The position numbers and the translations under genes were made by a program. The notes under the pieces were generated by a model, which was given only the letters and a program-made list of their open reading frames with translations, ran no database searches and was not told where the DNA came from. Positions 1 through 64,000 of a stretch of DNA of 64,000 nucleotides are shown one piece after another; within the stretch, counting starts at the first letter, position 1; every line of letters starts with the position of its first letter. Location: contig OZ025871.1 of NCBI GenBank assembly GCA_964019415.1, positions 10,212,256 to 10,276,255 on the forward strand, read 5' to 3'. The stretch comes from Ianthella basta. Lineage: Eukaryota > Porifera > Demospongiae > Verongiida > Ianthellidae.

Positions 1-3000
1 AGAGTTTGTGTCCACTATTAGACAAAATCAACCTGATTTGGGCATCACTGACGAGGATGTGCTGTGTGTGAGGATAGCTGGGCTCTGTCATGACCTTGGT
101 AAGTGTGTGGTGGTAGATAGTTTACAAATGTTGTAGGATGACTGTCAGAGTGAGACACATTGCTGGTTGTACTTACACGCATAACACACAGCCTTAAGTG
201 ATTAATTGTCTTGTTTGTTGTGCATACATAAATACATATGTAGGACATGGTCCCTTCTCACATCTGTTTGATGATATCTTTATTCCGCAAATGCGCGATC
301 CAGGAAAGAAATGGAAGGTTGAAACTCCTGGTGGCATGCCAACTTGATCCCCTCCCCATGCATACACACATGCACTGATATCCACACTGTTTTATCACAC
401 ATACGTAATTAATGCAATGATTCCATTTTGATATTTTTATTATTTGAATTTTGCTATACAGCATGAGATGGCATCTGTGGATATGTTGAAGCACCTGATC
501 AAAGCCAACAAGCTTCAAGATGAGTTCATATTCTATGGGCTGAATCCAGATCCAGAAGGAGTGGACCTTACTCTCATTGCAGGTCTAATTAAAGGATGGA
601 GTGGGGAAGTAAGCCAGTGGGAATCACGTTGACAGGTTGCAGGAGGCATGACAACGTACAATTCACCTGCATTTCTCACCCTTCAGGGGGAGTTCCCTTA
701 CAAAAGAAATCATGCAGGCAAAATAGAAGAGGCAAAACGTAATATGAGTTTCATTTTTGAGGTACAAAGCGAATAAATGAAACTGTTTTGTTCAATAATC
801 TAATCCCATCTTGTTTCACATAATTAATAAGAAGCACAATTATGCCACACATGTTGGTGTTGTGCTTGCTCACAAATTAAATCAATAATTGCTCTATACT
901 TTTAATCAACCCTGACAGATTGTGGCCAACAAGGTGAATGGCATTGATGTTGACAAATGGGACTACTTTGCTCGTGACTGTCAACACCTGGGCATCAGCA
1001 TGAATTTTAACCACAAGCGTTATATGGCTTTTGCCCGTGTCATAATGGTTGACATCAATGATGAGAATCAAAGGCACATTTGTATGCGTGATAAGGCAAG
1101 TGGCACTTCCACGGCTCAAAAGACAGGATTAAGTTGGTTGGTTTAGGAACTCAGAATTACTAGTTATATAGGAGTGTGAGGATATGTCCAGTACAGTGCA
1201 TGTTCCATTATAGCTGTGCACTAGCCTCATTCCCAGGCCTTCAGTGAAAAATGAAGGCCTGATAAACAGTATTTACATGCATAATAGAAATTAGATGTCA
1301 CATGAAATGAAATCAAAATTGTATATTATGCGTCAAGCAACACTCTAGCGCCTCGTACCAGGCGTTTGCAGCCATGGTCCACCCGGGTAAAAACGAAACA
1401 AACTTTCCTTCACCCCCTTCTAAGGCCTGGACACAAGGCTATGTGCACTCTAGCCTCATACCCTTTGAATCTTGTCTCTCCCAGGCCTGAATACAGACTA
1501 CATGTGCATGCACTACAAGTAAGCATTATATGGCTGCATGAAGTGATGGCTTTGAAATCTGCTAGAGGCACCAGAGTTTGCCGGCTGTGCATAAGTTTAG
1601 ATGTCAAAGCTACCGGCCTATTCGCTCTTATGTACTCATCGTGAAACAGAGGAATACTCGAATATCCTAATTTAACCGAAAGTCAATAATTAAGCCTTGG
1701 AAGGCTTGGGTATGAGGCTATGATGAGTGCATGATACTGTATTCATTATTGTATTATATAATTATGGGAGACTATGTTTTGTTTACAGGACATGACTTAC
1801 CTGTATGACATGTTCCACATTCGAAATGCCCTACACCAGAGAGCCATCCAGCACAAGACAGCTATTGCCGTTGAGTACATGTGAGTACTGGTGTGTGACA
1901 CTGCGTATGTAATTATTTCTAACCTGAAAGCTTTGAGTGTCTTTGCTGTTATAGGTTGAGTGATGTTCTTACCAAAGCAAATGCACATGTGACATTTGAA
2001 GGAGAGAAAGGGTATGTGTTATTTGAGGAGTGAATGAACAATTTTGAATTAACACTCTTACTTTGACATGTCACTGTACTAGCCTGTATTCCCTGTAGTA
2101 ATAGATTGCCTATTGCTGGGTGTATTGATGACATGGTGGCCTACTCCCAACTGAATGACAGTGTGATTGAACACATCAGGGCTTGGCCTAGTCAATCACC
2201 AGAACTCAGTCAGGCCAAGGACCTCCTTACTCGACTGGAGAAGAGGCAGCTTTATAAATTCATTGGACAGTCTGGACCCATTGAAAATACTAATAAAGTG
2301 CTGCTGAAGGTATGCGACGAGTTACTGTAGTACTGTATATACAGATGCACATGTGTGTGCATTAACTGTGTGCATGTATAAGTATATTATGTATATGATA
2401 CTTTATTTGCCGTTGCTAGGTGGTGGCTATGTTTATTGAGTGACTATAAAAGTGCTACTTGCAGTGAGAGGTGACAATTTGTTATCAGACAGCGATTATA
2501 TCTTATTGGAGAGCGATTATATCTTATAGGAGAGCGATTATATCTTATTGTAGAGCAAGAATATCTAATTGGGTTCAGTGTGATTCAATCAATAGCAACA
2601 ACACTTCACATGCAAGTGCTTGCATTCAGATCAAAACACAAGCATACAGTAACTCTTCACTACCCAACCATAAATATGGTTGGGTTTTGAATATCTGTGG
2701 TGCCACTGTAGTTCAGTCATGGAAAAGGGCGCAAAAAGCTTAAGCTTCATCCTATTGGAAGCGCTGGGCAAACTGATTACTGCTCTTCTACCGTACTGCT
2801 GTCTATTCGATGAATTTGTGCGTTAATGGGTGGCCGATTCTTCCGCACGAGAGGACCCGGTCGGAAAGACATCTTAAGTATACGTAGCTAGCCAGCTAGC
2901 TACCAAACGAACATAGAGTCTCAGATCATGGTTAGTTCCGATGCAGCTGATCGCTGATCCATCGTGCTGTCCCACCGTCAGATTACTCTGAGCCAGCTTG

Positions 3001-6000
3001 GCTCCCTCCGTCTCCAATGCCGTTGGGCGCACCTTCCGCTGACCACGATTCCCCAGCCAAGTCTTGTTGGCGCCTTCGATCGCGTTGCAGGAGCGGGGCA
3101 AGAAGTCTCCTTCGTAGAGAAAGAGGTTTCCGGAGGTGTAGCGTGCCGACGTTTCTGCCTGACTTGCTTGGCTCCTCATTAGCTAGCTCTCGTAATGAAT
3201 AAAAATGCATTGGATTCGCCCGTGCTCCTTTAATACTTTCCTTATTTGGCAAGAAACCAATTAACATTCGCCCATGCTTCCCTTTGTTCGGCAAATAAAT
3301 CACTTATAACACCTCCTTTTCGGGATGTCGCTCAAGGAGGTGTTAAAACTAATACGTAATGTGTGTGTGTGTGTGTGCATGTGTGTCCATGAGAGTGAAA
3401 GTGAAAGGAAGCAGGCTAGATACCACAGTCTTAAGGGAGACTTGCTGAATAACAGATGGAGATGCTATTTCTTGCCAGTACAATTTGGAGCCAGTGAAAT
3501 TGTGGATGAGAGGAGTTTCACTCCTCTACCTGTTCTCTGCAAGGCCTTAACGAGAGTCATTTGTAACTCACTGTTGGTTACAATTATATGAAGTTAAAAA
3601 AGAGTGTGTGTGTGTGTCTGTGTGTGTGAGCATGTGTCCTGTATGATTAAGCACATCTTAAGTTTCTGTGATGTAGAGTGAGGAGGTTCTTGCTAAGGAG
3701 ATAGCTGGCAAGATGGAAGACTTTAAAGCAGAAGATCTTCTTGTATATGTAGGTGATATTCAATCTTGTATAATTATACTCTTATTCACACAGTATGTTG
3801 CTTGGTTTTATCTAGTGCTTACCTTCAATCACCAGGTGGTCAGATTTGACTATGGTTACAGAGATGCAGACCCATTAGATCGCATGTATTTTTACAGGAA
3901 GAGCAACCCAGATGTCGTTGCTATGAAGTTAGGGAAGGAACAAGTGTCTCTCATGCTGCCTACAGTCTTCTGTGAGATGAATGTTAGAGTTTACTGCAAG
4001 AGGCAGTGCCATGAAGAGTGCTGTAAAGCAATTGAGCGGTGAGTCCAGGTATAAAAATGCAGATAGCAATTATGTAATAATTAGACCACTTATGGCAGAG
4101 CATTAAGCTGTTTAATCTTAGTGCTTGGGGATGACCAATAAAGGACAAGGTTACATGCACAAGTCGAAGATGAGTGCATTACACAACCACGACTTTTAGG
4201 GGTTATCCAAGAGCGCAAAATTTTAACAGGGCAACACCTGACAAAGTGGTCTAAATGTTTTTTATGCTGATCAACTGACATCTGTCCAATGACGTTTAGA
4301 GGCACTATGTTCGAACATAATATTATTGTTTGTTACGATATTATTTGCTCACTTCAGTGGAAGAGAGACGTAGGGCTACCTCAAATTGTAGTCCAACAGA
4401 TTAATAAGAATCAACGGTAGCTGCTGGCTCTTCATTACGGTATCGTGCATTTTCCTTTCTGTGGGTATCATGTCAACAAGGAGTTGTGGAGCCCCATTGG
4501 AGAGTACTTTATGTGCTTCATAATGCAAGGAAACATTCATCCAGGAATGCCAAGCTGTGACCAGTTCTACTCATTTTAGCTAGTAACTTCAACGTCAAAC
4601 AGCACCTCCAAAGCAGCATTTCTACATTAGGTGTGATTACCTTTGCTAGGTATTCTATATTACGAGGTGTATTGCAAATCCAGGTAACTATTGTGAAAAT
4701 TACAAGTCTATATATAATATATAATACAGTCATGACTTTAGAGTCACCCAGGAATACAAACTTTTGGGCATATCAAGTCATGACCATGGAAAGTTAATGT
4801 ATTACATATTAATTTGGTTGCTTTCTTTCCCAACTCTGCTGAAATCATATATAATTTGTACAGGAGCTTCCAGGATTGGTGTGAAGATAATAACTTTGCA
4901 CTTGCACAGGTAAGTATCAATTCAAATTGTGTATATAATTATTATGTATACTTTCATAATGCTGGTGTTTATCACTGGGATATACATAGATGCATACCAC
5001 AACCTTGCATGATAATTTATAAGTTATAACACCTTCTTGAGGGATGTCGCTGATTCATAAGCACTCCACCCTCGGGCGCTTTGTGCCCTCGGGCCTCGTG
5101 CTTATAAATAAGCGACATTCTGAAAAGGAGGTGTTATAAGTAATTATTTGCCAAACAAAGGGAAGCGTGAGTGAATATTAATTGGTTTCTTGCCAAATAA
5201 GGAAAGCGCTTGGGAGATGCAGACAGATCCACTGCAGCATTATCAAAGAGTACGATAGTACTCTCTATGTAGGGATGGTACAGGGTGTTTCGAATTCACA
5301 ATACATTGGCATAGGGACAAAATCGTGAAAAGCGTCGAAAACCGCCAAACCGAGGTTTTGTAGGGCTAAATATGAAATATTCATACACTAAACTGATCTG
5401 TAAGGCAAGCGAACGTGGTCTGTCAGCGAGAAAATGACACTTGAAAAAAACATCCATTTTGTCTTCATATTCTTCATCTTCTTCTTCGCCAGCTGTAACT
5501 GACGATCAGAATTAGCTATCAAACTAATTTTAAGACGAAACTACTGCAAATTAACTGAATTGTATTCTTTCGAAGTATAGGGTCCGAAAGCGTATTGTTC
5601 ACACACTGGGGTTTCCGAGTCTTTTGGAAGACGTTGCTCCGTGGAAGATGCCATTTTATGAGGACGTTGAGGAATGGCAGTTTTCCACTTATTGTCCCTG
5701 CAGATTCTGTCCAAAAGCCAACCAACACCATCAGGAGGCCATTTGAGGTGTATGCGAGACAAGGGCTTAGGCCGAAGTTAGCTAGCGCATAGTTTCAAAG
5801 ATCATCCGTGGACGTGTGTATCCCACCATTTTTAATTAGTACTCAGCTAACTTCAGGTCACTGTTTCTAAGCTCTTAGGTGGGCTGGTGCAGAAGCTAGG
5901 AGATAGCTGACACCTCGAGCTCCAGGATTACGGAAATAAGGTCCTATACTGTAACCTGAATGGATGTCCTCTAGTGGCACTTAGCATGTGCAGCTTGCAC

Positions 6001-8421
6001 ACCATAAAAAGTACAGAAACTAGAAATAATAAAATTTTTCTACAAATATAGCAAGGATGAAGGGATGGCACAAAAAGTACATAAACAAGTAAAGGCTGTT
6101 ACACAGTGGAGCATTAACCATCGTCCCTACATTCAAGGGTGTGTCCTATAAGGTGCGACATTCTTGCATGTAGGGACCATGGTTAATGCTCCACTGTGAA
6201 ACAGTTTTTACTTGTTTCAGTACCTTTTGTGCCATCCCTACATCCTTGCTATTTTTGTAGAAAATTTTTATTATTTCTAGTTATTATTGTTTATGCAGAA
6301 GAGCTAGCGTGGAGGCAGCAAACCGGCGTGCAGGCAGAAATGTCCATATGCTACCGCTTGGAAACCTCTTCTTCTGTGAAGGAGACAAACCGGTAGGCAG
6401 GAACATCCGTACGCTACCCCTTGGAAACCTCTTCCTCAAGAAGGAGACATCTTACCCATCTCCTGCAATGCGATTGAAGGCGCCAACTGTGACCAAAACT
6501 TGGCTGGTAAATTGTGCCTTGGCGGAAGATGCACCCGACCACATTGGAACCACGGTGGGAGCCAAGTCAGCTCAGAGGAATCTGACCGTGGGACAGCACA
6601 ATGGATTGGTAATCAGCTGCAGCGAAATTGGCCTTAATCTGAGTCTTTATATTCTTTCTGTAGCTAGCTAGCTACCTGAGATGTCAATTGGTACGTCCTC
6701 TCGCTGAATAACCTTTTACACACATTTTGCGGAGTTGACAATAATTTCTATGTTGCTTCGTTACCTGCAATATCTACACTACACTACCTAACCATAAAAG
6801 TTGAGTAGTGTAGTGTTGATCTGAATGTATTGTGCACTTCAAAACATGATATATAGCTACTATCAATCCAACGAGACATGCATACACAGTGCATTCATCC
6901 AACCCTTTGTTCCCAAACTTGGGTAGTCATTAGAATAAGGACTGTGATGTCATTGTTGTGTACAGGCAACAGCAGATATTCACACCAAGAATTAGATATA
7001 GTCACCTTGGCACAACAAGTAGCAGATAATATATAGGCAACCAATAAACATAGAAACCACCTAGCAACGGCAAATAAGTACATCATATATACATGTGCAC
7101 TGCCTACGGGGCCTTCACAATGTACATATTAGTTATGACACCCCCAAGAGGGATGTGGCTGATTTTAAGCACAAGGCACGAAGGTGCAAAGTACCTGAGT
7201 GTGGAATGTTTATCAATCAGTCACATCCTCACTGGGGGTGTCATTAGTGATTTATTTGCCGAAAAAGGGACGGTGGGCAAATGTTAATTGCTTTTTTGCC
7301 AAATGAGGAAAGCGCTAGGAAAACACAAGCGAATCCATTGCAGCACTTATTGTTTAGGAGAGCTAGCACAGAGTTAAGCGAACCAGGCAGGGATGGATGT
7401 ATCCTATGCCTCTCAGGAAACCTGCTCATCTTCATAGGATACATCTTGTTCATCTCCTGAAACGTGATTTGAGATGATAACTAGACATGGCTGGTGAATT
7501 GTGCATCATCAGAGGGTGCACCTGGCGGCATTGGAGGCAGACAGACCCGAGTTGGCGCAGAGGACCCTGACTGTGGGCCAGCACGATGGATTGGTGATCA
7601 GCTGCAGCAGAGTTGACGGTAACCTCTATGTTGCTTCTTTACCTGCGATATCTATATATTGGCCCACTCGCTACCTTCTGGTGCAGAAGAATTGGCCACC
7701 TTAAAGCACACAGGTTTTCATCAGCTGCAGTACAGTAGAACAGCAGAGAGTGGTTTTCCGAGTGCCTCGAACAGGATGAGGTTGTTTGTGCCCTTTTACA
7801 TGGCTGAAACTACAGCAGCATTATAGATATAATACACTACCCAACCATAACTGTTGAGTACTGTAGTGTTGGTTTGCATGTATGGTTGTGTAATTCAAGA
7901 CATGATATACCCAATGATCACGAGGCATGCAGGCAGTGCATTCATGCAGTGTGTGCATGCCTCATCGGGTATATAAAATGTTCTCAAGTATTGGGCAGTT
8001 GTTACCTAGGATATGGACTGTGCTACATCATAGTCGTGTACAGGTAATTAACAGCTACCCACAGTACACCTTGGGATGTGAAGTCAGCAGTGTACAATTA
8101 GATATACACACCAAAAATTAGATCTAGTCACCTTGGCATAACATGTAGCAGTTGTATTGGCACCCAATAAACATAGCAATCACCTATTAATGGTAAATAT
8201 TTGTAATTGTAGGAAGTGTATTTAGTCACCATCGTGCACATGTACTGTTGTGGAGTATATGGTATTGCACATAGTTATTGTATTGATTGCGACAGCTATG
8301 GGTGTACATGTGTTTCTATATATTATATATGCAGCCCACTCCTGTAAAAAATGAGAGGAATGCACAGGGACCTCCACAGAAAAAAGTGGAAGAAGTGAAA
8401 AGGAATGTAAAATTTACATAG
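1..8421 (+). CDS. SAMHD1: SAMHD1-like dNTP triphosphohydrolase, copy A (5' partial)
   Basis: Family role: SAMHD1 cleaves dNTPs to deoxynucleoside plus triphosphate and limits the dNTP pool. The spliced coding exons I read are 1-98, 244-317, 462-608, 687-761, 919-1095, 1789-1880, 1955-2011, 2099-2309, 3677-3748, 3836-4038, 4864-4909 and 8335-8421 (TAG). They join in one frame giving 445 residues; the SAM domain and start lie left of the window. Visible hallmarks are the His-Asp pair in LCHDLG (about 82-98) continuing into [11 protein letters not shown], the block [12 protein letters not shown] with the third metal Asp at 976-978, and [30 protein letters not shown] and RVYCKRQ, all at the expected spacing for animal SAMHD1. 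One donor (1096-1097) is GC. The last intron (3.4 kb) is filled with repeats. The C-terminus is Lys/Glu-rich. Family call is secure; exon edges are read by eye. Confidence 0.9.
1223..1723. mobile_element. TIR foldback element in SAMHD1-A intron 5
   Basis: The two ends are inverted copies of about 20 bp starting TAGCCTCATNCCCARGCCTT (1223 onward, and the complement ending at 1723). The interior has no credible gene. This looks like a non-autonomous DNA transposon; I could not define a target-site duplication. A short inner inverted pair (AGGCCTTCA...TGAAGGCCT) lies at 1236-1260. Confidence 0.55.
2395..3345 (-). mobile_element. Composite repeat C, copy 1 (reverse orientation)
   Basis: This is the reverse-strand version of a roughly 1 kb repeat seen again at 5024-7095 and 7131-8210. 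Reading the minus strand from 3345 it shows a small hairpin arm with AACACCTCC, then a stretch with TTTGCCAAATAAGGAAAG character, then a segment whose chance frame contains LTVGQHDG, a CCAACCATA motif near 2665-2690, and an end with CACCTAGCAACGG near 2420-2395. The open frames in it (2874-3179 and others) are shared by all copies only as repeat sequence, so I do not call them genes. Confidence 0.6.
2491..2574. repeat. 21 bp tandem repeat, 3 good copies plus 1 degenerate
   Basis: The unit AGCGATTATATCTTATTGGAG starts at 2491, 2512 and 2533 with one or two changes, followed by a decayed unit at 2554. It lies in the intron between exons 2099-2309 and 3677-3748 of SAMHD1-A. Confidence 0.85.
3358..3640. 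repeat. Short GT-rich tracts in SAMHD1-A intron 8
   Basis: Two short (GT)n tracts at about 3360-3385 and 3604-3635 flank about 220 bp without recognisable features. The next coding exon begins at 3677. Confidence 0.6.
4039..4863. other. SAMHD1-A intron 10, nothing recognised
   Basis: Between the donor at 4039 and the acceptor ending at 4863 I see AT-rich intronic DNA with no coherent frame, repeat unit or RNA gene. Confidence 0.5.
5024..7095 (+). mobile_element. Composite repeat C, copy 2, split by a nested B element
   Basis: It opens with a foldback at 5024-5141 whose arms read TTATAACACC...GGTGTTATAA. It continues with ATTTGCCAAACAAAGG and TTGCCAAATAAGGAAAGCGC to about 5246, is interrupted by element B (5247-6283), and resumes at 6284 with the LTVGQHNG segment (6570-6620), CTAACCATAAAAG (6786) and CACCTAGCAACGGC (7058-7071). 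Joining across B restores the order seen in the uninterrupted copy at 7131-8210, which is the evidence for nesting. All of it lies in the last intron of SAMHD1-A. Confidence 0.6.
5247..6283 (+). mobile_element. Element B, copy 1 (nested in repeat C)
   Basis: It starts with a perfect 7 bp stem hairpin (5247-5264, loop GATA), then CTATGTAGGGATGG. It contains the GAGCTCCAGGATTACGG block (5918-5934) and ends with a long foldback (about 6010-6283) whose arms share TAGGGATGGCA, ACAAGTAAAGGCTGTTACACAGTGGAGCATTAACCAT-type sequence, finishing TTATTATTTCTAG. Related copies are at 22870-23435, 49485-50000 (partial), 60286-61275 and 63940-64000. No transposase frame is visible, so it is non-autonomous; the superfamily is unknown. 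Confidence 0.6.
7131..8210 (+). mobile_element. Composite repeat C, copy 3 (uninterrupted)
   Basis: The foldback at 7131-7250 (GACACCCCCAAGAGGGATGTGGCTG and its inverted partner) is followed by TTTGCCAAATGAGGAAAGCGC (7294-7314), the [13 protein letters not shown] segment (about 7568-7610), CCCAACCATAACTGTTG (7838-7854) and CACCTTGGCATAACATGTAGC...CCAATAAACATAGC (8130-8180). The order matches copies 1 and 2. The 67-codon frame at 7501-7704 is repeat sequence, not a gene. Confidence 0.6.
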
Positions 8422-9157
8422 GAATGGTGCTGACAACAGTTGACAACAAAGTATATAGTATTTAGTTGTGGACAGCTCTATATTTTGCATAACTATATAT
8501 AGTAACTACTAATTATATTTTATATGGTTTATAGTACTGCATACACGATTGTAGAGAGTTTGCAGGAGTGTATATCTACCTGCACACATCAAATGGCAAT
8601 GAGTAACATTATAACAAACTTGATATGAATGTGGTTGTGAGAGTACCAGGTAGCAAAATGATGACACCATGCAAAAGTTACAGAGATAACATGATCCAGG
8701 AAGAGAGAGGACCACTGAAGGTAAAGTACACGCATAATACTACCCTGTAGATTTGCGCTACACATCCACATAAGTTGTTTACTGGAAGGCTACATAAGTA
8801 CAGGGCAGTACTCCATTATGGCCATTTCGATTAGGTTGAAACATTTCAGCCTGTGGCACACTGTTTGTGCTTAGATTATGAACTGGACCAATTAATTTTG
8901 AATTAACATGCCACTAAATTTGTTATAATGCAATATTATACAGTTCAGCATTTGTGACATGTTGTAACAAGTGTCGACTAACAAGGATTGATGTACACAC
9001 ACTTTTGAATCAGTATATACAGGGCCCGTAATCTGAACAATTAGATTCTCATTATTCCTGAACGCCTGTTACTGCTTGGCCAAAAAGAATGGGGTCCAAC
9101 GGAACGAAAAGTATGTGTGTTTGTTGACATGAAATTGAATGTTTGTTGAAGTATTAG
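8422..9157. other. SAMHD1-A 3' flank up to the retrotransposon
   Basis: After the TAG at 8419-8421 there is AT-rich DNA with no second gene. I could not identify a convincing AATAAA signal close to the stop. The Ty3/gypsy left repeat begins at 9158, preceded by its target duplicate ATTAG (9153-9157). Confidence 0.5.
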
Positions 9158-9336
9158 TGTGATAACTGACCAGTTCATGCACATGCAAACACGATGCAAC
9201 ACGATTCAAGGACGCTCACCGCGTGGCAGGAGAACTCAATGAACAACAAGTTACACACAGGATCAAGAGGCATGCACACGTGCACCCTACATCACATGAT
9301 GCATTAAATAATAACACATACAAGCAAGTCACTACA
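9158..9336 (-). repeat. 3' LTR of the Ty3/gypsy element
   Basis: This is the 179 bp repeat identical to 13334-13512. It lies downstream of the pol stop (9372-9374) and next to the polypurine tract on the minus strand. Confidence 0.95.
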
Positions 9337-9371
9337 TCCCTCCCCTTCTAGTTTAAACCAGTCCAAACTAG

Positions 9372-12300
9372 TTAATCAGTGTCAAACCCCCAACGGTTGG
9401 GTGGTCTACGTTGACGTGTAGAACGACGCGCTGGACGTTGACTTGACGCTGGTTCCGGGTCAGTGTCACTGTTCTCTGCAACTGTCGATGGCAGAGGATC
9501 AGGAGCAGTTGCACTGTCATTAGTACTGTCAGTCACTGGTGCAAACGGAAAAGAATCATCTACCCCAGGAACTTCTGCTGAGGCTGTACGTTCTCGCAGG
9601 TGATCGACATGTCTACGCACTGTGATGCCATTTCCCAATTTCACTGAATAGGAAACCGGACCACGAACCTGAACAACCACTCCAGGGAGCCACACCTGTC
9701 CCGGACGGAAATTGCGGGCATAAACAAGATCTTCTTCGTGGAACACACGCTCTTTGGCATGGCGATCGTGGTTTCCCTTCTGCTGCTCCTGGTGACTAGA
9801 TACCCTAGACCGGATGTCTGGGTGCAGCAGATCCAATGGAGATCTGAGTGGTCTTCCAAATAAAAGCTCTGCTGGCGACACTCCTGTTACAGACTGGGGT
9901 GTCAGGCGGTACATGAAAAGGAACCGTGCGAGACGCGTTTCCAATGAACCATCTGTAAGCTTCTTCATTCCCTCCTTAAAGGTTTGCACGGATCGTTCTG
10001 CTAACCCATTAGAGGCTGGATGGTACGGAGATGATGTCACATGGCGAATAGCATTACGCTTACAGAATTCCTCAAACTCGGTGCTGGTGAATGTGGTTCC
10101 ATTGTCAGTCACGAGAACCTCTGGTAAACCCAACATGGCGAAAGTACTACGCATCTTCTCGATGGTGACTTGCGAAGTAGCTGAGTTGGTCATGTGGATG
10201 TCCAACCACTTGGTATGCGCGTCTACCAAGATCAGGAACATTCTGCCCATGAAAGGTCCAGCGTAATCAGCATGGACTCTTGACCAAGGTCGTTGTGGCC
10301 ATTCCCAAGGGTGTAAAGGAGCAGGTTGAGGGTTGTGGCGTGTGGACTGGCAGGCTGTGCAGGATTTCACCATCTTCTCTATCTCTGCATCCAGACCTGG
10401 CCACCACACGTGCTGACGGGCAAGGCTCTTCATCCTTGATACCCCAGGGTGGGCTTCATGTAGCTCTAACATGACCTTCTCTCGGACTTGGGGAGGAACA
10501 ACAACTCTACCACCCCACAACAGGCAACCATCATGTAGGCTGAGCTCCTCTCTCCTTCTCCAATAGGGCTTCAACTCCTCCAGCTCCTGGTCCATCTGGT
10601 TTGGCCAACCATACTGTACGAAGCGTTTCACTTGGGCCAGAACTGGGTGACGGTCTGTCATTTGCCGGATTTGTGCTACGGAGACTGGCCCCATGGAAAG
10701 ATGTTCCATGAGCTGGATGGTCTCTGGTGGAGTAGGAACTTGGGATGGTGTCGTTGGCAAGGGCAACCGACTGAGGGCATCTGCGTTGCAGTGCTTCTCC
10801 CCTGCCTTGTACGCTATTTTGTAGTCGTACGCCCCAAGCAACAGTGCCCAACGCTGCAACCTGGCTGAAGCCATTGCAGGAGTGGCTTTGGATGGGCTCA
10901 AGAGATGCATCAATGGTCTATGATCTGACACAATGGTGAAGGAACGTCCATAGATGTACTGATGGAAGTGTTTAACACCAAAAATGATGGCCAGCGCCTC
11001 CTTGTCCAATTGTGAGTACTGTTTCTCCGCAGAAGCGAGTGTTCTAGAGGCGAACGCGATGGGCCTCTCAGATCCGTCATCCATTAGATGAGAAAGAACA
11101 GCTCCGACCCCGTATGGTGAAGCATCACATGCCAACAACAGTGGCTTGTTCCCATCAAAGTGGACGAGGAGGTTGGGAGAATCTATGAGTTCCTTTACCT
11201 GGTCTAAGGCTGCCTGCTGCTCACGTCCCCACTTCCATGGCATTCCCTGTTGCAAGAGTTGATGAAGAGGGGTGAGGATGGTAGCCACATCAGGCAGGAA
11301 CTTCCTGTAGTAGTTGACCAGACCAAGCAGGGATCTTAACTCGGTCAGGTTCTGGGGAGCAGGAGCATTGACAATGGCAGCCACCTTGCTGGCTGATGGC
11401 TCCAAGCCATCCGAGCTGATTCCGTGTCCCAGATACTCGACCCTTGGTAGCAGAAAGGCGCACTTCTCCTTCTTCAGCTTCATCCCGGAGGTCTCCAGTC
11501 GTTGCAAGACTGCACTGAGGTTGCAAAAATGTTCCTCATCAGATGTACCAGTGACCAGGATGTCGTCCAGGTAGGTACACACGCCAGGCAAACCTTGCAG
11601 CAATGTCTCCATTAGCCGCTGGAAGATAGCAGGGGCGGAGGCAACCCCAAAGGGCAAACGCTGGTAACGGAACAGGCCTCTGTGTGTGTTCACTGTGACG
11701 TACTGCTGAGATGTTTCCTCCAGGCGCACCTGAAGGTACGCATGAGATAAATCCAGCTTAGTGAAGGATTTCCCTCCGGCCAGAGATGCAAGGAGGTCTT
11801 CGATGCGTGGTAATGGATACACCTCCAGTTTCGCTGCTTTGTTCACTGTCAGCTTGTAGTCGCCGCAAATTCTGACTGTTCCGTCCCTCTTGACTACTGG
11901 CACAATTGGTGCAGCCCAATCAGAGAACTGGACTGGTGTGATGACTCCCTGCTTCTCCAACCTGTCTAGCTCTGCTTCAACCTTCTGCCGCAATGCGAAA
12001 GGTACAGAACGAGCTTTGTAAAAGGCTGGCTGGGCTTGTGCATCGACAAAGAGCTTGGCTTCTACTCCCTTGAGCATCCCAAGGCCTGGCTCGAACACCT
12101 TCTCATGCTGCCGCAAAATGGATTCCAACGTATGCTGCACAGTAATGGAAAGGATCTCCTTCCAGTCAAGGCGCAATTTTGTGAGCCAGTCACGACCCAG
12201 GAGACTTGGACCACTCCCTGCAACCACAAGAAGTGGCAGGTGAGCTTCTTGATCATTGGTTCCAGCAGTGACCAATATGGATCCAAGCACTGCGATCTCT

Positions 12301-13304
12301 TCTCCGGTGTAGGTACGAAGCTTGACTGCACTCTCTTGGAGGGCGGGGGCAGCACTGGCATTCCACAGAGACTTGAACGTGGCTTCACTGATCAAGGAGA
12401 GAGACGCACCTGTGTCGACTTCCATGTCTACCACCTTCCCATCTAGGGTCACAGCAGTCTTCAGTGGCGTGGATGGAGCATCCTGGTCCACCACTGGGTA
12501 CAGGGTGTACTCCTCAGGTGGAGAAGCTTCCTCCACTTTATGGGTCGGCAGACCCCGGCTCTTCCCTGGTGGGTTATCCTGCTTGGGCTTGCTCCGGCAC
12601 ATCCTCACGATATGCCCAACCTTGTTGCAACCCCTGCACCGCTCGGTCTTGAAACGGCAGTTTGCAGCAGTGTGCTTTCCACCACAGCGGTAGCAAGGTG
12701 GATGGGGTTTGGAAGGAGTGGGGGCGAAGTTGGCTCGGTGTCCTTGCAGCTTATGAACTGAGGTGGAGCTGGCTGTATCAGGCTGCAGATCCTTCAGATC
12801 TCTGGTAGCCAACTCCATAGCTTGGGCGATCTCCAAGGCCTTCGCAAAGGTCAAGGAACTTTCAGCAAGCAAACGGTGCTGAACACGCGAATCCGCGATT
12901 CCCCACACTAAACGATCCCTTAACATCTCATCTAGAGCACCCCCAAACTCACAAAACTCTGACAACTTCTTCAGCTCCGCTACGTAGGCAGCCACCGTTT
13001 CTCCCGACTGCCGCGTCCGCGAGTTGAACTTGAAGCGCTGGACCACCGCTGATGGTCGTGGGTTGTGGTACTTGTTGACTTTCTCCACGAGGTCTTCGAA
13101 CGAAAATTCGGTGGGCTTCTGCGGTGCCACCAAACTGCGGATGAGTACGTAAGTGGACGGACCACACACGCTCAGAAGAATCGCTCTCTTCTTGTCTCCA
13201 GCAGCCACGTCGTTGGCCGCGAAATAGTACTCTAACCGCTCGGCATATGCGGACCACTCTTCCACTTCCTGTCGAAATTCCCCGATGCTACCGTGCTTTG
13301 CCAT
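9372..13304 (-). CDS. Ty3/gypsy Gag-Pol polyprotein (single ORF)
   Basis: The frame is open from 13385, but I choose the ATG at 13302-13304 (MAKHGSIGEF), just after the primer-binding region, giving 1310 residues. Counting from the upstream frame start (subtract 27 for the chosen ATG), domains run in order: a Gag capsid-like region (30-200), two zinc knuckles (CX2CX3HX4C at 231-243 and CX2CX4HX4C at 250-263), an aspartic protease with DTGAS (324-328), reverse transcriptase with LPFG and YLDD (605-608), RNase H with DASPYGVGAVLSH, an integrase with an H-H-C-C zinc site (HEAHPG...CTAC), the catalytic core (HADYAG, VTDNGTTF, NGLAERSVQ), and a C-terminal GPV/Y-type module. No chromodomain is evident. 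Gag and Pol are in one frame with no frameshift. No stop or frame break is seen, so it may be mobile. Confidence 0.95.
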   Translation of the reverse strand: MAKHGSIGEFRQEVEEWSAYAERLEYYFAANDVAAGDKKRAILLSVCGPSTYVLIRSLVAPQKPTEFSFEDLVEKVNKYHNPRPSAVVQRFKFNSRTRQSGETVAAYVAELKKLSEFCEFGGALDEMLRDRLVWGIADSRVQHRLLAESSLTFAKALEIAQAMELATRDLKDLQPDTASSTSVHKLQGHRANFAPTPSKPHPPCYRCGGKHTAANCRFKTERCRGCNKVGHIVRMCRSKPKQDNPPGKSRGLPTHKVEEASPPEEYTLYPVVDQDAPSTPLKTAVTLDGKVVDMEVDTGASLSLISEATFKSLWNASAAPALQESAVKLRTYTGEEIAVLGSILVTAGTNDQEAHLPLLVVAGSGPSLLGRDWLTKLRLDWKEILSITVQHTLESILRQHEKVFEPGLGMLKGVEAKLFVDAQAQPAFYKARSVPFALRQKVEAELDRLEKQGVITPVQFSDWAAPIVPVVKRDGTVRICGDYKLTVNKAAKLEVYPLPRIEDLLASLAGGKSFTKLDLSHAYLQVRLEETSQQYVTVNTHRGLFRYQRLPFGVASAPAIFQRLMETLLQGLPGVCTYLDDILVTGTSDEEHFCNLSAVLQRLETSGMKLKKEKCAFLLPRVEYLGHGISSDGLEPSASKVAAIVNAPAPQNLTELRSLLGLVNYYRKFLPDVATILTPLHQLLQQGMPWKWGREQQAALDQVKELIDSPNLLVHFDGNKPLLLACDASPYGVGAVLSHLMDDGSERPIAFASRTLASAEKQYSQLDKEALAIIFGVKHFHQYIYGRSFTIVSDHRPLMHLLSPSKATPAMASARLQRWALLLGAYDYKIAYKAGEKHCNADALSRLPLPTTPSQVPTPPETIQLMEHLSMGPVSVAQIRQMTDRHPVLAQVKRFVQYGWPNQMDQELEELKPYWRRREELSLHDGCLLWGGRVVVPPQVREKVMLELHEAHPGVSRMKSLARQHVWWPGLDAEIEKMVKSCTACQSTRHNPQPAPLHPWEWPQRPWSRVHADYAGPFMGRMFLILVDAHTKWLDIHMTNSATSQVTIEKMRSTFAMLGLPEVLVTDNGTTFTSTEFEEFCKRNAIRHVTSSPYHPASNGLAERSVQTFKEGMKKLTDGSLETRLARFLFMYRLTPQSVTGVSPAELLFGRPLRSPLDLLHPDIRSRVSSHQEQQKGNHDRHAKERVFHEEDLVYARNFRPGQVWLPGVVVQVRGPVSYSVKLGNGITVRRHVDHLRERTASAEVPGVDDSFPFAPVTDSTNDSATAPDPLPSTVAENSDTDPEPASSQRPARRSTRQRRPPNRWGFDTD

Positions 13305-13333
13305 CGCTACTGGATCCCAGCTTCGTCGCCAAA

Positions 13334-13512
13334 TGTGATAACTGACCAGTTCATGCACATGCAAACACGATGCAACACGATTCAAGGACGCTCACCGCGT
13401 GGCAGGAGAACTCAATGAACAACAAGTTACACACAGGATCAAGAGGCATGCACACGTGCACCCTACATCACATGATGCATTAAATAATAACACATACAAG
13501 CAAGTCACTACA
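13334..13512 (-). repeat. 5' LTR of the Ty3/gypsy element
   Basis: This is the 179 bp repeat identical to 9158-9336. It should carry the element's promoter on the minus strand. The gag-pol reading frame stays open from 13385, inside this LTR, although the likely start is at 13304. Confidence 0.95.
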
Positions 13513-15225
13513 ATTAGAAACTGCAAACTTGATTCATTGTTTGCTGATATACAGCTGATATTTGCCACTAGCGATGCCTTTCAAATGTCATCCAATGTGG
13601 AACAGATTGATGACTGACATTTTGCTGAGAAGTGGAGTGCCAGAATGACAAGGGCAGCAAAGTTTAATATTAACTAACAACTTACAAGTACAAATAACTC
13701 CACAATTAGACTTCTCTCGCTGACCCTACTACACAGAGCATGTTTCAAGAAGGGGAAACAGCAGAAGTGATGTTCCCTAAAACACTGTTTGAGCTGTACC
13801 TATAATTATTATACAACAAAAGCTGGTCTGGAGTTTGCTACACAGCTACAGGCTATGGACACCACTTCATGCATGTGCAGGGGCTGTCATGAGTGATGCA
13901 AGTGCATGTGTGGCTGTAAAGCAGTATCACAATATTGTTGATATTATTTTTAGTACATGTACAGTACAATTGTAGGTGGTTAAAAATGCAATAGACTATA
14001 GCTCCCATTGGGCAACGACAAGTAGTGCAAAAATTTCCTGCAAATTAATTGGTGTTCAGCACGATCATCCTGCAGGCACTGAAGTACAATAGACCTTAGT
14101 GGTGGTCCACAGATAGTGCAGCCAGTCCCCAGGTTAGCTGCTTGGTGCTCCACCACCTTCTGTACCCTAGTGCCTCCTGGACCACATGAGGGAGGCTCAT
14201 GCATGTAGTGTCATGTGAAACAAATTAAAGACTTAATTCCTTCATTTGTTTGCTTTCATGCCTTATCCATTAAAGTTGTCACAGACATGTCCCTAAAGTA
14301 TTCATAACATTGTCTGTGGGTTGTCACATGTTAAACTTGGCATAATTAATGAAAGAAGCGAGTAATTATCAGTAAAACTTACTCACCATGTAGCTGATGC
14401 AGTGTTATACGTCATCTCATAGTAGTAACTATAGGGTACACTATAGTATTAGTTTAGCTGTAGGAATACATTATCGTATATATGCACCTTAATAGATTAA
14501 TGCCACAGCCACTATATACAGTGAGCACCACGCAAGTTTTTTCATATAATTTTTTAACATGTGTATACTTGTGAATTGGTTATTCTTTGTTCATTACAGT
14601 ATCATGTTGCCCTGGACTATGTGTTGCCGCAATTCATGTCTGCACTGTGTGGTTATTATATAAAATTTAGTGGTGCTCTCTGCACTTCAGTGTGTGGGAA
14701 ATTAGTGTCACGTAGCCAGATTTGCGTGGCTACATGATTGCATGCAGTGAAGAAGACATAATCACTTATCATTTATCTTACTACTACATAGGCATAGGCA
14801 CCAGTTAACATGACTACATTGTTATTGGGAATGATAACTTTAGCTAATTGTTTATAAATATAATTGAGGAATACTCTGTAGGTTGTAGCTATATGGTAAT
14901 AGTCATGTATCACTGTTAAAAATTCAGTGTGGCAATCACACCGATTATCACTCACACCAAGGATGTGATTGATCACACTGTTTGGTGTGATGGTCACACT
15001 GAATTTGCCATTATCGCTAATGCAAAATTGTGTGCTGCCCTTTTCTTGTACGAATGTATACTTACAGAAATGTGAAGAGATACATGGACTAAAATTAATC
15101 TAAGTATAAGAATTGCACATATTCCCTGTAACACAGAATAGATACATTCACGTACAACATACATACTTATTTCACTGAAATCACTTCAATGCTTGATCTA
15201 TCTGCATTCATATGGCTATGTACAA
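13513..15225. other. Spacer between retrotransposon and CA array
   Basis: The DNA is AT-rich with no coherent frame. The only structure I see is the foldback at 14920-15006. Confidence 0.5.
14920..15006. repeat. Short foldback, 23 bp arms
   Basis: The arms 14920-14942 and 14984-15006 are inverted copies with two mismatches (AAATTCAGTGTGG...CACACC). The loop holds further CACACC/GGTGTG repeats. It resembles a tiny MITE or foldback. Confidence 0.7.
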
Positions 15226-15229
15226 GTGC

Positions 15230-17350
<2,121 letters not shown>

Positions 17351-17357
17351 ATTGTAG

Positions 17358-17450
17358 TGCCTTCCACAAGTGGTATTTCCTTGTCAAGAATACAGCAAAA
17401 CATTACTTACTTCACCTCCATGCAACCATAAAATGCATATAATTATATAT
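17358..17450 (+). repeat. Spacer repeat E, single copy
   Basis: The stretch starting GCCTTCCACAAGTGGTATTTCC is the same unit that is tandemly repeated at 48852-49370. Both sites lie upstream of a jacalin/sushi receptor gene, which supports cassette duplication. Confidence 0.8.
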
Positions 17451-18200
17451 ATCCTAGCCTTCATTTTGGCATCCACCATGTACACAAAAGATTCCCTGTT
17501 GAACCTCTACTATAGCAGACTTAGCAACGCATGCCTTCTGAAAACTTAGCTCCTGAATGGACTATTATGCATAGAAGAGGTATTGTACAATAGTAAATTT
17601 TCCTCCATATGCATGGGAACAATAGCTACAGTACTCTGAAGGAATAAACAATTCTGTACGGTGCAGAAGTATAATTATAGAAACAAGGAAATTCCCACTT
17701 TCAAGGGAATAGCACCATGTTTTACACAAATCAGCCCTCATGCACTTCAAGCATGGATACAAGAGACCCATGGTATAAACTCTTTCTCATCCTTATAAGC
17801 TTCAAATCAATATGCATCAGTGTATGCAGTTAATAATGGTTAAAATCAACTGAAATCCTCCATAGCCTTCCTAGCAGCAATGAGGAGAAGGAGCTAGGTT
17901 AAGATGGCTGGGTTATGTTGCAAGGTTAGACACAGAGTTCATACCTAGACAACTAATGGTACGGTGCATGTGCAAGACAGAGGGTGGCAAACGAACAGCT
18001 TGCATGGGGGGCAGAGGTGGGCAGATGTTGTGAGCAATGACCTGAATTTCCACCACCGACTACTACCGACACACAGTGCAAGCTGCAATTGGGTCGTTTA
18101 TACAGCTAAATGCAAGTTGCTGGTAGAAAAACAACAGTATATAAATATGTGACACGCTGGTGACTTTAGTATGAATGTATTTACCTTTATATTATGAGCT
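17451..18200. other. Upstream spacer of JSR1
   Basis: No exon is recognised here. The promoter of JSR1 presumably lies at the right end. Confidence 0.4.
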
Positions 18201-18202
18201 CA

Positions 18203-18213
18203 CTATATATGTT
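18203..18213 (+). promoter_or_regulatory. Possible TATA box of JSR1
   Basis: CACTATATATG lies about 70 bp upstream of the JSR1 ATG. A second TATA-like run (AATATATAG) is at 18237-18245. JSR2 has a better match at a similar place. Confidence 0.35.
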
Positions 18214-18278
18214 ACGCGCATACCTCCAACCTGCGCAATATATAGCTACATTTCTAAGGCGTGGGCTCAGTGTCCAGA

Positions 18279-21200
18279 ATGAAATCGATTTATTGCCCTT
18301 TTGGTCTTTTTCAAGCACTCGTCTGGTGTACGGTTGCGGAAGGCGCTCTCTACAGGACAGTTGCCATCGGTGGAGCAGGTGGCAGAACCTTTGACGATCT
18401 ATCTGCCTTGGGCAATGTGACCGATTTCCGTCTACGGCAAGTCCTCATTTGGCAAAACTGTGCGCAAGAAGGAGGCATTTGTAGCGATAGAATTAGCGGT
18501 GTGGTCGGGTTTCAAACTGTGTACAGTGTGTGGGCAGATAGCACTTGCACCGAGTCGGTTGAAAAGACTGTTGTGGTAAACTTTCAGGATGTTAACGCCA
18601 CGTCTGCCATTGTTCTTGAGCACGGAGACTTCATTGAAAAGATGTACGGATATATCGCCATGTTCTCACCGAACGGAAGAATCTATGTACTCGATGGCAT
18701 AGGTTTTGTTATTACTAGACGCGGAGCATCTGGAGTGAGGGAGGAGATATTTGTAGGCAAGAATACGAGCAGCAACAGGTACATTGAAGTGCTCGGTCCA
18801 TTGGTAGCCTTTTGGGGAAATATTGGAGAAGCTTTTGATCAGCTTGGTGCCTACATTGACCCATCAGTGTGGCCAGAACGACCCTCCCGCATTGTGGCAC
18901 GAGAGATGTATGGAGCAGTCCTTGGACGTGAAACTGACGTTTACTTCAATAGTGTTGCTACAAGCACAAAGTATTATGCCGTAAGATTGCTCGACATCAC
19001 TGTCTATTCAACTAGCACCCGCATTACGGGAATTGCGGCTACATTCCAAAATGACCTCCGCGAAACTGTAATGTGGAATGTTGGAACAGACAATGCTTAC
19101 ACTCATCAGTCAAACATATCTGCATCCAACGGGTCAGTTAGCATCGGAGCTATTCGTATTCCTATTATTGAGGATCTATCTGGTAAGTGGCCATATCCTA
19201 TGTTTTTGGGATCTAGTAGACGTTCAAAAGGAGGTAGAGCGCATGAGAGTGCATTATGATGATTGCATGCAGAGATAAAATGAGTATCTTTGTACAGCAC
19301 TGCTTCCAAGAGAGCACTAGAAAGTTTTTTGGGCTTTAAAACACTTTTACTGTGCTGAGAACTAAGGATTTCAGTCTTTATGCACATGCACCCAAAGGGA
19401 TAATTGACTGGTTTTCTCACCTCAACTAACCTTCCTGCAATTTAGGGCAACAGCATGTAGTTGAATCTCTTAGGAGTTTCATGAGTTTAATTTTGAAATA
19501 TGTAGGGAAGGATCAAGTGGTTGACTACAAAAACATGTATATCAGAGTCACACTTGTGACATCTATTTAGAAATGTGCCCTGTTCAAAATGGTGTCCCCT
19601 ATCTTAATGTATTAGTGCGCTTCGGCGAAACTAGCCGAACCGCGGCAAAGAAGAACAATTGAAGGCCATGGATAAGCTTTTATCAAAGGGTTAAGAACCG
19701 CAATGTACCCAAAGTGTAACCTGGTATACATGTAAGAAGAAAGCGTCGCATGTCGCTGTCACCCCATTTTGTCTTAATTTTCACATTTTTTTATTCTTAT
19801 TCTTCTCCCCACTGAATTTTGCGTGCTCCTAGCACAAGACACAGGCACCTATGGACTTAAGTCACGTACCAGGACTCGCATATGTACCTGTAGGGTGAAG
19901 ATCTGAGCGCTGGTGGCAATCCAACTCATACAGCGTTGAAGCGAACGCGAAGTTTGTTGCTCCCATGTATTAAACATACCCCAATGCCACCATTTTGTTG
20001 TGCTGGCATACCGTACGGTACACGGCCGCTGCTTTATCTAAAGTGGCTTAACTGTGCTCGATGCTCTACACAATCTTCAGCTAATTTAAGGAAGGGTTAT
20101 TAGTCAGCACTGGTCTCAATCTGATGTAACTGTATAGTGATGTGCAGAAACTGTACAAACTAGTGTTTAAAAATTCTTGATTTTATGCTGGCTATTCCTA
20201 AATCCCCATTAATTCTAAAGTAATTTTTATACACTAGTAGATATATAGATTCAGATACTGTATATATTCTAGGCATCTTTATCAACAGCTGTACCAAACA
20301 TTGTGCAGGTTTAATTTTCACATGTTAGCCAGTGCTGCTTCTTTAAAATGGTGTATTTTATTTGATTAAACATAACTGTACTATATACTAGTGTATAAAT
20401 ACTCCTTTAGAATTAAAAGGGATTTAGGAATGGCCAGCAGAAAAAGCATAGAAACAAGCAGCAGTAACTCAACGCCATGATGAAACAAATTGCCGTGAAG
20501 TTTGCTATGCATTCCTAATTTCCTTGTAGCTACATGGGACTAGCTAGCTAGTCCCATGTAGCTATACAAGGAAACTAGGAATGCATAGCAAACTTCACGG
20601 CAATTTGTTTCATCATGGTGTTGAGTTACTGTTGCTTGTTGCTTGACCGGAACTGGTCGTGATTTTACAGTTCTCTTAGTGGGCTGGAGCACATGTTTCA
20701 GAAAATCGGGCCATGAGATTGGTATAAGTCTGTTTAACCCCTGTGCTGTCTGTTCACTTATCCTGGAGGTGTTTTCTGTTGGCACCAAAAACTCCCTACC
20801 ATTGTCAGCCTTAAATCATCCGAATGCGCTTTAGACTGGCCTGTCTTGTTCCAATCGCTGCTGTTTGAACTGGAGTTGTAGCAACCATTATGACATCACC
20901 AAACCAATAACCGATGCTAATATCCAGTTTGGGACAATCAACCATAAAAGTACTGTAACGACACTCATGGTCATTAGGGTGTTGTTGCATGGATTCAGCA
21001 TATAGCTACAATGCATGCCAAAGGATGGCATTGTGGATACATATTATAATAGATTACTGTAATTGTGATGATAATTGTAGTTCACTAGCTTTCACACATA
21101 ATACTAAGCTTTTATAATGTAGCTGCAGCTGATGCCCAAACATTTGCATCAAATCGACTATAATATTATATTTGAATAAATTCTTACTGCTTACCTGCAT

Positions 21201-24200
21201 GCTTGCTCATGACACTATTGACTTAAAGCAGGGTTTTAATTGTGATGGTACGTCCAATTGACACTCAAATGCTCTTAATAATCATTACAGTTGATTGCCT
21301 GAGTGGGTTCGCTATTCAGCTAGTCTTCTCAGATGGTCGACCGCCTGAGGACATGGTCTTTGGAAGCAATGCCACAGTCTACAACATAACAGAGAAACAG
21401 ATTGTTGGGTTTCATGGCCTGCTTGCGCCCAATGCTAACTGTATCAGACGTCTTGGTATTCTCATGCAAATGGATAGCAGTGAGCTAAAAGGTGAGTCAC
21501 TAATTCTGAAAGCAGCAGATGCCATGCAAGCATGATGATATTGAATTAAACTTCATTTCTCATGATCATCTGGTAGATCAATAAAATTTGCCTTCCTGAC
21601 TGCATTAATTCTTCTATGAAATTCTTTTGGATTCAGAAGTCTTTCTTTCATTTCTTTCCTGCATGGGACTTCTGAAGTGGAAGCTAGAGTACAAGCGACA
21701 TCTTAAGTAGTATAAAACTATTGGTAACTTTTAAACTCAGTACTATTATTATCTGTGTTTGTTGTTGTTAGAACGACCCCCAGACTTGTGGACAAACATT
21801 CCTTATGATGACAATGATGATGATGATGATTCTTTCAGATTCCATGAGGGTCATCAGTAGCAAGTTGAAGTGCCACAAAAGGTGCCCTCCTTACCGCCGC
21901 AGCACATCTGGTCACTTGACTTCTACTTGGGCGAAGAAAGGGAGTCCACAATGGATACAAAATCAGGCCATCATCCAGGTTCATCATTGCATGGTCTTAA
22001 GCTTCTTTGCTGGATCTCAAGGGCTTCAAGAACCCTTCTTCTTCCCCAGTTGTCCTCCCTCACAAGGATCCTTTCTTCTTGCCAGTTGATGGTTTGTGCA
22101 GTCTTTTGGGCATGCATAGCAATTCCATTCGTGGGATTCATGTTCTTCACTGCCCTTCATTGTCTGCCCAAGTAGAATAAGTCACATGACCGGAAATGCT
22201 GTGGTGGGAAGTCCAAACCTTATATTAGGAGGGCACCTTTTGTGGCACTTCAACTTGCTGATGATCAAATCAGGGTCAAAACATTCAAGATGAATTACTC
22301 GAGCTCGCTTCAACAGACTACTTACTAATGCTCCTGAATCCGAACAAATTGTCACATCATCACTGAAGTATGTCAACATGTAGCACAACACTGTCACTTA
22401 TAATTAAAGAACAGATCTAGGGGTGTAATTGTAAAAACAACTCCTGATCCAGGTGCTCAACTTGTGTAGTTGATTAGGCCTACTAAAGGCAGGCACTCTA
22501 CACAAGTAGCAACAGTGAGTGACGTGAGAGCTGCCACAGTTACTTCTGGTTTCATGAATACTGATAAGTTAACCTGCTTTGTCTCAGCACATTCACCTAC
22601 CAGGTTCATAAGCATTAGCAACTTTGTCATGCGGCTTTCCTGTACAGAGTATGTAGGCAGAAACAAGTTTTTCGAGTTAAAAAACTCGTACGTGGGGCGC
22701 TGGGTGCCCCTGAACTCAAACTACTTGCTAGCAATTTCCCCATTTATGTTCAATAAATGAGATAGTTGGGGGTACAGATACATCAAGATACATTAGACTG
22801 TTGAGTTTGCAAGAGTTTCAAGTCTCCAGAGCAGCCAATCATCCAGTGAAAGCACCCCTACTACACCCCTCGCCATTTTCAAATTATGCAATTAAACCAG
22901 ATGAAACAGGAGTGACTGGTGCCACTGTTAGCAGCTTCATCAGTTAGCTTGTGCACCGTTTATAGGACTTTCGCAGTTGTGCACTTCTCCTCCACGGTTG
23001 GCTTCTGGTCGCCGTTTCTCGCTGGGCTATTAGTGCAGAACCTAGGTGCTAGCCCACACCTTGAGTTCTAGGATTACAGAAATGAGGTATAATGCCTGCA
23101 CCTATGCCCTATGGTTGAGACTAAGTGTGTTACTTCAGCTTAGCTGCATGCCCACTATAAAGGTACAGAAACTAGAAATGATGAAAATTGTCTACAAAAA
23201 TTGTAAGGATGCAGGGATGGCATAAAAAGGACAGAAACAAGTAAAGGCTGTTACACATTGGAGCATTAACCATCGTGCCAACAATTAAAGGATGTAGGAC
23301 TATATAAGGTGCAACATTCTTGCATGTAGGGACCATGGTTAATGCTCCACTGTGTAACAGCCTTTACTTGTTTCTATCCTTTTTATGCCATCCCTACATC
23401 CATACAATTTTTGTGGATTATTTGATTTCTAGTATATAGCTGCATGGGGATGGTGGGGATTATGTACACATGACAGAGTGTCACTCCTGCTGCCCTTCTG
23501 CAGTGTGGAATGTACATGCACAAAAAATTGTATGCCTTCCCTTCCACAGACACCTGTAAAGTGCCCAGTCTGAGTAGACTTGCAGACAATGTCATTCTTG
23601 TTCTGGACACTGACCTGCCTGAGAGGATATTGAATGGCACAGAGTTGAAGTTTGGCTGTAGAGAGGGATTTGGTCTGGTTAAAGGAGGAGTGCTCACATG
23701 TGGAGATGATGGAATTTGGCAAGGAGAACTTCCAGAGTGTGCATGTAAGCGGACACTGAATGCACCTTATCAAACAATCTATAGGAATCCCATTATTTAG
23801 CATAATTATGCTGCCAATATTTATATTGGCCATTGCATATATTATGATGAGTATCTAAGGTTGAACCAAGCAATATATGGCATTGTATGGCAGAGAAATG
23901 CAGATGGACTGAGAAAACTGGCATTCAAGTAGCTTTGTGCTGGCTGTTTTGAAGTAATGTACACTACGTTGAAAACCGAGTGAAGGCCTAGAGATACAAG
24001 CTACGTTTAATTATATAAATTTAATATGTCATATAGAGTGAACAAGCTTTCAATGATCTTACACCAATAATTCTATTTGATGGCTGATTGAAGTACACAT
24101 TTTGAAAGTATATAACTTGTAACTGCTGCAATATACTTCCAGTCACCTGACCAAGAATTGCAGCCTTGCGCAGAAATAGAAGTTTGTGCGCAACATAATA

Positions 24201-25162
24201 TGTTATAATATTATAATATTATAGCTATTCTTATTCAGTAGATAGTATTGTTAACAGTTAAGTTGGGTACAAAGAGGGTTATTGGGTGGGTACATGTTGA
24301 GTTACAGATGGCATAGCTGCATGGGGTGGGTCCTTGGGGATAAGTAAGACTTAGTACATATATATATATGTATATAGAAACATTTGTACACACAGCAACG
24401 TGTCACTCCTGCTGCCTTTTTGCAAAGTGGAATGTACGTGTACAAATAATTCTATGCCTTCTCTCCGTCAGACACATGTGAAGTGCCCAGTCTATATCTA
24501 ATTTATGAGCATGCATGCACGCATAATTTGCAGTGGCTGTACAAATGACAAGATCTTGAGCCCATGCATGCCATTATTATCCAGTGATGCACTATTGTCT
24601 TTGCAATTGAGTCCAGTTAATTAAAGTGTGTATAATAATATTATAGCTTTTTTATATCATATACTCTTAATTTAATATTTAGTATTATTAATTCTATTCA
24701 CTCTCACGGCATCATCTACAGTCTCCAGAAATAATCCTACTTTGGATGGTTTGGCAGCAATCATTGTACTTGCCATTTTGGTGTTGCTTACACTTGGCAC
24801 TCTGACTGTTGTTGTTGTACTAATCCTAAGTATGAGGATCAAGAAGTACAAAGGTGAGTGTGCATGCTGTAAAGTGTCACAGTGCATAGTACAACATGTG
24901 AAGCTAATTATAACCATTCTAAATTGCTCATTAATTCTATGCTGCATGCATGGTAATGTTCTGTTTGTCACAATGTGACATGCAACCTTAAATTTCATTT
25001 CTCGTTGCATCTATAATAGCTGCAAATGTAGGGCAGTGTGACGAAAGACTATGCGTTGAGATGGAAGAGAATAACAGAGAGGAGGCTGACTATGAAGACG
25101 TGACCCATATCGGACAGGGCTTTGAAATGACAAAGAATCCAGCATACTTGGCAGTGAATTAA
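18279..25162 (+). CDS. Jacalin-like lectin / sushi single-pass receptor, JSR1
   Basis: Coding exons read as 18279-19182, 21291-21491, 23550-23744, 24722-24853 and 25020-25162 (TAA). They join in one frame giving 524 residues, and every junction is phase 1. Start: MKS at 18279 begins a clear signal peptide (about 1-23, core GLFQALVWCTVA). Residues 25-194 resemble a jacalin-like lectin domain: GGAGG near the start, HGDFIEKMYGYI, and GEAFDQLGAYI with the GXXXD motif (183-187). Residues 205-365, split by an intron, look like a second, divergent jacalin-like domain ending IVGFHGLLAPNANCIRRLGIL, with the motif Asp replaced. Sushi/CCP domain 369-433 (CKVP...FGC...GVLTCGDDGIWQGELPEC). Membrane segment about 444-469, then basic RIKKYK. 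The acidic tail has YEDV (502-505) and NPAYLAV (517-523). Likely a cell-surface glycan-binding receptor; ligand and signalling are inferred. Confidence 0.78.
19183..20456. other. JSR1 intron 1, left part
   Basis: The first ~350 bp (to about 19540) match the start of the JSR2 intron (54403-54735). The rest is AT-rich with no gene. The match resumes in JSR2 at about 56775, beyond a hAT-like insertion. Confidence 0.6.
20457..20637. repeat. Large palindrome, about 180 bp
   Basis: The two arms (about 88 bp each) are near-perfect inverted copies meeting at ACTAGCTAGCTAGT (20539-20552). They share AACTCAACGCCATGATGAAAC and TTGCCGTGAAGTTTGCTATG with single changes. JSR2 keeps only the right arm (from about 59692), next to its LINE insertion, and a diverged relative lies at 27155-27300. 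Confidence 0.9.
21849..22265. mobile_element. MITE with long TIRs in JSR1 intron 2
   Basis: The ends are inverted copies (ATCAGTAGCAAGTTGAAGTG at left, its near complement CACTTCAACTTGCTGATGAT at right), and the arms extend inward through CCCAAGTAGAA/TTCTACTTGGG. The counterpart in JSR2 is at 61885-62277, so it was inserted before the genes duplicated. The frames over it are not conserved coding. Confidence 0.75.
22655..22715. repeat. Pair of small hairpins conserved in both JSR genes
   Basis: GAGTTAAAAAACTC (22675-22688) and GGGGCGCTGGGTGCCCC (22694-22710) are inverted repeats. The same pair is at about 62660-62695 in JSR2 with compensating changes (GGGGCGCCGGGCGCCCC). Confidence 0.6.
22870..23435 (+). 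mobile_element. Element B, copy 2 (5' truncated)
   Basis: It matches 60700-61275 from CCATTTTCAAA onward, including the GAGTTCTAGGATTACAG block (23061-23077) and the terminal foldback (23165-23435) ending in GATTTCTAG. It is absent at the matching place in JSR2, so it was inserted after the duplication. Confidence 0.7.
24466..24505 (+). pseudogene. Relic of a second sushi exon in JSR1
   Basis: ACACATGTGAAGTGCCCAGTC (from 24471) matches the first codons of the sushi exon at 23550 and then loses similarity. About 70 bp of upstream intron (CACTCCTGCTGCC..TGGAATGTAC) is also duplicated from 23486. This reads as a tandem copy of the sushi exon truncated after roughly eight codons. JSR2 keeps a full second sushi exon. 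Confidence 0.7.
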
Positions 25163-25714
25163 CTTACAACCACAACATTAGCTCAAATTTTGTTGGGTCA
25201 ATGCATGCAGATCGAGCTAGTGCAGATTTAAATTACGTATAATTTTTGATTATGCATTAATTAATAGAGTGGACTACACGAGTTACTGCATTCCATGCTA
25301 TATATCACTGTACATGCATGTACATCTATCTGTAAATGAGTATGATAAAAACATATGCATTTGTTTGAATTACATGTACTTAGTCTACAGATTCATAACA
25401 AAACAGGCACATGCAGGAAATGGTGGAAATTAAAATGAGTTTGTTTTTTATACAGGATATAGCTGGCTATATCGCTCAGATTCTGCCCTCACTGATTGCA
25501 TGATCATGACGGATTGTGCATGAAAGGCCTTATTAAATTCCATTGGAGAATCACCATCATCACCATCATCAAATACATGATTCGTTGTGAATTATTATAC
25601 TATTCTGCTACTGCATGTGTCCTGAATACCAGACACAGTATCCTTAATCCTTAATATATTTATTCTTTTCCAGTCTGTGCGTTCGTTCGTTCGTTTGCTT
25701 GTGCGTGGCATTAA
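25163..25714. other. JSR1 3' flank
   Basis: AT-rich DNA, with (CATCAC)n-like DNA at about 25550-25570. No exon is recognised. Confidence 0.5.
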
Positions 25715-26225
25715 AACATGCATTTGATTGGACGACGCAATGACGTAACTGCAAACATGGCCGCTCTGGCAGTGTGTAGGTGCCTCGCAGCCAGCCGTCT
25801 CTTAGACACTCCGCGTTCCTCAGTTTGGGTCTCCCAGGCGCGACGCGCATTTGCGAAGAATTTTACTGTTATTTTCTGGTGCGAGGGAACTGCTCTGGCT
25901 TTTGGTATGTAGGTATTAACTATTTACGTTTCGTTATTAGCGTACTTCGGCTGTCAGCGCTCCGGGCTGCTGAAAGCCCTTTCTCTGTGGCGAAGTAAGC
26001 TATTGGGCAGAAAGCGTGCTTGGCTTCGGCACTGCCGTATTGGTTAAGGAAAGACATGACCAAGCAATACTTCTGACATGGTGTAGGTGTAGCTATATGT
26101 AGCTATATGTGCATGCAAGTGCATGACAATGCAAACAAGATCAGCACTATACCCAGGCAGTGTCATCCAGCTGCAATCACCCAAATAGTGATGGATGGCC
26201 TGCATTGTCCACTGGGCGACGCGAC
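25715..26225 (+). repeat. Segment F, copy 1, CpG-rich with a possible 5' exon
   Basis: This is an inverted duplicate of 41925-42380. It holds an ATG at 25757 that opens a short basic, hydrophobic frame (MAALAVCRCLAASRLL...) ending at a possible donor (GTATGT, 25905). That could be a mitochondrial-type leader exon, but no downstream exon can be joined. The other copy breaks the frame. I treat it as a duplicated promoter/first-exon fragment, not a gene. Confidence 0.5.
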
Positions 26226-26690
26226 GGTGACCTCATACACATGTATACACCCACACACACAAGCATGAACACACCGACAGTTGTGTGTATGCATGGCTCA
26301 CATGCATCTGTGCACTCACAGAAACAAGAATATACACACCATGCATACCTGGACACACATGCACATGCACGAGAGTTTGGTTCACTGCAGTACAAGCCAC
26401 TGCATCGGCCCGCCGTGCTAGGTTGAACAAGGGGTAATCACTGGATATTACGCCTATCAGCCTTCTACACCGAAGTGTCTCAGGACGTCAGAGCCCTATT
26501 GATGGCAACCAGTGATCACCTTCCGCAGAATGAAAACATCTCAATTGAATGATTATGAGCTCAAGCTCTTTCATGCAGTCTATATGTGAAAATATGGATA
26601 TATACAAACAAGATCTAGAAATTGTAGGCTTGCAAACACTAGTTGCAAAGCAGATGTAAACCACAGTGTACCACAAAAGGCAAGCCCAAA
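26226..26690 (+). repeat. Segment G, copy 1
   Basis: It matches 46850-47095: GTGTGTATGCATGG, ACATGCATCTGTGCAC, ATATACACACCATGCATA and ATGAGCTCAAGCTC appear in the same order in both. No coding. Confidence 0.65.
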
Positions 26691-27154
26691 CCTAAACATT
26701 TAGTCACTCCATGGCCTGGGCAGGCTAGACAGTTCCAGCAGGCATGCATTATGGGAATAATCCATGATCATTTTAAGAATGAATAATTCTGCTAGCTTGT
26801 CACAGCTAATAAGAAAATCTACTGCCAATACCATAAATCAAGGTACCATCCTTAACTTAACATAACCTTGATCCATACATTACTAGCACATGCATGCATT
26901 CATCTAATATAAAGCAATGAATATTAAATTGTCAATAGTACTAATTGCACTTCAGAGCAGGGTTGAACCCTAGACCTTGTCAAAGTGCAACACCCTTTGA
27001 AAGCTGGTATTAAAAGAGCTCTTCTTGCTTGAGCTTAGCTGTGAAGCCCTCTTTAATGCTTACACTGATCTATAGCTACAGATTGTTCCACTGTCCCATG
27101 CACATGATTACCAATATTTATAGTGAATAAAATTAATTTTCTTTAGAATTAAAT

Positions 27155-27300
27155 AGGATTTACAAATGGCCAGCAGAAAAAGCAACACCAACACCACAAT
27201 GAACCACATTTCTGTGAAGTTCGCTCTGAGCATTCAAATTTCTTTGTACGTACATGGACCCAAATGTCTACCTATAGCTGGCTAGTCCCATGTAGCTACA
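27155..27300. repeat. Diverged copy of the palindrome arm
   Basis: AAATGGCCAGCAGAAAAAGCA, GTGAAGTTCGCT and CTAGTCCCATGTAGCTAC match the left part of the palindrome at 20430-20565. Only one arm is present. Confidence 0.6.
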
Positions 27301-27407
27301 AGGTGATCAACAAATTCAGATTTAGTAAAGGCGAAACAGGCTTATGTGACTACAACATGCATGCAGTGTATGTATTTTTACCTGTTTGTGTGGTGAGCTT
27401 GTGCATG

Positions 27408-28345
<938 letters not shown>

Positions 28346-30970
28346 TTTTGTACTTGCACTAGAAACAACCAGAGAGACCCAGTGTTTATACAAACTGAAA
28401 ATGCTTCTCATTATGTTGTGTACTGGCTAGAAGCAACTGGAAGACATCCTATGTATATAGACTTTACCTATACCGAACAAATATAAGTTAATACTTAATA
28501 CTTAATGTAGCTGCACACCTCAAAGACACCTCTACATGTACCTGCATACTGTCCCATTTTCCTTTGAGTGCATGTCTATACCGAATTAATATTAATGCTA
28601 TTCCATGTAGTCCAACCCCTTAACTACATGTATATACTCCTGTGTGCATGTGTGTGAGTTTGAAAGTATAATTATTATAAATTAGTAATGATAATTATGG
28701 TAAAAACTTGTGCTGAAACATTACATACCACATTATAGTATTATGTTTGTCAGTGTGGATACTGTGTAAATACCTAGTAAATTGCAGCTCATGACATTGC
28801 ATGCAAACCCTAGCTTCTCTCTGGCTGGGAGATGCAATTCATCATGCAAGCAAGAAAGCTGTTTGGGGCAGGATTTGGGATGGAAGTACATGTGACAAAA
28901 TAATTATGAAGAATAATTATAATATTATGAAGATTTGAAATTAACAAGCCAGTGAACAATAATTATATTTATGTTGTCCAGGGATAGCTATAGATGAGAG
29001 CCTAATATGCACCAGTTGTGGATGCCTCAGAAATATTTTGCTAAAAAATTAATTGCGCAGTCATAATTATTTCCAGTACCAATATTATTTACTGGTACTT
29101 GCACAATGCCCTAGGTTGGGGTGTTATTTGGAACATGCGAGGTAGCACCCCTAAGGGTGTAGTGGCTACAGCCCATTTCTAACAGCAAGTTAGTACCTGG
29201 AGGTCCCGGAATGTATTGGAGAACATGCACAACCACACAGTACATCAAGTGAGTGCAGGCCTAAGCATGATGTGTGTGTTATAATTTGGCTATACACAAT
29301 CTATGATATATACCATGTTTGCCATTGTTTGCTAGACTGAGAATGTTAGTTTCGTTTGTATGTAGCTATTATGTACTTGTCCTAACTGGACATTTATGAC
29401 CACCTGCCTCAGCAACGGTGGCTGAATGAAAGTAGAACAAAGGAAGCACCCAGTGTAGTACTGTGGCGTGTGTACCTCTGTCATTATGGATGACTCTGAG
29501 GACTTTGTATTGTGTGACTCTTGTCTTGTATGCATGGCATCATTTTACATGTACTAGCTGGTTTGCAGCAGAGATCAAAGTCTAGAGTTTGGTTCTGCCA
29601 TACATGGCGTGGTCAATAGATGCTCACTATTTCATTGTAATGAAGCTCAATGGTGCCGTGCCATGGATGTGATGCCTATACTCGTCCTTACATTGGTTAC
29701 TTGCACGTGAACTGACGCCTGCTGCCTGACCTGTAGCACTTTGGTGTCTAGAGGACACCAAAGTGCATAAGGAGGTTACACAATTGCAACACATGAATTA
29801 TGTGATTGCTTTGCATATATAGCTATTGATATAGCTACAAGGAATCCAGTCATCTGATCATGAATGCAGCTGTGCATGCATGCAGCAAACACATACCAAA
29901 CGCAGTATGGTACTTCTTCCCACCAAGTACATACTACATGTACATAGGCAAACGAGTGTTGTAGTAGATCCACACGTAGGGTAGCTAGGTAGCTAAAAAG
30001 AACGGCCCGGACCAGCCACGTGCACACCCCAACATGGCTGCTTATGCATAGCTATGTGGCAAGTCCTTTCTGGCCAGCACTGCCCGCTACTGCAGATTGC
30101 TGTTCGACCGCAGAGCCAATTAGCTCGCTGACTGAGCCGCTGGATGCCATTGAATTTAAAATCGCTCTCCCCACCACAAGACTAAGCAAAGCGCGCCCTT
30201 CTCTTAATTGGTCACCTGCTGGTCACGTGAAATCCACTGCCGGATCTACGTATAACGCTGCGGTGAGTGTCCGGCTGCCGGACCTATATCCACTTCGTTT
30301 TCACTAACCAAGGGACAGGTTTGCGTGGACCTCCTACCAGAGGTGGTACCGTTCCGCCTGGAAAGGTTCGTTTTAGAACCGTTCCACACCCGTTTACACT
30401 ATAATAAAAACAGTTTCAAAGCGTAGTGTAAACGGGTTGTTAGTGTACTATAATTGTAACGTATGTTGCCAAATATGTGCTTGGTGTGGTGAAGTCATCG
30501 TCAAGTGACGGCATGCATCAGGCGACCTGGCCTGATTGCCGCCTCGCGCTTGTGAAAGAAGTCTTTGTTAGAATCGCGCACTTCTAGCTATAGTTTCGGG
30601 ACACCTTAGTACCCAGTTTTGGGCAAGTGAATACTTCCCACTAGTTGTTTAGCTAATACTCTCAACCATAGACGCGTGGACCATAGCTACATAGCCACAA
30701 CATGTCAGCTGGCCAGCAAGCGTCTTCCCTCAACTGATCACGACACGGATACTAAGTAAGTACGTAGCTATGCAGTGCCAGGTGACCCCTGTATCACATG
30801 AGGTGGGGCATCTAAACTGCGCAGTTTTAGATATGATGAGTGTATAGTACGCGCCTATAATGTTGAGCAACGTATTACGTTGTAACCCGAATAAAGGTGT
30901 ACGTAGATAGTAAACAACGCAGCTACGTAACAATAGATATGGCTAATCCCTCCTCCTTGCTGCAAATCCC
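28346..30970. other. Spacer upstream of SAMHD1-B
   Basis: No exon is recognised. Near 30386-30438 a short foldback has ACCCGTTTACACTAT and its inverted partner. The promoter and the missing first coding exon of SAMHD1-B should lie in the right part. The 33-codon minus frame at 30052-30150 is discussed among rejected items. Confidence 0.45.
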
Positions 30971-30972
30971 AG

Positions 30973-32667
30973 TTCGGACACTCCTGAAAAACAGAGACCT
31001 CACAAGACTGGTGCAAGTCCTGCCAGTATCCAGTGGCCAAAGTATGTGTGTCAGGTCTTCGCTGAAGCTGAATTATCTGATGACGTGGTCCAAAAGATTC
31101 AGAGTGAGTTCTAGGTAATTTACCATCATCCAATGCATAAACTAAACGAAGGTCATGATAAATATAATTATACTAGCTGGTCATGTAACAGCTACAGGGT
31201 TTCATCAGTGTGCATGTTGACATGATTGATATGTGTAAAGTTATACATGCCTATAGCTTTTGTAGCTTTTGCTTGCTGCCTTTTGTGTTGGTTTGCTGTG
31301 CAGAGGAATTTGACACAGACGCTAAGCTGAATGGTTTGATGAAGAAGAAGAATGACTTAACATGCCTGGGAGTGAGGTATGTAGCTATTCGGTATGGAAT
31401 GAGGCATGTTAGGAATTCAAGAAGTCAGGGTCATGTATTGGGGGAAGTGAGGTGTGTTGATACTCTTTTATCCTTGTATGATGACATTGTATGTACACAT
31501 GCAGCAAAGGTCAACATAATAAAGTGTTTACAACTATCCGCTCTCTGAAGCTTCGGACATCCAAGGTAAGGGAGTGCATGCTCTAAATTGTTCAATTAGA
31601 GTCTTTGGAAATGAAAAATGTCTTCTCTGCATAATAGTAATTGTGATGTGAACACTTGCAGGTGTTCAATGATTCGGTGCATGGCCACATTCAGTTCCAT
31701 CCCTTGCTGGTGAGCATTATCGACACTCCACAATTTCAACGCCTGCGTCACATCAAGCAGCTGGGTGGTCAGTACATGGTGTTTCCTGGTGCAAGCCACA
31801 ACAGATTTGAGCACTCCCTGGGGTGAGTCTTCATGAATATGGGTACATACACAGAGAAAGGGGCGTACAAATATGGTGCAAAAACTGCAACATATGCTGC
31901 ACAAAGATGGGTTTGTTATGCGCACATAGACTGTTCCCGTCTTATTGTATGTCTAGTGCGTGCGCATGAGACATACAAAAGATGGATAATATAATATTAT
32001 AGGATGAAACTGTCTACCAAGTCGTCTGCTCACCACACGCTCACCATACGCTCAGTCTTCCACATGTCTATTTCTTGGTACCATATTCCTTTGTATTTGG
32101 GCATTGTTCCGGTACTTTTAAAAATGGCAACCTACGCAATGCTACCACGTTTACGGTTCATAATTCCTAAGAGAATAAATAGAAAATACAGCAAACAATA
32201 AAGAATTTTGTCAAAATGTTTTGAAAAACTATTGATCAAGTTCTTAGCGAAGGACTTGCAGCTACAGCTGTGTCTCTGTCTGCATCATTTGTAAGCGTAG
32301 ATCTAGAGCTAAAGAAGGAAGGAAAACAACTGCAAAGACATTCAAAACTTGATACATATAAGTTAGAATGCAATACAACTAGTAAAGCCTCTAGTCCTTG
32401 AGTCTTGATTGAAATGCTCACTAACCATTCAATGCATGATGATTGAAGATGATTCCCAACATGGCAGCTACGGTCCTGCAACAAAGACATACCTTAGCAC
32501 TTCACTATGAGACTGACCATCATGGACAGAGTATTGCCTACAGATAGAAGAATAAAGGTTAACCAAACTTGAAATATACATATGTAGATGAAATTCCCAC
32601 GTTACATGCACACATGCAAAATGGGCTGACACATCATGCACACATGACACACACACGCACACACACA

Positions 32668-32741
<74 letters not shown>

Positions 32742-35700
32742 CACACACACACACACACAAACAGAAATGCACACACACAAACATACACACACATCATGTC
32801 GACAAGCACTAGCTTGCTCACACCCAACACACACACACACATGTAGTACGTTTACATTAAACCATGCACTCTGTGATGGACACATGATCGTACTATGAAT
32901 CTTGATCATAATATTATCTTACCTGTTGTGTGATTAACTGTGTATGTTGTGGTTTGTGTACGTGTACTGTATCTGTTAGTTATTGATTATGCTGACCTGT
33001 ATTATTGATTTATGCATGGATGTAATTGGTGTAGCTGTACTTTTGGTTTGGTGGTTGTTAGAGGCTATAGAGTTTGTCAGTGAGTTGTATCTCTTGTTGT
33101 TGGCCGCAGTGTGTGCCTAATTATTGCTCCAGTCCTGTTCAGTGTTTGAACGTTTCTCCGTACGGCGGAGTCTCCCGTATAACATTAGAACGCTTTATCA
33201 CACACTCTCATACGTACACACCTTGCTTAGAACTCATGCTGGAATGGCAATTGTATGTCGCCTCAATGAATGTGCTGGAAATGCATTAAAGTAGCTTAAA
33301 ACAGTGTACAAATAAGAACTAAACACAGCTAGGATCACAGTACTACAAATAGTGCAATTTCACAGTGAAGTCACTGTAACTTTTGGATGCTGTCTTTCTG
33401 TTTCAGAAAAACAGTATTGGAAAGCCTTTCAAATCACCAAGAATCTGAGAAACTGTATAGCTAGCAGTTTAATAGCTATGCACGCTCGCCCATCTCGCAA
33501 TCTGCGTTTGAAGTGGCCGGCATCCTCTTCCACACAGCATAAGTGGTTGGGGTGATAGACACATAGTCAATTAATATAATAATAATGTCAGCATCAGCCA
33601 ATGAATATCATTATGACTGTGGTCTTTTGTCCAGTCTGCTCATGGTCTGCATGTCATACAGCCCGTCTTCCACACGTATGCAACCCATCCTTCGTTACTA
33701 GACGGCATTTGGTCTTCTCACTCTTCTAGGACTGAATCTTATGTGACTCTGCTTGTGCACACTATGTGCATGTGGCCAGCAGATATATTAATGCTTTGTG
33801 ATTGTGTGAACAAGCTAAGTGTCCTCGGTTATAATTATGAAGTCTGAAAATACAACAGTGTGCAGTAGTACATTTCAATCAGACTGCAGGGGACTGTAGG
33901 GCTGTATGTGTAGGGATAGCTTTGGTTAATTGTTTGTATCCTGTAACACAAGCAAAAATGGCGCTAGTAATGTATAGGGCTAAAAGATGGCAAAAGAGCC
34001 CACCCATGAAAGTGTCAGTTGCATAACACTCAGAACTAACCTTACTGCCAAGCGAAAGTGTGCGGTCCTGCTAAAATTGACTGCAAAATTCCTGTACTGT
34101 CATCTTCTAGCATGAGCTGCCAATTATTGTCTGCTTTTCGTACCTTGGAGTGTAACTTGAGTGCCGAAGATTGCTGAAGCTTAATTCTTGTGGTGAAAAA
34201 TAGCTGAACGCCCAGTTGTTTCATCCAGCCATTTTGAAGCTGTAACTATATTCATTGCTTATATTTGCTTGCCATTTTTGTGGACCCAGTGATTGACCAG
34301 TAATTGACCAGGCGTACCCATTATCGACAGCACGTACAAACCGATTCATAGAAATCGTTCAGTAACTTCGCTTCACAACAAACCATCAATCTGGGATTTG
34401 CCAGGATTGCAGAGCAAGGAGTGCCATGTTTGTACAGCAGAGCTTGAGAGGAACTAAAGCTGGTACCGCTCGTGAGTTATAATGTGTTCAGACAAGACGC
34501 ATACATATTTACCCTTGTGCTGGGTTGCACAGCTACGACTTCTTGTAAAGAAGTCCTTTCATCTCTTAAAACCGATGGCTAATGTTTACCAGAGTCCTGA
34601 CTTTCTGTCAGCGCGCAAAGGTCTCACTCTCTTAACAGTTCCATAAACTTCTGTGAATTACCCATGCATATTTCAGTATACTACCGGTTGATAATATAAT
34701 GAAGGTTCAGGTTGATATTTGGCAGCTTATGCTACTTTGACTCCTTTGCGAAAGTAAGATAGCTCTAGTGTTTGGTACAGGCTATATAGCTTAGATAGCT
34801 GGCTATTGACATCTTTGGAAAATATCTCTTTTTGATCATGCATCTCACCTTTTAATTATTCAAATATTCAACCTCAACTGCCACATAAATATTATGCTGT
34901 TACTACTATAGTCTAGATTTCAGCATTTATGTTTATCTGTTTTTACTTATGTGTAGTGTGGCTCATTTGGCAGGAGAGTTTGCGAGCATTCTACAACAAA
35001 ATCAACCTGAGTTAGGCATCACTGACGAGGATGTGCTGTGTGTTAAGATAGCTGGGCTCTGTCATGACCTTGGTAAGTGTGTATTAGTTGGTAGACAGGT
35101 TATGGGAAATGTTGGGTGGTCATTGAGGCCCACTAGCATAGGCTGGCTGCATAATTATATTGTACTCCCTTAGACGACGATGTTGCTTACTTGTGTGTAC
35201 ACCATAATGTGTTAATTTTGTAGGACATGGTCCCTTCTCGCACTTGTTTGATGGTATGTTTATTCCTCAAATGCAAGGAGATACATGGAAGGTAGGAATG
35301 ACATTATGCACATCTAATCCCTTATATGTATACCTCACGGGCACACTGACTTTGCATCTGTTTTATTCCACACACAACAATGAACTTGTAATCACTGTTT
35401 ATATTATATCTGCCACACAGCATGAAGAGGCATCAGTAATGATGTTGGAGCACCTGATCAGTGACAATGAGCTTGAGGAGGAGTTCAAATTCTATGGGCT
35501 GGATCATGATAGCTTTACATTCATTAACAATCTCATTCGGGGTTGGAATGTAAGTGGGGGAGAAGATTGCAGTGGGATCTAAGCTTGCATGAATGTACAG
35601 GTGCATGTTACAGAAATACCAAGTTTCTGTTTTGGTTATTCTCACCCTTCAGGGGAATTGCGAACTAGGCCGGGAACCAGCTGCAGATATGGGCTTCCTT

Positions 35701-38700
35701 TGCGAGGTACTGATGTTAATTTTTTTATTTTGCATATAGTAATTATTATACATACTAGCTGAATGCCCGCCCTTCAGGTGGGTTCCCGGCATATCGTTTG
35801 TAATCTGAGCTTTTAGCTAGCCAATCAAAACTGTCCCTTTAATTGGGAGCATTTTGTAGACTCTCTCAGTAAAACTTTGTGTGCACAGAATTTACTTATG
35901 TTAATCTATTTTGTCTAAAGAAGTTTGGTGGCCCGGCGAAGGCACAAACCACCTTAGGTCACCCTTGTATTGCCGTGATACACTCTTCCATGTTTGGTGA
36001 AGACTGGTGGAAAATTGAAGGAGGAACTTCTGGACGACGAAACAGGATCTTTTCCCTATCTCTCAGATATGGCGACAACTGTAAAAGCGGCAAGAACTCG
36101 GACGGAAAGACCTTAAACCCTAAGTTTGGCTCAGCGAGGTTACTCCCAGTACGCCTCTTTGTAATCCTACCAGGTTTAGTGACGTTCTGTCCTGAATTGA
36201 AAGAGAATATCCCGAACAACAAAAATGTGTGTTACGTTTATATTAATAAGATATGTTGAGGTGCTGTGTTTGCTTACAAAATTACAATATTAATGCTCCA
36301 TCCTCTCAGATTGTGGCGAACAAGGAGACTGGCATTGATGTTGACAAGTGGGACTACTTTGCTCGTGATTGTCATCACCTTGGCATCAGCCTGAATTTTG
36401 ACCATAAGCGTTGTATGACTTTTGCCCGTGTCATTAAGGTCGACAGTCGATGACGCATTTGCTTTCGTGATAAGGTAAGTGGCAAATCCACTGCACAAAA
36501 GCCAGTTCTGGTTGGTTCTGGAACTCATCACTAGGACTGTGTTGATGATATACAGTGCAATGTCATACAGTAAAATGAGCGATAATGTATGCTACATTGC
36601 GAAGTTTGTGAGTGTTTGTCAGTGCATGTACATGTGTGTGTGTATGTAAGTGCATGCAGTTTGCATTGTGCTTGTTGTGTGCGAGACCTGAATGTGTGTT
36701 TGGATAATTATATGTGTGCGTATTGCGATACCGTACTAATTGGTTAAGCACACCCTCCTTATAAGCGCATATCATCTGTTAAGCGCAGATTTCTTTGTCA
36801 GTTTTTACATACCCTATTTGTTAGGTGCCTAGTGATTCCAGGGGTACACCCCTTCTATTTGGTGCTTAAAGGCCTCCCCGGTAGCCTAGCCACTTGTCTT
36901 ACGTGTAATAATGACTGTAAACTAGTGAAATAGTGCTTAACTGATAACTCACTTACTGTTCTACGTGGCGGTCATCTTAATTGATGTTTGCATATAATTA
37001 TTATATGTGAGCAGATTTGAGAAAAGGTCCAACTTCGCGCAATATGTAAACAATAGCTACGGGCGAAAACAGTTGCATGGGTGACATTTCAGCGAAATTT
37101 GGCTTTTGGCATCATTTATATCAATGGTACAGTCCCTACCTTCTGGCCAAGTTTGAAGCCTATAGTCCATCTTTGAAGCTCAAACGAAGACTGCAAAGTT
37201 TAACGGTTGGCCGTCATGCGCGACGTATACGGATGATTCACATGAGCGTGAAAAGCTACGCACATTATTCATAACAACCAGGTCCTGCTGTAGTCAATAT
37301 ACGTATACTAATTTATCTTCTTCGACGAACTTGGAGACCTTGTTGTGCCAAAGACAAGGCAGATATGCTTCTCACGACGACCACCCCAACGTATCCACCA
37401 ATTTGGCTATAACCGAAAGTAAATGTGTAAATGCCATTTTCCCTATTCCGTACCGAGCGTAATTTCGTACTTCAGGAGAGTGTATCTCGGTAACGGGAGC
37501 AGATATCGAAGCGCAACAATGAGCAATAGACAGCTCAACCATTCCGCTTTAACAAGGTGTCACTCACTCAAAATCGATAAACTGCACAAAATTGAACCTT
37601 TTCTCAAATCCGCTCACCTACAGTTTAGTTGGTTTGTTTGTTTGTTCGCGATTCGGCAAAAACTACTGCACAGGATGCCACCAAATTCTCAGGGATTAGA
37701 AAGTGAGGCTCCAGAAGTGTCCTCCATGGGTTGAAATTGCATGTCTTGCAGTTCTTGAAGAGATATCCTGCAATTTCTGGTTTTTGTTCACGGCTGACAG
37801 CTATTTTATTAATTATTGCTCCTTTAACTTCCGTTTATTGGGTGGTTTGATTCACTGTCATCTAAATTCGGCCATCACTATACAGGGCCGTAGCACAAGG
37901 ATAGAAACCGGTCCGGCCATGACATAGCATGCCTGACCTTCTAAGGGGGTCTGGGGGCATGCCCACCCCGGAAATGTTTGAAATCTGGATGCTCTAAGAT
38001 CAATTCTGGGGCATTTCAAGACTATCAGTATCCCACTCACATGTGTTCAACAAGCTGAGTCTTAAAGCATTTTGTTGCAGCAAACCTGTCAATGGCCTTC
38101 TTGCATGTGACAAATAATATTGAATCGGTCTTGATTTAGCTGTCACAACAAGATCTTGCAATAATCGTGCTCACACTATGTAGCAACAGCTGTTGCATGT
38201 GACAGCTTGACTGTGTATATTGTGGGAGTATCACAATAGATCTGCAGGCACTTTTAAGCATAGAGATGTAGGATCCCCATGCATACAGTACAGTAAAAGG
38301 TGTCTTATAACATCTACAGAATGATGCAACGTTTTTATAATTTTATGCAAACGTCATTGTAAGATGGCCGCCGTGCAGCGCAGATAAGAACTGTTCATTT
38401 AAGTGCTATTTCACTTAATAACTAGGCGAAATTCAGCCACCCGCGCGCGGTAAGGAGATCAATCAGAAAACAGAGCATTGCAAACTTTGGTTAGCCCCCC
38501 CCAATCTGAAACTGTCTTAAAATGCTTAGCACTGATTTTTAGAAATCTTGTCTCTGAGGATAAAGCCGGACTGGCCGGACTGGGTGCTACGGCCCTGCTA
38601 TAGCAGTTACCCTCTTGCTAACAGTGCAGATTCTTCAAATCACCCTAGGCCTAACTTGCTAGCATGTGACTCACCGTAGCAGAAGCCCGCTGAAAGCAGG

Positions 38701-41700
38701 CGCCCTGCTAGTATAATCATAATTTCTTGACCTATTGGTATTGTATGTGCATATCCTTGCTTAGGCGCATATTTTTATCCTTTCAGACCTCTAAATGCAT
38801 GTGCTTAACAACCGATCAGTACATGATTTAATCTATTCACAATGACATTCTTTTTCATGTTGCCACATACAAATGTACCATCAACTTCCATGTTTTGTAT
38901 ATATTTCACTATTGTGTGCACTGTGTATGAAAAGTAAAAAAGATATATTAGGAGATGTATATTGTTTGTTTGTATATAGGAGATTCTCAACCTGTATAAC
39001 ATGTTTCACATCCGTATGACCCTGCACCAGAAGGCCTACCAGCACAAGACAGGGAAAGCCATTGAGTATATGTATGTGCTGATGTGAAAGTCATCTGTAA
39101 TCTAATTTAGTGCTTAACTTGTGTGGTACATCTTTCTTGCATCACCATTGTCTAGGTTGAGGGACATTCTGGTCCTTGCAAATTATCGTGTGTGGTTCAA
39201 AGGCAAGGATGGGTATGTGCCATGGCTGTTTCTCCGGGGTAACTTAGTTATTATGCAACATTTTTGCATTCGAAACATGGCGTCTTTTCTCCTATGCTAG
39301 CAATGTATAATGGATATCATTCCTCCAGGTTTTTCAGAAGAAACAGCTCGGTGCATTTGATTGCTGGTAATTGTTTGGTATTTGGGTATTGGTCTAATCT
39401 TACTCCTTCTTTCCCTGCAGCTTTGATGAATATATGTGCGAAATGGACATTTAGTATTAAAATATAATACATGTTTACAATATAAAACATACTGGTCCTG
39501 GAAACCTGCAGAAATAAGGAGTAAGATGGGACCGATACCAAAACGTCTATAATAATACCAACGATCAAGTGCTGTGCCTTCATTTATCTAGGAAAACCAG
39601 GAGGACTGATATCCTTATACATGGCCAGCATAGGGAAATGGGCGCCATTTTGCTATTGCGTAAGAATTACTAAGTTGTACACGCAGGATACAAGTAAAAC
39701 AGCCGTGGTGTATTTGAGGGCTGAACACCATTTGAATTAACAACTTTAATGACTTGACATGTAACTGTGCAAGTCTGTCTTTCCTGCAGTGTTGTGTGGA
39801 CTATTGCCGGGTGTATACATGATCCAGTGGCTTACTCCCAACTAAATGACAGTGTGATCCAGCACATTCGGCGCTGCACCAGTCCAGATCCCTTAGGCAA
39901 ACTCAGTGCTGCCAAGGACCTCATTGCACGGCTGGAGAAAAGGCAGCTGTATAAATTCATTGGACAGACAGAACCCCTTGACAGAAAAAGATATATGGAA
40001 TTGTTGAAGACGGTAAGGACATACTGCTGTACAATGCTGTACTTGTACTGTGTGCATTTTGTGGTGTGTTTACATGGGTGCATGCATATATGTGTGCGTG
40101 TGCTTACTCGCATGTAATTTTGTATCTTGTGTGATTGTGTTGTTTTTTACTTTGATGTAGGATGTGAAGAAACTTGCAGAAGAGATTTCTGCTGGCAAAT
40201 GTGAAGCAGAGGATCTTATTGTACATGTGTGTAATTTTCACTCTTGCACTCACACTACAAAAGTGCTAAAATGCTTCTATAACCTTATCTCATGCTTACC
40301 TTTGATCTCCAGGTGGTCAAATTTGACTACGGTCACAAGGACAGCAACCCAGTGGAGCTTGTTCATTTCTACAGGAAGAGCTCCCCAGATGTGGTTGCTG
40401 AGACATTAGCTCCAGAAGAGGTATCTCACACGCTGACCAAGGTCTACCAAGAGAAGTGTTTTAGGGTTTATTGCAAGAAGAATGACGCTGTGTGCTGTAA
40501 AGCAGCTGAGCAGTGAGTCCATTTGTATTGAAATGCAGACATTGTTCTGAGATTAAAGGCCTGTTCACACTTGCTGCGCATTCGATCCGTATTGGAATCC
40601 ACTTCATTTCAATGCGCATTCATCGCATTCACATTGTACTTTTGAAATTCGCGCTGGCACTCGTAGCACACGTGAAATATACGTTTCCTGGTGATGCAAC
40701 AGGGGTTCGAAGAAAATGGCGTATGTCGAGGCAATGGTAGCGTTAGCACTTGTTTTGTGGCTGAACTATGTTCGGTTGTGCCTGAAACATTGTGCGAACT
40801 GGAGTAGAAGGGATATCGAAGGAAGAAGAAGACAGCGAGCGAGGATTAATCACAATTTCAGTCACAGACGGCTTGTCTCTTCTGCTGCCCGCTTTTCGCT
40901 CGATAATTTTGCTGCGCAGCTGCTACGTTGTTTCGCTCATACGCTCAACTGCCGATTTTCTACCGGTCTTGCACCTTACGCAATTCTATCACGTGATCAA
41001 CTCGCAAAACCTGATCGGCGAGGCAAATGCGCATCGAAACCGATGTGCATCGGAGTGTTTAACGCTCGAATCCGGATTGAATGCGCATTACAGGTAGTGT
41101 GTGAACGGGCCTAAAGACCCACCTCATGCAGTATATAAACAATGGCAAGTGCTAAAACAGTCATGCAGGTACTTGGTATATTTCACACAAAATTAGATTA
41201 TGGCATTCATATTCATGGTCTTTAATATAGTCTCTACTGTCTGGCCAAGACTGAATCCTATAGTCCTTCTCTGAAGCTTAAATGATGACTAAAAATGTTG
41301 CATGGTGGTTAACGTGTGTCATTTACACGGACTTGCTACAAAGTCTAATATATGTGTAGTATAGGTAAGATGGTATAGTATAAACTATGAAGGAATGGAA
41401 GCCTTATAGTACAGGATGTCGCATGTGTTTTTAATCCAACTCTACCAAAGCTAAACTATACTCAAGGCCACTAAAGTGCAGAACCCTTGGCACTGTGTCA
41501 CGCGACCATTTTCAATTGCACAATTTTAGGCCATTATATAGTGCAAGACATGATAACTGGGCACAATCATTCACATGATCACTCACTAGCGCTTGAAACG
41601 GCATCCCTGATACTGACACAATTTTACGAGGATACTACTGTAGATTCCAAATCTGGATTCAGATTAACCAAATTGCACTTGGTTGGCGAGATACGGCTAG

Positions 41701-43539
41701 GAATGTGAGACTCACTGGATTCAACCAATCAGGTTGTCCCATTTTGATCACATGCATGTATGGAAACCGCATGTGTTCAAGGTAACACGGTTGTGTGCGA
41801 GAGTAATTGCAGATTTTGCAATGGCAATATGGCTGCCAACATAGTAGGATGAATTTCATTCGAAGTATTTTGCTAAGTTCCCGTATAATATTTATTAAAT
41901 ACGAGCAAGCACAGCCTTCAGCTGTGCTCGCTCCGCGTTGCATTGCCCAGTGGACAACGCAGGCCATTGATCCAAAACCATTTGGATGATTGCAGCTGGG
42001 TGACACTGCCTGGGTATAGTGCTGTTCTTGTTTGCACTGACGTTGGCCACTGTCATAGCTACACTTACATGCACATATATTACAGCTAGCTATACCTACA
42101 CCATGTTAAAAGAATTGCTTGGTCATATCTTCAATTTCCTTAGGCAATATGGCAGTGCTAAAGCCAAGCACGCTTTTGCCCAATAGCTCACTTGGCCATA
42201 GAGAAAGGGCTTTCAGCAGCCCTAAACGCTGACAGTTAAAGTCTCAAATAGCGAAACAAAAATACCAAACTGAGGAGCACGGAGCGTCTAAGAGACGGCT
42301 GGTTGCGAGGCTCATGCACACTGCCAGAGTGGCCATGTTTGCGGTTATGTTATTGCGTCGTCCAATCAAATGCCCGTTTTTTTACCCTTTAAGCTCGAAT
42401 GGCGAGTTTACGCATCGTAAATTTGTATACACGTAAGCGCGAATGACGAGTTTATTCTTCATAGAAATTGGCACAGTTTAAGAGCTGTTTTCTTTTGCTA
42501 CAAACATTTAAATGGACTGCTTTTCTCAGAGGACCTACAGCAGTGGTTGGACCTTACCTGGCTTGCTTTTCCTGTCTCCTAGTAGCGCCTGACACACACG
42601 CCCTGTCACACAGAGACTGTGACTGAGGCCTGCAATCAACTGTTAAAGTTTGCGCGTATTCGCCAGCGTTCTCCCTAACACCGATGTCACATTGTGTACT
42701 AGTCTATGGAACAGAGGCAATTTGAACAAGAGCCTATAGACACTCGTTCAAATTGCTATCATGGTAGAGGGAAAATATGTAATCTCTAAGCTTTACAGCA
42801 TGCGGAAACTCGCCATTCTCGTAGTCTCCCTCCATTTTGTGTTCTTCGTCCGTACGTGCTTGCAAACGTTCTTGAACTGACAAAAGAGAAGCCCTCGGTA
42901 TCCTCGGAGACAGTATCAAACTATTCTCGCGTCATTTTTGCCTTTCTGGCAGTGACAACGCCACAAAGTGTGCGCACTTGGCTCAAGTCATTTAGTCTCT
43001 GTGTGCTGCCATTTTAACTCTGTGTACTGAGTGCATGGCACAAAATTTAAAGTTCGGGCCTATAGGGTTAATGATTAGGTTAGACTACAGGCTCTGCTAT
43101 TATATGTGCTTCCAGCACCAATTAAATTCAAAATGGAGAGTGCTAAATTTACGATTATTTGTAGTAGCTTTATGGACGGCATGCTTTAGGCAAGAGGCCA
43201 TGACAATTGTGTAATGAATGCCATGATGTATATCGGCAAAATACAATAATAGTAATGTATTCTTGTTCTTCACACTTCACACTGCAAACCTAAAATGAAA
43301 TGTACCTGCAGGTGCTTTCGTACTTGGTGTGAGACGAAGGGTTTCAAAATTACAAAAGTAAGTGTTAATTCACATTGGATGTATTTGAACTGTGCAAAGC
43401 CAGCATGTGTCATTGTGTAAATTGTGCAACACAGCAGTGCAATTCCTGTTGTGTAGCACATCATTACTTGTAATGAGAGATCAATGTTTGCCTTTCCATG
43501 CAGCCCACTCCTGTAAAAGAAGATAGAAATGAACGTTGA
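30973..43539 (+). CDS. SAMHD1: SAMHD1-like dNTPase, copy B, with one in-frame TGA
   Basis: Exons: 30973-31103, 31304-31376, 31505-31565, 31662-31822, 34957-35072, 35224-35291, 35421-35549, 35653-35706, 36310-36474, 38980-39071, 39156-39212, 39790-40012, 40161-40226, 40313-40512, 43312-43357 and 43504-43539 (TGA). They join in one frame of 559 codons, apart from a TGA at 36451-36453. The first three exons encode a SAM domain ([19 protein letters not shown]...[11 protein letters not shown]). Next come [17 protein letters not shown] and the first metal His in NRFEHSLG, then [21 protein letters not shown] (Asp at 36367-36369) and the C-terminal lobe. Exon lengths match copy A except 129 versus 147, 54 versus 75, 165 versus 177 and a few codons elsewhere. 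The coding start is not found: upstream the frame meets TAA (30942-30944), so a small 5' exon is expected before the acceptor at 30971-30972. The TGA fits one base change from a Leu TTA. It is either a pseudogene or carries a base error. Confidence 0.85.
32644..32800. repeat. (CA)n microsatellite in SAMHD1-B intron 4
   Basis: CA dinucleotides with GC and AT interruptions. The His-Thr and Cys-Val frames here are artefacts. Confidence 0.95.
33886..34250 (+). mobile_element. Diverged element B-like copy
   Basis: TGTAGGGATAGCTTTGG followed by AATTGTTTGTATCCTGTAACACAAGC (33911-33955 region) resembles the left part of element B (TAGGGATGGCAGTGGTTGTTTGTATGCTGTAATACAAAC at 60311). CTAACCTTACTGCCA (34037-34051) matches CTAACCTTACTTCCC there. 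The rest is too diverged to delimit. Confidence 0.4.
35750..35795. repeat. Terminal-repeat-like block, left
   Basis: TACTAGCTGAATGCCCGCCCTTCAGGTGGG resembles, in inverted form, the block at about 38672-38713. A SAMHD1-B exon (36310-36474) lies between them, so they are probably ends of two separate insertions of one family, not of one element. Confidence 0.45.
35796..36309. other. SAMHD1-B intron 8, probable repeat-derived
   Basis: The 126-codon frame at 35879-36259 (and its opposite-strand frame) has no recognisable domain and sits in an intron beside a transposon-like end. I regard it as repeat-derived. Confidence 0.4.
37007..37617. mobile_element. TIR element in SAMHD1-B intron 9
   Basis: The ends GTGAGCAGATTTGAGAAAAG (37007) and its inverted partner CTTTTCTCAAATCCGCTCAC (37598-37617) match for about 26 bp with two changes. 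There is no transposase. A related fragment (CTGGCCAAGACTGAATCCTATAGTCC) occurs at about 41241 in intron 14. Confidence 0.7.
37883..38597. mobile_element. Non-autonomous DNA transposon, 715 bp
   Basis: The ends CAGGGCCGTAGC and GCTACGGCCCTG are perfect inverted repeats, flanked by CTATA on both sides (37878-37882 and 38598-38602). A subterminal GGTCCGGCCA / TGGCCGGACT pair extends the similarity. CAGGG ends are common in hAT elements, but the 5 bp duplicate is short for that group, so the superfamily is open. Confidence 0.8.
38672..38713. repeat. Terminal-repeat-like block, right
   Basis: CCCGCTGAAAGCAGGCGCCCTGCTAGTA is the approximate inverted partner of 35752-35782. Confidence 0.45.
39262..39662. 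mobile_element. Long foldback element in SAMHD1-B intron 11
   Basis: The left arm (AACATGGCGTCTTTTCTCCTATGCTAGC.., 39273 onward) and right arm (..GCTGGCCATGTATAAGG in complement, ending near 39650) are imperfect inverted copies over 120 bp or more, with a TA-rich centre. The frames over it are not coding. Confidence 0.7.
40557..41111. mobile_element. PIF/Harbinger-like MITE, about 555 bp
   Basis: The termini GGCCTGTTCACAC and GTGTGAACGGGCC are inverted repeats that continue inward for about 40 bp (GCGCATTCGATCCG / CGGATTGAATGCGC). TAA flanks both ends (40554-40556, 41112-41114). A 3 bp TAA duplicate and this end type fit Harbinger; that assignment is inference. The frames inside are not coding. 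Confidence 0.75.
41925..42380 (-). repeat. Segment F, copy 2 (inverted), in SAMHD1-B intron 14
   Basis: It is the reverse complement of 25715-26225: GCCCAGTGGACAACGCAGGCCAT, CCAAGCACGCTTTTGCCCAATAGCT and GTCTAAGAGACGGCTGGTTGCGAGG all have partners there. The putative leader frame of copy 1 is truncated here. Confidence 0.8.
42381..43311. other. SAMHD1-B intron 14, right part
   Basis: A minus-strand frame at 42734-42919 ends in an acidic stretch ([10 protein letters not shown]) but has no domain I recognise, and the flanking sequence gives no clear splice partner. Otherwise nothing is seen. Confidence 0.4.
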
Positions 43540-44041
43540 CAAAAGCAGACAATATATTATGAGTATTATCCTTTGTAGCTACGTACTTATCTATAGTTGT
43601 GGTTTACTCTTTCTATTATAACTATAGATAAATATGTACTTATATAGAATATAGTTTTATATATAATTATAGAGTTGCAAACTGTCTGATTCATGATTAT
43701 TCTAATTGGTGACTCCGATATATTTTTCATGTCTTCAGAAGTACTAGTTATAACTGACTTGTTACGATTCAAACAGCAGCGATTAGCGCTTGAATTCGTT
43801 CGCTGTCGAATGAGTTTACCGAATGAACCTGACTGAAGTTACTATAGAAATCAGAGAACACGCTCTTCTCGGAGCACAAGACGAAAGGCGAGAAACGTCG
43901 CAAGAAAAAGGCTGTCAGCGGCCTCTCGTACTGAATAAAGCATCGGCGTCGCTTGAGTTGGCACTAGGGCACATGATTAGAAGTCCTACAAGCGGCGTAT
44001 GAAGGGAGAACTTTCTTTTTAGAGAGTGTACTAGGATTTAA

Positions 44042-44103
44042 ATGACTGGAGAACTTGGGAATGGCGTGACTTACCTTCAATTTCATCCATCAAGTGAACT
44101 CAG
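44042..44103 (+). CDS. Possible orphan first coding exon
   Basis: ATG at 44042 opens MTGELGNGVTYLQFHPSSEL and runs into a good donor (CAG|GTAAGG at 44104). It is preceded by a CG-richer stretch (43860-44000). This has the look of a 5' exon of an unrelated gene, but I cannot find a second exon in the next kilobases. It may be a chance frame. Confidence 0.25.
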
Positions 44104-45045
44104 GTAAGGGAATCTTGATTTCTCTATCACTAAAGACATTACATGCACAATTACATGTCACTGCCATAAAAATACACGTGTGCTAGGCATAAATTTATGT
44201 TGATGATCATGCTTCCAAGTGCCAAGCACTCATCATTCCAGAGCCAATGTTCATGAGAAAGTTCACAAGGTGTTGAATATCAAAGGTATTTTGATAAAGC
44301 AGTGAACAAAAGGTTTGTTCAAGGCTAGAAAGTGATTGGGATAGCAAATTAGAGCCTCGTTTGACGCAGTGTGTTATGAGGTGTGAAAACGTAAACAGTG
44401 GCGTTATGCAAAATTAGCACACTGCAGCTTGCTTTGATGTATGGCTTCCTCATGTAACAAGAGAACATATTAAATTTTACAAATATTGCTTCTGCATATG
44501 GCACTACACTTGTAGTACATGCGTCAGAGGTCTTTTTAATTGGATTGTAGGTTTTTCATACCTCACACAAGAACTTGAATAAATGAGGGTCAAGGATCAT
44601 CAGACAGTAACAGGCAGTAAGGACAGGTGACAGCTACTGAGATCCGTGGCAAAGGTGGCTACCGGAAACCTTGTAATTGGCAATAATGCAAAACGGATCC
44701 TTAAGCAGATTTCAACTCCTAATTTTGTGTAGGCAGTGTGCAATTCCTATAGCTGGTGTATGCAATCAGACCTCAGTTATGGATTGCAAGAAGAGAATCT
44801 TGATCACAGCTGGTTCACATAATATGTTATGCGTATATACTGCCACACTATCGCCAGTTCCATGTCTTCCATGGCCATGTATGAACACTTTGCACAACTT
44901 TTGTGACAGCTTAGTACCCATGAGCTAGCTTGACAAATATCATTCATTGGTTGATAGCTATGCATAAAAAGACTACGGTGTGACTGAAGTGAGGGCTGGC
45001 ATAGGCATGAAAAAGCAGTTATAGTTCTCTGAATACCAGCTTGAT
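44104..45045. other. Spacer, nothing recognised
   Basis: No repeat or exon that I can support. Confidence 0.4.
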
Positions 45046-45052
45046 CCAACAG

Positions 45053-45178
45053 GGTTCGAAACCTTGCTGACATTTCAGCCAGATACTCTGGTCTTCTTCA
45101 GGGCAATAGATTTCGAGACTTTCACTCTGAAGAAGACCTGAGCATCTGGTTGGAATGTTGGCAAGGTTTCGAAACCTA
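45053..45178. repeat. Foldback with GAAGAAGACC motif, ribozyme-like core
   Basis: The arms GGTTCGAAACCTTGCTGACAT (45053) and ATGTTGGCAAGGTTTCGAAACC (45157-45178) are inverted copies, and TCTTCTTCAG / CTGAAGAAGA pair further inward. Read on the minus strand, the left arm contains CTGAAGA, a stem-loop CCAG-AGTAT-CTGG, then GAAA. That is the order of a hammerhead core, but it is unproven. Confidence 0.5.
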
Positions 45179-45179
45179 T

Positions 45180-46730
45180 AAGATCAAGCTTTGTATTTGG
45201 AGAACTAACTCTTTTCTCCTATACAGTGTGGATCCTACAAAATAATCAGTTATAGCTAGGATCCTGTATAGCTAACAACTTTTTTGCTGTGGATACTTCC
45301 CCTGGGCAAGCAACAGAACCAACATTAATGATGGAGTGATTGTCTGAATTATCTATGCAAAAAATAAAATCATTATAAAACTTCCCTCTTGCTGATATTC
45401 GAAGGTCAGAGACTACTCCCAGAAACATTATCCAATTTTTTGTGCTTCCCGGTGATTTGCAACATGTGTGAGTTCTTTAATGAAAGGGGTATTCACGATC
45501 AATGCAAACCCAAGTCTCAAGGGTTGGGAATTGAACGCATAGCTAGATTCAGCACAAACTGAATGAAGAATAATATTTCCAAAGCATGGCTGGCCTAAAT
45601 GTGTCATTGGGCGCTTAAGGGTTAAACCGGGTATACAACTACAATATGTATGTACATGCCTGTAATATATGCATGTTTGCATGTACATGAATGCAACGTA
45701 CATTGTACATTTTCCTTGGATGCCTAGGTTAACCCTCATTATAGTGTTGGTTGCTGTGTTGCAATTGATTAATTCCTGTATTATGCAGAAAGAAAGTTAA
45801 TCTAAGCTACAGTTGTATGATCTTTGCAAACAAGACTTAAGCTGACATAGGTGTGTTGGAAAGGAGATATGTAGGCATAATTATGCTGAGCTGAATCAAG
45901 TCTGGTGTGCTGATACGAGTGAGGTACTTTGCCATATAGAGGAGTATACAGTGTCTTGGTTGTTACATAGTGTGATGTATGTTGGGAGTGAGTTGAATGG
46001 GGAGGAGTATGGAATAGCAATGTAAGTTGTCCTTTATACTGTAGCTGAATATAGAAAGGTGGTTGCATTTGCAGAATTATAAACTGCAATGCTTCAAATT
46101 TAGTGTCAAGTTATAGTGCTAATTGCATGGGGCTGGGAGTGCACATGTTAGGCGACATGTATAGATCTTTCCAAAATGAATTCAGACAAACTTCAAGGTT
46201 GAAATACTGACATTACACACACACTTCACTACCCCACTCCCCTGCAATCTGGCATCCACATTGTTTGCGATTGACTTGCATACATGCACATTCCTTATTT
46301 ACCTGACAGGATGAAATGCTGTCAGAGCAAATGCTGTAGCATGCATGTACCTGGCCATTGCATGAAATTGAGTTCAAGAGTGGTCAAAAGAAGCCATGCA
46401 GGAGCACAGTGGTAAGGCATACCAGGAACAGAGTAGTGATACAGGCCAAAACACAGGCTGAGTGGTGATGCAAGGTAGGAGCTGAGTGGTGATGAAAGTC
46501 AGAATTTGGGTGGTAATGTGGCATGGCAACTCCAGTTGTTCAACTTGTGGCATTACTCCTTATCCTCAGAGGAAGTGGCCTTACAAGAGATGACATGTAG
46601 GAAGAAACGAGGTTTCACGATGTATAAAACAATTTGTGTGTGTATACGCTGTGAAGACAATTCCATTAATAATTCTTGATGTAACACATTGCCATAATAT
46701 ATATTATTATGGTGACATGTACACACATGC
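45180..46730. other. Spacer, nothing recognised
   Basis: Frames at 45428-45739 and 45802-46089 (minus) show no domain and no conserved copy. I see no gene. Confidence 0.4.
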
Positions 46731-46732
46731 AT

Positions 46733-47160
<428 letters not shown>

Positions 47161-47231
47161 CGTGTTTTGGCCAATACCAGGTCCTCAGGTTTGCTGGGAG
47201 TTTGTAAATGTGAACACTGCGAATAATCATA

Positions 47232-47329
47232 TAAATGGTGAGCAGTACGGCAGCTATAATAGAACAATGGGGAGTAGGATGTCCTGCTCCCCATCGTTCT
47301 ATTAAAGCTGCAGTACTGCTCACCATTTA
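47232..47329. repeat. 98 bp palindrome
   Basis: TAAATGGTGAGCAGTA...GGGGAGTAGGA meets TCCTGCTCCCC...TACTGCTCACCATTTA with almost no loop and only a few mismatches. As RNA it would form a long hairpin. Confidence 0.9.
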
Positions 47330-48110
47330 CGTGATCAATTGAACTTCACAGCTATGAGCCTCTATCAAATCATCGACACTGCTAATGTTTGCAAAGGTAA
47401 TACAGCATGTGCTTATCAAGCACTTGAATTGACTGGTGCCTTCCATGCATGCATGCAGTGCATACGTTCATCTAGAAGTAGATAGTTGGAAATGCACATG
47501 TATACATGCATCCTTGGAAGCAGCTAGCTAATTCTGCAAATGCAACATTAGCAGGCTACAATAGTTATCTGGCCATACTTCAGGCACTACAGTGAAACTG
47601 CAGATAGCATAGAAAAGTGAAAATATAAACAACTATAATTATGGCACTACCACATGGCACACCACGGCTCACATATATGGTAGCACACACAGAAGCACAA
47701 ACCAACTATATAGGCTTTTAAGCTTACAAAGCAGCCTGCATGAGCGCAGAGGCACGTACATCCAGTTGCAAGCAGACTTTGACATTCTGCCACATGAAAC
47801 ACCTTACAGGTATAATGCAGAAACTGGTGAGCACTGTGATTTGTACACACAAACATTTTCAACCATCTGTAGCATTGAAAAAGCTTAGCGCACACATGCA
47901 GTTGCCCTACTAAATGCTCGTTAGAACCTCGCCCATGCGTACTGCATTGTAGCAAGCTATTATATGTACATAGCTATTGCCATCACAGAACACTAGCTAC
48001 TCTGGCCACTGTGGGTTCCTTGGTACAGTCATTATGTTACTGTGAAGTACTCACTGTAAATGCATGCTCTGTGAACAGTCGTTGTCTATCTGTACTAAAG
48101 CTTTCTCTGT
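47330..48110. other. Spacer, nothing recognised
   Basis: The DNA is AT-rich and GCATGC-rich, with no exon. Confidence 0.4.
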
Positions 48111-48115
48111 GCATG

Positions 48116-48134
48116 TGTGTGTGGGTGGGTGCGT

Positions 48135-48223
<89 letters not shown>

Positions 48224-48250
48224 TGTACGTGTGTGTGCATGCTTGTGTAT
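48116..48250. repeat. (GT)n microsatellite
   Basis: A GT array with GTAC and GC steps at the right end. The Cys-Val frames are artefacts. Confidence 0.97.
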
Positions 48251-48851
48251 GTGTATGTGTGTGGCCATGGGTGCATGTGCTTATCTATGGTATGTAAGTG
48301 GCAGAACAGCAACTGAAGGGAGCGAGTATTTTGATTTGGGGCGGCAGCCCCACAAGTTTTTTTTTCCAAAATACTTGTCCTTCTATGCCACATGGTCTCC
48401 CTTGTGCATCATGGAGAAGAGACTATACGAGGATTACGTGTGTACAGGCAACTATTGGTGGTTCCAATCAGCTGGTGCATGCATGCAGGAGTATAAAACT
48501 TTAATTACTTTTTCAGTCTGTCATAGCCAATGCATTTGTCTTTGCTATCTGCAGCCGGTAAGGCTCACTTCAATTCTCACAACTTGTTATATTATGGCCT
48601 GCATCTCTTAGAACTACTCTGATTTTGCTGCTACAGTACATATTGTACACGCACTTGTGAGTATAGATGTGCATGTATGTGTAATATTATACATGGCCTA
48701 AAATCTAGTGTCACCCAACTGGTGCTATCCATACCACCAACGTCATCCAAATGGAACCAACCAAATGGCAACTGGGTGGTCTATGTCATTCAGCTGATGA
48801 TGCAAGACCGAGCAAGCACGGCCTTGGATGCACTTGCTCATAATGTTATGT

Positions 48852-49370
48852 AGCCTTCCACAAGTGGTATTTCCTTGTCAGGAATACAGCAAAACATTAC
48901 CTACTTTCACCTTCATGCAACCTTAAATTGCATATATATTTCCTAGCCTTCATTTTAGTGGGAATTTCCTTGTTCTGTATGTATACTTCTGCAGCATACA
49001 ACTTTGTACTATAGTACTATAGTACAACACATACAACTTTGTTTATTCCTTCTGAGTACTATTTGTTTATAGCACTTCATTTTAGTGCCTTCCACAAGTG
49101 GTATTTCCTTGTCAAGAATACAGCAAAACATTACCTACTTTCACCTTCATGCAACCTTAAACTGCATATATATTTCCTAGCCTTCATTTTAGTGGGAATT
49201 TCCTTGTTCTGTATGTATACTTCTGCAACATACAACTTTGTACTATAGTACTATAGTACAACACATACAATTTTGTTTACTCCTTCTGAGTAATAGTTGT
49301 TTATAGTACTTCATTTTAGTGCCTTCCACAAGATTTCCTTGTCAAGAATACAGCAAAACATATTACCTAC
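48852..49370 (+). repeat. Spacer repeat E, 234 bp tandem repeat, 2.2 copies
   Basis: GCCTTCCACAAGTGGTATTT starts at about 48852 and 49087, and a shorter GCCTTCCACAAGATTTCC at 49320. The unit contains GTACTATAGTACTATAGTAC and is nearly identical between copies 1 and 2. The single-copy relative is at 17358. Confidence 0.9.
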
Positions 49371-49484
49371 TCAATGACACTGTTACACTAATATTATCTA
49401 TTTGGTGCATCCATCCTTTGTTGACTGTACTCCTCACTAGCTAGCGTACTGCACTGTGTGTTGCATAACTAGATATATAGTGCT

Positions 49485-50000
49485 GGTTATTGATTGTACC
49501 TATTCTTGTAGTCTTAGATAGGACTGAAAACCAGCAAACGAAGTGGGTACTGAACAGATCGAACATATAACTAATCTTGCTTCCTAGCAAAGGTGCGCCT
49601 ACATGTAGAGAGCGCCCTCGACTTTCCCATGTTTCGTCTTTGTCTTCTTCTTCTTCTTCTTCCTTGACAGCCATAGCGCACAAAATAAAGGAACCAGGAG
49701 AATACTTCTCACACCTGGCGGCATTCCTTTGTAGGTTAGAAGGCAGCGCAATTTAGTCCAAAAGAGGGTGCATTGCCGTGACTTCTGCTGTGTTGCTTGG
49801 CCAGGTGAGGCGGAAGCCAATTAATTTCAAATTATGTATTCAACCTGATGAAACCAGTGTGTCTGGTGGCATTGCGAGCAGCTGCATACAGCTTCCAAAG
49901 GCTCCTACAATTCTTGCATGTAGGGACCATGGTTAATGTTCCACTGTGTAACAGCCTTTCCTTGTTTCTGTCCTTCTTATGCCATCCCTAATCCTTACAT
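49485..50000 (+). mobile_element. Element B, partial copy
   Basis: It matches 60370-60730 and 61140-61240 of the JSR2 copy: CGCCTACATGTAGAGAGCGC, a TTC-rich tract (49637-49662), CATTCCTTTGTAGGTTAGAAGGC and CTTGCATGTAGGGACCATGG. An internal deletion removes the left half of the terminal foldback. Confidence 0.65.
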
Positions 50001-50294
50001 TGTTTTAATATTGAGAATTTTCCGTTATAACAATGAATTATACAAATTAATAATAATAAGACGTTTCTAGACACTGCTGTCAAAATAACAATCTTGCCTT
50101 AATGTAGACATAATGACATAAATAACCACCTGCTCATGGCTGCCACAGATCTGTATGAGCCGTGTTGTTTTTGAATACTACATATGGCCATGTAATAATA
50201 TAAATGTATAATTATACGGTACATTCAGTATTCTGTGCAAGTGGCCGTCTAGGCTAAATATTGTTCTGACTTGGCCTGACTACCTATAAACTCC

Positions 50295-50325
50295 TTCCTC
50301 CTCCTCCTCCTCCTCCTCCTCCTTG
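50295..50325. repeat. (TCC)n short tract
   Basis: About ten CTC/TCC triplets. Confidence 0.9.
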
Positions 50326-50569
50326 CACTGGATTGTGAATAGTCGCTATTCTTTTGTCAGTTCCCATGTACATCATGGCCCCGAACTTCAGTCGGCGAAA
50401 GCCCATTGGTCGGTTCAGGCAAATTAATTAGCAAACTTTCCTACACCCTCTTTGCCTTCCCTAGTTTTCGCGGGGCCAGATCCTATTCGGTATTGCGCAA
50501 GCGCCCGTTCTTAATCTTCGGGTGGGCGGATTACGCAAGATCAGAAGAAAAGGGTCTGACCGGTGTAAC

Positions 50570-50702
50570 AGGATATCAGTTCCCCCCGGATATCAGTTCC
50601 CCTCGAAACTGGAGTCCTAGGACTGGATGCCCCCTCTAGGATTTCAGTTCCCCCCTGCGAAACCGTGTCTGCGGAACTCCTGTCCTAGTACAGGAGTTCC
50701 GC
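50570..50702. repeat. TCAGTTCCCC repeats plus a perfect 13 bp stem hairpin
   Basis: ATATCAGTTCCCC or a near copy occurs at 50575, 50590 and 50642. At 50671-50702, GCGGAACTCCTGT and ACAGGAGTTCCGC flank a 6-base loop. The stretch is GC-rich against its surroundings and may be part of a repeat family. Confidence 0.7.
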
Positions 50703-50944
50703 GTGAGAAGTCAGTTGGTGCTGGGAACGTAGCGGCGTTTCAGATCGATGTGCGCAAACCTACGTAGCTATATCTACCTCAACGACCGCATACACGTGGG
50801 GTAGCCGGCTGAGACAAAGTGTAGGTGACGCAATACGAACCATTACGTGATAGTAGACGCCAGGTGTTACAATGATCGAAGACATATATTTGTCTCCTCC
50901 TCTGGCCTTGCTTATAGCTAGCGGGTTTATATGACTAAATACAG

Positions 50945-50984
<40 letters not shown>

Positions 50985-52385
50985 AATGTAGAAGTGTATC
51001 AACCAAAGTAAACTTTAATTAAAGTAGAGTACAGCTGCAGCTGCAAGCTAGTGCACGTTATTGTGAATGGTCGTTATCACCATATTCAGCTGACCATGGC
51101 TCTGCACTGACTGAAAATCATAATGCATGCATGCATGCAGTAGTTATTGGCGGATTTTCATTGTCCCAAATAATATAAGCCACTAAGTTTGGTGTTATTA
51201 ATTGATCATGCATGTATGGTGGTCTATTACCATGGCGCACCATGCTTGGTTGTTCATTGCCACCAAATGTGGCGGTAACAGCTCACCAGTAAATAGCCAT
51301 GCAATCTATTCTAATTCCAATTTCAATCAGGTTCAATACAAAATAGAGAAAATGGTTTTAAGTTCATACTAAGTAGTCTAAGAATAAAGAGTAAATAAGT
51401 GTCATAAAAGTAAAAGCAGATGTTAAAGAATTGTCTCACATACATGCATTCTGCAGTCATGCATGCTCTCGTCTCCATGTTTCTGGTGGTATATATATAT
51501 ATATAGCGCAAACACTCTACCTGCACTCGGAGTGGTTACCCTTGGAAACTTGCACTGGTGGTCTTGTTCTTAGTAGCACTTGCACATATACTACACGTGC
51601 AGACTGCAACTTGCACTGTGATGGTGATCCATGGTGGTGGTAGTAGTGTCATGGAAGTGGTGCCATGGAATGGTAGCATCAGGTGGTTGTTGTATATCAA
51701 TATTTGAGTGCATTGTGCCACACGGCACTAAGGCACAAACTGGCCCAAAGCAGCACTATACACAAACAAACCACACATTCGCATAAAACTGTTGATTTAG
51801 ATGATGTGTCCTTCACATATACAGTATACAAATCAGTTACGGACCAGCAGGGTATAGAGAGTTCATTCTGGGCCTACGTGCCAAAACGCGCCTTCCACAT
51901 GGTGTGGATAACTGCTGCTGTCTTGTGGTTGTGGCAAGCCAGGCACAGGAGTCTTGTATATATACAGTACAAGTTACAAAATACTAGGGTGAAGCCGTAC
52001 AAGGAATGCACCCAAAATGCGCATGGGGGCAGCAGCATGGGATGACCTGGAGGAAGTGTGCTTGGCACGATTATATTAAAACTCTCATCATTTGGCGCAG
52101 AACAAATATTCATTTTTTCTAATTCGACCTTTGTTTTTGCGGGAGGGGGGCTGAAAGATCACATATAAATGCCCATAAGAGCATACTGAATGTACTGCGC
52201 ATTTATACTGAAACATAGTGATGCCTGATATTGAAACAAAATAGCCGCATACAGCTATGAGCCGTGGCAGCCGTGCCCAGGTGGTCCAACTGACCCATGG
52301 CATGGGCACAATTGCATACTGCGCTTCAAGGTGGCCGTGAAAAATGGGGGTAATCAAATTATAGCACCAATTACCAGGAATCAAC
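50703..52385. other. Spacer with (GA)n at 50948-50980
   Basis: It contains a pure GA tract (50948-50980) and a short TA tract (51491-51506). The 120-codon frame at 51683-52045 has no recognisable domain and no splice support. Confidence 0.5.
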
Positions 52386-52387
52386 AC

Positions 52388-52470
52388 CCATGCAGTAGCC
52401 CAGCCATTAGCACAGTTGCCTGATAATCCCTATGGTGCAGGGTCCAAATCCTACTTCACCCATTCCCCCC
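52388..52470 (+). repeat. tRNA-derived SINE-like unit
   Basis: TAGCCCAGCCATTAGCACAG resembles an A box, and GGGTCCAAATCC (52440-52451) resembles a B box (GGTTCRANNCC) at tRNA-like spacing. It is followed by pyrimidine-rich and CA-rich tails. The arms do not fold into a convincing functional tRNA, so I read it as the tRNA-like head of a SINE. Confidence 0.4.
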
Positions 52471-53400
52471 TCTTTTTTGCTTGACTATATTATATACATA
52501 ATACACACACACAACACACACACACACTGTTCCTCTGCTATGTATATGGTATGATTCCCTCCTCTCTCTGAGGATCACCAGACACTGATGTCACTAGAGC
52601 TTGACAGAAATGCATTTGAAATGAGGATTCATCTGAGGTGTCACCATAGCAACATCAGTAAAGTAAAGTATAGACAATGCAGGCAAATGAATAATCAAAT
52701 GGAAATTAAGACTGTAAGCTATAGTTTCACAATTCAAAGTGAATAGGGACAATGTCTGTGTTCAGGTAGTAGTGACCACATCTAGGAGTATGTACATAGC
52801 TAACCACCAGGCAACGGTTTCAGCTACAGATGAGGCCCAGTCTGCTCATGTACACACTGTGGCATGTACAGTATGGCATAACTGAATGGGGTTGTTGGTT
52901 GACCTACATAAAGCTATTGTCATATACCAATTATGCACATAATCACAACTCATGCACACGTACAAAGTGTTCCCATCCCAACATGACCTCAACACACTAC
53001 ATATAGCTGATTTATCTATTAAGCATAAAATCAACGTTGATCTGTGTAGCATAGTTACCATGGACAACAGCTTTCATTTCTTTTGAGAGTAACTAACATA
53101 ACCTACAATGCTTCACCATTTATATAATTTATAATCACCACCACACAGTACAAGTTACAATGCCTCACTAGTAGCTATATGTGCCACTGCTACAAGGACA
53201 ACACCCACCAGTGCAACCACCACCACCACCTCCACCACCAGCACCACTGCCACCACCACGCACCACCATACAGCCCAGGTTACAATCGCTGTAGCCAGTA
53301 TATACGGCAGAACATGTATTTAATGTAAACGGGACCTCAGGTTCTGTTACACCGGCCCCGCGAGACTACGCCTTCCCAGGGCGCAAGGGTCAAGGGGCGG
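52471..53400. other. JSR2 upstream spacer
   Basis: It contains (CA)n at 52500-52528 and a CCA/CAC-rich tract at 53205-53270. No exon is recognised. Confidence 0.5.
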
Positions 53401-53407
53401 AGTGGGT

Positions 53408-53416
53408 CTATATAAG
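53408..53416 (+). promoter_or_regulatory. TATA box of JSR2
   Basis: CTATATAAG sits about 90 bp upstream of the JSR2 ATG, after a GGGCGGAG GC-rich stretch (53394-53401). Confidence 0.55.
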
Positions 53417-53501
53417 CTGAATGTTAGCTCGTAGATGTAGCTTATACTCGACCGTATCTGCATGTTAGCACATACGATTCTAAGGCGTGGTCTTGTCCAG
53501 G

Positions 53502-56500
53502 ATGAAATCGATTGGTTGCCTTTTTGGTCTTTTTCAAGCACTCGTCTGGTGTACGGTTGCGGAAGGCGCTCTGTACAAGACAGTTGCCATCGGTGGACCA
53601 GGCGGCGAAACCTTTGACGATCTGTCTACTTTGGGCAATGTGACGGATTTCCATCTACGACAGGTCCTCACCTGGCAAAATTGTGCGCAAGAAGGGGGCA
53701 TTTGTAGCGATAGGATTGGCGGTGTGGTTGGGTTTCAAACTGTGTACAGTGTGCTCGAAGATAACACGTTTAACGTGTTGGTTGGAAAGAGTGTTGTGAC
53801 AAACTTTCAGGATGTTGGCGCCACGTCTGCAATTGTTCTTGAGCACGGAGACTTCATTGAAAAGATGTACGGATATATCACCATGTTCCCACCGAACGGA
53901 AGAATCTATGTACTGGATGGCGTAGGTTTTGTTATTACTAGACGTGGAGCATCTAGAGAGAGGGAGGAGATATTTGTAGGCAAGAATACGAGCAGCAACA
54001 GGTACATTGAAGTGCTCGGTCCATTGGTAGCCTTTTGGGGAAGTGTTGGAGATGCTTTCGATCAGCTTGGTGCCTACATTGATCCGTCAGTGTGGCCTGA
54101 ACGCCCATCCCGTATTGTGGCACGAGAGATGTATGGAGTGCACTTTGGGGACATAAGTGACATTTACTTTAGTAGTGTTGCTGCAAGCTCAAATTATTAT
54201 GCAGTAAGATTGCTTGACATCACTGTCTATTCAACTAGCACCCACATTACAGGGATTGCAGCCACATTCCAAAATGACCTCCGTGAAACTGTAATGTGGA
54301 ATGTTGGGACAGACAATGCTTATACTTATCAGTCAAACATATCTGTATTGAATGGGTCAGTGAGCATCGGAGCTATTCGTATTCCAATTGAGGATAGATC
54401 TGGTAAGTGGCCATATGCTATATGTTTGAGATCTAGTAGAGGTTCAAAGGGAGGTAGAGCACACTTGAGTGCATTATGATAATCATTGCATGCGGAGATA
54501 AAATGGGTATATTTGTACAGTTCTGCTTCCAAGAGAGCACCAGAAAGATTTTGGGGGCTTGAAACACTTCTACTGTGCTGAGAGCAAAGGATTTCCGTCT
54601 TTATGCACATGCACCCAAATGGACCGGATAATTGTAGTTTTATCACCTCAACTAACCTTCCTGCAATTTAGGGCAACAGCATGTAGTTGAATCTCTTAGG
54701 AGTTACATCAATTTAATTTTGAAACATGTAGTACAAGCTCGAGATTAAGAAAAATTAATGTTGAAAAGTTGATTGTGTGTTAATATAATATGCAAGCATA
54801 TGTCTCATCAATTAGTATCCTAACTAGAGTTGCACCGATATAGATTTTTACCGATTATCCGATTTCTGATTTTTAAGTGCCGATACCGATCAGATATTCC
54901 GATTTTTGCATCACAGTGTGTACCTTGGTTTCTTTGATCTATTGCCTGAAGCCCTGGTCCTCAGCCACAGAGAACGGCTGACAATCGAGTGCAATCATCT
55001 CACCAGTTCTCCCGTGAATACGCTGTGTGCGCACATCACTAATACAGCTTAGCCTACAGATTCATATGCCATCTCCGCTTTCAGGCTTGAAGCGATATTA
55101 GCCAGAAAGGCGCTGGACTACTTGATAAAGTCGATGCATTCTGCACCTCAACCATTTTGTTGAAACTCTCTGTGTAGTTGAGCGTTCTTGTCCTTCAGAT
55201 GCTGCACCAAATTCGTATAATCGGTCCATAATATTACTCGTGCACGCAATTCCTACCGCTGCGCGGATTCCTTCTTGTTGCAGGACTGGCACACTACGAA
55301 GTTGAGGTCCTCGTCGACAGCGAGGTAGTCCCATGCTGGTGAATCTTTCTTCCTGGCGATTCTATGCGCGCCGCAGACCCAGAACAAACTAACGGTAAAC
55401 GCTGCAACAACGTAACCACTCGACATAACACTTTACTCGTAAACGTCACGTGCTGGAGGTGACATAATCGCGATCACGGCCGTTTCGCTATGGCAGCTTA
55501 GTTTAAATGGCCGCAGATTGGGAATCGGAATTGTGTGAACATCACACAGCAAATATGTGTGCTCACAGTGGCAACCTATCGACACCAATTATGGGTGTAA
55601 TCATCACTCCCTATTTTAACAGTGTACCGAGAAACTTTCCCATGTGCATGCCAGCATTGCATCAAATTTGTACCTTTTCAAGGATCATGTTGTACTGTGG
55701 ATGAGGAGGTGGCACTGGGCATTGAGGCTCCACAGTGAGCAAGGGGCAGAGTCAGTACACAATATTCTCAACACTTTAGAGAGAACATACTGTGCAATGC
55801 ATAATCCACTGGAAGGCATGAAGCAAACTTCGGCATTGACAGCTCAACTGCATGCAGCCATCAATATAGAAAAAGAAGGAATAACGGAACAATCTCTTAG
55901 CACATACATAACATACTGAACTTATATATGTTTGTTATATACTTATTTGCAGATTATGTAATACACCTAGACTTATTTAAAGCTTATGCTTAGACTAGTA
56001 GTTACTGGGAAAAAGTATGCAATTAATCTATGAGCAAGCATGTAGCTAGCTAGCTTACACTATACTGTATAGTCAAAGCATTGCAGATCCAATTTAGCAA
56101 AGGTAAAGCAAAACCTGCAATACAGAGACATTCTCAATTCACTGAGACTTAGTCACACTAGCTGGGATCGTGGGGAAGTGCATTATGTAGTCACCTAGCT
56201 AGCTACCCTATACACATGCTGTGTTATGTGACTATTTTATTTTCGCTCAAAACATGAAGTAAGAAAATGGCTCAAGAATAAGCTCTCCTTTGCTATGTTG
56301 TAGAGTGGTTGGGCTATCATGACATGCATCGCATGTAGGTAGGAAAACCCGGAGAAACGCACAACGAGCCGTTTAATACGAGCAAATGTTTGCCAAAATA
56401 TCGCTAACATAACAGCATAAACAACGCTTTTATCCTTTACAGCACATTATCCACTGTTATGCTCACCTTGATACGGAGTTTCCTATGGATTGCATCCTCT

Positions 56501-59500
56501 TTCACAGAGAAAAGGCTATAATATATTCACTTCACGATACGAGGTGAAAACTTGCATACTATGGACAGGTTTCCAAACCAAAACTAAGCTGCCGCCATTT
56601 ATACATACGAAACAGCTGTGATCGGTAGGTGACGAAGGAAAAACCGATAACCGATAAGGTTACAGAGACCCAATATCGGCCGATACCAATTGCTGATCCG
56701 ATTATTGTTACAACTTTAATCCTAACACATAGAGAGCAGCTCCATTTGGCCGTATATTTCTGTCTTCCATAACTCAAGTATATAGGGAAGGATCAAGTGA
56801 TTGACTACGAATATATAGTTATATAGATTTAGATACATCTTCTAGGTATCTTTATCAACAGCTGTACCAAACATTGTGCGGGTTTTATTTTCACATGTTA
56901 GCCAGTGCTGCTACTTTAATGGCCGGTGTATTTTATTTGGTTAAACATAACTGTACTATTGTATACTAGTGTATTAAAAGTCCTTTCACTGTAATAACAA
57001 AGTAGCAATATCTGTGGCAGGGTAGTGAACCTCACTAACGAAAGTTAATGATGCTCACTGCTTTCGTGGAAAAAGTTGGTGCAAGCGTATGCTCCAATGG
57101 ACGACAGCAAGAGTGAGGCCAAAGACCAGTTTCATGCTGAGATGCAGAAGGTTGTGGAGAATGTAGGAAGAAGGGAGACTTATGGAAATAGAAGAAATAC
57201 GGAAGTTTGGGGTAGTGTTCTGGGGTGTCATGGGGAGGATGCTAGAAATGAGAGTGGGGAAAGGCTGTTGAGTTTTTGTTCAGTGAATGACTTGATGATC
57301 ACCAACACATGGTATCCACATAAGGACATACATAAGTACACGTGGATTTGCCCCGGGAGACAACTGAGGAGCCAGATCGATTACTTCCTGGTGAGAAGGG
57401 AAACCAAGGCTAGGGTACATGATGTGAAGGTAGTGAGAGGTGCAGAGATAGGGAGTGACCATCATCTAGTCTTGATGAAGTTGAGCATGAGGAGCAAGAG
57501 AGAAAGAAAGGATAGGGTGAAGAATAGAGTAAGGGTAAGGATAGAGAGACTATAAAGGAGAGATGTGAACAGTTGAAATATCAGAGTAGAATTAGGCAGA
57601 AAATGAATAGTGGTAGGAGGCATGAAGGTCAGGCAGAGGGGGCAACTGTTGAAGAGGCATGGGTTGAGTTTTAAGAGGCTATACTAAGCACGGCTGTGGC
57701 AGCGTTTGGGATGAAACGGTCAAAGGGCCAGCAAAAGAGGACAAAATGGTGGAATAATGAGGTGAAGGAAGTAGTGAGGAAGAAGAAGGTAGCGTATATA
57801 GTATGGTTGCAGCAGAAGACATCAGAGGCTAAAGAGGAGTATTTGAAGGCTAAAAGAGAAGCTAAGAGGGTAGTCAGAAATGCGCAAAACGAGGAATGGA
57901 TCAAAATGGGCAAGTCTTTGCAGGAGGATTTTCAGAGAAACCAGAGGAGATTCTGGGAAAGAGTGACAAGCAAAAATGAAAGTAGAATGAATGGAATGCT
58001 ATGTGATGAAAATGGTGTGGTGATTGCGGATGAGAAAAGGGTCATGAATCGATGAAAGGAATACTTTGGAGGGTTACTAGGTGGGGATGCTCAGGGGGAG
58101 GAAAAATACAGTAGACAGGATGTGGAATCAGAGATGGAGGAGGAATGCATTGGCATGGAGGAAGTCACAGCAGCCATTGCTAAGTTGAAGAAGGGGAAGG
58201 CTCCAGGCTTATGTGTTATTAGTGCTGAGATGCTAAAAGCTGGAGGAAGGGTTGTAGCAGAATGGTTGCACATGATCATAAACTTGATGTGGAGGAAAGG
58301 GGAGGTGCCAGCTGATTGGAAGAAAGCAGTTATTGTGCCCATTCACAAGAAAGGCAGTAAAATGTTATGCAACAACTATAGAGGTATAAGTTTCCTCAGC
58401 ATAGCCTGCAAGGTGTACACAAGAATATTGGATGCCTGAGTAAGAAGCAGAACTGAGTGTAAGGTTATGGAGGTGCAGGGGGGGGGGGGGGGGGGGGATT
58501 CACACAAGGAAGAAACCAAATATTTATGGTCCGCCAACTAAGTGAAAAGATCTTGGAGGAGAACAGGCAGATGGCAGTAGCATGTGTGGATCTCGAGAAA
58601 GCATATGACAAGGTATGTAGGGATAAGCTGTGGTGTGTGTTGGATGAGTATGGAGTGAAGGGAAAGCTAATGAGAGCAATCTGGTCATTATATGAAGGAA
58701 GTGAGGCCTGTGTTAGATTTGGTGGAATGCTGTCAGGCTGGTTTCCCATCAGTCAGGGAGTGAGACAGGGTTGTGTGCTGTCGCCATGGTTATTTAATGT
58801 ATACATGGATAGAATGATGAGAGAGGTAAAGGAAAGGCTACAAGGTGGTGTACAGCTCACTACTACACTGGTTCAGATGCTACTATTTGCAGATGACATA
58901 ATTGTATGTACTGAAAAGAAGGAGGATATGGAGAGAAATCTAGCTGAGATGAGAGTGGTAATGGAGAAGTGGGGAATGAGCATGCATTGGGGGAAAACAA
59001 AAGTAATGATGGTTAGCAGGACAGGTGAGGGATACAAAATAAGTGTTGATCAGGAAGTTGAAGAAGTGGACAAATTGAAGTACCTTCGAGTGATGATAAG
59101 TGGAGATGGTGGATGTGATGATGAGATTGAGCAGAGAATTGGTGCAGCAGCGAGAGTGGTTTGAGCAATGAGGAAAGAAGTATTGGAGAGAAGAGAATTG
59201 TAGAAGAAAGCTAAAATGTGGGTCTTCAATGCTATGGTGGTGCCGACGCTCCTATATGGATGTGAGACATGGACAGTGCAGGGGAGACATGTAAGTAAGC
59301 TGCAAGCATTTGAAATGATGTGTTTGAGAAGAGTGCAAGGTTTGACGAGAATGAATAGAGTCAGGAATGAGGAGGTGAGGGAGGGAAGCAGTGATTGAGA
59401 TGGTAAAGGAGAAGCAAAGGAAGTGGAAGGCAAAATTGGAACGAATGAGAGACGACAGGTTGGTGAAGATAGTGTTTGAGGAGGAAGCAAAGGGAAAGAG

Positions 59501-62500
59501 ACCGAGGGGGGGACCCCGAAAGAGATGGCGCAAGAATTTTTCTATTACTGATGAATGACTCAATGACTGTATATTACATAACTATATATACTATATATGT
59601 CTTTTATATTCCATGTCGCTATATACTGAACTTGTCTGTTTTGGCTATACCTCCTGCTAAGGAGATAAAGCCGTGAAGATTCATGAAGATTAATAGCGAA
59701 CTTCACGGCAATTTGGTTCATGATGGTGTTGAGTTACTGTTGCTTGTTGCTTGACTGGAACTGGTTGTGATTTTACAGTTCTCTTAGTGGGCTGCATGGA
59801 GCACACGTTTCAGAAAATTGTTAACTGCATGAGATTGGTACTAGTCTATTTAACCCTTGTGCTGTCTGTTCACCTATCCTGGAACCAAAAGCTCCCTACC
59901 ATCCTCAGCCTTAATTATATATAAATTGTCCGTATGCACTTTAGACTGGTCTGTCTTGTTCCAATCGCCACTGTTTGAACTGAAGTTGTAGCCACCATTA
60001 TGACATCACCAAGCTGATAACCGATGCAAATATCCAGTTTGGGACAACCGACACTAAAAGTACTGTATATAGGCTGAACTGACAGTCATGGTCATCAGGG
60101 TGTTGTTGCATGGATGCAGCATACGTAGCTGCAATGTATGCCAAAGGAGGACATTGTAGGTACGTATAAAATAGATTACTGTAATTGTGTTTATAATTGT
60201 GGTTCACTAGCTTTCACACTTAAATCTAAGCTTCTATTGCAGCTGCAGCTAATGCTCAAGCATTTGCATCAAATTGACTATAATCAGACAGCACGGTAGT
60301 GCTGTCTATGTAGGGATGGCAGTGGTTGTTTGTATGCTGTAATACAAACGAAAAGTCACGCTACTCCTGAAGAGGATCGAAAACCGGCAAATGAAACTTA
60401 CCATGACAAAGCGGGGACTGAACAGTGCACATAACTAACCTTACTTCCCAGTGAAGGTGCGCCTACATGTAGAGAGCACCCTCGACATTACCCATGTACC
60501 ATTACCGTCTTCTTCTTCTTCTTCTTCTTCTTTTTCTTCTTCTTCTTCTTCTTCTCTGACAGCTGTAGCGCACAAACCAGAGGGACCAGGAGGATACCTC
60601 TTGCACCCTATTGCATCAATTTTGGCTGGCTGCATTCCTTTGTAGGTTAGAAGGCGGCGCGAGTTAGTGCGGAAGACAGCGCTTGCCACAACTCCTGCCA
60701 TTTTCAAACTACGTAATTAAACCGGATGAAACCGGAGTGACTGGTGCCATTGTTAGCAACTGCAGCAGTTAGATTGTGCGCCGTTTGAAGGACTTTTGCA
60801 GTAGTGTGTGCATTTCCCCTCCATGGTTGGCTTCCGATCGCCGTTTCTCGCGCATGGGTTAGCGTGGAACCTAGGTGCTAGCCCACACCTTGAGCTCCAG
60901 GATTATAGAAATGAGGTATAATGCCTGCACCAATGCCCTATGGTTGAGACTAAGTGTCTTGCTTCAGCTTAGCTGCCCACTAAAGAAAGTACAGAAACTA
61001 GAAATAATAAAAATTTTCTACAAGAATTGTAAGGATGTAGGGATGGCATAAAGAGGACAGCAACAAGTAAAGGCTACATGTTATATTACACAGTGGAGCA
61101 TTAACCATCATCCCTACATTCAAGGATGTAGGACTATATGGTGCAACATTCTTGCATGTAGGGGCCATGGTTAATGCTCCACCGTGTAACAGCCTTTACT
61201 TGTTTCTGTCCGTTTTATGCCATCCCTATATACATCCTTACAATTTTTGTAGAAAATTATTATTATTTCTAGTATTATGTATGATTATAACTGCTCACCT
61301 GCATGCTTGCTCCTGACACTGTTGACTTAAGCAGGGTTTTGTGATTGTACGACCAATTGACACTCAAATGCTCTATTAAATCATTACAGTTAATTGCCTG
61401 AGTGGGTTCGCTATTCAGCTAGTCTTCTCAGATAGTAGACCGCCTGAGGACATGGTCTTTGGAAGCAATGCCACAGTCTACAACATAACAGAGAGACATA
61501 TTGTTGGGTTTCATGGCCTGCTTGCGCCCAATGATAACTGTATCAGACGTCTTGGTATTTACATGCAAATGGATAGCAGTGAGCTAAAAGGTGAGTCACT
61601 AATTGTAAAAGCAGCAGATCCCATGCAAGCATGATGATATGGAATTAAACTTCATTTCTCATCATCGCCTTGTAGATCAATAAAATTTGCCTACCTGACT
61701 GATTCTTCTATGAAATTATTTTGGATTCAGAATTCTTTCTTTCATTTCTTTCTGGGAAAGACCCAGGAAGAGATGGCGAGATGAATTCTGAATGGAAGCT
61801 AGAGTACAGGCAATACCTTGAGTAGTATAGAACTATTGGTAACCTGTTCCTTTTATTATCCATGCATGATGATGACGATTCTTTCAGATTCCATGAAGGT
61901 CATCGCTGCCCTCCTTACCGCTGCAGCACTTCTGGTCACTTGACTTCTAGTTGGGGCAAAGAAAGGGAGTTCACGATGGATCCAAAATTAGGCCATCATC
62001 CAGGTTCATCATTGTATGGTCTTAAGCTTCTTTGCTGGAACCCTTCTTCTTCCCCAGTTGTCCTCCTTTGCAAGGATCTTTGCTTCTTGCCAGTTGATGA
62101 CTTGTGCAGTCTTTTGAGCATGCATGGCAATTCCATTTTTGAGGTCCATGTTCTTCACTGCCCTCCATTCTTTGCCCAAGTAGAATAAGTGACATGATCA
62201 GAATTGCTGTGGCGGGAAGTCCAAACCCTATATAATGAGGGCACCTTTTGTGGCACTTCAACTTACTGATGATGCCCCTCAGGGTCAAAACATTCAAGAT
62301 GAATTACTTGAGCTCGCTTCAACAGATTACTTATACTAATGCTCCTGAATCCGAACAAATTGTCACATCATCACTGCAGTGTGTCAACATGTAGCACAAC
62401 ACTGTCACTTAATGAATAGATCTAGTGTAATTGTAAAAACAACTCCTGCATGATCTAGGTGCTCAACTTGTAGGCAGGCACTTCAACACAAGTGGCAGCA

Positions 62501-63919
62501 GAGAGTGTTGTGAGAGCAGCCGCAGTTACTTCTGGTTTCATGAATACTGATAAGTGCATAAGTTAACCTGCTTTGTCTCAGTACATTCACCTGCCAGGCT
62601 CATAAATGTTACCCACTTTGTCATGTAACAGTGTATGTACGTAGTCAGAAACAAGTATTTCGAGTTAAAGAACTCGTGGGGCGCCGGGCGCCCCTGAACT
62701 CGAACTACTTGCTAACAATTCCCTATGTATGTTCAATAAATCAGATAGTTGGGGGTACAGCATTGAAGATGGCCCAAAAGATACATCAAGATACAATAGA
62801 TTGTTGTGTTTGCAAGATTTTCAAGTCTCCAGAGCAGCCAGTCATCCTGTGAAAACACCCCTATACCAAACTGTCAAAATGTTGGCATGCAGACTGCATT
62901 GTCATCTATAATAATTATTCATTTCATTTCCCCTGCAGACACCTGTAAAGTCCCCAGTCTGAGTAGACTTGCAGACAATGTCACTCTTGCTCTGGATGCT
63001 GACCTGCCTGAGAGGATACTGAATGGCACAGAGTTGAAGTTTGGCTGTATTGAGGGATTAGCTCTAGTTAAAGGAGGAGTGCTGACATGTGGAGATGATG
63101 GAATATGGCAAGGAGACCTTCCAGAGTGTGCTCGTAAGTGAACACTGAATGCAATTAGTTTAATAGTCTATAGGAATCTCCAATAATTATTACAAATCAA
63201 GGCACTTGCTTCACTCATTAATTTTACCAAAGTTCAGGAGTAGATATAAGTGATCAATGCCAAGGATATACACACCTGTGAAGAGAAAATTTGATGAGTT
63301 GCTGGATGGGTTGGTTACCATGCATGCATGGTCTCCTGTACATGGCCCAATAATGTAATGTCAAGTGTACAAGCTTTCATATGCGAATGATTGCATTTGA
63401 TGGATGATTGACGTCCATGCATACATGCATGTTGAATTCGAAGGTGCATAGCAATTTCCTTACTCAATAGATAGTGACATTAAGGGTTGGCTGGGGAGGG
63501 TAGGAAGATAGTCATTAATTATGGTGGGGGCATGTTAATTTAGAGATATATAGTACTATATGCTGGAGAGGGCATGCATTGGAATATATATATAAGTAGG
63601 CGGAAACTTTGATATTCCAGTCGTACACTGACAAGACGTCATGCCTGCAGTGTGGAATGTGCATAATCAATTAATTCTAAATTCATTTTATAATTATTAG
63701 GTATGTCTTAATTCTTTACTTCAGACACCTGTAAAGTGCCCGGTCTGAGTAGACTCGGAGACAATGCCACTCTTGTTCTGGACACTGACCTGCCTGAGAG
63801 GATACTGAATGGCACAGTGTTGAAGTTTGGCTGTAGTGAGGGGTTAGCTCTGGTTAAAGGAGGAGTGCTGACATGTGGAGATGATGGAATATGGCACGGA
63901 GACCTTCCAGAGTGTGCCC
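53502..63919 (+). CDS. Jacalin-like lectin / sushi receptor, JSR2 (3' partial)
   Basis: Exons read as 53502-54402, 61390-61590, 62939-63133 and 63725-63919, joining in one frame with all junctions phase 1. The gene continues past the window; membrane and tail exons are not yet reached. The start MKS at 53502 opens a signal peptide almost identical to that of JSR1. The first jacalin-like domain keeps GDAFD (GXXXD) and HGDFIEKMYGYI. The second, split by a 7 kb intron, ends IVGFHGLLAPNDNCIRRLGI. Two sushi exons of 195 bp each follow (CKVPSLSRL...GDDGIWQGDLPEC and CKVPGLSRL...GDDGIWHGDLPEC). Compared with JSR1, most of the protein is nearly identical, but residues about 84-106 (YSVLEDNTFNVLVGKSVV against YSVWADSTCTESVEKTVV) and about 212-232 differ strongly. 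Intron 1 carries hAT-like, LINE and B insertions missing from JSR1. Confidence 0.78.
54825..56718. mobile_element. hAT-like DNA transposon, 1.9 kb, in JSR2 intron 1
   Basis: The 8 bp duplicates ATCCTAAC (54817-54824 and 56719-56726) flank an element beginning TAGAGTTGCACCGAT and ending ATTGTTACAACTTTA, which are inverted relatives of each other. Subterminal CCGATA/TATCGG repeats occur at both ends (54836-54900, 56640-56700). JSR1 has an empty site at the matching place. A frame at 55644-55919 (SEQGAESVHNILNTLERTY) may be a decayed protein fragment, but no complete transposase is present. Confidence 0.75.
57067..59560 (+). mobile_element. Decayed non-LTR retrotransposon (LINE), 5' truncated
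   Basis: Frames in order on the + strand: 57076-57555, the C-terminal half of an APE-type endonuclease (VQAYAPMDD, QIDYFLV, GSDHHLVLMKL); 57696-58055, a linker; 58122-58439, the start of reverse transcriptase (KAPG...NYRGISFLS); 58526-59164, the RT core (DLEKAYDKV, GVRQGCVLSPWLFNVY, LLFADDIIV); 59216-59398, a C-terminal piece (VPTLLYGCETW). In-frame stops at 57553, 57673, 58053, 58437 and 59162, and a 19-base G run (58479-58497), break it. Motif style resembles RTE-like elements, but the clade is uncertain. It is absent from JSR1 intron 1. Confidence 0.9.
58479..58497. repeat. Poly-G run inside the LINE
   Basis: An uninterrupted run of about 19 G between RT frame pieces. It may be replication slippage or an assembly artefact. 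Confidence 0.85.
59690..60284. other. JSR2 intron 1 segment homologous to 20600-21165 of JSR1
   Basis: CGAACTTCACGGCAATTTGG through CATTTGCATCAAATTGACTATAAT matches JSR1 intron 1 in order. Only one arm of the JSR1 palindrome is retained. No gene. Confidence 0.8.
60286..61275 (+). mobile_element. Element B, copy 3 (most complete)
   Basis: It begins with the hairpin AGACAGCAC-GGTA-GTGCTGTCT (60286-60307) and TAGGGATGGCAG. It holds a (TTC)n tract (60510-60555), the GAGCTCCAGGATTATAG block (60892-60908), and the terminal foldback (61000-61275) ending TTATTATTTCTAG. JSR1 has an uninterrupted sequence at the matching place (around 21165), which supplies an empty site. Confidence 0.75.
61885..62277. 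mobile_element. MITE, JSR2 copy
   Basis: It is the counterpart of 21849-22265. The left terminal repeat has lost about 28 bp (GTCATCGCTGCCC directly), while the right end (GGCACTTCAACTTACTGATGATG) is kept. Confidence 0.7.
62655..62700. repeat. Small hairpin pair, JSR2 copy
   Basis: GAGTTAAAGAACTC and GGGGCGCCGGGCGCCCC match the pair at 22675-22710 of JSR1, with base-pair-preserving differences in the second stem. Confidence 0.6.
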
Positions 63920-63939
63920 GTAAGTGAACACTGCAGCTG

Positions 63940-64000
63940 AATGTCTATGTAGGGATGGCAGTCATTGTTTGTATGCTGTAATACAAAAGGAAAAGTAGCA
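63940..64000 (+). mobile_element. Start of another element B copy at the window edge
   Basis: TCTATGTAGGGATGGCAGTCATTGTTTGTATGCTGTAATACAAA matches the left part of the copy at 60303. The copy continues outside the window, within the next JSR2 intron. Confidence 0.75.

Follow-up and report, generated by a model that had tools for sequence, protein, structure and literature searches.

A predicted five-exon receptor gene

The window analyzed here is a 64,000-nt stretch of the Ianthella basta genome (assembly GCA_964019415.1, OZ025871.1 positions 10,212,256–10,276,255, forward strand). Mitochondrial evidence from atp9 makes a sponge host very probable; a silicatein-type pattern tried as a sponge marker gave 0 matches, which carries no weight because such a pattern is defeated by introns or sequence variants. 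The window contains a predicted gene of five exons, gene 1, with GT-AG borders and all four introns in phase 1, whose exons join into 1575 nt (524 amino acids plus the stop). A sequence-only reading had proposed this frame, and we reproduced it exon by exon. The domain order that it had read from the translation (signal peptide, two jacalin-like domains, sushi domain, one membrane segment, and tyrosine-motif tail) was upheld by Pfam, hydropathy, profiles, and paralogs, with the signal peptide (residues 1–23) read by eye. We found one hydrophobic segment in the protein (residues 447–465, 19-residue mean up to 2.98), followed by RIKKYK, and the tail carries both YEDV and NPAYLAV as described. 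Positions of all features are given in Table 1.

Table 1. Features of gene 1 and of the part of gene 2 that lies in the window, numbered from the first base of the window.
Feature	Position	Strand	Content or basis
Gene 1 exon 1	18279..19182	+	Signal peptide, jacalin-like D1, first part of D2; paralogs agree
Jacalin-like D1, residues 24–199	18348..18875	+	Pfam Jacalin; GG loop at residues 31–35
GXXXD sugar-site motif, G183-E-A-F-D187	18825..18839	+	Alignment of nine copies
Gene 1 exon 2	21291..21491	+	C-terminal part of jacalin-like D2
Gene 1 exon 3	23550..23744	+	Sushi (CCP) domain; symmetrical phase 1-1 exon
Relic of second sushi exon and its 5′ intron border	24385..24493	+	In intron 3; 82.6% identity over 109 bp to 23463–23571
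Gene 1 exon 4	24722..24853	+	Transmembrane segment and basic stop-transfer residues; hydropathy, paralog exons
Gene 1 exon 5	25020..25162	+	Cytoplasmic tail through stop; paralog exons
YEDV	25091..25102	+	Variable among paralogs
NPAY	25136..25147	+	In tails of 5/6 cluster genes
Gene 2 exon 1	53502..54402	+	85% protein identity to gene 1 exon 1
Gene 2 exon 2	61390..61590	+	Paralog comparison
Gene 2 sushi exon 1 of 15	62939..63133	+	Paralog comparison
Gene 2 sushi exon 2 of 15	63725..63919	+	Paralog comparison

The head has two jacalin-like domains

Scored on the whole gene 1 protein, Pfam Jacalin matched residues 30–192 at 22.8 bits (curated cut-off 22); D1 scored alone reached 21.5 bits, just under that cut-off and hence borderline. 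Across nine copies of the head, D1 is 167–180 residues long and matches Pfam Jacalin at E ≤ 1 in seven. The alignment of these copies shows the GG of residues 31–32 to be invariant, D187 to be present in all nine, and G183 to be present in eight. The GG loop and GXXXD together form the mannose site of jacalin-related lectins, as described in PMC4059138.

D2 spans residues 200–368, is completed by exon 2, and has no GXXXD. In the gene 1 protein D2 gave no Pfam Jacalin match; across the nine copies it matched at E ≤ 10 in six (best 4.6e-7). The D1 and D2 profiles align with each other over 136 columns (E 1e-5), a score that beats 60 of 60 column permutations as well as the reversed control. The reading of D2 as a second jacalin-like domain is based on profile comparison and paralogs. 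In a profile search of the PDB, the top two places went to unrelated chains of metal regulators (E 0.006 and 0.008), ahead of the jacalin-type matches, the best of which had an E of 0.07. An AlphaFold2 model built from two sequences had a pLDDT of 30. Searches beyond animals gave no relative of exon 1 among phage sequences, and the D1 alignment yielded no confirmed match among GTDB contigs (53 pattern matches) or in IMG/VR (11 pattern matches).

Sushi stalk length varies within a cluster of six genes

Pfam Sushi matches residues 398–432 of the gene 1 protein at 28.1 bits (cut-off 20.7), with the four cysteines and the tryptophan present. The best PDB sequence match of the protein, to complement receptor type 2 and other CCP proteins (E 2.5e-8), covers residues 397–435; likeness to these proteins is limited to the sushi domain, the head of gene 1 being jacalin-like.

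Gene 1 is one of six copies within about 117 kb of contig C4. Genes 2 and 3 lie just downstream, and their exons 1–3 show 78–92% protein identity per exon. The architecture of gene 1 is not a product of chance: genes 2, 3, and 4 repeat its order of exons. The earlier interpretation stands in part: its architecture, its one membrane span, and its NPXY tail are backed by the paralogs, but it was based on one copy, and the locus holds several paralogous genes whose sushi stalks differ in length, the number of sushi exons per gene ranging from 1 to 15. For gene 2, the remaining 13 sushi exons, the membrane exon, and the tail all lie past the end of the window. A 2.15-kb sushi unit has been duplicated recently, with six compared copies 97.0–99.7% identical.

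Only genes 1, 2, and 4 are unbroken in the exons read, with the last-exon borders of genes 2 and 4 provisional. Exon 1 is interrupted in genes 5 and 6, and the tail of gene 3 has a stop before NPAY. We obtained dN/dS below 1 in seven of seven pairs both for exon 1 (0.33–0.86) and for the first sushi exon (0.13–0.37), values that carry no significance test. Exon 2 gave 0.94–2.07 among genes 1–3, which indicates no constraint and comes from few changes.

NPAY is the conserved element of the tails

Five of the cluster genes, namely 1, 2, 4, 5, and 6, keep NPAY in their tails. YEDV had been noted as a motif that could bind SH2 domains; YxxV is found in only three of the six cluster tails, against five for NPAY, so YEDV does not hold as a conserved signal. 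LDL-receptor-type endocytic signals have an aromatic residue at −2 before the asparagine (FxNPxY), a form that does not occur in the five NPAY tails, all of which have T or S there. In these five tails, the positions 6 and 8 residues ahead of the NPAY tyrosine are hydrophobic, as IRS-type PTB domains prefer. One distant paralog carries NPLF as well as a membrane exon.

Genome-wide, the pattern MxxNPAY gave 86 matches compared with 0 for a reversed-pattern control. The one such gene examined on C1 encodes an Ig-fn3 receptor and lies in an array; Ig-fn3-type tails on C1 carry further tyrosine motifs. Comparing C4 with C1 tails, none of 40 shuffles reached the similarity of genes 4 and 5, and 3, 7, and 2 shuffles reached that of genes 1, 2, and 6, respectively; with NPAY masked, scores fell to −0.8 to 2.9 bits. 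We therefore dropped homology of these tails beyond NPAY and claim only a shared signature.

Related ectodomains at adhesion-GPCR-like loci

In a relative on C18, the same ectodomain is followed downstream by HRM, GPS, and 7tm_2 exons, with GPS and 7tm_2 over the Pfam cut-off; this copy has a stop at codon 2. Two relatives on C1 have the same ectodomain upstream of HRM. Past the second C1 copy, no GPS or 7tm exon was found in the three plus-strand frames, a stretch in which 5,000 bases are N. Downstream of distant paralogs on C1 and C19 we found no known intracellular domains, and Pfam found neither GPS nor 7tm_2 in the gene 1 protein. Judged from these exon arrangements, close copies of the lectin head appear to be joined to an adhesion-GPCR-type receptor too.

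Discussion

The claim that no named family has this exact domain order agrees with the open-licence PMC literature as far as searched, where jacalin with sponge and sushi, or with sushi and transmembrane, gave no paper on the subject. Several known systems share parts of the arrangement. ZG16p-type animal jacalin-related lectins have Pfam Jacalin, the GG loop, and GXXXD in common with D1, but ZG16p is a soluble lectin (PMC4059138), whereas gene 1 places two domains on a membrane receptor. The Geodia cydonium aggregation receptor is likewise a sponge membrane receptor with short consensus (sushi) repeats, as presented in PMC4557014, but has SRCR, whereas Pfam finds no SRCR in gene 1, which has a jacalin-like head instead. 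Sponge adhesion GPCRs are linked to the family by the ectodomain of the C18 relative, and gene 1 differs from them in having one membrane span and no GPS; the combination of jacalin and adhesion GPCR was not found in the open-licence PMC papers searched, and the words jacalin, sushi, and lectin are absent from the main text of an account of 40 Amphimedon adhesion GPCRs (PMC4302439). Gene 1 also resembles LDL-receptor-type NPXY receptors in its one membrane span and NPxY in a short tail, but lacks F at −2 before the asparagine and has a different ectodomain.

We favor, with a probability of roughly 0.5, a family of sponge type I membrane receptors with an N-terminal tandem of two jacalin-like domains of putative beta-prism I type, a stalk of 1–15 sushi domains, one span, and an NPAY tail, which would act as endocytic or phagocytic lectin receptors. 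D1 has retained the GG loop and GXXXD of mannose-type jacalin-related lectins and would bind glycans, whether those of microbes, of food particles, or of cell surfaces; D2, lacking GXXXD, may be structural or bind something else. The number of sushi domains would set the reach of the head. NPAY, together with the hydrophobic positions 6 and 8 residues before its tyrosine, may recruit a PTB adaptor, leading to clathrin-type uptake or phagocytosis; phosphorylation of the tyrosine, if it occurs, would lead to signaling.

Other readings draw on the same features. The receptors might serve cell adhesion or self/non-self recognition, the head binding sponge-surface or aggregation-factor glycans and the tail anchoring or signaling contact rather than driving uptake. 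The tandem expansion and the nearly identical copies of the 2.15-kb sushi unit fit variable recognition, the MxxNPAY signature also occurs on the Ig-fn3 receptor in an array, and the Geodia receptor sets a precedent for sushi repeats alongside SRCR; we nevertheless regard this role as unlikely, if worth keeping in view, given that gene 1 has no SRCR and that NPAY is an uptake or PTB motif rather than an anchor. Distinctly unlikely, in our judgment, is a tail devoted mainly to phosphotyrosine signaling, as a kinase substrate that docks IRS/Dok-like PTB and SH2 proteins with uptake secondary. YxxV in only three of six tails speaks against it, although the hydrophobic −6 and −8 residues and the extra tyrosine motifs of the C1 Ig-fn3-type tails are in its favor. 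According to PMC3507883, NPXY and NPXpY are the motifs that most PTB recognition involves, and an NPApY peptide was the ligand in the solved structure of the IRS-1 PTB domain; this fits both a signaling tail and the PTB-adaptor recruitment of the favored reading.

A decaying, lineage-specific array of little function, its lectin domain no longer sugar-binding, would account for the broken genes 3, 5, and 6, the codon-2 stop of the C18 copy, and the relic sushi exon in intron 3 of gene 1. It is very improbable in view of the dN/dS values under 1 for exon 1 and the first sushi exon (again without a significance test), the absence of in-frame stops from the exons read of genes 1, 2, and 4, and the GXXXD retained in D1.

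Beyond the uptake-receptor reading, we tentatively propose, at somewhat short of even odds, that phase-1 exon shuffling has shifted the ectodomain of two jacalin-like domains and variable sushi between two chassis, one a single-pass NPAY receptor and the other an adhesion GPCR. The NPAY tail signature would meanwhile serve many more receptors whose ectodomains differ, and sponges would thereby have a combinatorial set of receptor parts close to the root of the animals. Sponges must separate food, symbionts, and self with innate receptors only, and a jacalin-type lectin that sits in the membrane and has a conserved NPAY tail is a concrete, testable candidate for glycan-guided uptake. If the head is truly used on adhesion GPCRs as well, the two receptors would lend themselves to a side-by-side test of what each chassis gains from a lectin head.

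Gene 1 encodes a predicted two-domain lectin head and belongs to a gene family

The sequence-only reading assembled gene 1 from five exons, and we found this model to be exact: all borders are GT-AG, all introns are phase 1, and the frame comprises 524 residues and a stop. Pfam assigns Jacalin to residues 30–192 and Sushi to residues 398–432, each over the cut-off. The four cysteines and the tryptophan of the sushi domain are present, basic residues come directly after the single hydrophobic segment, and the signal peptide was assigned by eye. We conclude that this is a real gene model for a predicted lectin receptor with an NPXY tail and an apparently undescribed domain order.

To examine the ectodomain (the head), we aligned its first (D1, residues 24–199) and second (D2, residues 200–368, interrupted by intron 1) jacalin-like domains from nine copies among 13 exon-1 loci. 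Two loci on C16 and the interrupted genes 5 and 6 were excluded, and for the distant copies on C1 (near 13.73 Mb) and C19 it is uncertain where exon 2 begins. Pfam Jacalin matches D1 in seven of nine copies at E ≤ 1 and D2 in six of nine at E ≤ 10 (best 4.6e-7). Profiles of D1 and D2 align with each other over 136 columns (E 1e-5, probability 82%), with a score of 39.5 versus 19.6 for the best of 60 column permutations and 9.8 for a reversed profile. D1 keeps the GG loop and a GXXXD motif (D in 9/9 copies, G in 8/9), and GXXXD was absent from D2 of the aligned copies. In profile searches of the PDB, two unrelated metal-regulator chains ranked highest for D1 (E 0.006 and 0.008), with jacalin-type lectins from E 0.07 upward, and the sole match for D2 was nitrile-specifier protein 1 (E 0.75). 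AlphaFold2, given just two window sequences, returned a pLDDT of 30. The claim of two jacalin-like domains is upheld as a prediction, by Pfam for D1 and, for D2, by the profile comparison and the copies that match Pfam Jacalin. Among five close copies, D1 divergence peaks at approximately residues 54–73, 82–107, 128–147, and 158–167, and at positions 36–37 adjoining the GG loop.

Searching the assembly (209 Mb, 96 contigs) with the window protein gave 64 exon-level matches. Six copies lie in one direction over ~117 kb of C4, the contig whose positions 10212256–10276255 make up the window. Most sushi exons of gene 2 fall within a 2.15-kb tandem unit of two sushi exons, which is likely recent (97.0–99.7% identity, six copies compared) and perhaps variable in copy number. 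The aligned sushi exons (19 exons, genes 1–3) are 195 bp, with borders seen for all fifteen of gene 2, and because they are phase 1-1, changes in copy number leave the reading frame intact. In animals, exon shuffling usually involves modules of class 1-1 (PMC8001218, in excerpt).

Our own NG86 script, with no significance test attached, put dN/dS at 0.33–0.86 in exon 1 and at 0.13–0.37 in the first sushi exon, from 7 pairs each. For exon 2 the estimates were 0.94–2.07 in three pairs among genes 1–3, on only 1 to 4 synonymous changes, and 0.18–0.63 in the remaining four pairs. In the C1 paralog at about 13.73 Mb we identified a membrane exon and a tail containing NPLF; Pfam assigns no domain to its frames, and we place it in the family because it matches the window protein (E 6.4e-30). 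The C19 copy matches Pfam Jacalin and Sushi, and a search there for a membrane exon and tail found neither.

Features of the window and of other loci in the same assembly
Feature	Location	Strand	Remarks
Gene 1	window 18279..25162	+	one sushi exon, plus relic of another
Gene 2	starts window 53502		15 sushi exons, all open
Gene 3			three sushi exons
Gene 4			three sushi exons
Gene 5			two sushi exons
Gene 6			two sushi exons
2.15-kb units, gene 2	C4:10277617-10290776
Inverted repeat, gene 1 intron 1	window 20450-20643		arms 79 nt, 95% complementary, spaced 36 nt; perhaps a small mobile element
LINE-like pieces, gene 2 intron 1	window 57052-59161		by eye; reverse transcriptase match 58463-59161, E 4e-31
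SAMHD1-like stretches flanking gene 1	window 3677-4039; 35208-35579		E 4e-12; E 1.5e-9; no Pfam match
Stretch resembling these	window 39758-40114		by eye only; no Pfam match
Ty3/gypsy-like retrotransposon	window 9375-13391	-	unbroken 1339-aa frame; protease, RT, RNase H, integrase matches
Long CA/TG dinucleotide runs	window 15231-15679; 16432-16628; 27406-27598
MxxNPAY-rich stretches	C1:930238-1848684; C1:13928702-14327646		52 matches; 12 matches
GPCR-like locus	C18:1861408-1875000		contig region has further GPS matches
7tm_2 arrays	C12:4781447-5038004; C8:1.76-3.49 Mb		dozens among matches listed; most listed on C12 in open frames >650 aa

The conserved tail signal is NPAY

Both motifs claimed for the tail, YEDV and NPAY, are read in gene 1, but only the second is conserved in the cluster. 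NPAY is present in genes 1, 2, 4, 5, and 6 (the gene 6 tail terminates right after it), and gene 3 has a stop immediately ahead of it. YxxV is confined to genes 1, 4, and 5; gene 2 has YDDA, gene 6 has HECV, and gene 3 lacks a tyrosine at the site. We therefore take NPAY, not YEDV, as the conserved signal. IRS-type PTB domains prefer particular residues at –6 and –8. At –8/–6 from the NPAY tyrosine the tails carry F/M (gene 1), F/L (gene 2), or I/M (genes 4, 5, and 6), a pattern that resembles IRS-type PTB ligands, and an IRS-1 PTB structure contains an NPApY peptide (PMC3507883, in excerpt).

The MxxNPAY signature, searched as DNA together with two bases of the codon after it, occurred 86 times genome-wide (0 for the reversed pattern). 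This is not a gene count, because at least one match (C15) runs across an in-frame stop, another is the gene 3 relic, and five around C1:8.31 Mb are packed into 0.75 kb. By our tally of the listing, 72 are on C1 (52 at 0.93–1.85 Mb and 20 outside that stretch), the C4 cluster accounts for 5, and the other contigs for 9; gene 2 escapes the pattern, with Leu in place of Met. The match-rich C1 stretches are possibly a big receptor array. The one C1 gene examined there (stretch L041) encodes, in this order on a single strand, an I-set Ig domain over the cut-off, a second below it, an fn3 over it, a membrane exon, and a Tyr-rich NPAY tail. When one of the C1 tails was used as a protein query, 113 places matched at E ≤ 1, none in the C4 cluster. 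Tail homology between C4 and C1 beyond the motif is at most suggestive, for genes 4 and 5.

The same head precedes GPCR-like exons

On one strand of C18, a jacalin-like exon 1 (1861408) is followed by exon 2 and a pair of sushi exons; next come an EGF-like exon whose acceptor is phase 1, HRM (24.1 bits, below the cut-off of 26.2), and GPS and 7tm_2 (both over the cut-off), all within ~13 kb. In a tandem pair on C1, HRM scores over the cut-off in both copies (29.0 and 26.9 bits), <1 kb after sushi. Behind the second copy a GAIN-like stretch was recognized by eye alone; neither GPS nor 7tm turned up there, but 5,000 bases read N (1549–5000 of stretch L038 and 1,548 bases of L044, where the earliest listed frame is not before 1569), hiding the 3′ side of the copy. 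The tree pairs the C18 head with that of gene 4 (support 100/99; identity 84%, versus 65% between genes 4 and 1). Codon 2 of the C18 copy is a stop, and its exon 1 has a dN/dS of 0.86 against gene 4; the copy may therefore be decayed or begin with a different first exon. We consider the C18 and C1 loci candidate single genes joining the jacalin–sushi head to GPCR-like exons on C18 and to HRM on C1. The C12 7tm_2 genes may be intronless.

On the mitochondrial contig (C96, 21,233 bp), cox1 contains nine TGA codons and is an open frame under code 4; the contig also encodes a 78-residue atp9-like protein (named by eye). Presence of atp9 in an animal mitochondrial genome points to a sponge.

Discussion

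The sequence gives the parts of the receptor, from which we infer how it might work: D1 would capture a glycan, the sushi stalk would provide adjustable length, and uptake or signalling would proceed via a PTB adaptor at NPAY. A serious rival, in a sponge, is that the protein is an adhesion or self-recognition receptor; the Geodia aggregation receptor likewise carries sushi repeats (PMC4557014, in excerpt). A study of sponge immune receptors (PMC6208332) describes sushi genes combined with SRCR, fn3, or Ig domains, and a microbial-molecule response of lectin-like genes.

That no named family has the gene 1 domain order agrees with our search of open-licence literature, which is no proof of novelty. 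We found no open-licence paper joining jacalin, sponge, and sushi, or jacalin with adhesion GPCR, and those combining jacalin, sushi, and transmembrane were off topic, as judged from the listing. The accessible portion of a review covering 39 sponge lectins has jacalin only once, in its reference list, and the words jacalin, sushi, and lectin are absent from the accessible main text of an Amphimedon GPCR paper. The apparent wider pattern, in which one head sits on two chassis and many heads share one tail signature, is a more interesting lead than the gene model itself.
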